Source of the DNA: a virus
DNA: 48,490 nucleotides
IMG/VR virus record: IMGVR_UViG_3300031787_000193
Coordinates: 1-48,490 of that record
Direction: 5' to 3' (one strand)
A model generated the notes under the pieces. It was given only the letters and a program-made list of their open reading frames with translations, ran no database searches and was not told the DNA's origin. The position numbers and the translations under genes are program-made. Positions 1 through 48,490 of this stretch are shown in pieces (the first letter of the stretch is position 1; each line of letters begins with the position of its first letter).

Positions 1-652
1 TATTAATATTGGTTAACATTTGTAAACTACCCGAAGCTACAGTTATACTATTAGATAAATTAGAACCTGCATTAGAAATAGTACAAGTCCCTGAAAAAGT
101 TAAAAGAGTTCCAGTTGATAAACCAGATGCTAAACTAAAACTTGAAGTTATTGTTAAAGCTGTTCCTGCTAAAGTTGTCTGTGCAGATGATGCTGTGTTA
201 TTTATTATTAAGTTTTGAACTGTAGGAGCAGTACCGCTTATTGTTATAGTCTGAACTTGTCCAGCAGTAATTCTGCCTAATGTTAATCTTGGAATTATTA
301 TTCCTGCAAATGCAATGGCTACAGAAGCTGTGTTGCTTATAGTACTCAAAATACCAGTAGTTCCTGTGGTATAAGTCATTCCACTACCAAGAGTAATTGC
401 AGTTCCAACAACAGTTAATGTAATACCATCAGCAATTGTCCAAGTTCCTGTGAATCCTGTAAATGTTAATGTAAGACAACTTGTACTTGTTGTTTTTGTA
501 ACTGTTACTACTCCAGAATTAGCATCAATAAAAACATCATCTGCTGCTGTAGGAACAGATGCTCCACTTGCACCACCAGAAGTTGCAGACCAATTAGCTG
601 TAGTTGTTGAATCCCAATTACCTGTACCTCCTACCCAATACCTTAATGCCAT
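1..652 (-). CDS. Fibre/adhesin-like virion protein, 3' end outside the window
   Basis: An open frame starts at ATG 652 and reaches the left window edge without a stop, giving 217 visible codons. The protein opens MALRYWVGGTGNW and is then almost entirely G, S, T, A, V and I in short alternating strands, as in beta-structured phage fibres. From memory, the WVGGTGNW opening is common in fibre-type proteins of uncultured aquatic phages. Its start overlaps the stop of the preceding 80-aa gene (TAATG), so it is the distal member of the fibre operon. Likely role: tail-fibre or surface-decoration protein. Family memory is the only support for function; the missing C-terminus could hold a receptor-binding domain. 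Confidence 0.75.
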   Translation of the reverse strand, partial: MALRYWVGGTGNWDSTTTANWSATSGGASGASVPTAADDVFIDANSGVVTVTKTTSTSCLTLTFTGFTGTWTIADGITLTVVGTAITLGSGMTYTTGTTGILSTISNTASVAIAFAGIIIPRLTLGRITAGQVQTITISGTAPTVQNLIINNTASSAQTTLAGTALTITSSFSLASGLSTGTLLTFSGTCTISNAGSNLSNSITVASGSLQMLTNIN

Positions 653-894
653 TATTCAATAGATTTTTCTTCTCCAATAACAATGCCTTCAATTAATGCA
701 GCAATGGTATTAGATGCTTCTATTCTAGCTATCTCTGATGATGCTCTATTAATGATATTTTGAGTTATTTCCTCCTCCGTTTTAGGCATAAAATGAGCTA
801 CCTCAGTAATAACAATATTATCATCAAAGTTATATTCAACTGCTGTAATTAATGTTTCACCAGCTTGTCTTGTAGATAAAATTTTATATGTCAT
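652..894 (-). CDS. Small acidic protein of the fibre operon, function unknown
   Basis: 80 aa with no family I can name. The first half (residues 1-36) has alternating hydrophobic residues and looks beta-rich. Residues 38-65 form an amphipathic helix rich in E and I, with EEEITQNIINRASSEIARIE at its core. It overlaps its upstream neighbour by ATGA and its downstream neighbour by TAATG, so the three genes are probably translationally coupled. Its position between two fibre genes suggests an assembly helper or a small structural partner, but this is inference from context. There is no signal peptide or membrane segment. Confidence 0.7.
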   Translation of the reverse strand: MTYKILSTRQAGETLITAVEYNFDDNIVITEVAHFMPKTEEEITQNIINRASSEIARIEASNTIAALIEGIVIGEEKSIE

Positions 895-1421
895 GATTTA
901 ATTGTATTTATTATTAAATTTAATCTTGTTATTAAGGATGCACTAACTAGAGTAAATCCAAACACATCACCTGCTGAAATAGAGGATGTCCATCCAGTTA
1001 ATATAGATGAAGATGCTTTTTGGGCAGCAGACATAGTAATGGGGGCTGAACCAGTAATTGATGTTTGAGTTGGAAATCCAGCATATGTTGATTTTCTCAC
1101 ATCTATATTACATGTTCCTGCCTGATCAGCAAGTAGTTCCCAATCTGTTATTGTTCCATTATATGGGACGGTAATGTATCCTCTTTGACCTACTGTTATT
1201 ACACCACCATTTCCATCAATTGTAATTCCAAAGCTTCCACTTTTAATATTGGAAATAAAGGTATCAGGAAGAGTATGAGAATATAAACCAGAAGCAGTAT
1301 TGTATGTTACAATATGGCCTGAACCAGTTGAATTAGTTGATCCGGTTACTGAAAGTGAACCAGATATAATTGAGTTATTTTGTGCTATGACTCCGTTACG
1401 AGCTACAAATTCGTTTGCCAT
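891..1421 (-). CDS. Short tail-fibre-like protein
   Basis: 176 aa. The N-terminal 60 residues (SGSLSVTGSTNSTGSGHIVT) are of the low-complexity GS/T fibre type and contain VTYNTASGLYSHT. That motif also occurs in the two larger fibres of this cluster (VTYDTVSGQFYYT and LTYHTSTGLVTYT), so the three share a module. The remaining ~115 residues look like a compact beta-domain: a YITVPYNGTITDWELLADQ motif, then a segment ending in a hydrophobic strand. This resembles the distal domain of small phage fibres. An ATATTTATAA motif lies 34 nt before the ATG. Likely virion surface protein; receptor specificity cannot be read. Confidence 0.7.
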   Translation of the reverse strand: MANEFVARNGVIAQNNSIISGSLSVTGSTNSTGSGHIVTYNTASGLYSHTLPDTFISNIKSGSFGITIDGNGGVITVGQRGYITVPYNGTITDWELLADQAGTCNIDVRKSTYAGFPTQTSITGSAPITMSAAQKASSSILTGWTSSISAGDVFGFTLVSASLITRLNLIINTIKS

Positions 1422-1455
1422 AATTTTTTAGTTTTCCCTATCCAACTAATTTCTA

Positions 1456-1465
1456 TTATAAATAT
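1456..1465 (-). promoter_or_regulatory. Candidate late-promoter motif ATATTTATAA
   Basis: The coding strand reads ATATTTATAATAGAAA, 34 nt before the ATG at 1421, in a 49-bp intergenic gap after the 1392-aa fibre gene. It is one of twelve near-identical copies at gene boundaries in this window. Confidence 0.45.
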
Positions 1466-1470
1466 ACTAA

Positions 1471-4400
1471 TTACATAAAAGTTGCTAGCATTTTTACTTG
1501 CCACCCTGATGGGGTAGAAGCTCCAGTATTTATTTGTATTTGACCTGATACTATAGATGAAATAAATGTAATTGCGGAAGTATTGCCTATGTCTACTGTT
1601 GAATTATCGTAGTAGGATGTTGTTGTACCATTCCATGAAGTTACAAATTCACCTGCTCTAGAATTAGAACCACTAAATATTGTATATTTACCAAATAATG
1701 AAGTGTATGAACTTGTGTTTCGTGTAAATAAGTTATTTGGTCCTGGACTTGTACTTGGTGATATTGCTGAATAATCTGTTAGTGTTGTATTTAGTGTTAA
1801 AGTACTTCCTATTATAAAATTATTACTATAAGAAGCAGTAGCAGCTGTACCTGCGAATGTAGATGAATTGGAACCAGTATAACTATTAAATGAAGATGTT
1901 GTTACAAAATCACCACTCGGACCTCCTCCCGTTGCGCTAATAGTAACAACTCCTACCCCACTTGATGGTGAAATTGATATTCCACTACCTGTTACAATTT
2001 GTGTTACACCTGAACTACCTCCACCAAATGCTGATGAAGCAGTATAATAAAATTGACCACTTACAGTATCATATGTTACAACATTAGGTTGAAGTGTTGA
2101 TGTTAAATCTCTTACAGCTAAACTACCACTAATATCCAACGAACCAGTCATTTGGTGTTGGTTGTTTGGATTTAATTCAAACTTTCTATTAGCATCTGTA
2201 TCAAAACCGCCTGCAAAGAACTGTATTGGCATATTAGGTGTTGCATTACCTATATGAAGATGACTTCCAGTAGTATATAAGTAAGCATCATTTGGACCTC
2301 CTAGTAAACCTGTGAAGTTTTTACTGTTGATGCCCATATTAATATAATTACCATCTTCATCACCATTATCAGCTGTTGCTACAACGTCTGAGGATGCATC
2401 TGTACCAGCATTTGTATTATGTATATTAAGCTGTAAGTAGTTGTTTAAATCACCTTTACCACTTATTACGTTGAATGAGGTTGGGTGTGGTTGATAAACA
2501 TATAGTGCCTCAGGATTAGCTGTTGTATTAACATCTAAGTTAATAATAATACTTGTTGAACCTGATTGGTATATTGAGCTAGTTGCTAAAGTAGTATCTG
2601 TATCAAAATATGGGATATGTGGGGTCTTTCCACCTAATATATTAGATGCTGTAGCTGCATAGCTTGCACTTGTGGCATGTGAAGACGAATCAGCATATGA
2701 ACTACTTAAAGAATATGAGGATGATAAAGCATAGCTACTTGATAAGGCATATGAACTACTTAAGACATATGAAGCACTAAGAGCATAACTTGATGATAGG
2801 GCATATGAACTACTTAAGACATATGAAGCACTAAGAGCATAACTTGATGATAGGGCATATGAACTACTTAAGACATATGAAGCACTAAGAGCATAACTTG
2901 ATGATAGGGCATATGAACTACTTATACTATATGAGCTACTTAGAGCATACGAAGCACTCTCAGCATATGATGAACTTAATGCATAACTACTAGATAATGC
3001 ATATGAACTACTCAATGCGTATGAGGCACTAGTTGCAAAACTAGAACTTAAAGCATAAGATGAACTTAATGCATAACTACTCGATAAAGCATATGATGCT
3101 GAATTAGCGTGGCTTGAGCTCAAAGCATAACTACTCGATAAAGCATAACTTGAAGATAAACTATATGAAGAACTTTCAGCGTAAGAACTACTTAAACTAT
3201 ATGAACTTGATAAAGTATAGCTTGATGAAAATGCATATGAAGAAGATATTGCCTGACTTGAACTTAATGCATAGCTACTTGATAAGCTATAAGATGAAGA
3301 ATTTGCAAAAGAACTACTTAATGCATATGAAGCACTTAGTATTGAATTAGATCCATAGGGGCCGTATACATTTGAAGCTGTTACAAAGGATGCTGTTTGA
3401 GATATTAATGCGTTTGAAGCTGAGTTGGCCCAACTTGCAGTACCAATTAATTCTCCTGTAAATGAACCAGTAAATGAACCTGTATTACTTAAAAATTGAT
3501 CTACTCTATTTACTGTTAATATTACAGAAGGAATACCGGGATGTCCTCCTCCAGCAACTTCAGCTAATAATCTTACAGAAGTATCTGGTGAGTACCATAT
3601 TAATTGATAATAATCGTTTGCTGCAGCATTAACAAAGAAATTCCAAGCTGCTACATTTTTAGCATTATTACCAACTAAACTAATAGTTGTTGCAGTATCA
3701 GTAAGATCGATACCGTTTTTTCTAAGCCAAATTAATATTTCATCTGTTCCAGAATCAGTTTTATCAAGTTGAGCTGAAAATTGTATATCATAAACTCCAG
3801 CATTTTCTACCTTTATGTAGGTGTTAAATGGAGATGTTGATCCAGATATAGATACCCCATTTGAAATGTCTGTTGTATTAAAAGACATTGAACGAGGAAT
3901 ATTAGCTACTGGATTTGTTTGAGTGGTGGTATCATAAAAACTTCCATAAGATCCAGTTGCGGTATTAAACCCACCTCCTCCCCCAGTTGAACTAATAGTA
4001 ACTTGACCTAAACCATTTGTTGGAGATAATGATATATTTGATCCTGCTATTAATCTAGTTACACCTCCATTTGCTGCCCAACTAGCTGTAGTAGCAAATG
4101 AACTACTTAAAGCATAACTACTTGATAAAGCATATGAACTTGATTCAGCATGAGATGCCGATAGTGCATATGATGAACTCAATGAATAACTCGCTGATAA
4201 AGCAAAAGAAGATGATATAGTAAATGAAGCTGATGTTGCAAAAGAACTAGATAAAGCATATGAGCTAGACAATGCATAACTTGCACTTTCTACAAAAGAT
4301 GCACTTAACGCATAAGAACTAGATAATGCATAACTTGCACTTTGGGCGTTTGATGCTGATAAAGCATACGAAGCTGATATAGAAAATGAACTTGTTGATG

Positions 4401-5649
4401 CAAAACTTGATGAAACTGAAACTGATGATGATGTTGCAAATTTTACAGTTAATGGAGATCCAATCTCAGCACTACCTGATTTTAATATGATCTGATCATT
4501 ATTTGCACTATACAAAGCTATATTATCTACTCCTCCCCCAGTCCCACCAGAAATAGAAACATCAAATACATCTCCATTTCCTTTTTGAAATCTGATTGTA
4601 TTTGCTGATAATGCAGATGCAGTAATTACAGCATTGGGGGTGTATGAAGATGTTGAGGCAAATGAAGAAGATAAAGCATAACTACTTGACTCTACAAATG
4701 ATGCTGATAAAGCATAACTTGATGATAGAGCATACGAACTGGATAATGCATAAGAACTACTTATAACAAAGGATGCAGTTGTAGCATATGAACTTGATTC
4801 AACAAAAGATGCACTAGTTGCATATGATGAACTTAGAACATAAGAAGCTGAAATAGATTGAGATGCTGAATTTGCCCAAGAAGCAGTCCCATAAAAACTA
4901 CCAGTAAACGAACCAGTAAAACTACCTGTATTATATGAGGAGGTAAAACTGTTAAATGAACTAGTAAAACTATTAAAAGAAGATGTAGTTACAAATGAAC
5001 CTGTATCTATAGAGGTTACTGAACCAGTATCAACAGTTATAGTAAATTGAGAGGTGTCACCCTTGGTAAAAGTGATTTGATTTAATGTTGCCGAAGCAGT
5101 AACCAATAAACTACCTGTATCTGTGAAAGATCCACCACCCGAGCCAGTATCAATTGTTATGGTGAATTGAGAAGTATCTCCCTTGGTGAAAGTAACTTGG
5201 TTTAATATTGCCGAAGCAGTAACCAATAAACTACCTGTATCTGTGGGGGTTCCACCTGAACCTGTGTCAACAGTTAAATTAAACGAGGAACCATCACCTT
5301 TGGTAAATGTTAATATATTGGCGTTTATAGAACCTGTTACAAGCGCATTAGGAGTATTCGATGCAGTTGCTGCAGTTCCGAGTAAACTGCCTGTAAAACC
5401 GTTTACAGCGCTTATAGAACCAGTTAATGATACAACATTAGTAGTTTTATCAAATGTAAAATTTCCACTACCACTAGTGACACCGGCATCATTAAACTGA
5501 ACTGATTGATTTGGACCCGCTGGGGCTGCTACAGCTGTAACTGTAAACAATGAACCTGTTCCATCATAAACATTAGTACCATCGGTTTGTAAAACTCGCG
5601 GATATGTGTCTTCTATATTTTGGTTAGTAAAATCTAATGGTCCTGACAT
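1471..5649 (-). CDS. Giant hexapeptide-repeat tail fibre with C1q-like domain
   Basis: 1392 aa. Residues ~1-210 contain near-identical blocks of the form DTGSLLVTASA followed by FTKGDTSQFTIT. Residues ~210-540 and ~740-1080 are built from a 6-residue repeat of the type S-[SA]-[YF]-[AVS]-x-S, dozens of copies, a pattern expected for a beta-helical or fibrous trimer. Between the arrays (~558-715) lies a domain with the look of a C1q/TNF jelly roll (IKVENAGVYDIQFSAQL, LIWLRKNG). The C-terminal ~300 residues hold VTYDTVSGQFYYTAS and another compact domain ending GWQVKMLATFM. Likely a long tail fibre that reaches the host surface. At DNA level three 54-bp units are identical (2747-2908), showing recent expansion. 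Structure and receptor are inferred. Confidence 0.85.
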   Translation of the reverse strand: MSGPLDFTNQNIEDTYPRVLQTDGTNVYDGTGSLFTVTAVAAPAGPNQSVQFNDAGVTSGSGNFTFDKTTNVVSLTGSISAVNGFTGSLLGTAATASNTPNALVTGSINANILTFTKGDGSSFNLTVDTGSGGTPTDTGSLLVTASAILNQVTFTKGDTSQFTITIDTGSGGGSFTDTGSLLVTASATLNQITFTKGDTSQFTITVDTGSVTSIDTGSFVTTSSFNSFTSSFNSFTSSYNTGSFTGSFTGSFYGTASWANSASQSISASYVLSSSYATSASFVESSSYATTASFVISSSYALSSSYALSSSYALSASFVESSSYALSSSFASTSSYTPNAVITASALSANTIRFQKGNGDVFDVSISGGTGGGVDNIALYSANNDQIILKSGSAEIGSPLTVKFATSSSVSVSSSFASTSSFSISASYALSASNAQSASYALSSSYALSASFVESASYALSSSYALSSSFATSASFTISSSFALSASYSLSSSYALSASHAESSSYALSSSYALSSSFATTASWAANGGVTRLIAGSNISLSPTNGLGQVTISSTGGGGGFNTATGSYGSFYDTTTQTNPVANIPRSMSFNTTDISNGVSISGSTSPFNTYIKVENAGVYDIQFSAQLDKTDSGTDEILIWLRKNGIDLTDTATTISLVGNNAKNVAAWNFFVNAAANDYYQLIWYSPDTSVRLLAEVAGGGHPGIPSVILTVNRVDQFLSNTGSFTGSFTGELIGTASWANSASNALISQTASFVTASNVYGPYGSNSILSASYALSSSFANSSSYSLSSSYALSSSQAISSSYAFSSSYTLSSSYSLSSSYAESSSYSLSSSYALSSSYALSSSHANSASYALSSSYALSSSYALSSSFATSASYALSSSYALSSSYALSSSYAESASYALSSSYSISSSYALSSSYALSASYVLSSSYALSSSYALSASYVLSSSYALSSSYALSASYVLSSSYALSSSYALSSSYSLSSSYADSSSHATSASYAATASNILGGKTPHIPYFDTDTTLATSSIYQSGSTSIIINLDVNTTANPEALYVYQPHPTSFNVISGKGDLNNYLQLNIHNTNAGTDASSDVVATADNGDEDGNYINMGINSKNFTGLLGGPNDAYLYTTGSHLHIGNATPNMPIQFFAGGFDTDANRKFELNPNNQHQMTGSLDISGSLAVRDLTSTLQPNVVTYDTVSGQFYYTASSAFGGGSSGVTQIVTGSGISISPSSGVGVVTISATGGGPSGDFVTTSSFNSYTGSNSSTFAGTAATASYSNNFIIGSTLTLNTTLTDYSAISPSTSPGPNNLFTRNTSSYTSLFGKYTIFSGSNSRAGEFVTSWNGTTTSYYDNSTVDIGNTSAITFISSIVSGQIQINTGASTPSGWQVKMLATFM
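2747..2908. repeat. Three perfect 54-bp tandem repeats in the fibre gene
   Basis: Three consecutive 54-bp units start at 2747, 2801 and 2855, each beginning gcatatgaactacttaagac. They read the same in every base I compared and are followed by a diverging fourth copy at 2909. Each unit encodes 18 residues, that is three hexapeptides. Identity at synonymous positions indicates very recent duplication by slippage or unequal recombination. Confidence 0.9.
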
Positions 5650-5682
5650 AACAAGTATAATATAACAAAGATTTTACTAAAA

Positions 5683-6291
5683 TCAAAGTTTGCTTAATAA
5701 ACCTTCAACAATCTGGTTTTTAGTTGATTCTGTTAATTCAACTTTTTGTGAATTAAGATATGTTGAAATGATTGAATTTGCTTTGGTTTTCTTAAATACA
5801 ATGTTATCTATACTTATGTCTTCTCTTAATAATAATCTCATTAAATTAACAACGTGTTCCTTAATGACTTTATTAATATCAGGCGTAGATTCAGCTGGAG
5901 CAGCGATTGTAACAATGGACTCTGTGTTCTTCACATCCGTCACTGATACTTTAGGAGCGCTTTCTATAATCAAATCAGCGTCCTGTGATTTTACTTCAAC
6001 AACTACTTTTTTAGATGCATCTACTGAAAATTCTGATTTCCAAGGAATAAAATATGTGTCGTCTGCTATGACTTCTAACTTAATTTCTCCTTTCATACTT
6101 TCAGGTAAAATACCTTTTAGTCGTTTAATTGGAATTTTGCAATTACCGTATTCATCTATTTTACCATTAAATAGTAAATTTAAATCTTCCGATTCTATGA
6201 TTAAACGGGCTTTAGAATTTGAAAGTGAAGCACCATCAATTTTAACTTTACATTCAAATATTTCTGTTTTATCCGTATATAATTTATACAT
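5683..6291 (-). CDS. Hypothetical beta-rich phage protein
   Basis: 202 aa, family not recognised. Residues 1-95 look like a beta-sandwich: FECKVKIDGASL, then KARLIIESEDLNLLF, then GEIKLEVIADDTYFIPW. Residues ~100-140 are a flexible linker, and ~140-202 are helical, ending KNQIVEGLLSKL. No catalytic motif, signal peptide or membrane segment is seen. Its start overlaps the stop of the preceding 106-aa gene as TAATG, so the two are coupled. It lies between two large fibre genes and may be a fibre-attachment or assembly factor; this is inference only. A 205-codon antisense frame covers it but is rejected, since all neighbours are on the minus strand. Confidence 0.75.
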   Translation of the reverse strand: MYKLYTDKTEIFECKVKIDGASLSNSKARLIIESEDLNLLFNGKIDEYGNCKIPIKRLKGILPESMKGEIKLEVIADDTYFIPWKSEFSVDASKKVVVEVKSQDADLIIESAPKVSVTDVKNTESIVTIAAPAESTPDINKVIKEHVVNLMRLLLREDISIDNIVFKKTKANSIISTYLNSQKVELTESTKNQIVEGLLSKL

Positions 6292-6611
6292 TATAGATCA
6301 ATTTTAACATTTATTCCTAATACTTCTTTAATTACCATTTCAACATCTTGGGCAGTTATTTTGATATCTTTTATTTCTTTAGTTTGCTTTGTTTCATCGT
6401 ATCCATTTACTTTACACCAAAGAGTAATAAATCGTTTTTTCTTTTTTTTATCTTTTAAAGTTTCAGCTGCTCCGCCTGGCCCTCCAGATATTATTTCAAT
6501 TAATAGAGCAACATCGTTCCAAGTAAATGGATTTTTACTTTGGTTTGGAAATGGATTCGTGTTCCAAGCAAAATTCGCATTTCCCCATCTAAAGGGAACT
6601 CTAGTTACCAT
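6291..6611 (-). CDS. Small hypothetical phage protein
   Basis: 106 aa starting MVTRVPFRWGNANFAWNTNP, an aromatic and Asn-rich N-terminus. A Gly-rich turn (ISGGPGGAAE) and a lysine run (KDKKKKKRF) follow, and the C-terminal half is helical with alternating charges. I do not recognise the family. It begins only 3 nt after an ATATTTATAA motif, so if that is a -10 element the message would be almost leaderless. It follows the terminator at 6661-6690 and is probably the first gene of a new unit including the 202-aa protein, the giant fibre and beyond. Function unknown; co-transcription suggests tail-fibre assembly. Confidence 0.7.
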   Translation of the reverse strand: MVTRVPFRWGNANFAWNTNPFPNQSKNPFTWNDVALLIEIISGGPGGAAETLKDKKKKKRFITLWCKVNGYDETKQTKEIKDIKITAQDVEMVIKEVLGINVKIDL

Positions 6612-6614
6612 ATG

Positions 6615-6624
6615 TTATAAATAT
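6615..6624 (-). promoter_or_regulatory. Candidate late-promoter motif ATATTTATAA
   Basis: The coding strand reads TATATATTTATAACAT, three bases before the ATG at 6611, between the terminator of the YadA-like fibre gene and the next unit. Confidence 0.45.
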
Positions 6625-6660
6625 ATAAAAATTTTAAAAATACTCAAAATTATGTTAATA

Positions 6661-6690
6661 TAAAAAAGGGTTTGCCAAATGACAAACCCA
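6661..6690 (-). terminator. Rho-independent terminator after the YadA-like fibre gene
   Basis: On the minus strand GGGTTTG, an 8-nt loop and CAAACCC form a perfect 7-bp stem, followed at once by TTTTTT. It lies 26 nt after the stop of the 713-aa fibre gene, in an intergenic gap of 104 bp. Confidence 0.85.
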
Positions 6691-6715
6691 ATTAAAGTAT
6701 TTAATCTTTAAATAT

Positions 6716-8857
6716 TTAGTTAGTTGGAGAAAACGTTTTCCAATCTGTACCATTATAGATAGACAATATATTTGTAGTAGGATTAAAATACATTGAACCA
6801 GCTTTTGGATTATTTGGATTTCCATTACTATTTGTTGGAATCATAACCGAACCTCTTGCTGATGCATCAACATCTACTGTAAATCCGTCTTTTCTATTTG
6901 AAGAAATTCCAATACCAACTATAAACTTGGAAGCAGTATTATTTTGAACATTCCACGAACCTACTACTGTTTGGTATGAGCCTGAGGCTATTGTGCCTTC
7001 TCCTCCGGCATGTGAATATGAACCTGAGGCTATTGCAAAAAATCCTTCAGCATGTGAGAAGTCTCCATTTGCTTCAGAATCAAATCCCTCCACGTGTGAA
7101 TAATTCCCTCTTGCTTTAGTATCTACTCCTTCAGCGTGTGAAGCAATACCTGATGCTGATGTTAGATATCCTTCAGCATGTGAATAAATTCCTGAGGCTA
7201 ATGTTCTAAATCCTTCAGCATGTGAAGCAATACCTAATGCTAATGAACTAGAACCTTCAGCATGTGAAAAACTTCCTGATGCTATAGCATTTTGTCCTTG
7301 AGCATGTGAATGTATACCAGATGCTATAACATATTGACCTTGTTCTAAACTATGTGATTCATAGTTATATAAAAAATATTCTTCAGCTCCGAATACTCCA
7401 GGAAAAGAACCACTATAGTATTGAATGCCATATAGTGGTTCATCAGGATATGTTTCTACTCCAATATTAGTTACAGAACTACTAATGTATGTATTATTTA
7501 TTACACTAGAACTATACGATTGAGTAATAAAACTACTTGTATAATTGTTATTAATAATTGTATTATTTCCAAGAGCGGAAGAAGCGGTATAAGTAACTAA
7601 CCCGGTTGATGTATGATATGTTAAAACTTGTCCATTTCCACCTGATTGGGCTGCTCCGCTTACATATAGTGAACCACTTATTTGAAAATCATTACCTGCT
7701 GCAAATACTAAGTTTTTTCTTACTATATCTGAAGTTCCATTTCCTATAATGAATGCGGCATTTGTTGTAAGTGGTAAATTGAATTTACCTTGAACATGTT
7801 GATAATCACCTTCAGCTATAGTTGATTGACCTTCAGCGTGTGCGTAATCTCCTGAAGCTTCTGTAGATCGGCCTTCAGTATGTGAACTAAATCCTGTTGC
7901 TATTGAACCAGATCCTTCAGCATGTGAATAGTCTCCTTTGGCAACAGTACCAAATCCTTCAGCATGTGAATATGAGCCTGAAGATTGTGTTGATCTTCCC
8001 TCAGCATGTGAATACCATCCTACTGCTTCGGTGAGGAGACCTTCAGAGTGAGCTACTTGACCTGAGGCGGTTGTGCTATTTCCTTCAGCATGTGCGTAAT
8101 CCCCAATGGCCTGTGTTAAATATCCTTCAGCATGTGAGTAATCTCCTGATACAATTGTTTGTCTACCTTCAGCGTGTGAATAATTTCCTGTTGCTATTGA
8201 AGCAGTTCCTTCAGCGTATGAATAATTTCCTGTTGCCTGAGTAGATCTACCTATAGCTCGACTATAATCTCCAGAGGCTGTTGTTAAAAATCCTTCAGCA
8301 TGTGCATATCGTCCTGAAGCTAATGTGAATGCACCTGCTGAGTGTGAACCGGTATTAGAAGCTACTGTTGAAACTCCTTCAGCATGTGAATAAATTCCTG
8401 AGGCTGTTGTTAATTGACCTTCAGCATGAGACCATCGGCCTGATGCTAATGTAAAATTTCCTTCAGTATGTGAATATAGACCAGAAGCAGAGGTAGATGC
8501 TCCCATAGCAAAAGAGTAAAGACCAGCAAAATTATTCATGATAGCTGGGTTACCAATTGTTCCTATACCTGCTCCTAATCTTAAATTACCTATAAGTTCT
8601 GTAGGTCCTTGATTAATAAGTGTGTCTGAACTTGAAATATAAAGTGATCCAATTACTACAATTGAACCACTAACATTAAGGGAACCGGTGATAGTTGAAT
8701 TACCAACTACATCATTTGAACCTGATCCTCCTATAGATGTAGTTCCTTCACTACCGGAAATGGTAATAGAATTTGATCCTATAGTTGTGGTTCCTCCACT
8801 ACCTGAAATAATGATAGAGCCTGATATTACTGAGAGTATTCCTTTAATTCTGGGCAT
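6716..8857 (-). CDS. Tail fibre with YadA-head (SHAEG) repeats
   Basis: 713 aa. Residues ~113-357 and ~501-632 are two arrays of a 14-residue repeat, typically G-x-Y-S-H-A-E-G-x-x-T-x-A-S. This is the signature of the YadA/Hep_Hag head domain of trimeric autotransporter adhesins, a left-handed parallel beta-roll. Between them (~430-465) is an Asn/Ser/Thr/Tyr-rich segment that may be a stalk. The N-terminal 90 residues are GS/T fibre type (ISGSIIISGSGGTTTIGSNS), and the C-terminus (GSMYFNPTTNILSIYNGTDW) is typical of phage fibre tips. LTYHTSTGLVTYT (~411-423) is shared with neighbouring fibres. There is no signal peptide, so it is a virion adhesin and not an autotransporter. Receptor binding is inferred. 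Confidence 0.9.
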   Translation of the reverse strand: MPRIKGILSVISGSIIISGSGGTTTIGSNSITISGSEGTTSIGGSGSNDVVGNSTITGSLNVSGSIVVIGSLYISSSDTLINQGPTELIGNLRLGAGIGTIGNPAIMNNFAGLYSFAMGASTSASGLYSHTEGNFTLASGRWSHAEGQLTTASGIYSHAEGVSTVASNTGSHSAGAFTLASGRYAHAEGFLTTASGDYSRAIGRSTQATGNYSYAEGTASIATGNYSHAEGRQTIVSGDYSHAEGYLTQAIGDYAHAEGNSTTASGQVAHSEGLLTEAVGWYSHAEGRSTQSSGSYSHAEGFGTVAKGDYSHAEGSGSIATGFSSHTEGRSTEASGDYAHAEGQSTIAEGDYQHVQGKFNLPLTTNAAFIIGNGTSDIVRKNLVFAAGNDFQISGSLYVSGAAQSGGNGQVLTYHTSTGLVTYTASSALGNNTIINNNYTSSFITQSYSSSVINNTYISSSVTNIGVETYPDEPLYGIQYYSGSFPGVFGAEEYFLYNYESHSLEQGQYVIASGIHSHAQGQNAIASGSFSHAEGSSSLALGIASHAEGFRTLASGIYSHAEGYLTSASGIASHAEGVDTKARGNYSHVEGFDSEANGDFSHAEGFFAIASGSYSHAGGEGTIASGSYQTVVGSWNVQNNTASKFIVGIGISSNRKDGFTVDVDASARGSVMIPTNSNGNPNNPKAGSMYFNPTTNILSIYNGTDWKTFSPTN

Positions 8858-8876
8858 TTTATATATGGTTTTTAAG

Positions 8877-9128
8877 TTAGATACTACCTGTTACTATCAT
8901 GAGAAAATTCTCATTTCTAAAAACCATTCCTGTTGTTAACCCTGCGGCTACAGCGGCCGATTGGTCTATATATTCGGGAACATTAAATAATGTAAGTGAA
9001 GATGTGACTGAACCTGATATTGTTAATGATCCTGTTATTGAATGTGATCCAGTAAAATACTGGAAGTTAGCATCTAATTCTTCAATTGTTAATGCTGTAC
9101 CTTTAGTTTGTCTGTAAGTTAATGCCAT
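8877..9128 (-). CDS. Short fibre-associated protein
   Basis: 83 aa starting MALTYRQTKGTALTIEELDA. The first 25 residues look like an attachment peptide. A GSHSITGSLTISGSVTSSL stretch of fibre type follows, then ~40 residues including YIDQSAAVAAGLTTGMVFRN that resemble the small domain seen near fibre ends. It sits 19 bp before the YadA-like fibre gene and just after another small structural gene, so it is probably a connector or capping protein for the fibre. I know no named family for it. Confidence 0.7.
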   Translation of the reverse strand: MALTYRQTKGTALTIEELDANFQYFTGSHSITGSLTISGSVTSSLTLFNVPEYIDQSAAVAAGLTTGMVFRNENFLMIVTGSI

Positions 9129-9149
9129 GTTATAAAGTTATTTTTAATA

Positions 9150-9638
9150 TTAGAGAGAAGCAACAACGTATTCTAATTTGATTGATGAAGATAATGCTTT
9201 GGCTTTTATAGTATCATAGTATATAAAACTAGAATAATAAGTTTCATCAACATAATCTTCAACAACATAATCATTTGTTGATGTTGAATTAAATTCTGAG
9301 TTGTCAAACATTAATGATTTTCCAGCATTTAATGTAAAAATTGAACTTTCATTTCCTGTGGATATTAAATATATTTCTGCTGAACCTGTAGAGGAAATAT
9401 TTGTAAATCTTAAATATTTAACATCTGATTTTACAAATGAACCTGCGGTTTGTTGTTCTTCACTATCAACAAATTTTATAATTTCAATACCTGAGCCCGA
9501 AAATGTGGTTGCTATTGTATCTATACGTCTTATTATTTGACTAATATTAGGTATGGATACTGTATTAAAAGTATTCATCTGATTACCATTTTCTAGGGTA
9601 ATAGATTCAGCAATATTAACAGTAAGGGTTGAAGCCAT
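9150..9638 (-). CDS. Putative virion structural protein
   Basis: 162 aa, predicted mostly beta: residues 1-20 TLTVNIAESITLENGN, then IIRRIDTIATTFSGSG, then DVKYLRFTNISSTGSAEIYL, and a C-terminal YYDTIKAKALSSSIKLEY. Repeated strand-turn patterns and a lack of catalytic motifs fit a small fibre or baseplate-adjacent domain. It is the first gene after PhoH and heads the fibre cluster, with an ATATTTATA motif 23 nt upstream. Family not recognised by name; virion location is inferred from composition and neighbours. Confidence 0.65.
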   Translation of the reverse strand: MASTLTVNIAESITLENGNQMNTFNTVSIPNISQIIRRIDTIATTFSGSGIEIIKFVDSEEQQTAGSFVKSDVKYLRFTNISSTGSAEIYLISTGNESSIFTLNAGKSLMFDNSEFNSTSTNDYVVEDYVDETYYSSFIYYDTIKAKALSSSIKLEYVVASL

Positions 9639-9661
9639 TGTTATTGATTAGAATTTGTCCT

Positions 9662-9671
9662 ATATAAATAT
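9662..9671 (-). promoter_or_regulatory. Candidate late-promoter motif ATATTTATAT
   Basis: The coding strand reads CATATTTATATAGGAC, 23 nt before the ATG at 9638, in the 35-bp gap between phoH and the first fibre-cluster gene. Confidence 0.4.
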
Positions 9672-9673
9672 GG

Positions 9674-10357
9674 TTAATCCCTAAATTCTTCGTATGTTTT
9701 AAGAATTTCTTCTACAATCTCATGACGATGATTTTTCTTTAAAGTAATAATTCTAACGCCTTTAATTCGTTCCTCAAGTCGTGGAAAAAATCCAATACCA
9801 GAGTCTTTTTTACTTTTTAAATCCACCTGTGCTATATCACCACAAAAAACAATTTTACCACCTTTACCTAAACGTCCTAACATCATTTCTGTTTGGCTAT
9901 GAGTAATGTTTTGACATTCATCAACGATTACAAACGCATTAGGAAATGTTCTACCACGCATGAACGCAAATGGTACTACTTCGATTTGATTTTCTGAAAT
10001 CATTTTATCGATTTTTTCCTTATCATATAGTAAATATAAGTTAGCATATATAGGAGCTAACCATGGATCCATTTTTTCTTTTAAATCACCAGGTAAAAAA
10101 CCAATATCTTCTTTTGATACTGTGGCTCTAGTGATAATAATTTTATTCATTTCTTTTTTAAAAATCATATCTAAGGCCACCTGACAGGCTACTAAGGTTT
10201 TACCTGAACCTGCCATTCCTTTTATTAATACAACTGGATTATCTAGAATTATTTGTTTGGCTTCCTTTTGTTCTTCATTTAGGGATAATTTAAATTTAAT
10301 ATCTCCTTTTGGTTTTCTTTTCTCTAAGAAAATATCGTCGTTTGAATTTTGAGACAT
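9674..10357 (-). CDS. phoH: PhoH-like P-loop ATPase
   Basis: 227 aa, the length of compact phage PhoH proteins. Walker A is GMAGSGKT (residues 47-54), Walker B VIVDECQN (143-150), and a third conserved motif FCGDIAQVDL lies at 171-180. The C-terminal RIITLKKNHRHEIVEEIL contains the usual arginine/histidine region. PhoH proteins are RNA/DNA-dependent ATPases related to superfamily 1 helicases. They are very common in aquatic tailed phages, where the role is unsettled (often labelled phosphate-stress, without proof). No PhoH C-terminal RNA-binding extension is present. The gene stands alone between the capsid terminator and the fibre cluster, with a variant TATTTATC motif 9 nt upstream. Confidence 0.93.
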   Translation of the reverse strand: MSQNSNDDIFLEKRKPKGDIKFKLSLNEEQKEAKQIILDNPVVLIKGMAGSGKTLVACQVALDMIFKKEMNKIIITRATVSKEDIGFLPGDLKEKMDPWLAPIYANLYLLYDKEKIDKMISENQIEVVPFAFMRGRTFPNAFVIVDECQNITHSQTEMMLGRLGKGGKIVFCGDIAQVDLKSKKDSGIGFFPRLEERIKGVRIITLKKNHRHEIVEEILKTYEEFRD

Positions 10358-10366
10358 ATGTTTTAT

Positions 10367-10376
10367 TGATAAATAT
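10367..10376 (-). promoter_or_regulatory. Variant ATATTTATCA motif before phoH
   Basis: The coding strand reads ATAATATTTATCAATAAAA, 9 nt before the ATG at 10357 and just downstream of the capsid-gene terminator. It matches the recurrent motif except for C at the ninth position. Confidence 0.35.
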
Positions 10377-10388
10377 TATGAATATTGG

Positions 10389-10420
10389 GAAAAAAAGAAA
10401 AGCCGGACTTAGTCCGGCTT
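10389..10420 (-). terminator. Rho-independent terminator after the major capsid gene
   Basis: On the minus strand AAGCCGGAC, loop TAA and GTCCGGCTT form a perfect 9-bp stem, followed by TTCTTTTTT. It lies 28 nt after the capsid stop codon and is the strongest terminator in the window, as expected after the most highly expressed gene. Confidence 0.93.
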
Positions 10421-10448
10421 CTCAATTTTGATTCTATATTAAATCATA

Positions 10449-12134
10449 TTATAGGGTATTCAAACCACTAACATAGATCTTACCGTAGAATTCAGGACGT
10501 AACATTTTCTTAGCATAACGAGTCATTAAACCTTTACGTGGAGTGAAGGTTGCTGGATCGTACACAAGTGGTGTCATGATCAATGGAATATATGGAGCAA
10601 ACACAGCACCTGTTTCTAGGAATTGTTTACCACGGAATCCCATCAAGATAACGTTTTCAGTCATATAAGGGTTCTTATAAACTGTATAACGGTTATTGAT
10701 AGCACCTACTTTCTGAACACCCATTGCGTATTCCATGTTTGCAGCATCACCATTAGTATTTGCAGCAAATCCTGGGATTGATTCAAGAACTGTTGCTACT
10801 GTTGGAGAACATACTAAGAAGTTAGCACCACCACGAAGTGTTAATTGGTGAATCTTGTTAGAAATTTTCTGCATTTTAGTACCAAGAGTTTGGAACCATC
10901 CACCTTGAGTGTTGTAGAATCCATTATTACTTACAGCAGCATTAGTAATTGTACCTGTAGCAAAATCAATAAATTGATTGTTTACAGCTGACCATACTTC
11001 TGTTCCAGCTGCAGCATCTTCGATCAACATATCAAGAATTTCTAAATCAATTTCCATTGAAATGTATTCACTCATTACGTTAGTCAATTCAGCTTCAGCA
11101 TCGATGTTCTGGTAAGCGTTAAGATCCTGAGCAAATTCAGGTGTCCATACTGCTTTCAACTTTTTAGTTTTAGCAACAATCGCTTGTGATTGCATCTTGA
11201 TGTTGATTTCTGGAATAACAATTGTAGATGCACTTTCAGCATTTGGAACTGAGAATGAAGGAGAAGTTGTATCTTCAAAATCACCACGATTATTATCAGC
11301 TGTAATTTTATTGTATTCTATCAACCAAGTTGAACCAGCTGCTGGAATTCCAGAGGCTGTGAAAAAGAATGCAATAGTGTTAGCTGTGTAGTTATAAGAA
11401 GTAAAGGCAGGTAAAGTACCAGCTAATGGGAAATTTGAACCTGAAGTTAATACAAATCCTCTAACTGCATCTGGATCAAAATTACTTAAAATTGAAGCTG
11501 ATGTAGGAACTGTTACTTTAATAATTCTTGAAGCTGCTGCTGATGCTGATAGAGCAGAATCAAAATTTACTTCTGCCCAAGAAGCTGAATTAGCAGAGTA
11601 ACCTGCTAATGAACTTGAAAAAGATGATGAAAATTGGTTAGTAGAATAAGTAAAACGACCTTCACCATATAAACCACCAGTTGTGCCAGTTGTTTGGAAT
11701 GGGAATTGACCAGTTGCATTACGAGCACCATAAAGTGAGTTACCTGATGTGAATGGATTTTTATCAGTTCCGTATTGGAAATCTAGAAAGAATACTAGTC
11801 CAGAAGGTAAATTCATTGGTTGTACAGAAACGAATTCTTTAGCAGCAATCGATCCGAATACTTTACGTACTAATGGAAGAGCGATACCTGCCCAGTTTTC
11901 AGACTGACCAACAGTAAATGTACCAGCAGTTGGAGAAGCACCAGTTTGACTAGTTTCTACTACTAATTGTTTTGCTTGGTTCTCGAGGATAAGAGCCATG
12001 TTGTTTTTTTCTACCTCTGAACCGAAGCCTTCAAGTAAGCCTGTTTTAGACCACTTGGTTGCTAATCTAGCGGCATCACTTTGAAGTGATTTCCACGGAT
12101 TAGCGGATTCGAGTAATTGATTGATTGAACTCAT
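10449..12134 (-). CDS. gp23: Major capsid protein, T4 gp23-like
   Basis: 561 aa against 521 for T4 gp23. Recognisable gp23 blocks in order: VQPMNLPSGLVFFLDFQYG (N-terminal third), then KLKAVWTPEFAQDLNAYQNI with DAEAELTNVMSEYISMEID, and finally FLETGAVFAPYIPL near the C-terminus. The N-terminal region with LLESANPW and LENQAK matches the propeptide. A gp21-type cleavage site may be LVVE60/T61, comparable with LTE/A of gp23. Residues ~150-270 contain a Ser/Ala-rich stretch (NQFSSSFSSSLAGYSANSAS) that accounts for the extra length, perhaps a surface insertion. It follows the scaffold gene as in T4 and ends in a strong terminator. The A-rich leader has no Shine-Dalgarno sequence. Confidence 0.97.
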   Translation of the reverse strand: MSSINQLLESANPWKSLQSDAARLATKWSKTGLLEGFGSEVEKNNMALILENQAKQLVVETSQTGASPTAGTFTVGQSENWAGIALPLVRKVFGSIAAKEFVSVQPMNLPSGLVFFLDFQYGTDKNPFTSGNSLYGARNATGQFPFQTTGTTGGLYGEGRFTYSTNQFSSSFSSSLAGYSANSASWAEVNFDSALSASAAASRIIKVTVPTSASILSNFDPDAVRGFVLTSGSNFPLAGTLPAFTSYNYTANTIAFFFTASGIPAAGSTWLIEYNKITADNNRGDFEDTTSPSFSVPNAESASTIVIPEINIKMQSQAIVAKTKKLKAVWTPEFAQDLNAYQNIDAEAELTNVMSEYISMEIDLEILDMLIEDAAAGTEVWSAVNNQFIDFATGTITNAAVSNNGFYNTQGGWFQTLGTKMQKISNKIHQLTLRGGANFLVCSPTVATVLESIPGFAANTNGDAANMEYAMGVQKVGAINNRYTVYKNPYMTENVILMGFRGKQFLETGAVFAPYIPLIMTPLVYDPATFTPRKGLMTRYAKKMLRPEFYGKIYVSGLNTL

Positions 12135-12174
12135 CGTTTTTAAAATTTGTTTTTAGTTTGTTTTTAGTTTAATT
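12135..12174 (-). promoter_or_regulatory. A-rich leader of the major capsid gene
   Basis: The 40-nt gap between scaffold and capsid genes reads, on the coding strand, as an A-rich leader with AAACTAAAAAC directly repeated and AAATTTTAAAAACG just before the ATG. There is no GGAGG-like element. Similar AAACAAA leaders precede the scaffold and histone-like genes, consistent with SD-independent initiation of highly expressed Bacteroidota-type genes. Confidence 0.4.
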
Positions 12175-13149
12175 TTACTTTTTGTTTCCGAATGCTAATT
12201 CACGCATACGTGAGAAAGCATCGTTTTCGATAATTGGTGTTGATTTAGCTGTACCTAATGCTTTAGAAGCGGAACCTAATGACTCTTGAATTGGAGATTT
12301 TTTAACTGGTGTTTTCAAATTCTCTAATAGAGTTTCATATACTAATTGTGCTTCTTTTTTAGACGTAGCTTTATCAAATGCTGTTAAAACCTTTACTTTT
12401 TGTGACTCGGTTAAAGACTTATTACGGAAGATTTTGTTAGTGTAAAGAAGTTTAGCATTCAACAAATTGATTTCGTTAAGTTCTGATTTAAGAGTTTTGA
12501 TTGCCTCATAAGCTTCTTCAAGTTCCTCTTGCATCTTGTCTTTTTCTTCATAAACTTCTTCACTTTCAAGTTCAGCTAAAAGTTCATCAAGACCAATTTC
12601 TTCGTCTAATTCTTCTTCAGCTAAAAGTTCATCAAGATTAACTTCTTCATCAATTTCTTCTTCTTCAGCATCTATTTCTTCTTCAGCACCTTCTTCATTT
12701 TCCATACCTTCATGACCAGCTTCAAGTTCACCTGCAGCTACCATGTCTTTAATAACATCTTCAATGAAAGATTTCAAATCATCTTCATCCATGTCTTCAA
12801 TAGACATTTCCTCTTCAGATTCCTCTTCTTCGGATTCTTCTTCTTCCTCTTTAGCTTCGAAAATAGATTCCTCTATTTCTTCATCTTCAAGTTCAGCAAG
12901 AAGTTCATCTAATGAAATTTCATCCATAGATTCTTTTTCTTCTTTCATTTCTTCTGTCTCATCTTCATACATTTCCTCCATCTTAATTTCCTCTTCGTTT
13001 TCCATTTCCTGGAGTTTAGCGGAGAGTTTTTCCTTAAGATACGGAGTGAATGCTTCTTCGAGAGCAGCTTTTGCGTTTGCTATTGCTGTTTCTTTAACAG
13101 ATTTAGCGTCCGCGATTGCTTCTTTAAGCAAATCTCTGTTTGTTGCCAT
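12175..13149 (-). CDS. Acidic prohead core scaffold protein (gp22-like position)
   Basis: 324 aa, extremely acidic. Residues ~45-205 are dominated by E and D with a repeated LDELLAELE module (four copies in variants such as VNLDELLAEEE), and the C-terminal third is a lysine-rich coiled coil (~205-260). The N-terminus (LLKEAIADAKSVKETAIANA) is helical. It ends FSRMRELAFGNKK, a motif recurring in other proteins of this phage, for example FERMQKLAFGN. The gene lies directly between protease and major capsid genes, where T4 has the scaffold gp22. Similarity to gp22 is in position and composition, not clear sequence. It is expected to fill the prohead and be degraded by the protease. A hairpin in its leader may regulate it. 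Confidence 0.85.
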   Translation of the reverse strand: MATNRDLLKEAIADAKSVKETAIANAKAALEEAFTPYLKEKLSAKLQEMENEEEIKMEEMYEDETEEMKEEKESMDEISLDELLAELEDEEIEESIFEAKEEEEESEEEESEEEMSIEDMDEDDLKSFIEDVIKDMVAAGELEAGHEGMENEEGAEEEIDAEEEEIDEEVNLDELLAEEELDEEIGLDELLAELESEEVYEEKDKMQEELEEAYEAIKTLKSELNEINLLNAKLLYTNKIFRNKSLTESQKVKVLTAFDKATSKKEAQLVYETLLENLKTPVKKSPIQESLGSASKALGTAKSTPIIENDAFSRMRELAFGNKK

Positions 13150-13176
13150 TTTTTCCTTAAATTTGTTTGTTGGAAA

Positions 13177-13209
13177 TACGTTTAATGTGAGGAGAATCCT
13201 CGAAACGTA
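13177..13209 (-). promoter_or_regulatory. Hairpin in the 5' leader of the scaffold gene
   Basis: On the coding strand TACGTTT pairs with AAACGTA (7 bp), enclosing a small internal loop and an inner GAGGA/TCCTC stem with a 3-nt loop. It ends 27 nt before the scaffold ATG. Just upstream the coding strand reads TTGCTTATAATAATTTT, a plausible -10 region. It could act as a translational operator or as a 5' stabilising hairpin. Confidence 0.4.
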
Positions 13210-13288
13210 ATAAAATTATTATAAGCAATGCCTCATAAATTGGGCACATTCTAATATACATATATAAAAATTATTCAAAAATGCAGAG

Positions 13289-13318
13289 AAAAAAAAAGAA
13301 AGGCGCATTTCTGCGCCT
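13289..13318 (-). terminator. Rho-independent terminator upstream of the scaffold gene
   Basis: On the minus strand AGGCGCA, loop GAAA and TGCGCCT form a 7-bp stem with a GNRA-type tetraloop, followed by TTCTTTTTTTTT. A second hairpin (CCTAAAA/TTTTAGG, 13323-13341) lies just before it. Together they close the terminase-portal-protease unit and separate it from scaffold and capsid genes. Confidence 0.9.
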
Positions 13319-13346
13319 CGGTCCTAAAAGACTATTTTAGGAGGGG

Positions 13347-13469
13347 TTAAAGTTTATTTAAAAAATTAATTATTTCTAAAAGTTTATTTTCTTTACGAAG
13401 AGATATAATCTTAGAATCTATATAATTTACTAAATCTAAAATTGATTTATTATCTTCATTTAATATCAT
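13347..13469 (-). CDS. Tiny putative coiled-coil protein, 40 aa
   Basis: A frame of 40 codons starts at ATG 13469 inside the end of the preceding 57-aa gene (14-nt overlap) and stops TAA just before the double terminator. It starts MILNEDNKSILDL and ends LLEIINFLNKL. The spacing of I and L suggests one amphipathic helix able to form a coiled coil. I recognise no family. Its placement inside the head-assembly unit and before a terminator makes a real gene plausible, but it is short and AT-rich, so chance is possible. T4 has comparably small core genes (67, 68) in this region. Confidence 0.45.
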   Translation of the reverse strand: MILNEDNKSILDLVNYIDSKIISLRKENKLLEIINFLNKL

Positions 13470-13629
13470 GACCTTCATCTTTTAATGTTTGTTTTAATTT
13501 TTCAAAAGATTTAGATATATTTTTAAGATATTGATCATACCATAAATGAGCTTTATATTCTTCTTCAGTAATTAAACCTGCAAGTTTTTGCATATGGAGA
13601 AATTCTTCATTTGATTGTTGTTGTTCCAT
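13456..13629 (-). CDS. Small head-region protein with MQKLAG motif
   Basis: 57 aa from ATG 13629, two bases after the protease stop; a longer frame exists but would need a TTG start at 13662 inside the protease gene. The key feature is EEFLHMQKLAGLITEEEYK at residues ~8-26. The same core (MQKLAGI with a following E) occurs near the C-termini of the 177-aa and 221-aa proteins, and in variant form in the scaffold and the 172-aa protein. The rest is a basic helix (KNISKSFEKLKQTLKDEG). It is probably a small core or accessory protein of the prohead. The (I/L)-x-E site suggests processing by the neighbouring protease. Confidence 0.7.
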   Translation of the reverse strand: MEQQQSNEEFLHMQKLAGLITEEEYKAHLWYDQYLKNISKSFEKLKQTLKDEGHDIK

Positions 13630-13631
13630 AG

Positions 13632-14249
13632 TTAAAATATTGGACAAGTACCGTTTGAACAAAGTATTTCAGTAAGTATAGAATTAACTTTAGAATAGGG
13701 GTTTGAATTAATTGATGTAGATAATCCCTCATGTATTTGTCCTACAGGATGCATCCATGAACCTGGATTTGAAGGTGTGGAAACAAAATCAAAACATAGT
13801 AGTTCAAAGTCATCTTGTACTTCTAATACTTCACCTACTTGTTTTAAACTACCCATTCCACGAGATGAAACACCTACCTTAATACCTGATTCAATTAATG
13901 CTTTAAGGATATTTCCTGATGGTGTAGGTAGAATTTCAATTGCACCCATTACCATATCTCCTTTCCACCATATTTTTTTAATATTGTGGGAGACATTTTT
14001 TAAGTTAATGATTTGAGAATCTGGATGGTCTAGTTCACCTAGAGCTCTATTTTCTCTAACCATATCCATATACTTATCTATCTCACGTTCCCATAACTCT
14101 TTAGCATAATATCTACCATTACCATTTTTTACTTCACAGGTAGCTAATATCCCTTCAACTATTGGGTTGCCAGATATCCTATCACGAGACTCAGTAAGTG
14201 ATTTAGGTGATACATTGAATGGGGTGACTTCTATAAGTAATGGCTTCAT
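13632..14249 (-). CDS. gp21: Prohead protease, T4 gp21-like
   Basis: 205 aa from ATG 14249, giving a 4-nt gap to the upstream gene and an AAAGGA about 12 nt upstream; a 12-residue longer form would need GTG and overlap that gene. Recognisable features: NGNGRYYAKELWEREI (~42-57), ALGELDHPD with the likely catalytic His (~69-77), and VGVSSRGMGS with the likely catalytic Ser (~126-135). LLCFDFVSTPSNPGS follows at ~151-165. This is the serine-protease fold of the T4 prohead/herpesvirus-assemblin type. It should cleave scaffold, capsid propeptides and internal proteins after (I/L)-x-E inside the prohead. Position between portal and scaffold is as in T4. Confidence 0.95.
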   Translation of the reverse strand: MKPLLIEVTPFNVSPKSLTESRDRISGNPIVEGILATCEVKNGNGRYYAKELWEREIDKYMDMVRENRALGELDHPDSQIINLKNVSHNIKKIWWKGDMVMGAIEILPTPSGNILKALIESGIKVGVSSRGMGSLKQVGEVLEVQDDFELLCFDFVSTPSNPGSWMHPVGQIHEGLSTSINSNPYSKVNSILTEILCSNGTCPIF

Positions 14250-14253
14250 AATT

Positions 14254-16263
14254 TTAGTATCCTTTAATTTGGAATCCTTCACCACCTGATTTGTATCGAG
14301 TGTCAGGATTGATATGTTGAGCTATAAGTGATAATATACGAGCGTCTGCTCTAGTTATTTCTTTATCTACACCCCATTGGTCTTTTCTAACATCATAGTA
14401 AATAAATCTAAATTTTGTCTCGCCAGGAACAACAGATGAAGGTACTTCAATTTTTACAATAACTTCTTCATAATCACCGGATTGTGGTTTAGCATAAGAT
14501 ACATCTGCAATAGTACTACCCATTAAAGGTCTACCTTTGAATTTGTTAAAAAATGTTTCACCCATATTCATTGTTCTACGATCTTGACCTCGTTCGCGAG
14601 ATACATCAGTTGCTCTTTTAAAGAGTTCAGGTGATATTTCGTTTACTAATTCTTCCTTAATAAGATTACGAATCAATGAACGAAGTTTTTGTTCTGCTAC
14701 CAATGGTGCACTTTCACCTTTAGCTAAAACCCAATATCCTGTTTTATCTTTTTTAGGAGATATATTTAAATCAACATAATGCATTTTTAAACCAGAATCC
14801 ATTTTAGGATTAATTTCTTTTTTAATTTTACCTCTAATAGCAGATGGAAGTTTATCAGCAAGTACATCTGCTAATTTAGATTGTTTTTTAAGTTTTTCTC
14901 TACTAGAACGACCTCTCTCTAATTCATCTAAAGCATTTTTAACAAATGAAGAAACATACATATACACACGTTTATCTCCTGGTTTGGAAATTAATTTAAT
15001 ACTTCCAGGTTGAGCATCATTTATCGTACTAATTACTTCTTTATCTAAAAATAAAGCACGGGGAATCTTTTGTGTTCCACCAGTTGGACCTGTTTTTCCT
15101 TTAATAGATACAGGACCTTGATCCATTGCTTCTTTTAATTTTCTCATTTCATCATTTATCCATGCATTAGCATTACCAGTACCTTCAATTCCAGTTTTTA
15201 CTATCTTTCCATTCTTATATATGGTATATGTATTGTCTTTTTGTAATTCCTTAGTAAACATTTTATCTATATCACTTAATCCAGATTTTTTATATCCTAT
15301 AGGATCATTGAACATACCAATTTTTTCTTCTAAATGACTAGATAAACCTCTTCCACCAGCAGGATCGGTGAAATCATCATCTATCATGCTCATTATATCA
15401 TCATATTTTCCATATTTTTTTAGGATTTTTATCATTTCGGAAACTTTAATAGTTGTTTCGTAATCTCTATTATTTTCAAAAGTATTAGCTATCTCATCAT
15501 TTGTTCCTGTTTTTACTAAACGAGCAAAATCATTAATTGCATCTGCTCTATCTTGGATATTTTCTTTTAATTTGATTCTCTTTTCTACACCAGTAACACC
15601 TTTGTCAGGCATTTCTTTTACTTTTTTAGGCATTGTAGTTTCTGCTTCTTGATCACCTAATGAGTCTTGAACATTTGATTTTGGCTCTTTAATTTTTACT
15701 TCAGTATCTAAATCACCATATCCTGATGCTTTATGTTTGCCTTTTGGTTCTTTAGGTTCACCTAAACCAGGAGCTTCAGTTGTATATCCTACACCTTTAA
15801 CTCCAAACATTCCGTCTTTAGTATAGAATAAAGGATCCTTAGCTAAGTTTTTAACAACCATAGCTTTAATTTCATCACCTGTTTTTCCAGCATTTTTCTC
15901 ATCTCTCATTTCAGCATAAAAGCCTTTCATGATTTCATTGAAATTAATATTGTCAGCATTTTTAGTGTCTGAATTATCGTAGGCGTGTGCTTGTTTATCT
16001 TTAACTTCTTTTGAAGTTTCTTTTTCTTCGGCTTTAACCTCTTCAGCTAAAATTTTCTTCCAATCGTAGATATCAAATCCTTTAGCTACAACACCACCTG
16101 CTGCTTCGCTAATGATTTGTTTTGATTTCAATACATTAGTTGCTGTATTAAAGTCAGTATATTGATTAAAGTATTCTGGAAATAAGCTACGAGCGTGTTT
16201 TAAGAATTGGTCTTTATTTCCGTTGCCACTCTTAATTGAGTTATATTGTTCTTGAAGTGTCAT
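14254..16263 (-). CDS. Large putative prohead core protein
   Basis: 669 aa, no family I can name. It starts MTLQEQYNSIKSGNGNKDQF, and I recall similar N-termini in aquatic T4-like phages at this locus. Residues ~45-60 contain KQIISEAAGG and ~70-80 ILAEEVKAEE, both possible gp21-type sites. Residues ~90-240 are charged and low-complexity; ~250-470 look like helical domains. KLRSLIRNLIKEELVNEIS (~526-544) repeats the (I/L)-x-E helix seen at the N-termini of many proteins here and precedes a separate ~125-residue C-terminal domain, which could be released by cleavage. It sits where T4 has genes 67/68. Start overlaps the upstream stop by ATGA. Confidence 0.75.
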   Translation of the reverse strand: MTLQEQYNSIKSGNGNKDQFLKHARSLFPEYFNQYTDFNTATNVLKSKQIISEAAGGVVAKGFDIYDWKKILAEEVKAEEKETSKEVKDKQAHAYDNSDTKNADNINFNEIMKGFYAEMRDEKNAGKTGDEIKAMVVKNLAKDPLFYTKDGMFGVKGVGYTTEAPGLGEPKEPKGKHKASGYGDLDTEVKIKEPKSNVQDSLGDQEAETTMPKKVKEMPDKGVTGVEKRIKLKENIQDRADAINDFARLVKTGTNDEIANTFENNRDYETTIKVSEMIKILKKYGKYDDIMSMIDDDFTDPAGGRGLSSHLEEKIGMFNDPIGYKKSGLSDIDKMFTKELQKDNTYTIYKNGKIVKTGIEGTGNANAWINDEMRKLKEAMDQGPVSIKGKTGPTGGTQKIPRALFLDKEVISTINDAQPGSIKLISKPGDKRVYMYVSSFVKNALDELERGRSSREKLKKQSKLADVLADKLPSAIRGKIKKEINPKMDSGLKMHYVDLNISPKKDKTGYWVLAKGESAPLVAEQKLRSLIRNLIKEELVNEISPELFKRATDVSRERGQDRRTMNMGETFFNKFKGRPLMGSTIADVSYAKPQSGDYEEVIVKIEVPSSVVPGETKFRFIYYDVRKDQWGVDKEITRADARILSLIAQHINPDTRYKSGGEGFQIKGY

Positions 16264-17069
16264 GTTATTTTTTTTTCTTTAAATAAAGTTATTAAATCAT
16301 CTAAATAATCTACTGCCAAATCGGTACCGTATTTGATTTTAAAATCAGGATTGGTTTTGTAATATTCCATTGTATCGGTTTTAGCACTTTTAAGCAACGG
16401 AAGTAATGTATTTAATTTGTCCTCAATCTTATCAAAATCGGTCATTCTGGTGTCAATAAATTGTTTTAACGACGGATCTTGTATGTTTAATGAATTTATG
16501 TATGAGTCAGTTGATTCGTTTTCTTCTAATTTTTTAGTCCATAGATCTTTATGTTCTAAACCTTTGGCTTGCTTATGAAGTTTTTCAGCATCAACTGGTT
16601 TCCATCCTAATTTATAGTAATAGATATTTTGGGCTCCTTTTGCTTTTTTATTTGGATTAAAAGCATATTTCTGAGCTGTGTTTTCACTTTGTCCTGATGT
16701 ATAAGTAGCTGCATTTACTCCTGCTCCTGTGGCACTCATTTCTTTTAAATAATTTTGAACGAGTTCCTTTAACATTTCCTCGTTTGCTGCTTTTAAAAGA
16801 CTATATTGTTTAGGATAATTTTCCCTCATGTGAGATTTATATTGATTGAATAAGTAATTAAATCCTTTATATATCTCTTTAAATTTAGGATCTTTTTTTA
16901 CTTCATCAAATAATAAAAATTTCTTATATTCTTCGTTAAGCTTTTTAAATGCTTTATATATTCCTGGGAAGTCAGCATTGTATTTAACATCAAAAGTAAC
17001 TCTACCTGTTTCAGGATCTGTTTCTGATGGTGTTAATTCGAATGATTTTTTTGGGTCGTTACTTTCCAT
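16260..17069 (-). CDS. Head-assembly region protein, function unknown
   Basis: 269 aa, soluble and rich in K, Y and N. Residues ~30-115 are helical with many aromatic residues (FPGIYKAFKKLNEEYKKFLL). Residues ~114-165 hold a conserved-looking segment (SATGAGVNAATYTSGQSENT, then AFNPNKKAKG and YYYKLGWKPV), a pattern I associate with head-region proteins of aquatic T4-like phages. The C-terminal ~80 residues are helical. It is the middle of three genes between portal and protease, overlapping the 669-aa gene by ATGA and the 286-aa gene by 11 nt. Possible core, portal-associated or head-vertex factor; no activity is visible. Confidence 0.72.
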   Translation of the reverse strand: MESNDPKKSFELTPSETDPETGRVTFDVKYNADFPGIYKAFKKLNEEYKKFLLFDEVKKDPKFKEIYKGFNYLFNQYKSHMRENYPKQYSLLKAANEEMLKELVQNYLKEMSATGAGVNAATYTSGQSENTAQKYAFNPNKKAKGAQNIYYYKLGWKPVDAEKLHKQAKGLEHKDLWTKKLEENESTDSYINSLNIQDPSLKQFIDTRMTDFDKIEDKLNTLLPLLKSAKTDTMEYYKTNPDFKIKYGTDLAVDYLDDLITLFKEKKIT

Positions 17070-17919
17070 TAGCTTGTTGAAGTTCTTCTAGCAAATCACA
17101 ATATTGAAGTAGATTTACTATATGTTCGTTATTTACTTTATCGTTTTTTCCCAACCCAACTAAAAACGTTGCTACTTCATTTATTTTAATTTTAGTAACT
17201 TGGTTTTTAGTTTTTTTATTTAACGAAACTAATTCATTTTTCATTTCACCAATTTTAGAATTGTAGAATATTTTTAATTTATCTGTGTTATCTACACTAT
17301 TGATGAATTCTTTAAGTATTAATTTTTTATTAGTGCTGAAATCTGAGTATTTGGTATTGAATTTTTCTAATAAAATTCTATATGTTAAAATACGAGTATC
17401 TCTATCATATTGAGAAAACTCTTCCATAATACTATCTTTAGGCTTGTTTGTCTTTTTTGTAGAGGAAGTTAAATGTTCCAACAGTACTAATCTATTAGTA
17501 ATAATCTGCTCGTGAGATTGTTTTTTATCACTACCCGTTGATTCTATTAATGTATAAATAGCGGCTTGAGATTTATAATGAGGGAGTTTTGTTTTAAAAA
17601 ATTCCTCTAAACTATAGTGATCTTTAATCTCATTAATTAAATTATATTTTTGTCTCTTAAGAGCTGAGCGATTTAGCTGTTTTGCACTTTCTAAAATTGT
17701 ACTAATGACAACTTCAGCTTTACCTTCGGTTAAGTTGGTGCGTTTAAGTAAACTATCATACAATTTATACTCTCTTCCTAGCTCAGTTTTACTAAAGTAT
17801 TTTTTTAGAATATTAGTAGCCTCTGATGTTTTGCCAGATAGAGTATCTGAGGTAATTTGTCGTACTAAAAGCTCGAATAAAATACCTGTGTTTTTAAATT
17901 TCGAATGTTTAATTAACAT
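17059..17919 (-). CDS. Head-assembly region protein, mostly helical
   Basis: 286 aa, basic and almost entirely helical, starting MLIKHSKFKNTGILFELLVR. Segments such as ATNILKKYFSKTELGREYKL and LEELQQ near the C-terminus suggest long amphipathic helices; no catalytic motif is seen. It lies immediately after the portal gene and before two other unknown genes of the head cluster. Positional analogy with T4 gp67/gp68 suggests a prohead core or shape-determining role, but there is no sequence link to them that I can see. An ATATTTATAATTAAAA motif is 17 nt upstream of the ATG, so transcription may begin here. Confidence 0.72.
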   Translation of the reverse strand: MLIKHSKFKNTGILFELLVRQITSDTLSGKTSEATNILKKYFSKTELGREYKLYDSLLKRTNLTEGKAEVVISTILESAKQLNRSALKRQKYNLINEIKDHYSLEEFFKTKLPHYKSQAAIYTLIESTGSDKKQSHEQIITNRLVLLEHLTSSTKKTNKPKDSIMEEFSQYDRDTRILTYRILLEKFNTKYSDFSTNKKLILKEFINSVDNTDKLKIFYNSKIGEMKNELVSLNKKTKNQVTKIKINEVATFLVGLGKNDKVNNEHIVNLLQYCDLLEELQQANGK

Positions 17920-17936
17920 CTAAATGTTTATTTTAA

Positions 17937-17946
17937 TTATAAATAT
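17937..17946 (-). promoter_or_regulatory. Candidate late-promoter motif ATATTTATAA
   Basis: The coding strand reads CATATATTTATAATTAAAATAAAC, 17 nt before the ATG at 17919, in the 38-bp gap after the portal gene. Confidence 0.45.
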
Positions 17947-17957
17947 ATGAAAAAATA

Positions 17958-19823
17958 TTAATCTCGCAATTGATTTTCATCAAGTAATGATTCTTTTGCT
18001 TTATCTATTTGGAAAACTAATTTTTTTTCTATTTCATTTAAAAACTGTTTATTTTTTAGATATGTAATCTCATTGATAGGTTTGTTATTGAAATCAGGCT
18101 GATCATCTACTTTCATTGATTGTCTACCTAATCTATCTTTTCCTAAAGTATTATCTTGAGTATTGATATTTGTAACTTTTTCTTTAGGACGACCTAATTC
18201 TACATCAGTAGCATATCCATCAGGTACATTTCCTGGATCTGTCATTGTCCTGCCTTTACCATAAAGTGAAGCTAAATCATGTGGTGTACCATATGATTTT
18301 CCTGTTTCTAATGGATCATTTCCTTCTTCAGTAATTTGACCTAATCTAAACTTACGCTTAGCATCTTGTATAATAAGATCTCTATATTCATCAAATTGAT
18401 CTTCACTAAAGTGGAATACATTATGGTAGATCCAATCTGTAGGCAGTAGTTGGGCTTCCATGATATTTTTAGCTAAATCTACTTTTTCTTTCATTAATGC
18501 AATACGTTCTTGATCGTATATAATTGATGGGGTAGTTAACGAAAGTTCGAAATTAGTTAATGTTTCGCCTCTATACCCTTGAGTATATAAATGCACTAAT
18601 GCTATTTTATATAATTCAGAAAGTACAATACGTTGTAATCTATCAATTGTACGAGCAAAACGAATATCTTCAGCCGCTAATGTTGCTTTACCAGTTAAGT
18701 CTTTCTCATAACCCATAAATGCTTTAGGTACTTTTAAAGCAGCAAACAATTTATCTCTTAAATAAGCTACATCTTCAATACCATTATATTCTAAACCTTT
18801 AGTGGTATCAATTTTAGTTGTTTGATCATTACCGCGAACAGGAATATAAAAATCTTCCAACATGTTTTGCATGTTATATTTTAAATTATATTCACCTGTT
18901 TTTTCGTCTATATATGGTGTTTTTTTCATTGTGGTAATAGTCTTCTTCATGAAGTTTTCTACTTCATTAGGAGGAATAGCACCAACATTGATATAAAAAA
19001 TACGTTTTTCTGGGGCACGAGAGATTCTATGAATCAACATAGCATCTTCCATTAACACATATTGTTTAAATAATTTACGAGCTGGTTCAATATATGAACG
19101 ACCATAAGGAAGATAGTTAACATCAGTTAATAATCTAAAATGAGCCATTTCATAATTATCAAAATAAATCCCATTTGCTTCATCTTGCCTCTGGTTAGGG
19201 ACAGGATATTGACCTGCAGTTCCACCAACATATCCATCAGGAGAAAATGCGAACCTTACTGCTGAAGGGTTTTCTTTATCATAATTCTCCTGGCGCATGA
19301 TATGATATGCGGTATAAGGAATAACATTGTATACTCCAAATTTTTCAGCGATTTCTAATTTTAAAAAGAAATCACCATATTTATTCATTTGACGAATCCA
19401 CGACCACATATTAAATTCTATGTTCAAAACATCGTAGAATAAGTTATAAAGAATTTTTTGTACATCTTCATCTGAACTACGAATTTGAAGTACCTCACCC
19501 ATCTCATTTTTTAATGTACATTCATCTGAGATTATATCTAGAGCAGAAGCAACAATTGCATCATTATCCATTACATCGTAATCTGAGTATAATTGGGCTC
19601 TTAAATATTGATAGTTAACATTTAATTGTTGACCATAAAGTGAGGTAGCATTCGCGGAATATATCCTACTATATCTATCAATTAATGAATTGTTTTTATA
19701 TTGTCCACTTTGTTGAATTGAATCAACATCCATTACTTTAATTTGATTCCCACCCTCATTACGGATGATGACATCAGTTGAAAATAATCTTTTTAATCTA
19801 GTAAAAATACTTGTATCTGCCAT
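17958..19823 (-). CDS. gp20: Portal vertex protein, T4 gp20-like
   Basis: 621 aa, somewhat longer than T4 gp20 (524). The gp20-type pattern is clear: YSDYDVMDNDAIVASALDII (~80-100) and DECTLKNEMGEVLQI follow the N-terminal clip region. Further on are MNKYGDFFLKLEI, RISRAPEKRIFYINVG (~265-285) and KAFMGYEKDLTGKATLAAED (~370-390). The dodecameric portal forms the DNA gate of the head, nucleates prohead assembly and docks the terminase. The extra length is mainly at the C-terminus (~500-621), a charged flexible tail. It follows the terminase gene after 17 bp; the T4 sheath and tube genes (18, 19), which lie between 17 and 20 in T4, are absent here. Confidence 0.96.
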   Translation of the reverse strand: MADTSIFTRLKRLFSTDVIIRNEGGNQIKVMDVDSIQQSGQYKNNSLIDRYSRIYSANATSLYGQQLNVNYQYLRAQLYSDYDVMDNDAIVASALDIISDECTLKNEMGEVLQIRSSDEDVQKILYNLFYDVLNIEFNMWSWIRQMNKYGDFFLKLEIAEKFGVYNVIPYTAYHIMRQENYDKENPSAVRFAFSPDGYVGGTAGQYPVPNQRQDEANGIYFDNYEMAHFRLLTDVNYLPYGRSYIEPARKLFKQYVLMEDAMLIHRISRAPEKRIFYINVGAIPPNEVENFMKKTITTMKKTPYIDEKTGEYNLKYNMQNMLEDFYIPVRGNDQTTKIDTTKGLEYNGIEDVAYLRDKLFAALKVPKAFMGYEKDLTGKATLAAEDIRFARTIDRLQRIVLSELYKIALVHLYTQGYRGETLTNFELSLTTPSIIYDQERIALMKEKVDLAKNIMEAQLLPTDWIYHNVFHFSEDQFDEYRDLIIQDAKRKFRLGQITEEGNDPLETGKSYGTPHDLASLYGKGRTMTDPGNVPDGYATDVELGRPKEKVTNINTQDNTLGKDRLGRQSMKVDDQPDFNNKPINEITYLKNKQFLNEIEKKLVFQIDKAKESLLDENQLRD

Positions 19824-19840
19824 TATTTATTTATTTAAAG

Positions 19841-21415
19841 TCATAAAAGCCAACTAATATCCTCATTTCCTTCTCCATTTACCTTCATAGAATATGGATT
19901 GTCCATTCCCGTTGCAAAATAAGCACCTTGTTGTGGAGATATTCTTGATATATTATTTAATGTTGCTCTTGTTAATTCTAATCCTTGCTGTTTGTTTTTT
20001 AATGCTGTATCTCTTAAGTACATTCCTATACTATAAGCCATAACTAAGTCATCATTATATCCAGATTGGGCTTCTGCTCGACCATTTTTCCAAATGAATA
20101 CTTTCATTTCTTCAATCAAACGTTTTGATCGAATAATTACACTATGATCTCCAAAATATTCACGACCTTTGTTAATTACTAAAGGACGTGTTTTTAATGA
20201 TGTAGTAAAACCTGGGGTCATTTTGGATGTATCTTCGTATCTGTTAATATACGAATCAGAAGTTGCAACATCACTTTTAGGTGAATAATATAGATTTCTA
20301 TATCCTCTTTCTATTACTGAATCTATAGCTGACCAGCCAATATTTGCGTTTTCAATTACTAATAGTGCTTCATTATATTCTGTAGCAATGGCTACTAATA
20401 GATATCCAAATTCTTTAGGTGGAAGTTGACTTCTAAATTCTGCTACTTGGGCATTTGTTTCTATATCAAATACGTGAAATGCAGAAAAATCTTTTCCATC
20501 TCCTCTAGCAACATCTGCTATTACTATATAACTTCTAGTATAATCTGGTGATTCCCAAACCCATAAATTTCCATCTACCCCACGACGCTCTAATGGTTCT
20601 ACTACGTGAGTAGACATCATATATTCAATGTGTTCTGGATAATAAACTACATCCCCAGATGTAGTAAAATCGCAATCACATTCCTGTGCTGCTAATCTAG
20701 GATCACCTAATTCTACATCTTGTTTATCTCTCCAAGCTTGATCACGTTCAGGATGAACATACCAAGGTAATTTAATAGGTAAGAAGTTATTATCTTGTGC
20801 TTCTGCTTTAACCCATGTTTTATGGAACCAGTTACCTGTACCAAAAGGTGTTGATAATACAATTGCACCACCACCTGTTGCTAGGGTTTGTTGAGCTGAA
20901 GCCCAAATTGGCTCAATACCTTCAATAAATGCAGCCTCATCTATAATTAGAAGCGAAACGGCTTCTGATCGACCAGCATCACTTGCTGCTGAGGTTGCTT
21001 TGATTTGAGAACCATTAATTAATCGTAATGTTAATTTATTATTTTCTTCAGATTCTACTTTAAGCCATGATGGTAAATTATCATACATAAACTTGGTTTT
21101 AGTAACCATATTTTTAGCAGTATCCTGCTTAGTAGCTATACAAAGAATATTTTTATCCTTATGGAATGTCATTAACCATAAAGAATATCCTGCTGCTAAT
21201 GTTGATATACCTAACTGTCTAGATTTAAGTACCATTGAATATGGATTGTCTTTCCATAAATTTAGTACTTTACCTTGAAACGGATATAAATTAAATATAA
21301 CTCGCCCACGTTGTGGATGTTGTATATAACAGTATTTACGCATAAAGTGTGCTGGATCTTTTGCACACTTAATATATTCATCCCTTATAATTTGTTTAAG
21401 ATCTGGTTGACTCAT
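19841..21415 (-). CDS. gp17: Terminase large subunit, T4 gp17-like
   Basis: 524 aa from ATG 21415, which overlaps the upstream stop as ATGA; a six-residue longer form would start at TTG. The ATPase domain has a Walker-A-type KSRQLGIST (residues ~64-72), Walker B LLIIDEAAF (~155-163) and coupling motif VLSTPFGTG (~186-194). The C-terminal RNase-H-like nuclease has YIVIADVARGDGKD (first Asp ~300), LVIENANIGW and a late YNDDLVMAYSIG acidic motif. It is the motor and headful nuclease of DNA packaging. No small terminase subunit is visible in the window. Confidence 0.96.
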   Translation of the reverse strand: MSQPDLKQIIRDEYIKCAKDPAHFMRKYCYIQHPQRGRVIFNLYPFQGKVLNLWKDNPYSMVLKSRQLGISTLAAGYSLWLMTFHKDKNILCIATKQDTAKNMVTKTKFMYDNLPSWLKVESEENNKLTLRLINGSQIKATSAASDAGRSEAVSLLIIDEAAFIEGIEPIWASAQQTLATGGGAIVLSTPFGTGNWFHKTWVKAEAQDNNFLPIKLPWYVHPERDQAWRDKQDVELGDPRLAAQECDCDFTTSGDVVYYPEHIEYMMSTHVVEPLERRGVDGNLWVWESPDYTRSYIVIADVARGDGKDFSAFHVFDIETNAQVAEFRSQLPPKEFGYLLVAIATEYNEALLVIENANIGWSAIDSVIERGYRNLYYSPKSDVATSDSYINRYEDTSKMTPGFTTSLKTRPLVINKGREYFGDHSVIIRSKRLIEEMKVFIWKNGRAEAQSGYNDDLVMAYSIGMYLRDTALKNKQQGLELTRATLNNISRISPQQGAYFATGMDNPYSMKVNGEGNEDISWLL

Positions 21416-21996
21416 TTTTTGCCTATTTTCCAATATGTTCTTAGACTTAGGTTAGGTTTTAGATTTCCATCCATTCCTATTCCTATTCCATAAACATCTT
21501 TTTTCTTAGTTTTCAATAAAAATTCAGGACCAAAATAATTAATTCCTTTTTGATTTCCAATTAATCCTAAACCAACATAATATTCGTTTTTATTTTGAAT
21601 TACTATATCGTGTATTTTTATAGTTGGAAATGACATTATATATTTTAAATCTCTTGATTTGATTTTGTTTTCTGAGATTGAATCATTAATGTAAAAACAT
21701 AATGTATCATTAATTAATGAATCTTGATAAAAATAAGTAGAGTAGTAGTCCCCAATAACATATGTAGTATCCACGGTTTCAATTGTATCATGAACGTATT
21801 TAGTAATTGTTTTCCATTTTGGGACATAAGTAGGAATCTCCTTTGTAGTTACTGTATAAACAGTATCTACTATTCTAATGGTTACAGGAGGTGGAAGAAC
21901 GGGAATAAAATTACATCCCCCTCCACATTTTTGCATTAACAGAATTATAGTTAGTATTCCTATGATAATTAAATAAAATCGGTTTTGATTTATCAT
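21412..21996 (-). CDS. Membrane-anchored hypothetical protein
   Basis: 194 aa. Residues ~7-21 (FYLIIIGILTIILLM) form one N-terminal transmembrane segment or uncleaved signal anchor, followed by QKCGGGC. Then comes a Thr/Val/Tyr-rich stretch, VDTVYTVTTKEIPTYVPK (~43-60), and a predicted periplasmic part ending in beta-strands (YVGLGLIGNQ, then GIGIGMDG). Such single-anchor proteins with a DT-rich region are familiar in Bacteroidota phages and chromosomes. Spanin or lysis-accessory function is possible but unproven. The final beta-strands vaguely recall outer-membrane beta-proteins. It is coupled to both neighbours by ATGA overlaps, just before the terminase gene. Confidence 0.7.
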   Translation of the reverse strand: MINQNRFYLIIIGILTIILLMQKCGGGCNFIPVLPPPVTIRIVDTVYTVTTKEIPTYVPKWKTITKYVHDTIETVDTTYVIGDYYSTYFYQDSLINDTLCFYINDSISENKIKSRDLKYIMSFPTIKIHDIVIQNKNEYYVGLGLIGNQKGINYFGPEFLLKTKKKDVYGIGIGMDGNLKPNLSLRTYWKIGKK

Positions 21997-22823
21997 GATA
22001 TGATATCTGCTACTAAGTCAGTTATACTAACACCTTTAGCTTTAAATAGTTTTTTAACATCATCTCGATTAATTAAAGCTTTAAGTACCTGCATATCATT
22101 TGATGATGCTCTTTTGGGTTTTTGAAGAGCCTTAATTTTGGAGATTTTAGTTTCAATTCCCTTTTTCAATCGTTCATATTTTTCTTCATCTTCAGGAGGT
22201 AATTGTTTAGCGTATCCTTTACCACCTGCTACTTTCTTAACTGATTTTTCAGCTGCTTTGATATCTGCGGCTGATGGACCTTTATCCATTATATCTTCAT
22301 CTTCATCTTCAACTTTTTCCCAATCATCTTGTACATCAGCGTCCGCCATCCATTCTTCTTCTTCAGATGAAGGAGCAATAGTTGGTTCTGCGGCTGCACC
22401 TGCAATTTTAGATAATGCAAACGCACCTACTTTAAGAAATTCGTTTACGGCAGGATTAATTTCGGGTTGACTTTTTTTACCAACTGCTAAAGCTAATTCA
22501 AGTTGAGAAATACCTGCTTCACCTGCTTTTTCTACTGCATCTAACATATTTCCTTTCCATGTTCCACCATATAATTTTCTAAGTAGAGTTACTTTAGCTG
22601 GGTCTCCAATTTTAATATTATTTGCAGTACGAGCCATCTCAGCTATATTTACATCTTGACCGGATGATTTGGCTTTCTTAATAGCATTAGAAACGGTAGT
22701 TGTAGGTACATTTTCTGCTTTAGAAATTGTTGAAACTTCACTTTGATCAGTATTTTTAGTAACAGTAGTTAACTCATTTACAATTTCTTCACGAATATAG
22801 TTATATAGTTCTTTGCGTTTCAT
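21993..22823 (-). CDS. HTH-like protein with N-terminal targeting helix (paralogue A)
   Basis: 276 aa. N-terminus MKRKELYNYIRE/EIVNEL carries an (I/L)-x-E site like several neighbours. Residues ~25-62 contain a Ser/Thr-rich helix pair. Residues ~63-135 (MARTANNIKIGDPAKVTLLR, then GISQLELALAVGKKSQPEIN) align by eye with the 221-aa protein at 23693-24358 and read like a winged-helix or HTH DNA-binding domain. Residues ~150-190 are very acidic (EEEEWMADADVQDDWEKVED). The C-terminal ~80 residues are basic and helical. Likely a virion-internal or late DNA-binding protein. Paralogy is seen; DNA binding and packaging are inferred. Confidence 0.72.
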   Translation of the reverse strand: MKRKELYNYIREEIVNELTTVTKNTDQSEVSTISKAENVPTTTVSNAIKKAKSSGQDVNIAEMARTANNIKIGDPAKVTLLRKLYGGTWKGNMLDAVEKAGEAGISQLELALAVGKKSQPEINPAVNEFLKVGAFALSKIAGAAAEPTIAPSSEEEEWMADADVQDDWEKVEDEDEDIMDKGPSAADIKAAEKSVKKVAGGKGYAKQLPPEDEEKYERLKKGIETKISKIKALQKPKRASSNDMQVLKALINRDDVKKLFKAKGVSITDLVADIIS

Positions 22824-22837
22824 TTAGTAAGATTTTG

Positions 22838-22847
22838 TTATAAATAT
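22838..22847 (-). promoter_or_regulatory. Candidate late-promoter motif ATATTTATAA
   Basis: The coding strand reads TATAATATTTATAACAAAATC, 14 nt before the ATG at 22823. It begins at the last base of the stop codon of the upstream kinase gene. Confidence 0.45.
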
Positions 22848-23377
22848 TATAAATTCAAGTAAGATTTTATTTGAGTAATTCTGTCTTCATTAGTACCAGC
22901 GATGATACCAAAGTTTTTAATTTTCCATAAATATTCTGAGCATAGATGTTTGATTGTTTGATCAATCTGTTTTCTATATTCTCCATCTGTAGTACGCACA
23001 TTATTATCTTCAATAGATACTCCAGCTGGTGATACATAAAATATCCAATCATATTCCTCTATAAATTTAGAAGCATATTTTTCAAACGCATCTTTATTTA
23101 AATAATCAATCGAATCGGCATTTAATGTAAATGCTATAACATCTATAACTGTTCGATCAGTTATAATATTATGTCTAATTAACTCAGAACATCTCTCTGA
23201 TAGAAAAATTGTTTGTCCTTTTAATGTACTATCTGTATTTAGGGGAATACCTAAATCACGTAAATATTTTGAACGTTCAGTTGCAAAATCATAGTGTTTA
23301 AATTCTGGTAATTCTTTTAGTGAATTAACTAATGTAGTTTTTCCCACACTTACTGTACCTGTGAATCCAATCTTCAT
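22847..23377 (-). CDS. NadR-like P-loop kinase/ATPase (AAA_28 type)
   Basis: 176 aa from ATG 23377, one base after the upstream stop; the longer open frame has no support, as the P-loop starts at residue ~5. MKIGFTGTVSVGKTTLVNSL holds Walker A (GTVSVGKT). RSKYLRDLGIPLNTD (~35-50) and TDRTVIDVIAFTLNAD (~68-84) are typical of the NadR ribosylnicotinamide-kinase-like AAA_28 group, and a D/R pair in the second may serve as Walker B. The family phosphorylates small molecules such as nicotinamide riboside, but specificity cannot be read here. It lies between the two HTH-like paralogues. Confidence 0.8.
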   Translation of the reverse strand: MKIGFTGTVSVGKTTLVNSLKELPEFKHYDFATERSKYLRDLGIPLNTDSTLKGQTIFLSERCSELIRHNIITDRTVIDVIAFTLNADSIDYLNKDAFEKYASKFIEEYDWIFYVSPAGVSIEDNNVRTTDGEYRKQIDQTIKHLCSEYLWKIKNFGIIAGTNEDRITQIKSYLNL

Positions 23378-23378
23378 C

Positions 23379-23612
23379 TTAATGGCGCATTTTAGTTCCT
23401 GATTGTTTATAGAATGGTAATCCATTACTATCTTTTTTAATTGTTTTAAATTCATCCTTTGAATATTGAAAACCATTTAAATGATATTCTTCTCTACCAT
23501 CAGGATGAATTACCGCAGGACCTTCTGCATTATGTAATTTTCCATCTTTAATATAACGAACAATCCCATCTGGGGATTTAATACGTCTAATGTCTGTTTT
23601 TTTATTACTCAT
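23379..23612 (-). CDS. Small MORN-like repeat protein
   Basis: 77 aa. The central part reads RYIKDGKLHNAEGPAVIHPD followed by GREEYHLNG, the pattern of phage and bacterial MORN-variant proteins (G-x-L-H-x-x-G-P-A-x-x-x-x-D-G-x-x-x-x-x-x-N-G). Such short proteins are widespread in large phages without known function; the repeat usually folds as beta-hairpins. It lies downstream of a strong terminator and one base before the kinase start, so it opens the unit kinase, HTH-like protein and membrane protein. Confidence 0.75.
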   Translation of the reverse strand: MSNKKTDIRRIKSPDGIVRYIKDGKLHNAEGPAVIHPDGREEYHLNGFQYSKDEFKTIKKDSNGLPFYKQSGTKMRH

Positions 23613-23638
23613 AGAACTTTAATTTTTTACTTGAATAT

Positions 23639-23668
23639 AAAAAAGAGGACTTGGTAATCCAAGTCCTC
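23639..23668 (-). terminator. Rho-independent terminator after HTH-like paralogue B
   Basis: On the minus strand GAGGACTTGG, loop ATTA and CCAAGTCCTC form a perfect 10-bp stem followed by TTTTTT. It lies 24 nt after the stop codon at 23693 and separates that gene from the MORN-like gene. Confidence 0.93.
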
Positions 23669-23692
23669 AATTTAAAATTTGTTTAATATAAT

Positions 23693-24358
23693 TTATTTAA
23701 TAATTCCTGCTAATTTCTGCATACGAGTAAACGATTCATTAATTGAAGTTGATTCAGCAATATCTTCCAAATCCTCATCATCAATATCCCCATCCATGTC
23801 TATATCTTCATCTCCTATTTTTTTCATAGCTGCTATCATGCCATCTTTTGCTTTAGAAGGAAGTGCAGGACGACCACGTCTTAAAGTACCTTTAACACGT
23901 GCTCTAAGTTTTTCAATAAACTCAGCCCCCAATATTGCTAATTCATCTTCTGATGGTTTATAGTTAGCATCTGCTTCCATTTTAGAATTAACATCTTTAG
24001 CCATTAATGTTTTTTCTGAGGTTGGGCGACCTTTAATACCACTAGCTTCTGGTTTTTCTTTTTTAGCTACTGATAACTCACCTTTAGTGAAGATGTTTGA
24101 TTCAAGGAAATCTCTAACTTTGGGATTGATTGCTTGTTGGCCTGATTTACCTAACATTCTTGCTAGTTCAGGTTGAGGAATACCAACGTCTCCTGCTTCC
24201 TCTACATAATCAATCATATCACCATACCAAGTTCCAGCATATAGCTCTTTTGCAATGGATGCTTTTTCAGGATCACCAATTTTGATGTTAGTAGAGATAC
24301 GAGCCATTTCATCAAGCTCAGTCTCAACCATTTCGCGGATGTATTTTCTTAATTCCAT
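23693..24358 (-). CDS. HTH-like protein with both targeting motifs (paralogue B)
   Basis: 221 aa. The N-terminus MELRKYIRE/MVETELDEM carries the (I/L)-x-E helix. Residues ~19-92 (MARISTNIKIGDPEKASIAK, AGTWYGDMIDYVEEAGD, GIPQPELARMLGKSGQQAIN) match paralogue A and read as an HTH-like domain. Residues ~135-172 are basic with RGRPALPSK, an AT-hook-like core (RGRP). The C-terminus ends SFTRMQKLAGIIK, the second recurring motif of this phage. The combination of a possible AT-hook, an HTH and targeting motifs suggests a DNA-binding protein packaged with or around the genome. Paralogy and motifs are seen; function is inferred. A strong terminator follows. Confidence 0.75.
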   Translation of the reverse strand: MELRKYIREMVETELDEMARISTNIKIGDPEKASIAKELYAGTWYGDMIDYVEEAGDVGIPQPELARMLGKSGQQAINPKVRDFLESNIFTKGELSVAKKEKPEASGIKGRPTSEKTLMAKDVNSKMEADANYKPSEDELAILGAEFIEKLRARVKGTLRRGRPALPSKAKDGMIAAMKKIGDEDIDMDGDIDDEDLEDIAESTSINESFTRMQKLAGIIK

Positions 24359-24407
24359 TTTGTTTTAAATATGTTTTTATTATACATATAATGAATTATA
24401 GTAAAGT

Positions 24408-25769
24408 TTAATAATGTTCTACAAAATCTGGATATTCATCAAGTTTATGTTGTAGTAAATTTTCTGCAACATAAATTCCATGTGCTCCACTTACTGTAAT
24501 ACCACGAGCAGATAAAGCATCACCTACAAAGTGTACATTTGGATAGTCTACTAATGCTAAATTCTTGTAATCAACTAATGGTTCAGGAGATAAATATTTT
24601 ACCTCAGGAATATACATTCCCCAATCATCACCAAATTCAAATACTTCATTCATATTTTGTATAAAATCCCATACATATTTGAAATAACCATTAAATGAAG
24701 GTTCAATTAAATGAGTTAACCCATCTAAACTTATTGGAGTAGCTGTTACTATATTTCCTTCTGATGTTTGTCCTGGTTTACGGGAAGGAGAATAATATAG
24801 TCCTTTACTATCAATTTGGATTTTAGAAACTAATTCTCTACTCCATTCAAATGGATTTTCAATACCTTTAATTTCCATTAGGATACCAAAGTTAGTCATA
24901 TCGTTACGATATTCTTCGCCTTTCTTAGCATGTCCATTATAACTTACATCCCCATAAGTGTTCTCAACAGCCACATAAGCTGCATTATTATTTGTACAAA
25001 ATGAACGTAGAGATACGTTATCGAATTTTTGATATAATTTAAAATCGTATGATACATCAATTAATTTTTGAAAATATTTTTGTGGTGCTTCAAAACGTAC
25101 ACCTATTTGCACTGATTTAGGTTCAGTTGGTAATTTGTATTCATCTGCTAGTGCTTTACCAAAGTCGATACCACTCTTCCCCACTGCGAATATTAATTTA
25201 TCTCCAGTAGTCATGTAATGTGTTTTTTCTCCTCCACCTTGGTTTTTAAATCCTTCTATTAACACATATCCATGAGGATTATCAAAATCAATATATGTAA
25301 CTTCCGTTTCCCACATAAAGTTAATACCTTTATCAGCTAAGTAAGCATACCAATTAATAGCAATTTCATGTAGATAATTTGAACCAATATGCCACACTGG
25401 AAATAGTCTTAGTCCAAAATGTGGTTTAATAAAATCTGGTTCCTCTTGAGGATCAGACATAAATATTTCTTCTGGTTTAGGGTGGAAACGAGTAAAGTTT
25501 TTAATTACTTGATCCATTAATTCCATAGCTTTTTCTTCACCACAGTATTTTGATAATACTCCTCCAATTGCAGTATGGTATGTTAATTTACCATCACTCC
25601 AACCTCCAGCTCCTAACATGCCTTCCATTACCTGTTCAGGTAAGCGATTATATGGATCGCTACCTTTATCTATAACTGTAATTAGATGTCCTGGATATCC
25701 ATTGTCTACTAATTTGGTAGCAGCGTTAATACCTGCTACACCTGCTCCTACGATTACGATTTTTTTCAT
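24408..25769 (-). CDS. FAD-dependent dehydrogenase (COG2509-like)
   Basis: 453 aa. A Rossmann dinucleotide-binding start MKKIVIVGAGVAGINAATKL (GxGxxG at 8-13) is followed by an acidic residue in VIDKG. GAGGWSDGKLTYHTAIGG (~53-70) and a late FAD motif VHFVGDALSARGITVSGAHG (~409-428) are typical of the uncharacterised NAD(FAD)-utilising dehydrogenases, COG2509. Substrate unknown; residues ~270-310 include two Cys/Asn-rich positions (SFCTNNNAAY). No targeting peptide, signal or membrane segment is seen. It is unusual in a phage late region and the full length argues for function. It is preceded by a structured leader (25801-25895). It may be host-derived auxiliary metabolism. Confidence 0.85.
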   Translation of the reverse strand: MKKIVIVGAGVAGINAATKLVDNGYPGHLITVIDKGSDPYNRLPEQVMEGMLGAGGWSDGKLTYHTAIGGVLSKYCGEEKAMELMDQVIKNFTRFHPKPEEIFMSDPQEEPDFIKPHFGLRLFPVWHIGSNYLHEIAINWYAYLADKGINFMWETEVTYIDFDNPHGYVLIEGFKNQGGGEKTHYMTTGDKLIFAVGKSGIDFGKALADEYKLPTEPKSVQIGVRFEAPQKYFQKLIDVSYDFKLYQKFDNVSLRSFCTNNNAAYVAVENTYGDVSYNGHAKKGEEYRNDMTNFGILMEIKGIENPFEWSRELVSKIQIDSKGLYYSPSRKPGQTSEGNIVTATPISLDGLTHLIEPSFNGYFKYVWDFIQNMNEVFEFGDDWGMYIPEVKYLSPEPLVDYKNLALVDYPNVHFVGDALSARGITVSGAHGIYVAENLLQHKLDEYPDFVEHY

Positions 25770-25800
25770 GTGCTAAATATAAAATTTTTTATTTTGAAAT

Positions 25801-25895
25801 CCCAATTAGAGTGGCCCACCTTTCTTTCGAAAAATGGGCCACAGATCCAGGATGTTTTGTCTCTTTCGAGCGACCGGCTATGAATCAGTCTATAT
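25801..25895 (-). ncRNA. Candidate structured leader RNA before the FAD dehydrogenase gene
   Basis: This intergenic stretch is markedly GC-richer than its surroundings. On the minus strand it contains GTGGCCCA...TGGGCCAC (perfect 8-bp stem, 25811-25842) enclosing an inner TTTC-GAAA-GAAA hairpin with a GAAA tetraloop. About 20 nt upstream is a CTC-GAAA-GAG hairpin, again with a GAAA tetraloop, flanked by GCCGG and GAC. No poly-U tract follows, so it is not a simple terminator. It could be a riboswitch, an RNA element of the 5' UTR or a small RNA. I match it to no known class. Confidence 0.4.
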
Positions 25896-25896
25896 G

Positions 25897-26430
25897 TTAT
25901 TTTTTAGATGCTTTTTCTACTTCTTTTACTTTAGCAACATATTCAGATTCTGAAATAATACCTGCTAGTTTTTGCATATGGAGCATTTCGTATATTTGAT
26001 TAGCTGCTATTTCCTCTTCTGATGGTGCAGGGGGTAAATCCTCATTATTATCTTCTTCTAGTTGAGCACCAGATTCAGGAAATGTTTCATCAATATTTAC
26101 TTCATCAACAATTTCTTTTTCTTCAGATTCAGGTTTTTCAGTTTTAGTACCTTTTGAATTAAGTTTATCTAATTGTTTTTTCAATTTATCTAAACTTTTT
26201 TTTAATGCCTTAACTTCATTACCAATTTCTTTCATTTTGCCTTTATCAAGCATTTCATGATAAGCTTCATCAATGCCTTCCATATTAGCCATTTTTTCAC
26301 GTTTGCTAATAGCACCTTCAGTTGCTTCTATTTTAGCTTGTAATCCAGCTTTTGTTCCTGCTTCATCGATTTCACGAATATATTCATTGATTGATTCGCG
26401 GATAAGTTGTCTTAATTCAGTTGATTTCAT
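25897..26430 (-). CDS. Putative internal protein with both targeting motifs
   Basis: 177 aa, charged and helical. N-terminus MKSTELRQLIRE/SINEYIREID has the (I/L)-x-E helix. Residues ~60-95 form a lysine-rich coiled coil (EIGNEVKALKKSLDKLKKQL) and ~100-145 are acidic and proline-containing. Near the C-terminus is MLHMQKLAGIISESEY, almost identical to the motif in the 57-aa protein next to the protease. This tag, coiled coil, acidic linker, second motif layout fits a prohead core or internal protein in the T4 sense. No enzyme motif is present. The start overlaps the preceding cupin-like gene by ATGA. Confidence 0.72.
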   Translation of the reverse strand: MKSTELRQLIRESINEYIREIDEAGTKAGLQAKIEATEGAISKREKMANMEGIDEAYHEMLDKGKMKEIGNEVKALKKSLDKLKKQLDKLNSKGTKTEKPESEEKEIVDEVNIDETFPESGAQLEEDNNEDLPPAPSEEEIAANQIYEMLHMQKLAGIISESEYVAKVKEVEKASKK

Positions 26431-26684
26431 TTGTATATTTTTAATTTTAATGTTCCTGTTCCTTTAATAACACGATGCCATGCGTGTCTTGGTATAAATA
26501 TATGACTTTCTAGTAAGATTGGTAATTTATTATCTAATTGTATTTTCCAATCTGTTTCACCAACTATTTCTAATGTGCGATCTTCATTATCGCGATGCCA
26601 AAGAAGCTCAATTGGATCTATATTTTCGTTAAATTCACGAATAACATATTTGTCTGTAACTTCTATGTCTGTGTATGGCTTCAT
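26427..26684 (-). CDS. Small cupin-like protein
   Basis: 85 aa. The pattern ELLWHRDNEDRTLEIV (~28-43), KIQLDNKLPILL (~48-59) and FIPRHAWHRVIKGTGTLKLK (~63-82) suggests a single small double-stranded beta-helix. His residues in LWHRD and RHAWHR are placed like the metal ligands of cupins. Similar short proteins occur in many aquatic T4-like phages, from memory. Function unknown; possible metal binding. It is coupled by ATGA overlaps to the Cys-rich protein upstream and the 177-aa protein downstream. Confidence 0.65.
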   Translation of the reverse strand: MKPYTDIEVTDKYVIREFNENIDPIELLWHRDNEDRTLEIVGETDWKIQLDNKLPILLESHIFIPRHAWHRVIKGTGTLKLKIYK

Positions 26685-26950
26685 TCTCCTTTAGGTAAAA
26701 ACCAATTTGAACACCATTTTGAAGGATCTTTAATTTGATTTCCTTCATCATCAACCAATTCAGCAGTACCTTTATACTCTTGGTATTGTTTATTTTTACA
26801 CATATGTTTATCATCTTTTATATAATGATATTTACATACTGCGCAGCTAAAACCTACAGGTGAATACATGTAAGGAGGATATTCTTCACCTTCATGTTCT
26901 TTTAGTCTATTTTTGAGTGCCCACTCAGTTATATTAAATTCTTTTTTCAT
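26681..26950 (-). CDS. Four-cysteine small protein (Zn or Fe-S binding?)
   Basis: 89 aa from ATG 26950, chosen because it forms ATGA with the upstream stop and has GGGGGA 7 nt before it; a start at 26965 would add five residues. Cysteines at 36, 39, 51 and 80 (GFSCAVCKYHY, HMCKNKQY, WCSNWF) form a C-x2-C-x11-C-x28-C set. The spacing faintly resembles HiPIP-type Fe-S proteins, but the last gap is too long; a zinc site is equally possible. It lies between the DUF5872-like and cupin-like genes, all ATGA-coupled. Function unknown. Confidence 0.7.
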   Translation of the reverse strand: MKKEFNITEWALKNRLKEHEGEEYPPYMYSPVGFSCAVCKYHYIKDDKHMCKNKQYQEYKGTAELVDDEGNQIKDPSKWCSNWFLPKGE

Positions 26951-27330
26951 TTTGTTTTCCCCCATTTTTTACCTTTACCAGGTGTTTTACATTGAGCTGG
27001 TGTAGGACGACATGAAGGATATTTAGAACGTTTTTCACCTTCTTTTCTACCACATGATTTACATTTTCCGTCTCTACAAGTATTACAATCAACCCATCCG
27101 CCTTCTTTACCTGGTGCACCTTTACGTTTAAACCAAGTACGAAGTGTTTCTTTTACTTTTTCATTTAATTCTTCTTCTTTTAAATCCTTCCAAATATTAC
27201 CTTTACGACATCTAACGATAGCACCTGATTTGTAAGCAGATGGTTTATCGTACTTACGATCAGCAATACGCTTACAGCGATCAGCTTTCTCTTGAAGAAT
27301 TTGTTCTAGAAGATTAATTAACTTAATCAT
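26947..27330 (-). CDS. DUF5872-like Cys-rich basic protein with targeting helix
   Basis: 127 aa, strongly basic. N-terminus MIKLINLLEQILQE/KADRC carries the (I/L)-x-E helix. ADRKYDKPSAYKSGAIVRC (~23-41) and WFKRKGAPGKEGGWVDC (~66-82) match my memory of DUF5872, a family shared by phages and giant viruses. EKRSKYPSCRPTPAQC (~98-113) is also typical. Cysteines in CNTCRDGKCKSCG probably bind zinc. Basic charge and targeting helix suggest a nucleic-acid-binding protein packed in the head; this is inference. The start overlaps the upstream gene by ATGA. Confidence 0.75.
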   Translation of the reverse strand: MIKLINLLEQILQEKADRCKRIADRKYDKPSAYKSGAIVRCRKGNIWKDLKEEELNEKVKETLRTWFKRKGAPGKEGGWVDCNTCRDGKCKSCGRKEGEKRSKYPSCRPTPAQCKTPGKGKKWGKTK

Positions 27331-27704
27331 ATCCCAATATTAATTAATTGGGGGTTATCAACTCTAAATTTAACTATTCCTTTAATCCCACCAATACTTG
27401 CGATTACTTGATTAATCGTTTCTATATCAAATTTACCGTCTTTTTTAATGTATGGGTATGGATCAACCTTGATGGTTAATCTATCGTATGTGTATCCTTT
27501 TTTAGGTAAACGAGGAGTATATTCTTGAGCATCTACTGTTGTGATACCTGGGATTGATCTAATATCTGAAAGTATTTGGGATTGTGTTTTTTTATCAGTA
27601 TTTGTTACTAATAGTCCTTCTACTTTATAAAGTTTTGAAGCAGAACTTTCACGTATTATACGTAGTTCTTCTTGAATAAGTTTTTTAAGTTCTAATAGTT
27701 TCAT
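27327..27704 (-). CDS. Ferredoxin-like-fold protein with targeting helix
   Basis: 125 aa. N-terminus MKLLELKKLIQE/ELRIIRESS has the (I/L)-x-E helix; a second site (IRE) follows at residue ~19. Residues ~25-110 read beta-alpha-beta-beta-alpha-beta (YKVEGLLVTNTD, ILSDIRSIPGITTVDAQEYT, YDRLTIKVDPYPYI, IETINQVIASIGGIKGIVKF), as in ferredoxin-like or ACT-like domains. No active-site residues stand out. It is probably a small internal protein of the virion, by analogy with neighbours. Its stop overlaps the DUF5872-like start by ATGA. Confidence 0.7.
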   Translation of the reverse strand: MKLLELKKLIQEELRIIRESSASKLYKVEGLLVTNTDKKTQSQILSDIRSIPGITTVDAQEYTPRLPKKGYTYDRLTIKVDPYPYIKKDGKFDIETINQVIASIGGIKGIVKFRVDNPQLINIGI

Positions 27705-27719
27705 ATTACCACATTTCTA

Positions 27720-28346
27720 TCATACATATTGCGCTTTATATTGCTTATTTTTAATAGTTTGAGATTTTCCAATAAGTTGACATCTTACTGTTTCTGGATT
27801 TATTTGGAGATCAATAGCTAGGTCATAGTAACTAGAATAAGTTCTGATATATTCTTCAGATATTGTATATAAAGCTACTTGATTTCCTTTTCCTTTATTA
27901 GGACTAATTCTACCTTTATGAGCTTCTGATACTCCTGGTTTGGGGCCATCAGGTTTGCCTTTTTTAGAGGTTGTGGATCCTTTCTTAGCTTTAGATATTT
28001 TGTCACATCTCTCTTTCGTAAATTTTCTCCCAATTAGTTTTTCACTAACAGTGAGTTTTGTTTCTTCTTTATGAAGATCATTTCCTCTAGCATCATTAGT
28101 CATATTATAAAACATTGGATTCTTAGAAGCATTAAATTTTATTAAATAACATGTTTCTATATCGCGAGCATTTCCTTCACCCTCCCACAGTATTTCTCTT
28201 ATAAAATTTTCTTTACCATATTTCTTTAGAGCATCTTTTACTGCTTTGCCGCTACCATAATAATTTTCATCTATTTGGGATTTTCGAGAGGAACCAATAT
28301 ATTTTTTCCCATTAACTTTATTGATTACAATATAAACATACGCCAT
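27720..28346 (-). CDS. Free-standing GIY-YIG homing endonuclease
   Basis: 208 aa. The GIY-YIG domain is clear: YVYIVINKVNGKKYIGSS (residues 3-20), NYYGSGKAVKDALKKYG, and the catalytic Glu in RDIETCYLIK (E64). It is followed by NUMOD3-type modules (GRKFTKERCDKISKAKKG and a KGRISPNKGKGN region) and a C-terminal HTH-like NUMOD1-type segment (YYDLAIDLQINPETVRCQLI). This is the organisation of seg-type homing endonucleases of T4-like phages. It has no targeting helix, has its own upstream ATATTTATAATAAAA motif and interrupts a run of tagged genes, consistent with a mobile insertion. A hairpin lies just upstream (28364-28393). Confidence 0.92.
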   Translation of the reverse strand: MAYVYIVINKVNGKKYIGSSRKSQIDENYYGSGKAVKDALKKYGKENFIREILWEGEGNARDIETCYLIKFNASKNPMFYNMTNDARGNDLHKEETKLTVSEKLIGRKFTKERCDKISKAKKGSTTSKKGKPDGPKPGVSEAHKGRISPNKGKGNQVALYTISEEYIRTYSSYYDLAIDLQINPETVRCQLIGKSQTIKNKQYKAQYV

Positions 28347-28357
28347 ATTTTATTTTA

Positions 28358-28367
28358 TTATAAATAT
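28358..28367 (-). promoter_or_regulatory. Candidate late-promoter motif ATATTTATAA
   Basis: The coding strand reads CCAATATTTATAATAAAATAAAAT, 11 nt before the homing endonuclease ATG at 28346; the upstream part merges into the inverted repeat at 28364-28393. Confidence 0.45.
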
Positions 28368-28393
28368 TGGTAAGGCCGATTTCCTACCAATAT
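28364..28393. repeat. Inverted repeat at the homing-endonuclease gene border
   Basis: ATATTGGT-AGG pairs with CCT-ACCAATAT, an 11-bp stem with one bulged base and a 7-nt loop. It overlaps the TAG stop of the 235-aa gene and the promoter-like motif of the GIY-YIG gene. There is no U-tract, so it may act as an mRNA 3'-end stabiliser, a processing hairpin or a scar of the endonuclease insertion. Confidence 0.6.
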
Positions 28394-29091
28394 CCGCTAA
28401 AGTTTTTTGCTCCTCCTAATTGCTTCCAATAACGACCGATTCTACATGACCAATAACTAGGTTTTGTCCTATCTGTTTTTTGAGCACATCTATGGCGAGC
28501 GGCAAAAGCTTGTCTTGCTTTAGGATCATTTATTTTAACAGACAATCCGGTAGTTCCCCCGAATGATACTTTTTTAATTTTACCTTTGTCTCTAACATAT
28601 ACATAAAACTTTTTAGAACCACCACGTTTTGGTTTTCCAATTGGTGGGTTTTTCTTTTTATCAGTTTCAGATATAGGTTCGTCAGCTATTTCCTCTTCAT
28701 CAGCCGCTAATGAATCATCTTCTAACATAGGTAAATCTAAAGGCACTTTTTTACCTTCATACATTCCGTATTCACCTAAATTAGTTTCAAGTAAAATTTC
28801 TTTATCGTCATCATTTACATGAATAGCATTACGAGAATATAGATAACGAGCTTCAGCCCATAAATCTAAGAATGCTTGTGAGCCATAACGAAATGTGTTT
28901 TCTGTAAGTGGTAATCTGTTGTCAACATGATATTTCATGTTTTCAGTCATTACGATTTTAGCATTTAAGCTTTCGTTTAGAACTGGACCTTTATTTCCTA
29001 CGTTTTCACAAGAATGGCAACCACAGTTACATGATTCTTTCTTGGGTGGAGTAGAAAGTACTTCTCGAATAAGTTGTTTAATACGTTCCAT
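28384..29091 (-). CDS. Cys-motif internal protein with basic C-terminal domain
   Basis: 235 aa in three parts. N-terminus MERIKQLIRE/VLSTPP is the (I/L)-x-E helix, followed by a CNCGCHSC cluster (residues 21-28) that may bind metal. The middle (~60-125) contains FRYGSQAFLDLWAEARYLY and GMYEGKKVPLDLPML, known to me from aquatic T4-like phage proteins. After an acidic linker, the C-terminal ~85 residues are basic: KFYVYVRDKGKIKKVSFGGT, then KARQAFAARHRCAQKTDRTK and SYWSCRIGRYWKQLGG. That conserved domain looks nucleic-acid binding. Likely a packaged virion protein. The ATATTTATA motif lies only 2 nt before its ATG. Confidence 0.78.
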   Translation of the reverse strand: MERIKQLIREVLSTPPKKESCNCGCHSCENVGNKGPVLNESLNAKIVMTENMKYHVDNRLPLTENTFRYGSQAFLDLWAEARYLYSRNAIHVNDDDKEILLETNLGEYGMYEGKKVPLDLPMLEDDSLAADEEEIADEPISETDKKKNPPIGKPKRGGSKKFYVYVRDKGKIKKVSFGGTTGLSVKINDPKARQAFAARHRCAQKTDRTKPSYWSCRIGRYWKQLGGAKNFSGYW

Positions 29092-29093
29092 AC

Positions 29094-29103
29094 CTATAAA
29101 TAT
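29094..29103 (-). promoter_or_regulatory. Candidate late-promoter motif ATATTTATAG
   Basis: The coding strand reads ATAATATTTATAGGTATG, 2 nt before the ATG at 29091, beginning at the last base of the upstream stop. Its closeness to the start would give a leaderless message, or the AGGT could serve as a weak ribosome site. Confidence 0.35.
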
Positions 29104-30239
29104 TATGACATTATTTCGTTATATGAAAGTTCAACATTGTTGCCTTTTAAAGATTCATCTTTATATAAAGATTTTTCAGTTTGTAATAAAGCTCTTAATC
29201 CTTTTGATGATCTTCTTGTTTTATCATGTCTAACATTCAATATGGGGAGTGATTTATCCTTTTCAATATCTTTTAATGTAGTATATAATTTTTTAGCTTT
29301 AGCTATAATTGTATCTCCATCAATAGTAAAATCACTTGATCTCCAAGTAGCAACAGCCACTGGTACATTGTCATTACCAAAAATAACTTGTTGTATATCT
29401 TGTTGAGGTAGATCTTTTATTATAATACCAGCAATCGGTTTATTTTCTTTCTTATTATACATTTTAATAATGCCGGGATCTGTATTTCCTCGAGCATCAG
29501 TATATGGAACATATGATATTTCATCACCTAATTTACCACTAGTAATAGCTTTAACTAAGTTGTTTACTTCATTTTTAAATCTAACATCGGAAGATTCCCA
29601 ATATATTGCATTTTCTTTTTTCAAAGATAAGCCACCTTTATTTGTTCCATTACTATAAAAATCAATATCTGATTTAGAGTATCCTGATGTTTTTCTACCT
29701 GTTTCTTCAATTTCAGTAATATCTTTAAATACTACTTCTTTTTCACCATCTGTAATTTTTATATCTTTGGGACCATTTTTTAATAATGAAGTAACAGTAT
29801 TATAAAAGATATTTTCATTATCTAAACCTGCAGATTTTCCACCTTGTTTTTCACTAGGTTTAATTCCAAATTTTACACCACCATACATAAAATAACCTAA
29901 AGATGAGAATGCAGATGGAGTGGAATTGTAGTTAAACTTTTTATCTGTTCCTGTATCTATGTTTTCAATTTTGTCTATAAATGATAGTCTTTGATTTCCA
30001 GGTACTAAAACATAAAATTGCAATCCACTATCTTTAAAATCTTGATCAGTTAAATCCAATTCTCTTTTTAAAATTTCTTTAGCTTCTTGTCTATCTGAGG
30101 ATTTGTCTTCACTTAAGTCAATTCCTAATCCTTCTAACAAATTAGCTAAAATATTGATATCCTGCTCATTATTCATGTCAGGATATCCTTTAGGAAATTT
30201 GTAAGAGTATTTTTTAAAAAATAAATCTAATGCGTCCAT
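29103..30239 (-). CDS. Possible PD-(D/E)XK-type nuclease-like protein
   Basis: 378 aa. The central region has GLDNENIFYNTVTSLL (~138-153), SGYSKSDIDFYSNGTNKGG (~183-201) and LSLKKENAIYWESSDVRFKN (~202-221). The E...DID...SLKK order resembles the catalytic layout of PD-(D/E)XK phosphodiesterases, and similar phage proteins exist to my memory. The C-terminal part (~245-330) contains a beta-rich MYNKKENKPIAGIIIKDLPQ segment. I cannot confirm the fold by eye; a structural protein is the alternative. The start overlaps the preceding stop as TAATG. No targeting helix is obvious at the N-terminus (MDALDLFFKKYSYKFPKGYP). Confidence 0.6.
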   Translation of the reverse strand: MDALDLFFKKYSYKFPKGYPDMNNEQDINILANLLEGLGIDLSEDKSSDRQEAKEILKRELDLTDQDFKDSGLQFYVLVPGNQRLSFIDKIENIDTGTDKKFNYNSTPSAFSSLGYFMYGGVKFGIKPSEKQGGKSAGLDNENIFYNTVTSLLKNGPKDIKITDGEKEVVFKDITEIEETGRKTSGYSKSDIDFYSNGTNKGGLSLKKENAIYWESSDVRFKNEVNNLVKAITSGKLGDEISYVPYTDARGNTDPGIIKMYNKKENKPIAGIIIKDLPQQDIQQVIFGNDNVPVAVATWRSSDFTIDGDTIIAKAKKLYTTLKDIEKDKSLPILNVRHDKTRRSSKGLRALLQTEKSLYKDESLKGNNVELSYNEIMS

Positions 30240-30724
30240 TATACTGTTGGTGGTGTTTCTTCAACAGGAGTTTCTGCTGGTGTTTCTACTGGTGCTTCAG
30301 GTGCTACTTCTTCTTTTTTAACTTCAGTTTTAGCACCATAAGATAAAATTCTAGCTATTGATTCAACACAATTTTGTTCTTCACTTATGTTCAATAGGTA
30401 ATATTTTTTACCTTCTACTTTACCAATCCATGTTCTATCAGTAAATATCAAATAAAATATTTGATCATTTGCTAATACAATACGAAATGTAGTAGGACGG
30501 GGTGCTACCCATTCAATGTCTTTTAAAAACAAATCATATTGATCTGTTAGCAATTTAATAATGGTATCTCTAAGTGTTGGGAATTTAGCTAGAACTGGAA
30601 AACGAGTTGTATCTAAAGATACAGCTGATACTGTATCTAAATCTACTTCTGTGGATTTAGTTGCACCTGAGTATACTTGTTTAACTAAAGATTTAATTCT
30701 ATCTCTAAACTCGCTTTTAGTCAT
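30239..30724 (-). CDS. Hypothetical protein with Pro/Glu-rich tail
   Basis: 161 aa from ATG 30724, one base after the upstream stop (TAA-A-ATG); a three-residue longer form would use TTG. N-terminus MTKSEFRDRIKSLVKQVYSG resembles the targeting helices but lacks the (I/L)-x-E. Residues ~40-125 form a compact alpha/beta domain (TTFRIVLANDQIFYLIFTDR, then TWIGKVEGKKYYLLNISEEQ). The last ~30 residues are repetitive P, E, T, V. Family not recognised. Position among tagged genes suggests a virion or core role. Confidence 0.68.
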   Translation of the reverse strand: MTKSEFRDRIKSLVKQVYSGATKSTEVDLDTVSAVSLDTTRFPVLAKFPTLRDTIIKLLTDQYDLFLKDIEWVAPRPTTFRIVLANDQIFYLIFTDRTWIGKVEGKKYYLLNISEEQNCVESIARILSYGAKTEVKKEEVAPEAPVETPAETPVEETPPTV

Positions 30725-30725
30725 T

Positions 30726-31187
30726 TTAATCAATTTTTACGTATGGAGAAACAATACTTTCATAATCCCCCATATTGAGAATTCTGTTTGGTTTTGATAA
30801 CTGAATCATGTTTTCTGCTGCAAAATGTAAATCCATGTCTGTTTTAGCATCTTCTCTAGCATATTCCATTATACGAATTAGTAGTGGAACATCCAACTTA
30901 ACTACATCTTCAGGATTACTTTCAACTGGTCTACGATTTTGTACGTATTCAATTGAATTGATTTCTTCAGTTTCAGAAATAGGCCCTTGAAGGGCCTTTT
31001 TAATCATTTCCTTAATTTTTTGCTTGTCGTCTTTTGCAGCCATTGATTTTGCTAATTTAATTGCTCTCCCCAACATAACTCGCTCAGCATCAGATCCATA
31101 ATCTTTTATAAACTCATCTTTATTTTGTTTATATTGATTGTAGAGTTGATTTTTGATTGCTATTTCTCTTGGGGTAAGCTGTGCCAT
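30726..31187 (-). CDS. Putative internal protein with central (I/L)-x-E helix
   Basis: 153 aa. Residues 1-50 are helical and basic (LYNQYKQNKDEFIKDYGSDA). At ~55-74 lies QKIKEMIKKALQGPISE, which contains a targeting-type helix followed by I-S-E, a possible cleavage site in mid-protein. The C-terminal part (DVPLLIRIMEYAREDAKTDM, then DLHFAAENMIQLSK) is a helical domain I associate with aquatic T4-like phages. If cut at P-I-S-E, the C-terminal ~80 residues would be the mature domain. The gene starts one base after the stop of the histone-like gene. Confidence 0.7.
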   Translation of the reverse strand: MAQLTPREIAIKNQLYNQYKQNKDEFIKDYGSDAERVMLGRAIKLAKSMAAKDDKQKIKEMIKKALQGPISETEEINSIEYVQNRRPVESNPEDVVKLDVPLLIRIMEYAREDAKTDMDLHFAAENMIQLSKPNRILNMGDYESIVSPYVKID

Positions 31188-31188
31188 T

Positions 31189-31362
31189 TTACTTTGCTTT
31201 TACTTCAGCAACAGAAGCTTTGTTGTAGGCTGCAATGAGTTTTTTTATTTCAGAAAGTGCTTTGCGTGCTCTACCTTTAGCGGCTTTAGTTGTTTCAGCG
31301 TGATTTTCTTTTGCTGTTTCGAATAACCCACTAATTTGTTCAAATAGTTCTTGTGAATTCAT
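31189..31362 (-). CDS. Histone H1-like (Hc1-type) DNA-binding protein, 57 aa
   Basis: 57 codons from ATG 31362 to TAA 31189; it is below common gene-length cut-offs. The protein is a helix of mixed charge with a basic core: NHAETTKAAKGRARKALSEI (residues ~20-39), then KKLIAAYNKASVAEVKAK to the end. This matches by eye the small histone H1-like proteins of Bacteroidota (typically KAAGTRARK then LEKLLKEFRKVS), Pfam Hc1-like. It should bind and compact DNA non-specifically. A-rich leader ATAAAAACAAATAAAAACAAAC precedes it with no SD sequence, as for capsid and scaffold genes, suggesting strong late expression. It could package with the genome or act on host chromatin. Confidence 0.78.
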   Translation of the reverse strand: MNSQELFEQISGLFETAKENHAETTKAAKGRARKALSEIKKLIAAYNKASVAEVKAK

Positions 31363-31388
31363 AAATTGTTTGTTTTTATTTGTTTTTA

Positions 31389-31907
31389 TTAAAATTTTTC
31401 TTTTTCTTCTCCTTCTACACCATCTCTATATCCGTTATTGTATCCATGTCTGTATCCTTCTTGATAATCTGTTTCTTCTTCATTTAATGATTCAGCTACT
31501 TGTTGCCCACCTAATACTTGTGTTCTAACAAGCATAGTAATTGTATTACCAATTTGAGCGATAAGTTTTTCATCACCCAATGTTTTAGCTTGAGCAAATG
31601 CTTTTTGTAATGAATCCTGGATTGATTTAACTGTTGGATCAATATCTGCTCCATCTACTGATTCAGGTGCCATAGTATCTCCAGGTATTTCTTCAGTAGC
31701 ATCCATTTCTATATTTACATCTTCTTGGGGAGCTACATCTTCTTCTTTTTTCTTTTTCTTAGCTTCACCTAAAGATGAATGTACTAGTTCTTTAATTTTA
31801 GCTTTAAGTGCATTTTCAGTTAAAGAAACTGGTTGATTTTCAATATGTTTTAATGCTGGAATTGTGTTGCCAAAAGCTAACTTCTGCATTCTTTCAAATT
31901 CTTTCAT
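31389..31907 (-). CDS. Putative core protein with MQKLAF motif
   Basis: 172 aa. It opens MKEFERMQKLAFGNTIP, nearly the C-terminal motif of the scaffold (FSRMRELAFGNKK) and related to MQKLAGII in three other proteins. ALKAKIKELVHSSLGE (~33-48) is a targeting-type helix with L-G-E. A lysine run and an acidic linker (~50-90) lead to a helical domain (SIQDSLQKAFAQAKTLGDEK, ~94-113) and a Tyr/Gly-rich tail (YRHGYNNGYRDGVEG). Likely a prohead core or internal protein linked to scaffold interactions. An ATATTTATAATAAAA motif is 12 nt upstream. Confidence 0.73.
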   Translation of the reverse strand: MKEFERMQKLAFGNTIPALKHIENQPVSLTENALKAKIKELVHSSLGEAKKKKKEEDVAPQEDVNIEMDATEEIPGDTMAPESVDGADIDPTVKSIQDSLQKAFAQAKTLGDEKLIAQIGNTITMLVRTQVLGGQQVAESLNEEETDYQEGYRHGYNNGYRDGVEGEEKEKF

Positions 31908-31919
31908 CTTTGTATTTTA

Positions 31920-31929
31920 TTATAAATAT
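31920..31929 (-). promoter_or_regulatory. Candidate late-promoter motif ATATTTATAA
   Basis: The coding strand reads CACAATATTTATAATAAAATACAAAG, 12 nt before the ATG at 31907, in the 27-bp gap after the GAF-like gene. Confidence 0.45.
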
Positions 31930-31934
31930 TGTGT

Positions 31935-32555
31935 TTATCTTTTTCCGTGCAAGTAGTCAGTTAAAATTGCTCCTATTACACCTATTTTTTGTCTTATTAA
32001 TATCCATTCCTCTTGAGTAAAAGAATGTTTTCTAGTATAATATGAAATAGTTAAAGAACCTATAAAATTATTATTTATATCTTTTATTGAAAAAACATAG
32101 AATGATTTAGTTTTATAATTTTTTCCTTGAATTTGAAATAAACCACAATCCAAATAATTTTCTTTAGTATCAGGAATTATTATTTCTCCATCTTTATATA
32201 TTAAAGAAAATGCTTTAGGAAATAAAGATACAGGAATATTTTGGAAAGTATCTTTTATAGAAGATGTTTTGTCTGTAGTTCGTTCATAAAAAATACTAAA
32301 CTTCTTAATTGATTTTCCTGTAGGGTAGAAATGTCCTCCATTATGGAATTGAGCAATACATATTCTATCACTTTTTAGTTCTTTTATTAATATTTCTAGT
32401 TGATGATCAACTTTTTCATCTGTATTAATAGATTCTCCTAATGCGTCTTTATGGGGAAAAATAAATTTAGATTTTACCCATTCTACAATAATAGGACCAA
32501 AAATCGCTGTTATTAGTGCTGTTACAACTGTTATGTAAATTGGAATTGGAGGCAT
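31935..32555 (-). CDS. Membrane-anchored GAF-like protein
   Basis: 206 aa. Residues ~5-26 (PIYITVVTALITAIFGPIIV) form one N-terminal membrane segment. The soluble part has a GAF-like course: LIKELKSDRICIAQFHNGGH (~58-77), KSIKKFSIFYERTTDKTSSI, then DCGLFQIQGKNYKTKSFYVF and NNFIGSLTISYYTRKHSF (~162-179). I recall similar GAF-like phage proteins with the QFHNG motif. GAF domains bind small ligands or signal; here the ligand is unknown. It could sit in the host inner membrane after infection. It ends just before the A-rich gap that starts the next unit. Confidence 0.7.
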   Translation of the reverse strand: MPPIPIYITVVTALITAIFGPIIVEWVKSKFIFPHKDALGESINTDEKVDHQLEILIKELKSDRICIAQFHNGGHFYPTGKSIKKFSIFYERTTDKTSSIKDTFQNIPVSLFPKAFSLIYKDGEIIIPDTKENYLDCGLFQIQGKNYKTKSFYVFSIKDINNNFIGSLTISYYTRKHSFTQEEWILIRQKIGVIGAILTDYLHGKR

Positions 32556-32559
32556 GACT

Positions 32560-33129
32560 TCATCGTTTTAAGGTTTGCAAATATTTAATTGTTTCTTCTT
32601 TACTTTCTAACAACTTTTTCTTTGCTGAGCCATCCCATTTTTCAATATCTCCGGCTTCAGTAATAAAACTTTCATTTGAACCATTGATAACTTCATCCAT
32701 CCATGTATTATAATCTTTAATAAGATGATCTACATCTGAATTGATGATATTTTTTTCATATTCTTCCCATAATCCCATTTTGCGAATATCTGTTTCAAAG
32801 TCAATTTGACAATTAAAGCATCTATTATATTGAATGTAAAATAATTTATCGAATTTATTTTTCATTAAATTAGAGCAACAAGGGCAGAAAAGTGGCAAAG
32901 TCACTGAGTGCTTTGCTTTGTCTAATTTAGTAAGATTTTGTTTAATGCCATTTTTGATAGTCCATTGCCTACCATCTTCTTCCCACACATCTCCCTCATC
33001 ATGAAAACTTTTTTTCTTTTCATAACCAATCCCCACAGTAGTCCTTTCTCCGTACTTGCCTTGAACAAGATTACGAAGACGTTGAACATCCTTTTGTTTG
33101 AAATCTTTTTTTAAAACGTTTTCTGACAT
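32560..33129 (-). CDS. Zinc-ribbon phage protein
   Basis: 189 aa. N-terminus MSENVLKKDFKQKDVQRLRN, then GDVWEEDGRQWTIKNGIKQN (~46-65), a block conserved in many aquatic T4-like phages in my memory. LFCPCCSNLMKN (~80-91) and RCFNCQIDFE (~103-112) form a C-x2-C...C-x2-C zinc ribbon. The C-terminal part is helical with an acidic patch. Zinc-ribbon proteins of this kind might bind nucleic acid or late transcription factors; that is inference. It is separated from the GAF-like gene by 4 bp and from the next upstream gene by 3 bp. Confidence 0.8.
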   Translation of the reverse strand: MSENVLKKDFKQKDVQRLRNLVQGKYGERTTVGIGYEKKKSFHDEGDVWEEDGRQWTIKNGIKQNLTKLDKAKHSVTLPLFCPCCSNLMKNKFDKLFYIQYNRCFNCQIDFETDIRKMGLWEEYEKNIINSDVDHLIKDYNTWMDEVINGSNESFITEAGDIEKWDGSAKKKLLESKEETIKYLQTLKR

Positions 33130-33132
33130 AAA

Positions 33133-33783
33133 TTATTTTTTATAAAACTTTAATATTTCTTTTTTAACTAAAGTACGTAAATTTTCTTGTATTGCTTCTT
33201 GTTTACTTAATTTATAATCTTTACCTGATTCTAAATTTGCATTATCTAATATTTTTCTAAGAGTTGGACCATCACTTAATGGAAATCTTAATGTAAGTTC
33301 ATCTATTTCTTTAGGTCGTAAATCTGCTTTTCTAGATTTTTCACCACTATCCATACTGTTAAAATATTTTTCTACTAAATCTACATTATATTTACTATTT
33401 TTAGGAAAAATAAACCGAATGTTACCGGCTTTGTCTTTGTTAATTTCGGCTCCTTTTCTATCAAATTTTGCACCAACTGCATTTTCTATTTTAGAATAAA
33501 GAGAAGTACCATTTTCCTTATATATAGCAATGTTATCACTTAATTTATAACGAGCATTAGGCATATCACCAAATACTTTAATTTTGATATCTTTTAGTCC
33601 AGAAGCTTCTTTAGCATATACTTTATCCAGGTTAGCAGGATCATTGATAATATCAAGAAGTTCTTTAGCAGTACGTCCTTCTAAGGCTGTTAATACTAAT
33701 TCATTTTGAGATTGTATACCTTTTAACCCACTAACTTCTTCTTCACCTTCATTTTCTTTTACCAATTTGTACTGATATTTCAT
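33133..33783 (-). CDS. Hypothetical protein coupled to the nucleotidase cassette
   Basis: 216 aa. Two halves: ~20-130 with alternating strands and helices (ELVLTALEGRTAKELLDIIN, YKLSDNIAIYKENGTSLYSK) and ~145-216, DELTLRFPLSDGPTLRKILD, which may be a second small domain. The C-terminus (QENLRTLVKKEILKFYKK) resembles the targeting helix but is at the wrong end. No enzyme motif is seen. Start overlaps the HAD gene stop by ATGA, so it is the last gene of the coupled kinase, nucleotidyltransferase, HAD cassette and may act with it. Confidence 0.68.
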   Translation of the reverse strand: MKYQYKLVKENEGEEEVSGLKGIQSQNELVLTALEGRTAKELLDIINDPANLDKVYAKEASGLKDIKIKVFGDMPNARYKLSDNIAIYKENGTSLYSKIENAVGAKFDRKGAEINKDKAGNIRFIFPKNSKYNVDLVEKYFNSMDSGEKSRKADLRPKEIDELTLRFPLSDGPTLRKILDNANLESGKDYKLSKQEAIQENLRTLVKKEILKFYKK

Positions 33784-34316
33784 AATCCTAGTTGCTTTAA
33801 TTCGTTAATTGTATTTGATGTTGAAGTATGTAAAATACCTATACCTCCTGTGGCCTTCCATTCATTAATATTATCAGGGCGATCGTCGATAAGTATTCGA
33901 TTTTTTCCAGAATAATTTTTTTTCTTTTCTCTATTTGCTAAAATTAATTTAGTCCCAGGTATATTTTCTTTTACCCACAAATGTTTTCCATAGCGAGAAG
34001 ATGCTTCTCTAGAAGGAGCTGAGAGTAAAGATGGGTTATATTTTTTAATATAGTCCCAAAGTTGTTTACCATCAGACATCCATGGCATTTTAGACCAAAA
34101 TTGAACACCTATTTTTTTATCTATAAGTTCCCAAAATTCTTTAATGCCATATTTTGATTCGTATTCTTTAGGAGACATTCCTCCAAATTGTTCAAATCGT
34201 CTATCAAAATCACATAACACGCCATCCATATCACAAAATATTTTATATTGTGCTACTTGGGCAGCTGTTTCCTCTTCCCTAATTTGCTTATATATGTCTG
34301 TTAATTTATATTTCAT
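33780..34316 (-). CDS. HAD-superfamily 5'-nucleotidase-like phosphatase with targeting helix
   Basis: 178 aa. N-terminal MKYKLTDIYKQIRE/EETAAQ is the (I/L)-x-E helix, an extension before the enzyme core. HAD motif I is FCDMDGVLCDFD (nucleophile D29, acid D31); motif II is probably LLSAPSRE. Lys residues follow, and motif IV is ILIDDRPDNI (~141-150). The CDMDGVLCDFD form and the short cap are typical of deoxyribonucleotidase/5'-nucleotidase-type phage enzymes. It would dephosphorylate a nucleotide, or another phosphomonoester; the substrate is unknown. It is ATGA-coupled to both neighbours. The extension argues for delivery in the virion. Confidence 0.85.
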   Translation of the reverse strand: MKYKLTDIYKQIREEETAAQVAQYKIFCDMDGVLCDFDRRFEQFGGMSPKEYESKYGIKEFWELIDKKIGVQFWSKMPWMSDGKQLWDYIKKYNPSLLSAPSREASSRYGKHLWVKENIPGTKLILANREKKKNYSGKNRILIDDRPDNINEWKATGGIGILHTSTSNTINELKQLGL

Positions 34317-36256
34317 TTAATTTGGTAAATTTCTTGTAAAACTTCTCTTTTCACTTTACGTTTAGTGGCATTCCAACGTTCTATTTTACTTTTAGAATTT
34401 ATATCTAAATTTTGCCAATAATATAAAACATCTTCATATTTTTCTCCACCATACTTAACACTTTCATTTATGGCATACTTATATGCTTCTTCTATTGATT
34501 TCATTAAAACCATAGATTCATCATCATTTTTAATTAAATATTGATTATTAAATATATTTTCAAGTTTTTCTAAAAATGATTTAGATTTATATATGTTTAG
34601 TTTAGCATTTTTACCACTTTTATTTTCATTCCCTGAGAGAGAAATGTAGTTTGGTTTTTTATTATTTATAAAATCTTTTAATATTTTAAATGAGGTAGTA
34701 GTTATTTGTTTCCAAGCCTCAGGAGATGTATTTTTGTTATTATTTGTAAAATTCCAATGTATTGACCATTTATTTAAATCAGGTTCATCTAATCTAAAAT
34801 AATATTTTGCTTCAATATCATCTCCATTGCTTACTAAATACTCTACACTATTTAATTTTTCTATATTAGGTAAGTCTTTTTCAAATAGTTCATTTAAAGC
34901 ATACTCTTTATATTCTCTAATATATTTTTGATTTTTAATTGAATCTTCCCAATTTCTAAATGTCATGTTTCCTTTTAAATATGCTTCTCTTTCTAATTCA
35001 GGTAAATCTCCATCTTCATTAGTATCATTAGTAGTTACATTATTTAATCTACCTTCATTATCTTGAATACGATGAATCATTTCATGAGAAAATGAACGTA
35101 ATATATCTTTTGGATGTCTATTCAGCGTATAAAGCGTTATAGAACAATTATTTGGATCGTAGTACGCTGTTTTACCTAAAACGTTATTAGCGTTTTCTAC
35201 ATCGTTGTCTATGATTTTTAATGTAGGTAATGGTTGAATATCCATACCTTGATCAACCATATATCTGATTAATGAATTTAAAGAATCATCAAATGAATCG
35301 TTTACACTTTCATTTAAACTCTCACTAAATTCAATTTTAGGATCAGGTGTTTTGAAATCTTTTTTACGCATTATAGTTTTAGCAATAGCAGTATTTGCTT
35401 GCTTAACCAGTGGTATATTAATATCTGTACGATTATCTGTGGCTACTATTTCTTTATATTTAGAAAGAAAATCAAATAATTGTTTTTTCTTTTTAGCTAA
35501 GCGTTTAAAAAACCCAATAAGTTCAGCTGATGAAATAGGCTTAATGTTTCTAGGATCTACTAATCTATCAAAGAAATGACTGGTAAATTCTATGTCTAGT
35601 GGGTTTAATTCTTTATCCGCAAAATCTTCAACTGATTGGATAGCCATTTGAGACATTTCCTCTATTTTTTCTTTACCTAAAATGCTCCATACTTGTTGTT
35701 GGGTATCAGAATCTAATTCACTAGGTAAATATTTTATAAATTCCTCAAAATTATTATCAGATAGTGCCTTACGTGCTTTAGTTCCACTAATGCTGTTTTC
35801 GGCTTCTGATTTTAAAACAGTAACTTTATTTCCGTATTTTTTATATAGAGTTTTACGTTGTTCAAAATCTTTAGCATCTTGTTCATCTCCCTCTCTAGCA
35901 CCCACCACAGCATATATTTCTGTATCTGAGTTTTCCTTGATATAGTCTTTAATATATGTAAGTGGAGATGAAGTTGAAATTAACTTTACTTTATCTGAAA
36001 GTAATGGTTTGTATATTTCCCAGATTTTCATAGACATTTCAGGAGTGATACCGTCTCGAGTACCTCCTCCTATTGCTATTTGAAATTCAGTTATATTTGG
36101 GTGGTTTTCAAGTGTTTGTTTAACAACATCAAAATGTCCTTTTGTGGGTGGTTTAAATCCACCACCAAACAAAGCTACTACCTCATTAGATTGGGGCATT
36201 TCAATTTGAAAGTCCTCTAATATAGGTTGTATAAGTTCTCTAACTAAAAAATTCAT
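34313..36256 (-). CDS. Nucleotidyltransferase fused to an HExxH metalloprotease-like domain
   Basis: 647 aa. N-terminus MNFLVRELIQPILE/DFQIEM has an (I/L)-x-E site. Residues ~25-165 form a cytidylyltransferase-like domain: GGGFKPPTKGHFDVV (31-45, HxGH class with KGH) and ISGTKAR (156-162), as in nicotinamide or pantetheine adenylyltransferases. Residues ~225-305 form an unassigned basic domain (HFFDRLVDPRN, then KTIMRKKDFKT) that might be a BECR-type RNase fold. Residues ~340-430 hold FSHEMIHRIQDNEG (HEMIH 391-395) and ELEREAYLKGN, a zincin pattern with a third acidic ligand. The rest is unassigned. Combining all on one tagged chain is striking. Confidence 0.83.
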   Translation of the reverse strand: MNFLVRELIQPILEDFQIEMPQSNEVVALFGGGFKPPTKGHFDVVKQTLENHPNITEFQIAIGGGTRDGITPEMSMKIWEIYKPLLSDKVKLISTSSPLTYIKDYIKENSDTEIYAVVGAREGDEQDAKDFEQRKTLYKKYGNKVTVLKSEAENSISGTKARKALSDNNFEEFIKYLPSELDSDTQQQVWSILGKEKIEEMSQMAIQSVEDFADKELNPLDIEFTSHFFDRLVDPRNIKPISSAELIGFFKRLAKKKKQLFDFLSKYKEIVATDNRTDINIPLVKQANTAIAKTIMRKKDFKTPDPKIEFSESLNESVNDSFDDSLNSLIRYMVDQGMDIQPLPTLKIIDNDVENANNVLGKTAYYDPNNCSITLYTLNRHPKDILRSFSHEMIHRIQDNEGRLNNVTTNDTNEDGDLPELEREAYLKGNMTFRNWEDSIKNQKYIREYKEYALNELFEKDLPNIEKLNSVEYLVSNGDDIEAKYYFRLDEPDLNKWSIHWNFTNNNKNTSPEAWKQITTTSFKILKDFINNKKPNYISLSGNENKSGKNAKLNIYKSKSFLEKLENIFNNQYLIKNDDESMVLMKSIEEAYKYAINESVKYGGEKYEDVLYYWQNLDINSKSKIERWNATKRKVKREVLQEIYQIK

Positions 36257-37050
36257 TTAACAAAGTTTTTAACAATATTAGGCAACTCTTTACTATCAAT
36301 TGGGTCTAATTTAGATTGAATATCTCCATATGTGGTAGAAATTTTTTCAATATTTTTTTCTAATGTTTTACGAGTATTTTCTCTTTGTTTTTCTCTTTTT
36401 TCTTTTTCTTCAGGAGATAGAGTTGTATCATCTTTTTTAAAAGTAGAAGCGAATTCTCCTGTAGATAATAAACTATTAAAGTATTCTGATAGTTTGCCAT
36501 CTTGGTATGCTTTTTCAAAATTGGCTATTTCTTTTTGTTCTTCAGGTCCAGATGGAGAATTTACCAATATAAATTTATCACCAAATATATTTTTATATTC
36601 GTCTAATAAGTTATACACATTAGCCCATGTTCCTAAAACACCTACAGCTGGTACTTTACGTTCACGTTTAAAATTTCTTAGAAATGAAACAACAGGATGG
36701 GCATAAACCATAATCATCATGGTTTCATACCCATTACTATTTAATTCATCTAGAATTGGTTGTAAAGTAGATAAATTAGAGGCCGTAGTGTCGTAAATAA
36801 GATTTTTTTGATTTTTTATAGCGTTTGGTAAATCTTTTTTTCTAATTTGAGTAGATGCAGCAGATAAATTTCTATACATTGGAGAATCTTTATCTTCAAC
36901 ATATTTATCTGCGTTTAGATTGTCAAAATCTTTAACTATAGGATCAATAGATTTAAGTACCGTGGATTTACCTACTGAAGCACCTCCCGCCATGATTATG
37001 GCTTTGGGTTTAGAAAGTGCTTCTTGTAATAGTTGAGTAAGTTTTATCAT
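36253..37050 (-). CDS. Zeta-toxin-like P-loop kinase with targeting helix
   Basis: 265 aa from ATG 37050; a 12-residue longer form would use TTG. N-terminus MIKLTQLLQE/ALSKPK is the (I/L)-x-E helix directly before the kinase. Walker A is AGGASVGKST (~20-29); DFDNLNADKYVEDKD (~41-55), LIYDTTASNL and FLRNFKRERKVPAVG (~124-138) fit the zeta-toxin/AAA_33 kinase family. That family phosphorylates UDP-sugars in zeta toxins and other small molecules or nucleic acid ends in relatives. The C-terminal ~70 residues are a charged coiled coil. It leads the coupled cassette (ATGA with the nucleotidyltransferase gene). Confidence 0.85.
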   Translation of the reverse strand: MIKLTQLLQEALSKPKAIIMAGGASVGKSTVLKSIDPIVKDFDNLNADKYVEDKDSPMYRNLSAASTQIRKKDLPNAIKNQKNLIYDTTASNLSTLQPILDELNSNGYETMMIMVYAHPVVSFLRNFKRERKVPAVGVLGTWANVYNLLDEYKNIFGDKFILVNSPSGPEEQKEIANFEKAYQDGKLSEYFNSLLSTGEFASTFKKDDTTLSPEEKEKREKQRENTRKTLEKNIEKISTTYGDIQSKLDPIDSKELPNIVKNFVK

Positions 37051-37096
37051 AATATTAATATACAAAAAAGAATTTAGGAATCCCAATTCTCTCTCA

Positions 37097-37106
37097 TTAT
37101 AAATAT
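37097..37106 (-). promoter_or_regulatory. Candidate late-promoter motif ATATTTATAA
   Basis: The coding strand reads TATAATATTTATAATGAGAGAG, 46 nt before the ATG at 37050, beginning at the last base of the nuclease stop codon. It would drive the kinase, nucleotidyltransferase and HAD cassette. Confidence 0.45.
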
Positions 37107-37876
37107 TATAGATCTTTTCGTTTTACAGTAGTTCTAAATGACTCGAATGATGGAGAGGCTGTAGGATTTTCTAAATCAAATAGTTTTTTAATAGTTTTGA
37201 AGATATCAATGTTTTCTTCAAATGTTCTTTCTGATTCTAAAATTTCCCATCCTTTGCCTTGCATTTTACCTTTTGATGATTTACGTTTGGATGATTTCAA
37301 CCATAATATTCCATAATGATCTACCTTTTTATTATAGCATTCTTGATAACATTGACCATAAACCGCGGTTTGAAGTTCATAAGTTGAATGCATTTGGTTA
37401 GATGTTTTAATGTCTAACAACCATAATTTATCGTTTATTTCAACAATTAAATCGCAGGTTCCTGCTACTTTAAGTTCATCTGAAAATAAATGTACTTCGG
37501 TTTCAATTAATTTTGGAGTGAATTCTTCCCAAAAATCTACAAAACGTAAAAACATTTGCCATACATCTGGATGATGTTGGGGTTTTCCTGAGTGAGATAG
37601 AAAATATAATTCTTCACCATTTAAATATGCTTCACATAATTCATGTACTTGAGTACCTTCTTCAGATGCTTTTTTAACGATATATTCAGAAGCATAACCT
37701 ACTTTTTTTAACCAGTCTTCAAAAAATTTCCCTTTAGGATATAAGTTTAATACATATGTTACTGAAGGGTAATATTCACCATTTCGTCTGTAATACCTGG
37801 AATCAGGCAATGTAATTTGTTTATGGTCGTCAGATATTTCTAAAATTCGATCATATGAATGCTTAATTTTGCTCAT
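37106..37876 (-). CDS. RecB/Cas4-like PD-(D/E)XK nuclease
   Basis: 256 aa. The catalytic pattern is complete: H78 in EGTQVHELCEAYL, E127 in LIETEVHLF, D142 in VAGTCDLIVEI, and D155-I-K157 in LWLLDIKTS. YELQTAVYGQCYQECYNKKV follows as the RecB-type QxxxY motif. The N-terminus (YYPSVTYVLNLYPKGKFFED) is typical of phage RecB/Cas4-like exonucleases. No four-Cys Fe-S cluster is seen. Likely a DNA-end processing or recombination nuclease. It overlaps the primase gene by ATGA, so the two are co-expressed replication functions. Confidence 0.92.
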   Translation of the reverse strand: MSKIKHSYDRILEISDDHKQITLPDSRYYRRNGEYYPSVTYVLNLYPKGKFFEDWLKKVGYASEYIVKKASEEGTQVHELCEAYLNGEELYFLSHSGKPQHHPDVWQMFLRFVDFWEEFTPKLIETEVHLFSDELKVAGTCDLIVEINDKLWLLDIKTSNQMHSTYELQTAVYGQCYQECYNKKVDHYGILWLKSSKRKSSKGKMQGKGWEILESERTFEENIDIFKTIKKLFDLENPTASPSFESFRTTVKRKDL

Positions 37877-38808
37877 ATAATTTGTAATTTTTTCTCAAGT
37901 AAGTTTGAGAAGGTTAAAGGAAACGTGTTTTGAATTAGGTTAGTAAACTTAACAAATCCCATATCACTTGGATCCTTATCGTCAATATTAACTAAATAAA
38001 CTTCTTTACCTTCATTCATTAATGTTTCACAAAAATTTAACGCTTGTTTAATGGCGTCTTTATCTAATGCAATATATATTTTTTGTACTGAGGAATTGAT
38101 TAGTTTTTTCATTAAACTATTTTGAATAGTTTTTCCAAGTAATGGAATAACATTCCGTTTAATAGCAATAGCATCAAACATTCCCTCACACAATGTAATA
38201 GGTGTATTCCAATTTATAAAAAGTTCTAACCCAATTATATCTCTTGATATATCTGGGTTTTTGTATTTAATTGAGGAATTTTTATTAAAATTTCTGGAAG
38301 TGAAATAATTTAAATTTCCTTCCGAATCATATGATGGGATAATGATCATGTTTGAATAATTCCCAAACTCACAATACCCTATATTATACTTAATAATATC
38401 TTCTTGAGTTATATTTCGAGTTTTTAAATAATGTAAAGCATGTTTAGCTGTTAAACTACTTGGAGGATTAATCAATGAAATAAATTCTTTAGGTAGTGTT
38501 ATTTTTTTAGTTTCAATTATTTTTCCTTCAAAATCTTTTGGAATGGATTTAACTAATAATTTTAATTGATTTACTTTATCGAAATCCGCCTCTATTTTTT
38601 TAAACAGGGTTGTTAATTTTTTACCTTTAAAACCACACGTCCAACAATTGTATGATTGAAAGTGTGGGGAGGTTTCATCTAAATTAATTTCAAGTTTTAA
38701 CTTATGATGTTTACATTCAGGGCAATGATATGCTCTATTACCTTTAGATGTGGATTTACTTTTACCTAAAATTGAATCAATCAAATATGTTAACGCATTA
38801 TTTCCCAT
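37873..38808 (-). CDS. DnaG-type DNA primase
   Basis: 311 aa. An N-terminal zinc ribbon has AYHCPECKHH (H28, C29, C32) and NCWTCGFKG (C55, C58). The TOPRIM domain follows: PITLCEGMFDAIAIKRN with catalytic Glu (~206), IYIALDKDAIKQA with Asp (~249-251), and KDPSDMGF. The RNA-polymerase core region reads IIIPSYDSEGNLNYFTSRNF. It should synthesise RNA primers at the phage fork, the counterpart of T4 gp61, but it has no helicase domain. The following gene is the RecB-like nuclease (ATGA). No promoter motif is obvious in the 35-bp gap upstream. Confidence 0.92.
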   Translation of the reverse strand: MGNNALTYLIDSILGKSKSTSKGNRAYHCPECKHHKLKLEINLDETSPHFQSYNCWTCGFKGKKLTTLFKKIEADFDKVNQLKLLVKSIPKDFEGKIIETKKITLPKEFISLINPPSSLTAKHALHYLKTRNITQEDIIKYNIGYCEFGNYSNMIIIPSYDSEGNLNYFTSRNFNKNSSIKYKNPDISRDIIGLELFINWNTPITLCEGMFDAIAIKRNVIPLLGKTIQNSLMKKLINSSVQKIYIALDKDAIKQALNFCETLMNEGKEVYLVNIDDKDPSDMGFVKFTNLIQNTFPLTFSNLLEKKLQII

Positions 38809-38843
38809 AACTTATTTAATATATGAAAGACATCTTGGATATC

Positions 38844-39287
38844 CTAGTTTAAAAAGTCTTTTGTGAAAAATTTTCCTAAAATGTTGTCATTAAAATATTT
38901 ATTGGAATGTTCTAACACGCTATATTTAAATAAATACTTGCACTCATAATATGTTAATAACTTTTTATTAGGAACAAACTGTAGTATTTCGCGTGTAAAT
39001 TCTGAGTGCTTTCCTGCTTTTAACAGCTCGAGTATTGGTTTTGCGGAACCATAATATGTTTTCCAATCTGATTCCTTTTGGACAACTTTACTAGTTGGTT
39101 TACGACCAGGACCTGTTTGTTCGATTAATTCTTTTTTAGTAAGTTTTTTCTTTACATTGTGAATTAAAGATTTCTTACCTATATAAGATATACCTGTTGG
39201 TATATGGGTTGTTACATATATAAAACCAAATGTGTTTTCAGGAATGTCTTCTGTATTTTCTATAACTTTGTCTTTATATAACCACAT
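38844..39287 (-). CDS. Conserved GIY-YIG-like nuclease, small
   Basis: 147 aa. The domain is recognisable as GFIYVTTHIPTGISYIGKKS (21-40), SDWKTYYGSAKPILE (~73-87) and a Glu in LTYYECKYLF (E115), the GIY-YIG order. It contains GRKPTSKVVQKESDWKTYYG, a block I recall as widely conserved in aquatic T4-like phages at the same place. Because it lacks NUMOD modules and appears conserved, it may have a resident DNA-processing role and not be a homing endonuclease. It starts immediately after the stop of the 306-aa virion gene (TAA/ATG) and before the primase gene. Confidence 0.82.
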   Translation of the reverse strand: MWLYKDKVIENTEDIPENTFGFIYVTTHIPTGISYIGKKSLIHNVKKKLTKKELIEQTGPGRKPTSKVVQKESDWKTYYGSAKPILELLKAGKHSEFTREILQFVPNKKLLTYYECKYLFKYSVLEHSNKYFNDNILGKFFTKDFLN

Positions 39288-40208
39288 TTATCTATCTATA
39301 TTAATCAATATTGTTGTATCTGTTGTTGGTGAAGAAGGTAATGGTTGAGCCAATTTACCTATTGCTAATAGGTTTTGTGCTTCATCATATAATCCAACTG
39401 TGGTGATATAAGGAGAAAAATATGATTCAGTTATAAATCCATATGGGATACCTAAACTAGCTGAATTACTACCTGATATTAAACTTGGGTTTAAGGATAA
39501 ATTATATTCATTTTCTCTAATTGTACATTTATATTGTGTTTCATATATTTTATATGAACTACTAAATGAACAAGTTATATCAGTATTTGATACAAATGAA
39601 TTTATAGTACCAAAAGAAGCAGAAGTTATAGTAATAATCCCATGAGGATAAAATATATTTCCTATTATTTCTCCTCCATTGGTTAATACATTTCCTTCTC
39701 CATCATCTATTAAATAATTTGCTCCTGCATTAAATCTAAATGTATTTGGTTTAATGTAATCTCCAAACAAACGAGCAGGAATAGAAATAACTCCTATATA
39801 ATTACCTGATGAGGTAGGAAAGAATTTTGGATAAGTAAGAGTGGTTTGTAAGTAGTTATCGAATTGTGGGTTCATTGTAGAACCCACAAATCGATTTCCT
39901 TCCTCATCTCTACCAGGAATCAAAACTGGTTGATTGACTGCATCTCCATAACTAGAACTCAAATAATTTGAATAATAGAGCTCTTTAATTGAATTGTAAA
40001 CTAATCTTTGATATTGGGTTCCTAAATTTCCTGTAGTAGGATCTGATAATGGATTAAATAAAGTTCCAACTATGTTTTGACCTAATAATCTATCTATTCC
40101 TACGTTTGGATTAATTAGAGAATTACCCCCATAAAAGGTAAATTCTTTATTTACCTCAAATGGAGTAACAATTATATCAGAAGTTAGAAGTTGCTTGTAA
40201 GCGCTCAT
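39288..40208 (-). CDS. Virion structural protein, paralogue of the next upstream gene
   Basis: 306 aa, beta-rich with little charge. Its C-terminal third (YNLSLNPSLISGSNSASLGI, then TTVGLYDEAQNLLAIGKLAQ, PLPSSPTTDTTILINI) matches the 340-aa upstream protein (NYSENPSYISGSTGE, TTIGLYNDNNELLAVAKLSR, PL). The N-terminal part holds FNPLSDPTTGNLGTQYQRLV and GVISIPARLFGDYIKPNT. Probably a tail, neck or baseplate component. Duplication suggests the two form adjacent rings or a heteromer. I know the type from aquatic T4-like phages but not the exact role. Confidence 0.78.
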   Translation of the reverse strand: MSAYKQLLTSDIIVTPFEVNKEFTFYGGNSLINPNVGIDRLLGQNIVGTLFNPLSDPTTGNLGTQYQRLVYNSIKELYYSNYLSSSYGDAVNQPVLIPGRDEEGNRFVGSTMNPQFDNYLQTTLTYPKFFPTSSGNYIGVISIPARLFGDYIKPNTFRFNAGANYLIDDGEGNVLTNGGEIIGNIFYPHGIITITSASFGTINSFVSNTDITCSFSSSYKIYETQYKCTIRENEYNLSLNPSLISGSNSASLGIPYGFITESYFSPYITTVGLYDEAQNLLAIGKLAQPLPSSPTTDTTILINIDR

Positions 40209-40213
40209 TGATT

Positions 40214-41236
40214 TTAGAAATCTAATTTAACTCTCACTAATGCTTCTTTTGTAAAATCTTTTAATAGTGGTCTTGAAAGTTTAGCAACAGCCAATAATTC
40301 ATTATTATCGTTATATAAACCAATTGTTGTAGGAAATGTTTGTGGATTGTTTATAAATGAATTATAAATTACCTCACCTGTACTTCCTGAGATGTAACTT
40401 GGATTTTCTGAGTAGTTAAATTCAGCATTCCTAGCTCTAATGAATATATAATCTGAGGATATTGTTTCTTGACTGTTTAATCTAAAAGATGAAGTAGCTG
40501 ATGAACTAATAGCATTATATAATCTTTGATAATTTAATCCATCTGAATTTGAAGATCTACTAGGTTCTAAATTAATAGATTGAGATAAAGCTAATGGATT
40601 TAATAAAATTGTTCCAATATCTGGAAGAAAATATCCGTATGAACCAGATGAAGGGCTAAACCCATTTGCATCTGTTCCTGAACCTGAATAAAGAGTTCCT
40701 GCTGAACCACTAACTAATTGGTAAACTCTTCCTGCATCATTAAATACAATAGAACTAACATAATTACTATTGTCAGTTAATGATATTACTCCTCCTGATC
40801 CTGAAAGTAATAATGTCATTGAGCCTGGGAATAGAGATTGTTTATAACGAGTTCTATCAATTGAAAGTGCCCAAAAATCAGATGATGTAATATTTCCAAA
40901 AACAAAATCTGAGTTTTCATCTCCTAAAATTAATGTTCTGTACTGACCATAAGTAGTTCTAGTTGGAGAAGCACCAGGTACAGCCCCATTATACCATGAA
41001 CTTCCACTACCCTGTTTATTTCCATAAGCAATAGCAAATTGTACTTCCGCATCCGTAGCAGAAATAGGATCAGATTGATAAATATTTAAATAAAAATCTC
41101 CTGATGATCCAGCTTCTTGATTTGATGAGGTATAAAAATTTGTTAAAGCTACTGCTCCACCTGACCATAATGTAGCCGTGATTGAATCAGAACTTACTAC
41201 AAAATCTTCAGGTATTAAACGATTAAATGTTGACAT
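40214..41236 (-). CDS. Virion structural protein, paralogue of the downstream gene
   Basis: 340 aa, Ser/Asn/Gly-rich, mostly beta. The N-terminal half (FNRLIPEDFVVSSDSITATL, VQFAIAYGNKQGSGSSWYNG) resembles virion proteins of aquatic T4-like phages, with LDxTRYKQ-type motif as SIDRTRYKQSLFPGSM (~125-140). The C-terminal third aligns with the 306-aa protein downstream. It is 5 bp from that gene. Role likely in tail or baseplate; no enzyme signature. Confidence in structural role is moderate, from composition, length and cluster. Confidence 0.78.
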   Translation of the reverse strand: MSTFNRLIPEDFVVSSDSITATLWSGGAVALTNFYTSSNQEAGSSGDFYLNIYQSDPISATDAEVQFAIAYGNKQGSGSSWYNGAVPGASPTRTTYGQYRTLILGDENSDFVFGNITSSDFWALSIDRTRYKQSLFPGSMTLLLSGSGGVISLTDNSNYVSSIVFNDAGRVYQLVSGSAGTLYSGSGTDANGFSPSSGSYGYFLPDIGTILLNPLALSQSINLEPSRSSNSDGLNYQRLYNAISSSATSSFRLNSQETISSDYIFIRARNAEFNYSENPSYISGSTGEVIYNSFINNPQTFPTTIGLYNDNNELLAVAKLSRPLLKDFTKEALVRVKLDF

Positions 41237-41252
41237 ATTTTTGTATTATTTT

Positions 41253-41903
41253 TTATGATGCTTTTGTTACAGTTACAGGTATTGTTATTCTTGCTCCGCT
41301 ATCTCTACCTTCTACAGTTAATGTAGCATATAGTTTATTATTAGCTCCAAATAATGTATTAACAGTAGTAAATCTCATATTTAAAGATGTACCTACAACT
41401 GTTTTAGAAACATTAGTACCCAATGTAGTTGTAGTATTTAATGCTTGAGCAGATGGTGTATTAATACCTACTCCTTCAAACGTACTAAATAAACGCACAT
41501 CCGAGATTGTATAAGTATATCCTGCTGTTTCAAATGTGTTTCCTCCAAAATAATTTAATGTTTGAGGAGTAATAGATAATGATGAACCTTGAGCTTGAAC
41601 AATAGTTGGTGGAATTGATAATACAGGTAATCTAGCTGTTCCTCTAGGTAAAGTAACTAATTTGTACTTCATAATTTGGGTTTCGGAAGGAAATGCTTCT
41701 AATAAAGGCATGTTTAAAATTGCTTCACCATAATATGAAGACCCAGATGGATGGATTGGATTATACATTGTATAGTCAATTTCATCATCTGCTAGTGCGA
41801 ATTGAGTAATTCTAAAAGAACCGTCATTTTGTGCTAATAACTGTCTTCCTTTTGTAGTCAAAATTGCGTCTACTGTTATAACGCTATTATTTAAATATCC
41901 CAT
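41253..41903 (-). CDS. Virion structural protein
   Basis: 216 aa. It starts MGYLNNSVITVDAILTTKGR, then LLAQNDGSFRITQFALADDE and IDYTMYNPIHPSGSSYYGEA, a very characteristic N-terminal region I know from tail or neck clusters of aquatic T4-like phages. The remainder (~80-216) is a beta-rich Ig-like domain ending RITIPVTVTKAS. Likely located at the baseplate or tail. An ATATTTATAATAAAA motif lies 9 nt before the ATG, so it may start a transcription unit with the paralogue pair and the GIY-YIG-like gene. Confidence 0.8.
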   Translation of the reverse strand: MGYLNNSVITVDAILTTKGRQLLAQNDGSFRITQFALADDEIDYTMYNPIHPSGSSYYGEAILNMPLLEAFPSETQIMKYKLVTLPRGTARLPVLSIPPTIVQAQGSSLSITPQTLNYFGGNTFETAGYTYTISDVRLFSTFEGVGINTPSAQALNTTTTLGTNVSKTVVGTSLNMRFTTVNTLFGANNKLYATLTVEGRDSGARITIPVTVTKAS

Positions 41904-41912
41904 TATTTTTTA

Positions 41913-41922
41913 TTATAAATAT
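41913..41922 (-). promoter_or_regulatory. Candidate late-promoter motif ATATTTATAA
   Basis: The coding strand reads TTAATAATATTTATAATAAAAAATA, 9 nt before the ATG at 41903, in the 38-bp gap after the 928-aa gene. Confidence 0.45.
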
Positions 41923-41941
41923 TATTAAGTTATATTTTTAT

Positions 41942-44728
41942 TTAAATTAAGTTTTTTTCTTTAAGTTTCACAATTATATTGTTAAAGTTTTTAGTAAGAT
42001 TATTATTAGCATATTCAGGGAATAAAAATCCAGGACCACCTGTAAATCCACTACCATTCCAATCTAATGTTATAAAATTAGGATGTGGATGATAACGTCG
42101 GATTAAAAATGAATTTAAATTTGTACCATCAGGAATATTTCTATCTATTGTTAAGTAAAGAGATTGACTTACATCACTATTATCTATATTATAAATTTCA
42201 TATGTTTGGTTTTCATCTCCTTCAAATCTAATTTGATCCCCAATTTGTAGTGTAAAGGGTAAGAAATCAAAATATCCAGAAGCAGAATAGTTCTTTTGAA
42301 CTAATGGTGGTGAAGAATTATATAGAGTATAAAATTGAGATCCTGTCAATACATTTTTAGATAATGATCCTGTACGCCAGTAATCTTGAGCGGAAGATGC
42401 AGTAGTTGCAGCATTTCTTGGATTCTGGTCTATAGTAAATGTAGTATTATTTGGGGATATATGTTTAATTTCTATATCATAAAAATTAGAATCATTTTCT
42501 ACCATACATCTATATCTATCCGAACTATATGGAGTAGAAAATGGAGAACTTAATGTTTTAGAATTATTAGTTCCAGGAGATAAATTCCACAGAGATGAAG
42601 CTACATTAGTCCAGGTTATGCCGCTATCTGTAGATTTTTGTAGATATACATATGCCTGTGCTGTTGATGGTGGATTAGGTTCAGCCGCGCTAAGAGTAGC
42701 TCTTAATGTAACTTTAAATGATACTGTAGTTAAATTTGAATTTAAATCTATTTTTATAGAATTACTAGAAGAAATAGAAGTATTTGGGGAATTAACAATA
42801 TCTGTATTTATACTTATATATTCTGTACCACCAGTTAGTATTGGTTGGGGACTTGATTTTCCGAATACTGAATAGTAATCGGGGATTGATGGTATGGTTT
42901 CATTTCCAAATGACATTGTAGTTTGAACATTTTGGTTACTTCCTGTTTGGGAAGCAATTATACCCCATGGTATAGCTCCTGCTCTTAGTATGGATTTGGG
43001 ACCACCTACATTTGTTACACTCCCAACATCTGAGTATAAGGATACATTTACTTTTTGGCCTGTTTCAAAATTGTCTATTAGATTGTAATAATATGAACTT
43101 GAGATATTTGGGGTCAAAACATCCCCGTCTTCATTGATTAAATATTTAAGACTAGCAGCAAATTTATCTTTTAATTCAGGTGTGGTTCCCCCCATCCATT
43201 CAAAATAAGCAAAATATGTACTTAATGATTGTAAAGAAGGTGTTTTTGAAGGAGCAATATCACCCGAAGTCCAGATATTTTTGTTTTGTTGAACTACTTT
43301 TACACCATTATATCTTGGAAGAATCTGAGCATTTAGTGAATAATTATATGGTTTTACAGGTGCGAATTCTGCGGTTCCATCTAAAATCTGTTGTTGATTT
43401 GTAGGTACCAATAATCCAGTATCATAATTTACTTTATAAAAATTTGGGTCTAATTCTAAAGTAGTAGCATTATTAAATAAAGCATTACAATCACTATATT
43501 CAAAATTTTCAAATAAATATGGACTTAAAACTGTTAGATTAGTTGAAGAACTAGGAGCTACGGATTGGGTGAACTGCCATTGAAAATCAGTAATTGTAAG
43601 ATTACCTGCTCCTGTTACTCTTTCAAATGAAAATGCAGCTTGACATTGTGATATATTTTCTATTGCATTAAATGTTCCACTAAAAGTATTTGCTCCTAAA
43701 TTTATATTACTTGTACTAAAACCTGGATTTATAAGATTACTTATAACAAATAATTTTTCTGCAAAAGTTCCTCCAGTTGAGTAACTAGCAGTGAATGAAG
43801 CAGTATATGTTAATACAACATTAGGTGTATTTTTAGTAATATATATACCTGAAATTGGATCGAAGGCGTTTTGTGGATCAGTATTTAAATTATAATTATT
43901 TACATATTGAATCGCAGGCCCATCAATTACAACTAATGAAGCTACAGATGCACTAAAACTAAAATCTAATACATTATTATCTATTGAGCTAGTAGCACTA
44001 TAAGGTAATGTTTTATCAGTTGTATATAAATAATATGTTGGATATTCGGTAATTGATAGTATTGGAAAATCAACTGGTCCTAAATCACTAAATAATATTC
44101 TTAATGAATTTAATTCTTGTAAAGATAAAGTATTATCATCTCCTTGATCATCAAATCTATTAACTTTAATATGAGTAACTTTTCTAATATTAGAAAATCC
44201 TCCTCCAGGTTTTTGTATTACATATTGTATGCTAAGTAAGTATACTTCCCCCGAGTTTGGAGATGTGTTAAAATTTAAAAAATTATTTATTGTAGTTCCA
44301 TAACTAGGATCAGGAGGATTAAATGGGTTAGTGTTTATAGCTACATAAAAGAAAGGTTTATAATTTACAGGAACAGTACTAACATTTAAGAGTTGAATAC
44401 AATCCTCCCCAATTAATCTTTGATGAGTTACCTCTATACCTGAACCACTATATTCTCCATTAATGAATTCTTCTTGAGTATCATGAACAAAATCAACAAT
44501 GCCAACTTGAGTATTTGTTGAACCACTCCATGATTGAGTAATGTTAACAAATAAATCTGTTGTTGAATATTGACCATTAAAATTAGGAGTTGCTCCCCCA
44601 GCGCTTCCAGTAAAATGTTCTATCGGAAATGATTCTTCATCTGTTGATGAAATATAAGTTTTTTGCCCGTATGATAGAGTAGGATAGCTACCTATTGAAC
44701 CTGTTATTGTAATATCTTTTAAAGCCAT
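41942..44728 (-). CDS. Large virion structural protein
   Basis: 928 aa, rich in N, S, T and Y, with few charges. It starts MALKDITITGSIGSYPTLSY; early residues ~85-115 (FVHDTQEEFINGEYSGSGIE) suggest a domain used for interactions. Residues ~640-740 look like a beta-sandwich (TTVSFKVTLRATLSAAEPNP, AYVYLQKSTDSGITWTNVAS, YRCMVENDSNFYDIEI), and the C-terminal ~150 form another beta-domain (LQIGDQIRFEGDENQTYEIY, SQSLYLTIDRNIPDGTNLNS). It is probably a baseplate or tail-associated protein; no enzymatic motif. Its start overlaps the preceding stop as TAATG. Confidence 0.8.
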   Translation of the reverse strand: MALKDITITGSIGSYPTLSYGQKTYISSTDEESFPIEHFTGSAGGATPNFNGQYSTTDLFVNITQSWSGSTNTQVGIVDFVHDTQEEFINGEYSGSGIEVTHQRLIGEDCIQLLNVSTVPVNYKPFFYVAINTNPFNPPDPSYGTTINNFLNFNTSPNSGEVYLLSIQYVIQKPGGGFSNIRKVTHIKVNRFDDQGDDNTLSLQELNSLRILFSDLGPVDFPILSITEYPTYYLYTTDKTLPYSATSSIDNNVLDFSFSASVASLVVIDGPAIQYVNNYNLNTDPQNAFDPISGIYITKNTPNVVLTYTASFTASYSTGGTFAEKLFVISNLINPGFSTSNINLGANTFSGTFNAIENISQCQAAFSFERVTGAGNLTITDFQWQFTQSVAPSSSTNLTVLSPYLFENFEYSDCNALFNNATTLELDPNFYKVNYDTGLLVPTNQQQILDGTAEFAPVKPYNYSLNAQILPRYNGVKVVQQNKNIWTSGDIAPSKTPSLQSLSTYFAYFEWMGGTTPELKDKFAASLKYLINEDGDVLTPNISSSYYYNLIDNFETGQKVNVSLYSDVGSVTNVGGPKSILRAGAIPWGIIASQTGSNQNVQTTMSFGNETIPSIPDYYSVFGKSSPQPILTGGTEYISINTDIVNSPNTSISSSNSIKIDLNSNLTTVSFKVTLRATLSAAEPNPPSTAQAYVYLQKSTDSGITWTNVASSLWNLSPGTNNSKTLSSPFSTPYSSDRYRCMVENDSNFYDIEIKHISPNNTTFTIDQNPRNAATTASSAQDYWRTGSLSKNVLTGSQFYTLYNSSPPLVQKNYSASGYFDFLPFTLQIGDQIRFEGDENQTYEIYNIDNSDVSQSLYLTIDRNIPDGTNLNSFLIRRYHPHPNFITLDWNGSGFTGGPGFLFPEYANNNLTKNFNNIIVKLKEKNLI

Positions 44729-45762
44729 TAATACGGTATATTTAATGTTTTTGTTGTTGGGCTACCTACAAATGTTATTTCGCTATTTGTTGTAGCTTGA
44801 GGTAATGGATATCTATTTCTTTCTAATAATGTCTGTTTAATAATAATTCCTGTTGCTAAACCAGCGCGTGAAGGTGTAAAATCTTGAATCATCTTAAATA
44901 ATGAATTATCATAAAATTTAATTAATCTTATATAATCCCATATATCATAATTGTGGATATACTTAGAAAAATAACTATCTCTTAATATGTTAAAATCAGG
45001 ATAATATGTTAATGATGAAGATATTTGTCTTGGATCACCAATATAATTACCTATATTGAATGAGCCAAGCTGTTCTATAATATCATCGTTAATTTCATCT
45101 TGTGGTGAAAAACCTGCTTCAACATAATTAATATCTTTACTGAAGTTTTCATCCATTAAGAAATCCTGTTGAATAGAAATATATTGAGATAATGTACTTC
45201 CAGTTGGAAGTGTTTGATCTATTATCCTAATTTTTTCAGTTACTGCATTTTTAACACCTGAGGAGAATTGATCTTGATATATGATTTCAGTTTGAGAAGG
45301 GAATGAATATATACCATTTAATGTATATAAGCTACTTGTAGCAGCTATAGTTCTAAATGTTGGGCGGGGTGGAATAGTAGATATTCCCGGATGGATTGAG
45401 GTTCTTATGGTATCAGATCCACTATCCAACATTGTTCCTAATGGGGCTCTAAATACTAATGCTTTTAAAGAACTTTGATTTCCAATTAATTGGTTTCCTT
45501 CAATTGAATATGGATTCATTACATAATCATCAAACTTACTTTCACTTAAATTGGTTTTATAAAAACGTAATTCTTGAAATGAACCAGAAAAGGGAATATA
45601 TGTTGTTCCTTCTAATGTTAAATTAGTAGGATAAGAAAGAAAAAAACTTCCACTTCTTACCATAGCAAATACAGAAGAAGATACACTAGATGATGCTTGA
45701 AATCCTATCTTATTTCCATCATATCCAGTATAAATTTTATTTTTAGCGTATAAACTCCCCAT
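44728..45762 (-). CDS. Virion protein carrying the second half of a LamG-like domain
   Basis: 344 aa. It starts MGSLYAKNKIYTGYDGNKIG, then FQASSSVSSSV and PFSGSFQELRFYKTNLSESK (~58-77), DYVMNPYSIEGN. These read as the C-terminal strands of a concanavalin A/LamG-type domain whose N-terminal strands end the upstream gene. The remainder (~95-344) is a helical/beta region with a conserved YYPDFNILRDSYFSKYIHNY (~258-277) and SLFKMIQDFTPSRAGLATGI (~291-310). I suspect that in relatives the two are one protein. It has its own motif upstream (TATTTATAACAAAAA). Baseplate or tail role inferred. Confidence 0.75.
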   Translation of the reverse strand: MGSLYAKNKIYTGYDGNKIGFQASSSVSSSVFAMVRSGSFFLSYPTNLTLEGTTYIPFSGSFQELRFYKTNLSESKFDDYVMNPYSIEGNQLIGNQSSLKALVFRAPLGTMLDSGSDTIRTSIHPGISTIPPRPTFRTIAATSSLYTLNGIYSFPSQTEIIYQDQFSSGVKNAVTEKIRIIDQTLPTGSTLSQYISIQQDFLMDENFSKDINYVEAGFSPQDEINDDIIEQLGSFNIGNYIGDPRQISSSLTYYPDFNILRDSYFSKYIHNYDIWDYIRLIKFYDNSLFKMIQDFTPSRAGLATGIIIKQTLLERNRYPLPQATTNSEITFVGSPTTKTLNIPY

Positions 45763-45768
45763 TTTTTG

Positions 45769-45778
45769 TTATAAATAT
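45769..45778 (-). promoter_or_regulatory. Candidate late-promoter motif ATATTTATAA
   Basis: The coding strand reads AAAATATTTATAACAAAAA, 6 nt before the ATG at 45762, inside the 22-bp gap between two genes that seem to share one split domain. Confidence 0.45.
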
Positions 45779-45784
45779 TTTAAA

Positions 45785-48100
45785 TTAAGGATTATCATAC
45801 CAAGTTTCAGTATCATACCATTTTCCTAAATCTTCCCAAACTCCTCTACCCGGGGTAGGTAGGTAATCCAATATCCAATCTGTTATAGGAGTTATTTCAT
45901 CTCCTAAAGTATACATTACTGACCACCATCCACCATCGAAAAATGGTAAATATAATATTTCAACTAAACCTGTAGATAAATCTATAAATTTTAAAAACCC
46001 ATATTCATTATATGGATCAGGAATCGAACCATTATATGAACCACTAGTATATCCTGTTCCTGTGTATTCTAAAACTAATGCAAAGTTGTTTTCTGGGGAA
46101 TAAGCTAGTATCTGGTTATATGCATTTGGATCGGTAGGAATACCTGTTGTTTTAAATCTAAATTCTACTGTAAATGAAGATGAACCTTCGTTAAATGAAT
46201 CTCCATTATAATAATCTTGACCATAATGAGCAGCACCATATACACCATTTCCTGACCCAGTATCAATTAATAATGGGACTTCAACATATCCTGAACTTGT
46301 AGTAAAAAATTCATAGTTAAATTGATTTTGAAAATTGTCATAATTATTTGAAATTGCTGTAGTTTTACCACTAAATTCATTTATACGAAAAATAGTATCA
46401 GGAACACCATATATAGTGGAAAGTATTCTTAAACTTTCAGGTGTACCTTTTTTCTTCAATAAGTAAGGTAAGTTGTGATAAATGCGTTTATAAATTTCTT
46501 TATTAACGTCATCTAATGGCTCGAGAACATTTGGATCAGACGCTGTTACAAATAGATTTATGTACTCCCATCCTGTGGGCGTAGGTAAGGATCCAGTAAT
46601 ATATGGGATGTTTAAATTGCTTCCAGAAGGAGTTAAACCTAATAATGCTGAATATATATCTGTAGATGAAAAATTATTTTGATAAATTCTTACACCTAAA
46701 TCTCTAATAGCTTGTGCAACAATATCTTTTGAAATACCAAAATTTAATCTATTATCCGCATCAAATTTATTAGTAATATCTTTTAGATATACCCATACAT
46801 TATCAAAATGTTGTCCTATCATTTGAATGAACAACAAATATTGATCGTTTGTAGAATCTTCTCTTAAATATGTAGGTATAGTATTTACTAAAGCATCATT
46901 ATTTTCAGAATCGAAAAACGAAGCAGATGAAATTTGGGGATTAAGCCAGTTAATTGATACTATATCATTAGTAGAATAATTTATATATGGGGCTACAGAA
47001 TTTATTTTTGGCCAAGCATGACTACCTGATTCATAATAAAGATAATATTCATAACCATCAAAATTAGTTATAATTTCATTTATCTTATTATTCCATATCT
47101 CTCCACTAGCCGAAGTATATGATTCAGAAGAACCAGATGAAAGACTACTATTGGAGGTATATTCTTCAATTAATGCTAATTTATAGTAAAAATTTTCTAA
47201 TCGGGTTTGTGCTGATGAAAAATGCACAAATTGAGAATAGTCTGAGTAATCTATATTAATTTCAATTCCTTTTTCAGCCAATATACTATTAATCTGATAC
47301 ATTAAACTTCCTGAACCCTGAGTAGAGTTTGTTTGTTTTAAAGTATTTTGATTTTGATATGTTGTAGTATTATTAATTTGGTCTTGAACATTTAAATTAA
47401 AATTTGGACCACCAATATAATTTAATTGTTCATTAACAGTAAATACTGTTGTTAATTCAATTTGATAAGCTTGAGATTCAGCGATTTGTTCAACTACCCA
47501 ACATTGTGATTGGAGTGTAAATTCGTCAGGTAAAGGTTCGTATAGTTTGATTAATACCGTAGGATCACTTGGATTAGTATTATCTAAAGCTATATTGTTT
47601 GCTATTATTAATTTATTATCTCCAAAGTTTAAATAAAAATCAAGATATGAACCTGTAGCATTAGCAATTTGGGCTGCAAATTGGACTGTTAAATCTACTA
47701 TATCTATATCAGATATAGTGGTAGTATTTAATCTTAATTCTGTTCTATCAGTACTTATACTTTGTATATATAAGGTACTATTTGGGGAAGAAGATAATTT
47801 TCGTTTTAAAAAATTATATATTGTATAATATTGTCCCTCTTCAAATCCTTGTGATTCTAAATCTGTTTGAGGATCAATTACTATATTATTATCTTGAATT
47901 TGATAACCAGGATATCCAGCAGTATTACCAAATAAAATATTTTGGTTTAAATCTAAAATAAAATATTCTAAATAGTCTTCTGATGGATTGAAGGTAATAT
48001 CTGTTGTAAAATTAGATATAAGAGATTCATCTGTTGGGGAGTAACCTTGCAGCTGGAGTGTATTTGGGTCTACATTTTGTATATTAACTATTTTTTCCAT
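45785..48100 (-). CDS. Large virion protein with first half of a LamG-like domain
   Basis: 771 aa. Residues ~1-250 are beta-rich. Residues ~400-560 contain a helical block (LFIQMIGQHFDNVWVYLKDI, RLNFGISKDIVAQAIRDLGV) and NLPYLLKKKGTPESLRILST (~537-556), typical of a large tail or baseplate protein of aquatic T4-like phages. From ~640, SSSFTVEFRFKTTGIPTDPN starts a LamG-like domain that reaches GGWWSVMYTLGDE (~722) and then runs into a Trp-rich tail (WEDLGKWYDTETWYDNP) and a stop. The expected remaining strands appear in the next gene. Its start overlaps the 118-aa gene as TAATG. Confidence 0.8.
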   Translation of the reverse strand: MEKIVNIQNVDPNTLQLQGYSPTDESLISNFTTDITFNPSEDYLEYFILDLNQNILFGNTAGYPGYQIQDNNIVIDPQTDLESQGFEEGQYYTIYNFLKRKLSSSPNSTLYIQSISTDRTELRLNTTTISDIDIVDLTVQFAAQIANATGSYLDFYLNFGDNKLIIANNIALDNTNPSDPTVLIKLYEPLPDEFTLQSQCWVVEQIAESQAYQIELTTVFTVNEQLNYIGGPNFNLNVQDQINNTTTYQNQNTLKQTNSTQGSGSLMYQINSILAEKGIEINIDYSDYSQFVHFSSAQTRLENFYYKLALIEEYTSNSSLSSGSSESYTSASGEIWNNKINEIITNFDGYEYYLYYESGSHAWPKINSVAPYINYSTNDIVSINWLNPQISSASFFDSENNDALVNTIPTYLREDSTNDQYLLFIQMIGQHFDNVWVYLKDITNKFDADNRLNFGISKDIVAQAIRDLGVRIYQNNFSSTDIYSALLGLTPSGSNLNIPYITGSLPTPTGWEYINLFVTASDPNVLEPLDDVNKEIYKRIYHNLPYLLKKKGTPESLRILSTIYGVPDTIFRINEFSGKTTAISNNYDNFQNQFNYEFFTTSSGYVEVPLLIDTGSGNGVYGAAHYGQDYYNGDSFNEGSSSFTVEFRFKTTGIPTDPNAYNQILAYSPENNFALVLEYTGTGYTSGSYNGSIPDPYNEYGFLKFIDLSTGLVEILYLPFFDGGWWSVMYTLGDEITPITDWILDYLPTPGRGVWEDLGKWYDTETWYDNP

Positions 48101-48456
48101 TAGACTTGTTGTGAGCTTGAAATTGCTAGGTTAGCTATTTGTTGGTTAAGTTCTAAATTTTGTTGTTGAAGTACATTAATTTCATCAATTAGAGCCTGGA
48201 GATCATTATTTACAGTATCAGCATCAATATACTCAGAGCTTGTTCTTATAAGATATTCATGAGAATTGGTAGCTCCAAGTTTAGGTATTTGGAAAAATAT
48301 ATCATTATAATTTTGAAAAAATTCATCTATAGAAATAGAAGGTGGTGGGGGTGCATTTGGAGGAGGAGAAGTAGCTAATTGAGAAAATTTAGTATCTATA
48401 ACTTTCTCATATTGGTTTTTAGCATATACTTTTTTATTTAGATTTAACTTCTCCAT
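48100..48456 (-). CDS. Small virion-associated protein with coiled-coil C-terminus
   Basis: 118 aa. It starts MEKLNLNKKVYAKNQYEKVI, DTKFSQL (~22-28), then a proline run (SPPPNAPPPPS). FFQNYNDIFFQIPKLGATNS with HEYLIRTSSEYID (~46-78) is a block I recognise from small proteins before the large tail protein in aquatic T4-like phages. Residues ~82-112 (LQALIDEINVLQQQNLELNQ) form a coiled coil. Probably a baseplate or tail assembly factor or trimer connector. It is the first complete gene at the right edge; 34 bp beyond it show no clear signal. Confidence 0.78.
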   Translation of the reverse strand: MEKLNLNKKVYAKNQYEKVIDTKFSQLATSPPPNAPPPPSISIDEFFQNYNDIFFQIPKLGATNSHEYLIRTSSEYIDADTVNNDLQALIDEINVLQQQNLELNQQIANLAISSSQQV

Positions 48457-48490
48457 TATCCATTAATAATTTTAAAATAATAATAGTTAT

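Follow-up and report, generated by a model that had tools for sequence, protein, structure and literature searches.

The virus and its genome

The DNA analysed here, called the window below, is the whole of virus record IMGVR_UViG_3300031787_000193, a stretch of 48,490 bases in which every open reading frame longer than 205 aa lies on the minus strand. Pfam profiles recognise a gp23-type major capsid protein (PF07068, E 3.3e-75) and a gp20-type portal protein (PF07230, E 5.7e-66) in the same window as the fibre gene described in this report, the two proteins by which the virus is classed as a T4-like phage, and PhoH and a terminase are also encoded. The nearest capsids from named phages are those of Flavobacterium phage immuto (58%), Microcystis phage Mel-JY01 (50%), and Rhodothermus phage RM378 (37%); a megablast search with the first 9 kb of the window gave no match among named phages. 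The sole relative found in bacterial genome assemblies is a 22.6-kb contig that has been binned in a Flavobacteriaceae MAG and whose capsid is 62% identical. Capsid similarity and this one binned contig suggest that the host likely belongs to the Bacteroidota (Flavobacteriaceae). A scan of 20 proteins from the window revealed no recognisable fibre chaperone.

The fibre gene and its hexad arrays

The fibre gene (1471..5649; this and all features below are on the minus strand) encodes 1392 aa, comprising an N-terminal part, three arrays of a six-residue repeat (hexad), a C1q-like domain, and a C-terminal domain with a predicted gp9-like fold. The N-terminal part (aa 1-110, 5320..5649) is probably the attachment end, and matches to it are present in 22 loci (12 after removal of duplicates), at 42-79% identity over part or most of its length. 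A 40-aa segment at 5024..5245 has undergone an older tandem duplication, visible as a 120-bp period with 88% matches. Array 1 (4639..4908) has 15 units and array 2 (4075..4416) has 19, with longest exact repeats of 14 and 19 bp, respectively; array 3 (2638..3339) has 39 units. The consensus of the hexad is L-S-(S/A)-S-(Y/F)-A. Position 4 is Ser in 73/73 units, at a position where the array finder demands Ser or Thr, and 64 of the 73 have Y or F at position 5. An initial annotation had described a 1392-aa fibre with long arrays of a six-residue repeat, and this description holds, with 15, 19, and 39 units in the three arrays and a longest chain of 5 in 2000 shuffles of the fibre protein. The range it assigned to the repeats, 2640-4870, is slightly too short for array 1, which begins at 4908.

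A fibre of this sort is ordinary in kind, and its hexad stalk is without a matching Pfam or PHROG family. The whole fibre protein matched no family in either collection at E 0.1, and the hexad arrays alone gave nothing below E 0.26 (limit 10). By sequence, the PDB returned a match with E <0.001 only to a low-complexity repeat protein, the other row having an E of 0.39. Megablast with the fibre gene found no match in plasmids, a scan of genome contigs with the fibre found no relative, and Rfam reported nothing at the gathering score. Eight stretches from named phages contain no hexad chain longer than 3, and no description of this stalk was found in the titles and abstract beginnings of the open-licence literature.

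The C1q-like and C-terminal domains

Between arrays 2 and 3 lies a C1q/TNF-like jelly-roll domain (aa 562-719, 3493..3966), as had been noted initially. It is assigned by fold only, since aa 520-760 match no Pfam family even at E 10 and the C1q alignment retrieves a single row from the PDB by sequence, with E 0.19. Among PHROGs, too, the C1q part gives nothing below E 0.26. In an AlphaFold2 model built from a 44-sequence alignment, 128 residues have a pLDDT of at least 90. Comparison of this predicted model using VIA matched solved C1q/TNF folds, with Z from 16.1 to 13.4 and rmsd of 1.9-3.9 A in the 50 matches listed; these include F-BclA and BxpB (Z 16.1), the C1q domain of Caprin-2 (Z 15.6), and fibre proteins of cyanophages A4 (Z 14.6) and A-1(L), in the latter case the CBD of the short tail fibre (Z 14.3).

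The assignment of the C-terminal beta domain (aa 1289-1392, 1474..1785) to a T4 gp9-like fold is weaker than that of the C1q-like domain. VIA aligned 102 residues of the predicted model with gp9 (1qex) at 2.5 A and Z 9.8, for a model with a mean pLDDT of 42, in which block means are 57-83 from aa 1300 on. Foldseek also matched gp9, with E 2.1e-3, from one low-confidence model. For the C-terminal part, the only hit in Pfam or PHROGs is a PHROG of unknown function (E 0.03), and tblastn found no match in named phages at E 0.01.

A possible register of the hexad arrays

In a monomer model the hexad array is unfolded, with a pLDDT of about 25. The repeat itself was analysed for register in 19 true hexad arrays, which come from 10 records including the window, after collagen-like arrays of two loci (L032 and L049) that the array finder had also taken were removed. 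In these arrays, the amino acids show memory at lags 2 and 4 (z 4.5 and 2.9, respectively) and none at lag 3 (z -0.2), while codon memory at lag 2 does not match the amino-acid signal (z 1.2). This pattern suggests that the hexad arrays have a structural register of 12 residues.

Two known kinds of repeat stalk were considered and rejected. The left-handed beta-helix has three hexads per turn, and its hexapeptide repeat (PS00101) has [LIV]-[GAED]-x2-[STAV]-x in each unit. Whichever register is taken, this motif fits between 0 and 3 of 70 units; relaxed to admit aromatics, it fits 55 of the 70 in one register. The 18-residue register is also not seen at lag 3, although a fold need not leave such a register in its sequence. 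A collagen-like Gly-X-Y stalk does not fit, given that Gly is found in 2 of 73 units.

Old arrays and a recent duplication

Outside one short block, the arrays appear to be old. When two of the three copies in that block are set aside, the codon identity between hexads of array 3 has z values of -1.8 to 1.0 at lags 1-10, and for arrays 1 and 2 the values are -1.4 to 1.7 at lags 1-8. Synonymous codon sharing between neighbouring hexads is thus not above chance, which argues that the arrays are old; in the remainder of array 3, the protein pattern is kept while the synonymous sites retain no trace of copying. A comparison of near-identical loci agrees with this. In six groups of such loci (at least 99.95% identical, on different contigs: L005/L006, L009/L011/L051, L014/L046, L018/L020/L021, L057/L058, and L101/L104), five of which have arrays of at least 6 units, the shared arrays are equal in unit count and free of gaps. 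For L081/L086 (96.6%), a more distant pair with a 4-unit array, the alignment of 1182 columns includes 6 gap positions, counted over its full length. With no excess of codon sharing outside the block and no indels between near-identical fibres, the initial characterisation of the arrays overall as rapidly evolving is not sustained.

The block itself (2746..2924) is of a different nature. Here, an exact 54-bp period comprises three identical units plus 17 bp, and the units at 2747-2800, 2801-2854, and 2855-2908 are the same at every base, just as the initial annotation had read them. The period is free of mismatches over 179 bp and gives an exact self-repeat of 125 bp, the longest exact repeat in the whole window; the next is 38 bp. 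In the flanking units on either side, 16 and 19 of the 54 bases are different from those of the block units. The unit occurs 3 times in the window with zero mismatches, where no occurrence is expected, and none of 1000 synonymous-codon shuffles of array 3 produced an in-frame repeat longer than 36 bp, compared with the observed 125 bp. Among the 23 arrays compared, a set that contains the window's own and some collagen-like or near-duplicate arrays, those from other records contain exact repeats of at most 48 bp. Because the units are identical while synonymous sites elsewhere are at chance similarity, a recent change of copy number at 2746-2924 is well supported by the sequence, and the earlier proposal of a very recent change stands for this locality. 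Two repeats that look alike in the raw sequence can in this way be told apart: an old, codon-saturated protein repeat and, inside it, a fresh duplication at the level of DNA.

Copy number in a second record of the virus

The only other record found to reach the block is IMGVR_UViG_3300008450_000139 (loci L001, L064, and L144), which matches the window along 19,324 bases with 100% identity. Its contig at L001 stops inside the block, after covering 114 bp of it, at window position 2811, and since its last 114 bp are those of window positions 2811-2924, it holds two exact copies. Another contig (L074) shares 7,956 bases (10790-18745) with the window at full identity and ends short of the fibre gene. 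Thus, the fresh block sits where another record of the same virus breaks off. At least two exact 54-bp copies are present in both records, and the third is unproven. Provided that the two records do not share reads, the idea that the repeats are an assembly artefact consequently fails for the tandem copying itself, and it retains its force for the number three.

It is quite conceivable, if somewhat short of an even chance, that the three units are partly a product of assembly, such that the true virus has two copies or more than three and the assembler wrote three. With an exact repeat of 125 bp, far beyond the next longest in the window, a k-mer graph requires k >125 for three units and >179 for four. 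The usual ceiling of k for 150-bp reads is 127; three is therefore the largest number of units that such a k-mer graph can spell. The break of the identical contig within the block points the same way, as does the finding that a 35-base pattern from the unit has no exact match in any viral contig besides that of L001 and that two patterns from the left side of the block have none in the other viral contigs searched. The whole has the look of an unresolved tandem repeat in a short-read assembly. However, two exact copies are also present in L001, and so the duplication would be real unless both records share reads.

A general tendency of contigs to break in hexad arrays was rejected. Among 58 contig ends, one, that of L001, has at least 4 hexads in its last 130 bp, as do 23 of 3000 interior windows. 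Since the only hexad-rich end is that of L001, the break is tied to the exact block rather than to hexads in general. Where a public viral contig contains an exact repeat of this kind, the number of copies is not to be taken literally.

Mosaic fibre modules among relatives

The nearest complete relative (L057, which is the same as L058 over the 21 kb fetched) resembles the window unevenly. The protein adjacent to the fibre, of 202 aa, is 97% identical, the first 40 residues of the fibre 88%, and its C-terminal 389 residues 85%; the capsid is 81% identical and the C1q domain only 65%. At the nucleotide level, identity is 92% over 537 nt, which cover the end of the upstream gene and roughly the first 210 nt of the fibre gene. 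The fibre of this relative has one array, of 9 units. It keeps both fibre ends with another middle and a different array, and differences in length therefore accompany the replacement of modules.

Other loci show the opposite relation. In three of them (L003, L004, and L007), identity to the window is 56-62% for the capsid and 79-84% for the C1q domain, the values for L003 being 56% and 83%, in a collection that came from pattern and capsid searches (the capsid search represented by the best 80 of 200 loci) and that is biased towards loci with similar C1q domains, in which two of the six search patterns lie. C1q identity does not track capsid identity across these sequences, and the fibres are mosaic. 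Furthermore, the hexad motif is found within 20 residues upstream of the C1q module in 28/28 cases, compared with 19% for random stretches of the same ORFs, and within 40 residues downstream in 28/28, compared with 28%; this count excludes modules that have short flanks or are without the GGVT landmark, and related loci in it are not independent.

C1q domains have been described in variable host-recognition genes of environmental phages, with variants shuffled between lineages (PMC7468147, PMC3909814). The mosaic, hexad-flanked C1q modules seen here agree with such shuffled genes, although the passages of those two papers that describe the modules mention no hexad arrays on either side.

A model for the fibre

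These results have led to a model in which the gene encodes a trimeric T4-like tail fibre, probably of a Bacteroidota phage, with old stalks between exchangeable modules and one 54-bp unit that has been freshly multiplied; we hold this to be the probable explanation, with considerable confidence. In this model, the hexad runs would form elongated stalks that space the N-terminal attachment end, the C1q-fold trimer domain, which may bind the host, and the gp9-like C-terminal domain. Stalk length would be mostly old and fixed within a virus, while the middle modules would be swapped between viruses by recombination, the hexads flanking the C1q module on both sides. At 2746-2924, one 54-bp (18-residue) unit would have been tandemly duplicated very recently, presumably by slippage or unequal recombination, which would lengthen array 3 by at least one step of 18 residues. 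Steps of this length would be odd in the suggested 12-residue register.

Known systems offer partial parallels. The jelly-roll CBD of the short tail fibre of A-1(L), an Anabaena myophage (8ke9), aligns with the C1q-like domain over 136 residues, and this fibre is described as a trimer (PMC10966104). According to the same structural account, the stem of A-1(L) is a helical bundle, in contrast to the hexad repeats of the window fibre, and the identity is 13%. BclA of the Bacillus exosporium likewise joins a repeat stalk to a C1q-like trimer domain (F-BclA, 9h38, Z 16.1; BclA, 1wck, Z 15.6). However, BclA is a spore protein with a collagen-like stalk, whereas the window fibre belongs to a phage and has little Gly, and the likeness may serve as a working analogy only, one of how the parts work and not of membership. 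T4 gp9, which the fibre C-terminus is predicted to resemble in fold, is itself a 288-residue connector chain with no hexad arrays, and the T4 long tail fibre is made of several proteins, although the window fibre shares its T4-like phage setting. In crAss-like phages predicted to infect Bacteroidetes, tail-associated BACON tandem repeats have been reported, which in one lineage have grown by duplication (PMC6949934); those repeats are whole domains, whereas the repeats of the window fibre are hexapeptides.

A broader and rather doubtful proposal is that the arrays adopt a stalk fold not described before, with a register of 12 residues and common to many uncultured T4-like phages, that acts both as a spacer and as a seam for module exchange, so that length and specificity would evolve through one repeat. 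If the hexad stalk were such a common seam, it would open a way to study how adhesins are rebuilt in uncultured phages.

It has also been suggested that the repeats tune fibre length or host range. As a contingency tract, the 54-bp units would keep many fibre lengths in the population and thereby adjust reach or host range. Units of 18 residues that are identical and in frame lend themselves to being gained and lost often, and there are precedents at the level of titles: in T4 gp37, duplications of small domains are reportedly connected with host range (a reference cited in PMC9603124), and Sylvestre is said to have connected, in 2003, BclA repeat polymorphism with filament length (a reference cited in PMC10470788). 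However, the six groups of near-identical fibres described above have no indel in their arrays, and no other array compared has an exact repeat longer than 48 bp, and we regard a contingency tract as improbable.

Even less probable, and in our judgement very unlikely, is the idea that selection against DNA recombination keeps the codons of the arrays apart, the triplication being a lapse of that guard. In its favour, neighbouring hexads have a synonymous identity a little under the chance level (z -1.6 for the 19 arrays, -1.9 without those of the window), AGY codons make up 41% of the Ser codons in the window's arrays and 24% in 22 other ORFs, and Ser codons are more diverse in the arrays than in the neighbouring YadA-like fibre (homozygosity 0.288 vs 0.359, P 0.0008). 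Against it, the arrays and the 22 other ORFs are equal in Ser codon diversity (0.288 vs 0.291, P 0.43), and the remainder of the fibre gene is no less diverse in this respect than its arrays (0.270, P 0.78), so that plain saturation explains the array codons. A deficit at lag 1 in the other loci also went from z -2.7 to -1.9 after the collagen-type arrays and a near-duplicate were dropped, and codon scrambling by selection was rejected.

Register and codon usage of the hexad arrays

In the hexad arrays of the 10 records, the window included, amino-acid identity between the six-residue units peaks at lag 2, and this 12-residue register is without codon memory. Within the window, AGY codons make up 41% of the serine codons of the hexad arrays vs 24% in 22 other ORFs; despite this difference, overall serine codon diversity in the arrays equals that of the 22 ORFs.

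Stalk repeats in relatives and other repeats of the window

A hexad array of 13 units is also found in a second ORF (557 aa; positions 16689-18359) of L057, the closest complete relative among the fetched loci (for capsid loci, the best 80 of 200). Two other relatives, L032 and L049, have long ORFs with the collagen-type repeats PSGSQG and TTGTQG, a stalk that differs from the hexad stalk; both types occur within one set of loci.

The 1392-aa fibre also carries a 40-aa tandem duplication (window 5024-5245, minus strand; 120-bp period, 88% matches), which is older than the block of identical 54-bp units in the same gene. The window encodes a second protein that resembles a fibre (713 aa; 6716-8857, minus strand) and is built of repeats with the SHAEG motif; it matches the YadA head repeats PF05658 (25.5 bits vs a cut-off of 25) and phrog_25468 (E 1.2e-74).

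Other genes of the window

The 647-aa protein encoded at 34313-36256 (minus strand) has a cytidylyltransferase-like N-terminal part, behind which lies a sub-threshold RegB-like match. The terminase and portal genes have upstream of them, in the same direction, a gene for an FAD/NAD-dependent oxidoreductase-like protein (24408-25769, minus strand; PF07992; phrog_12409, dehydrogenase).
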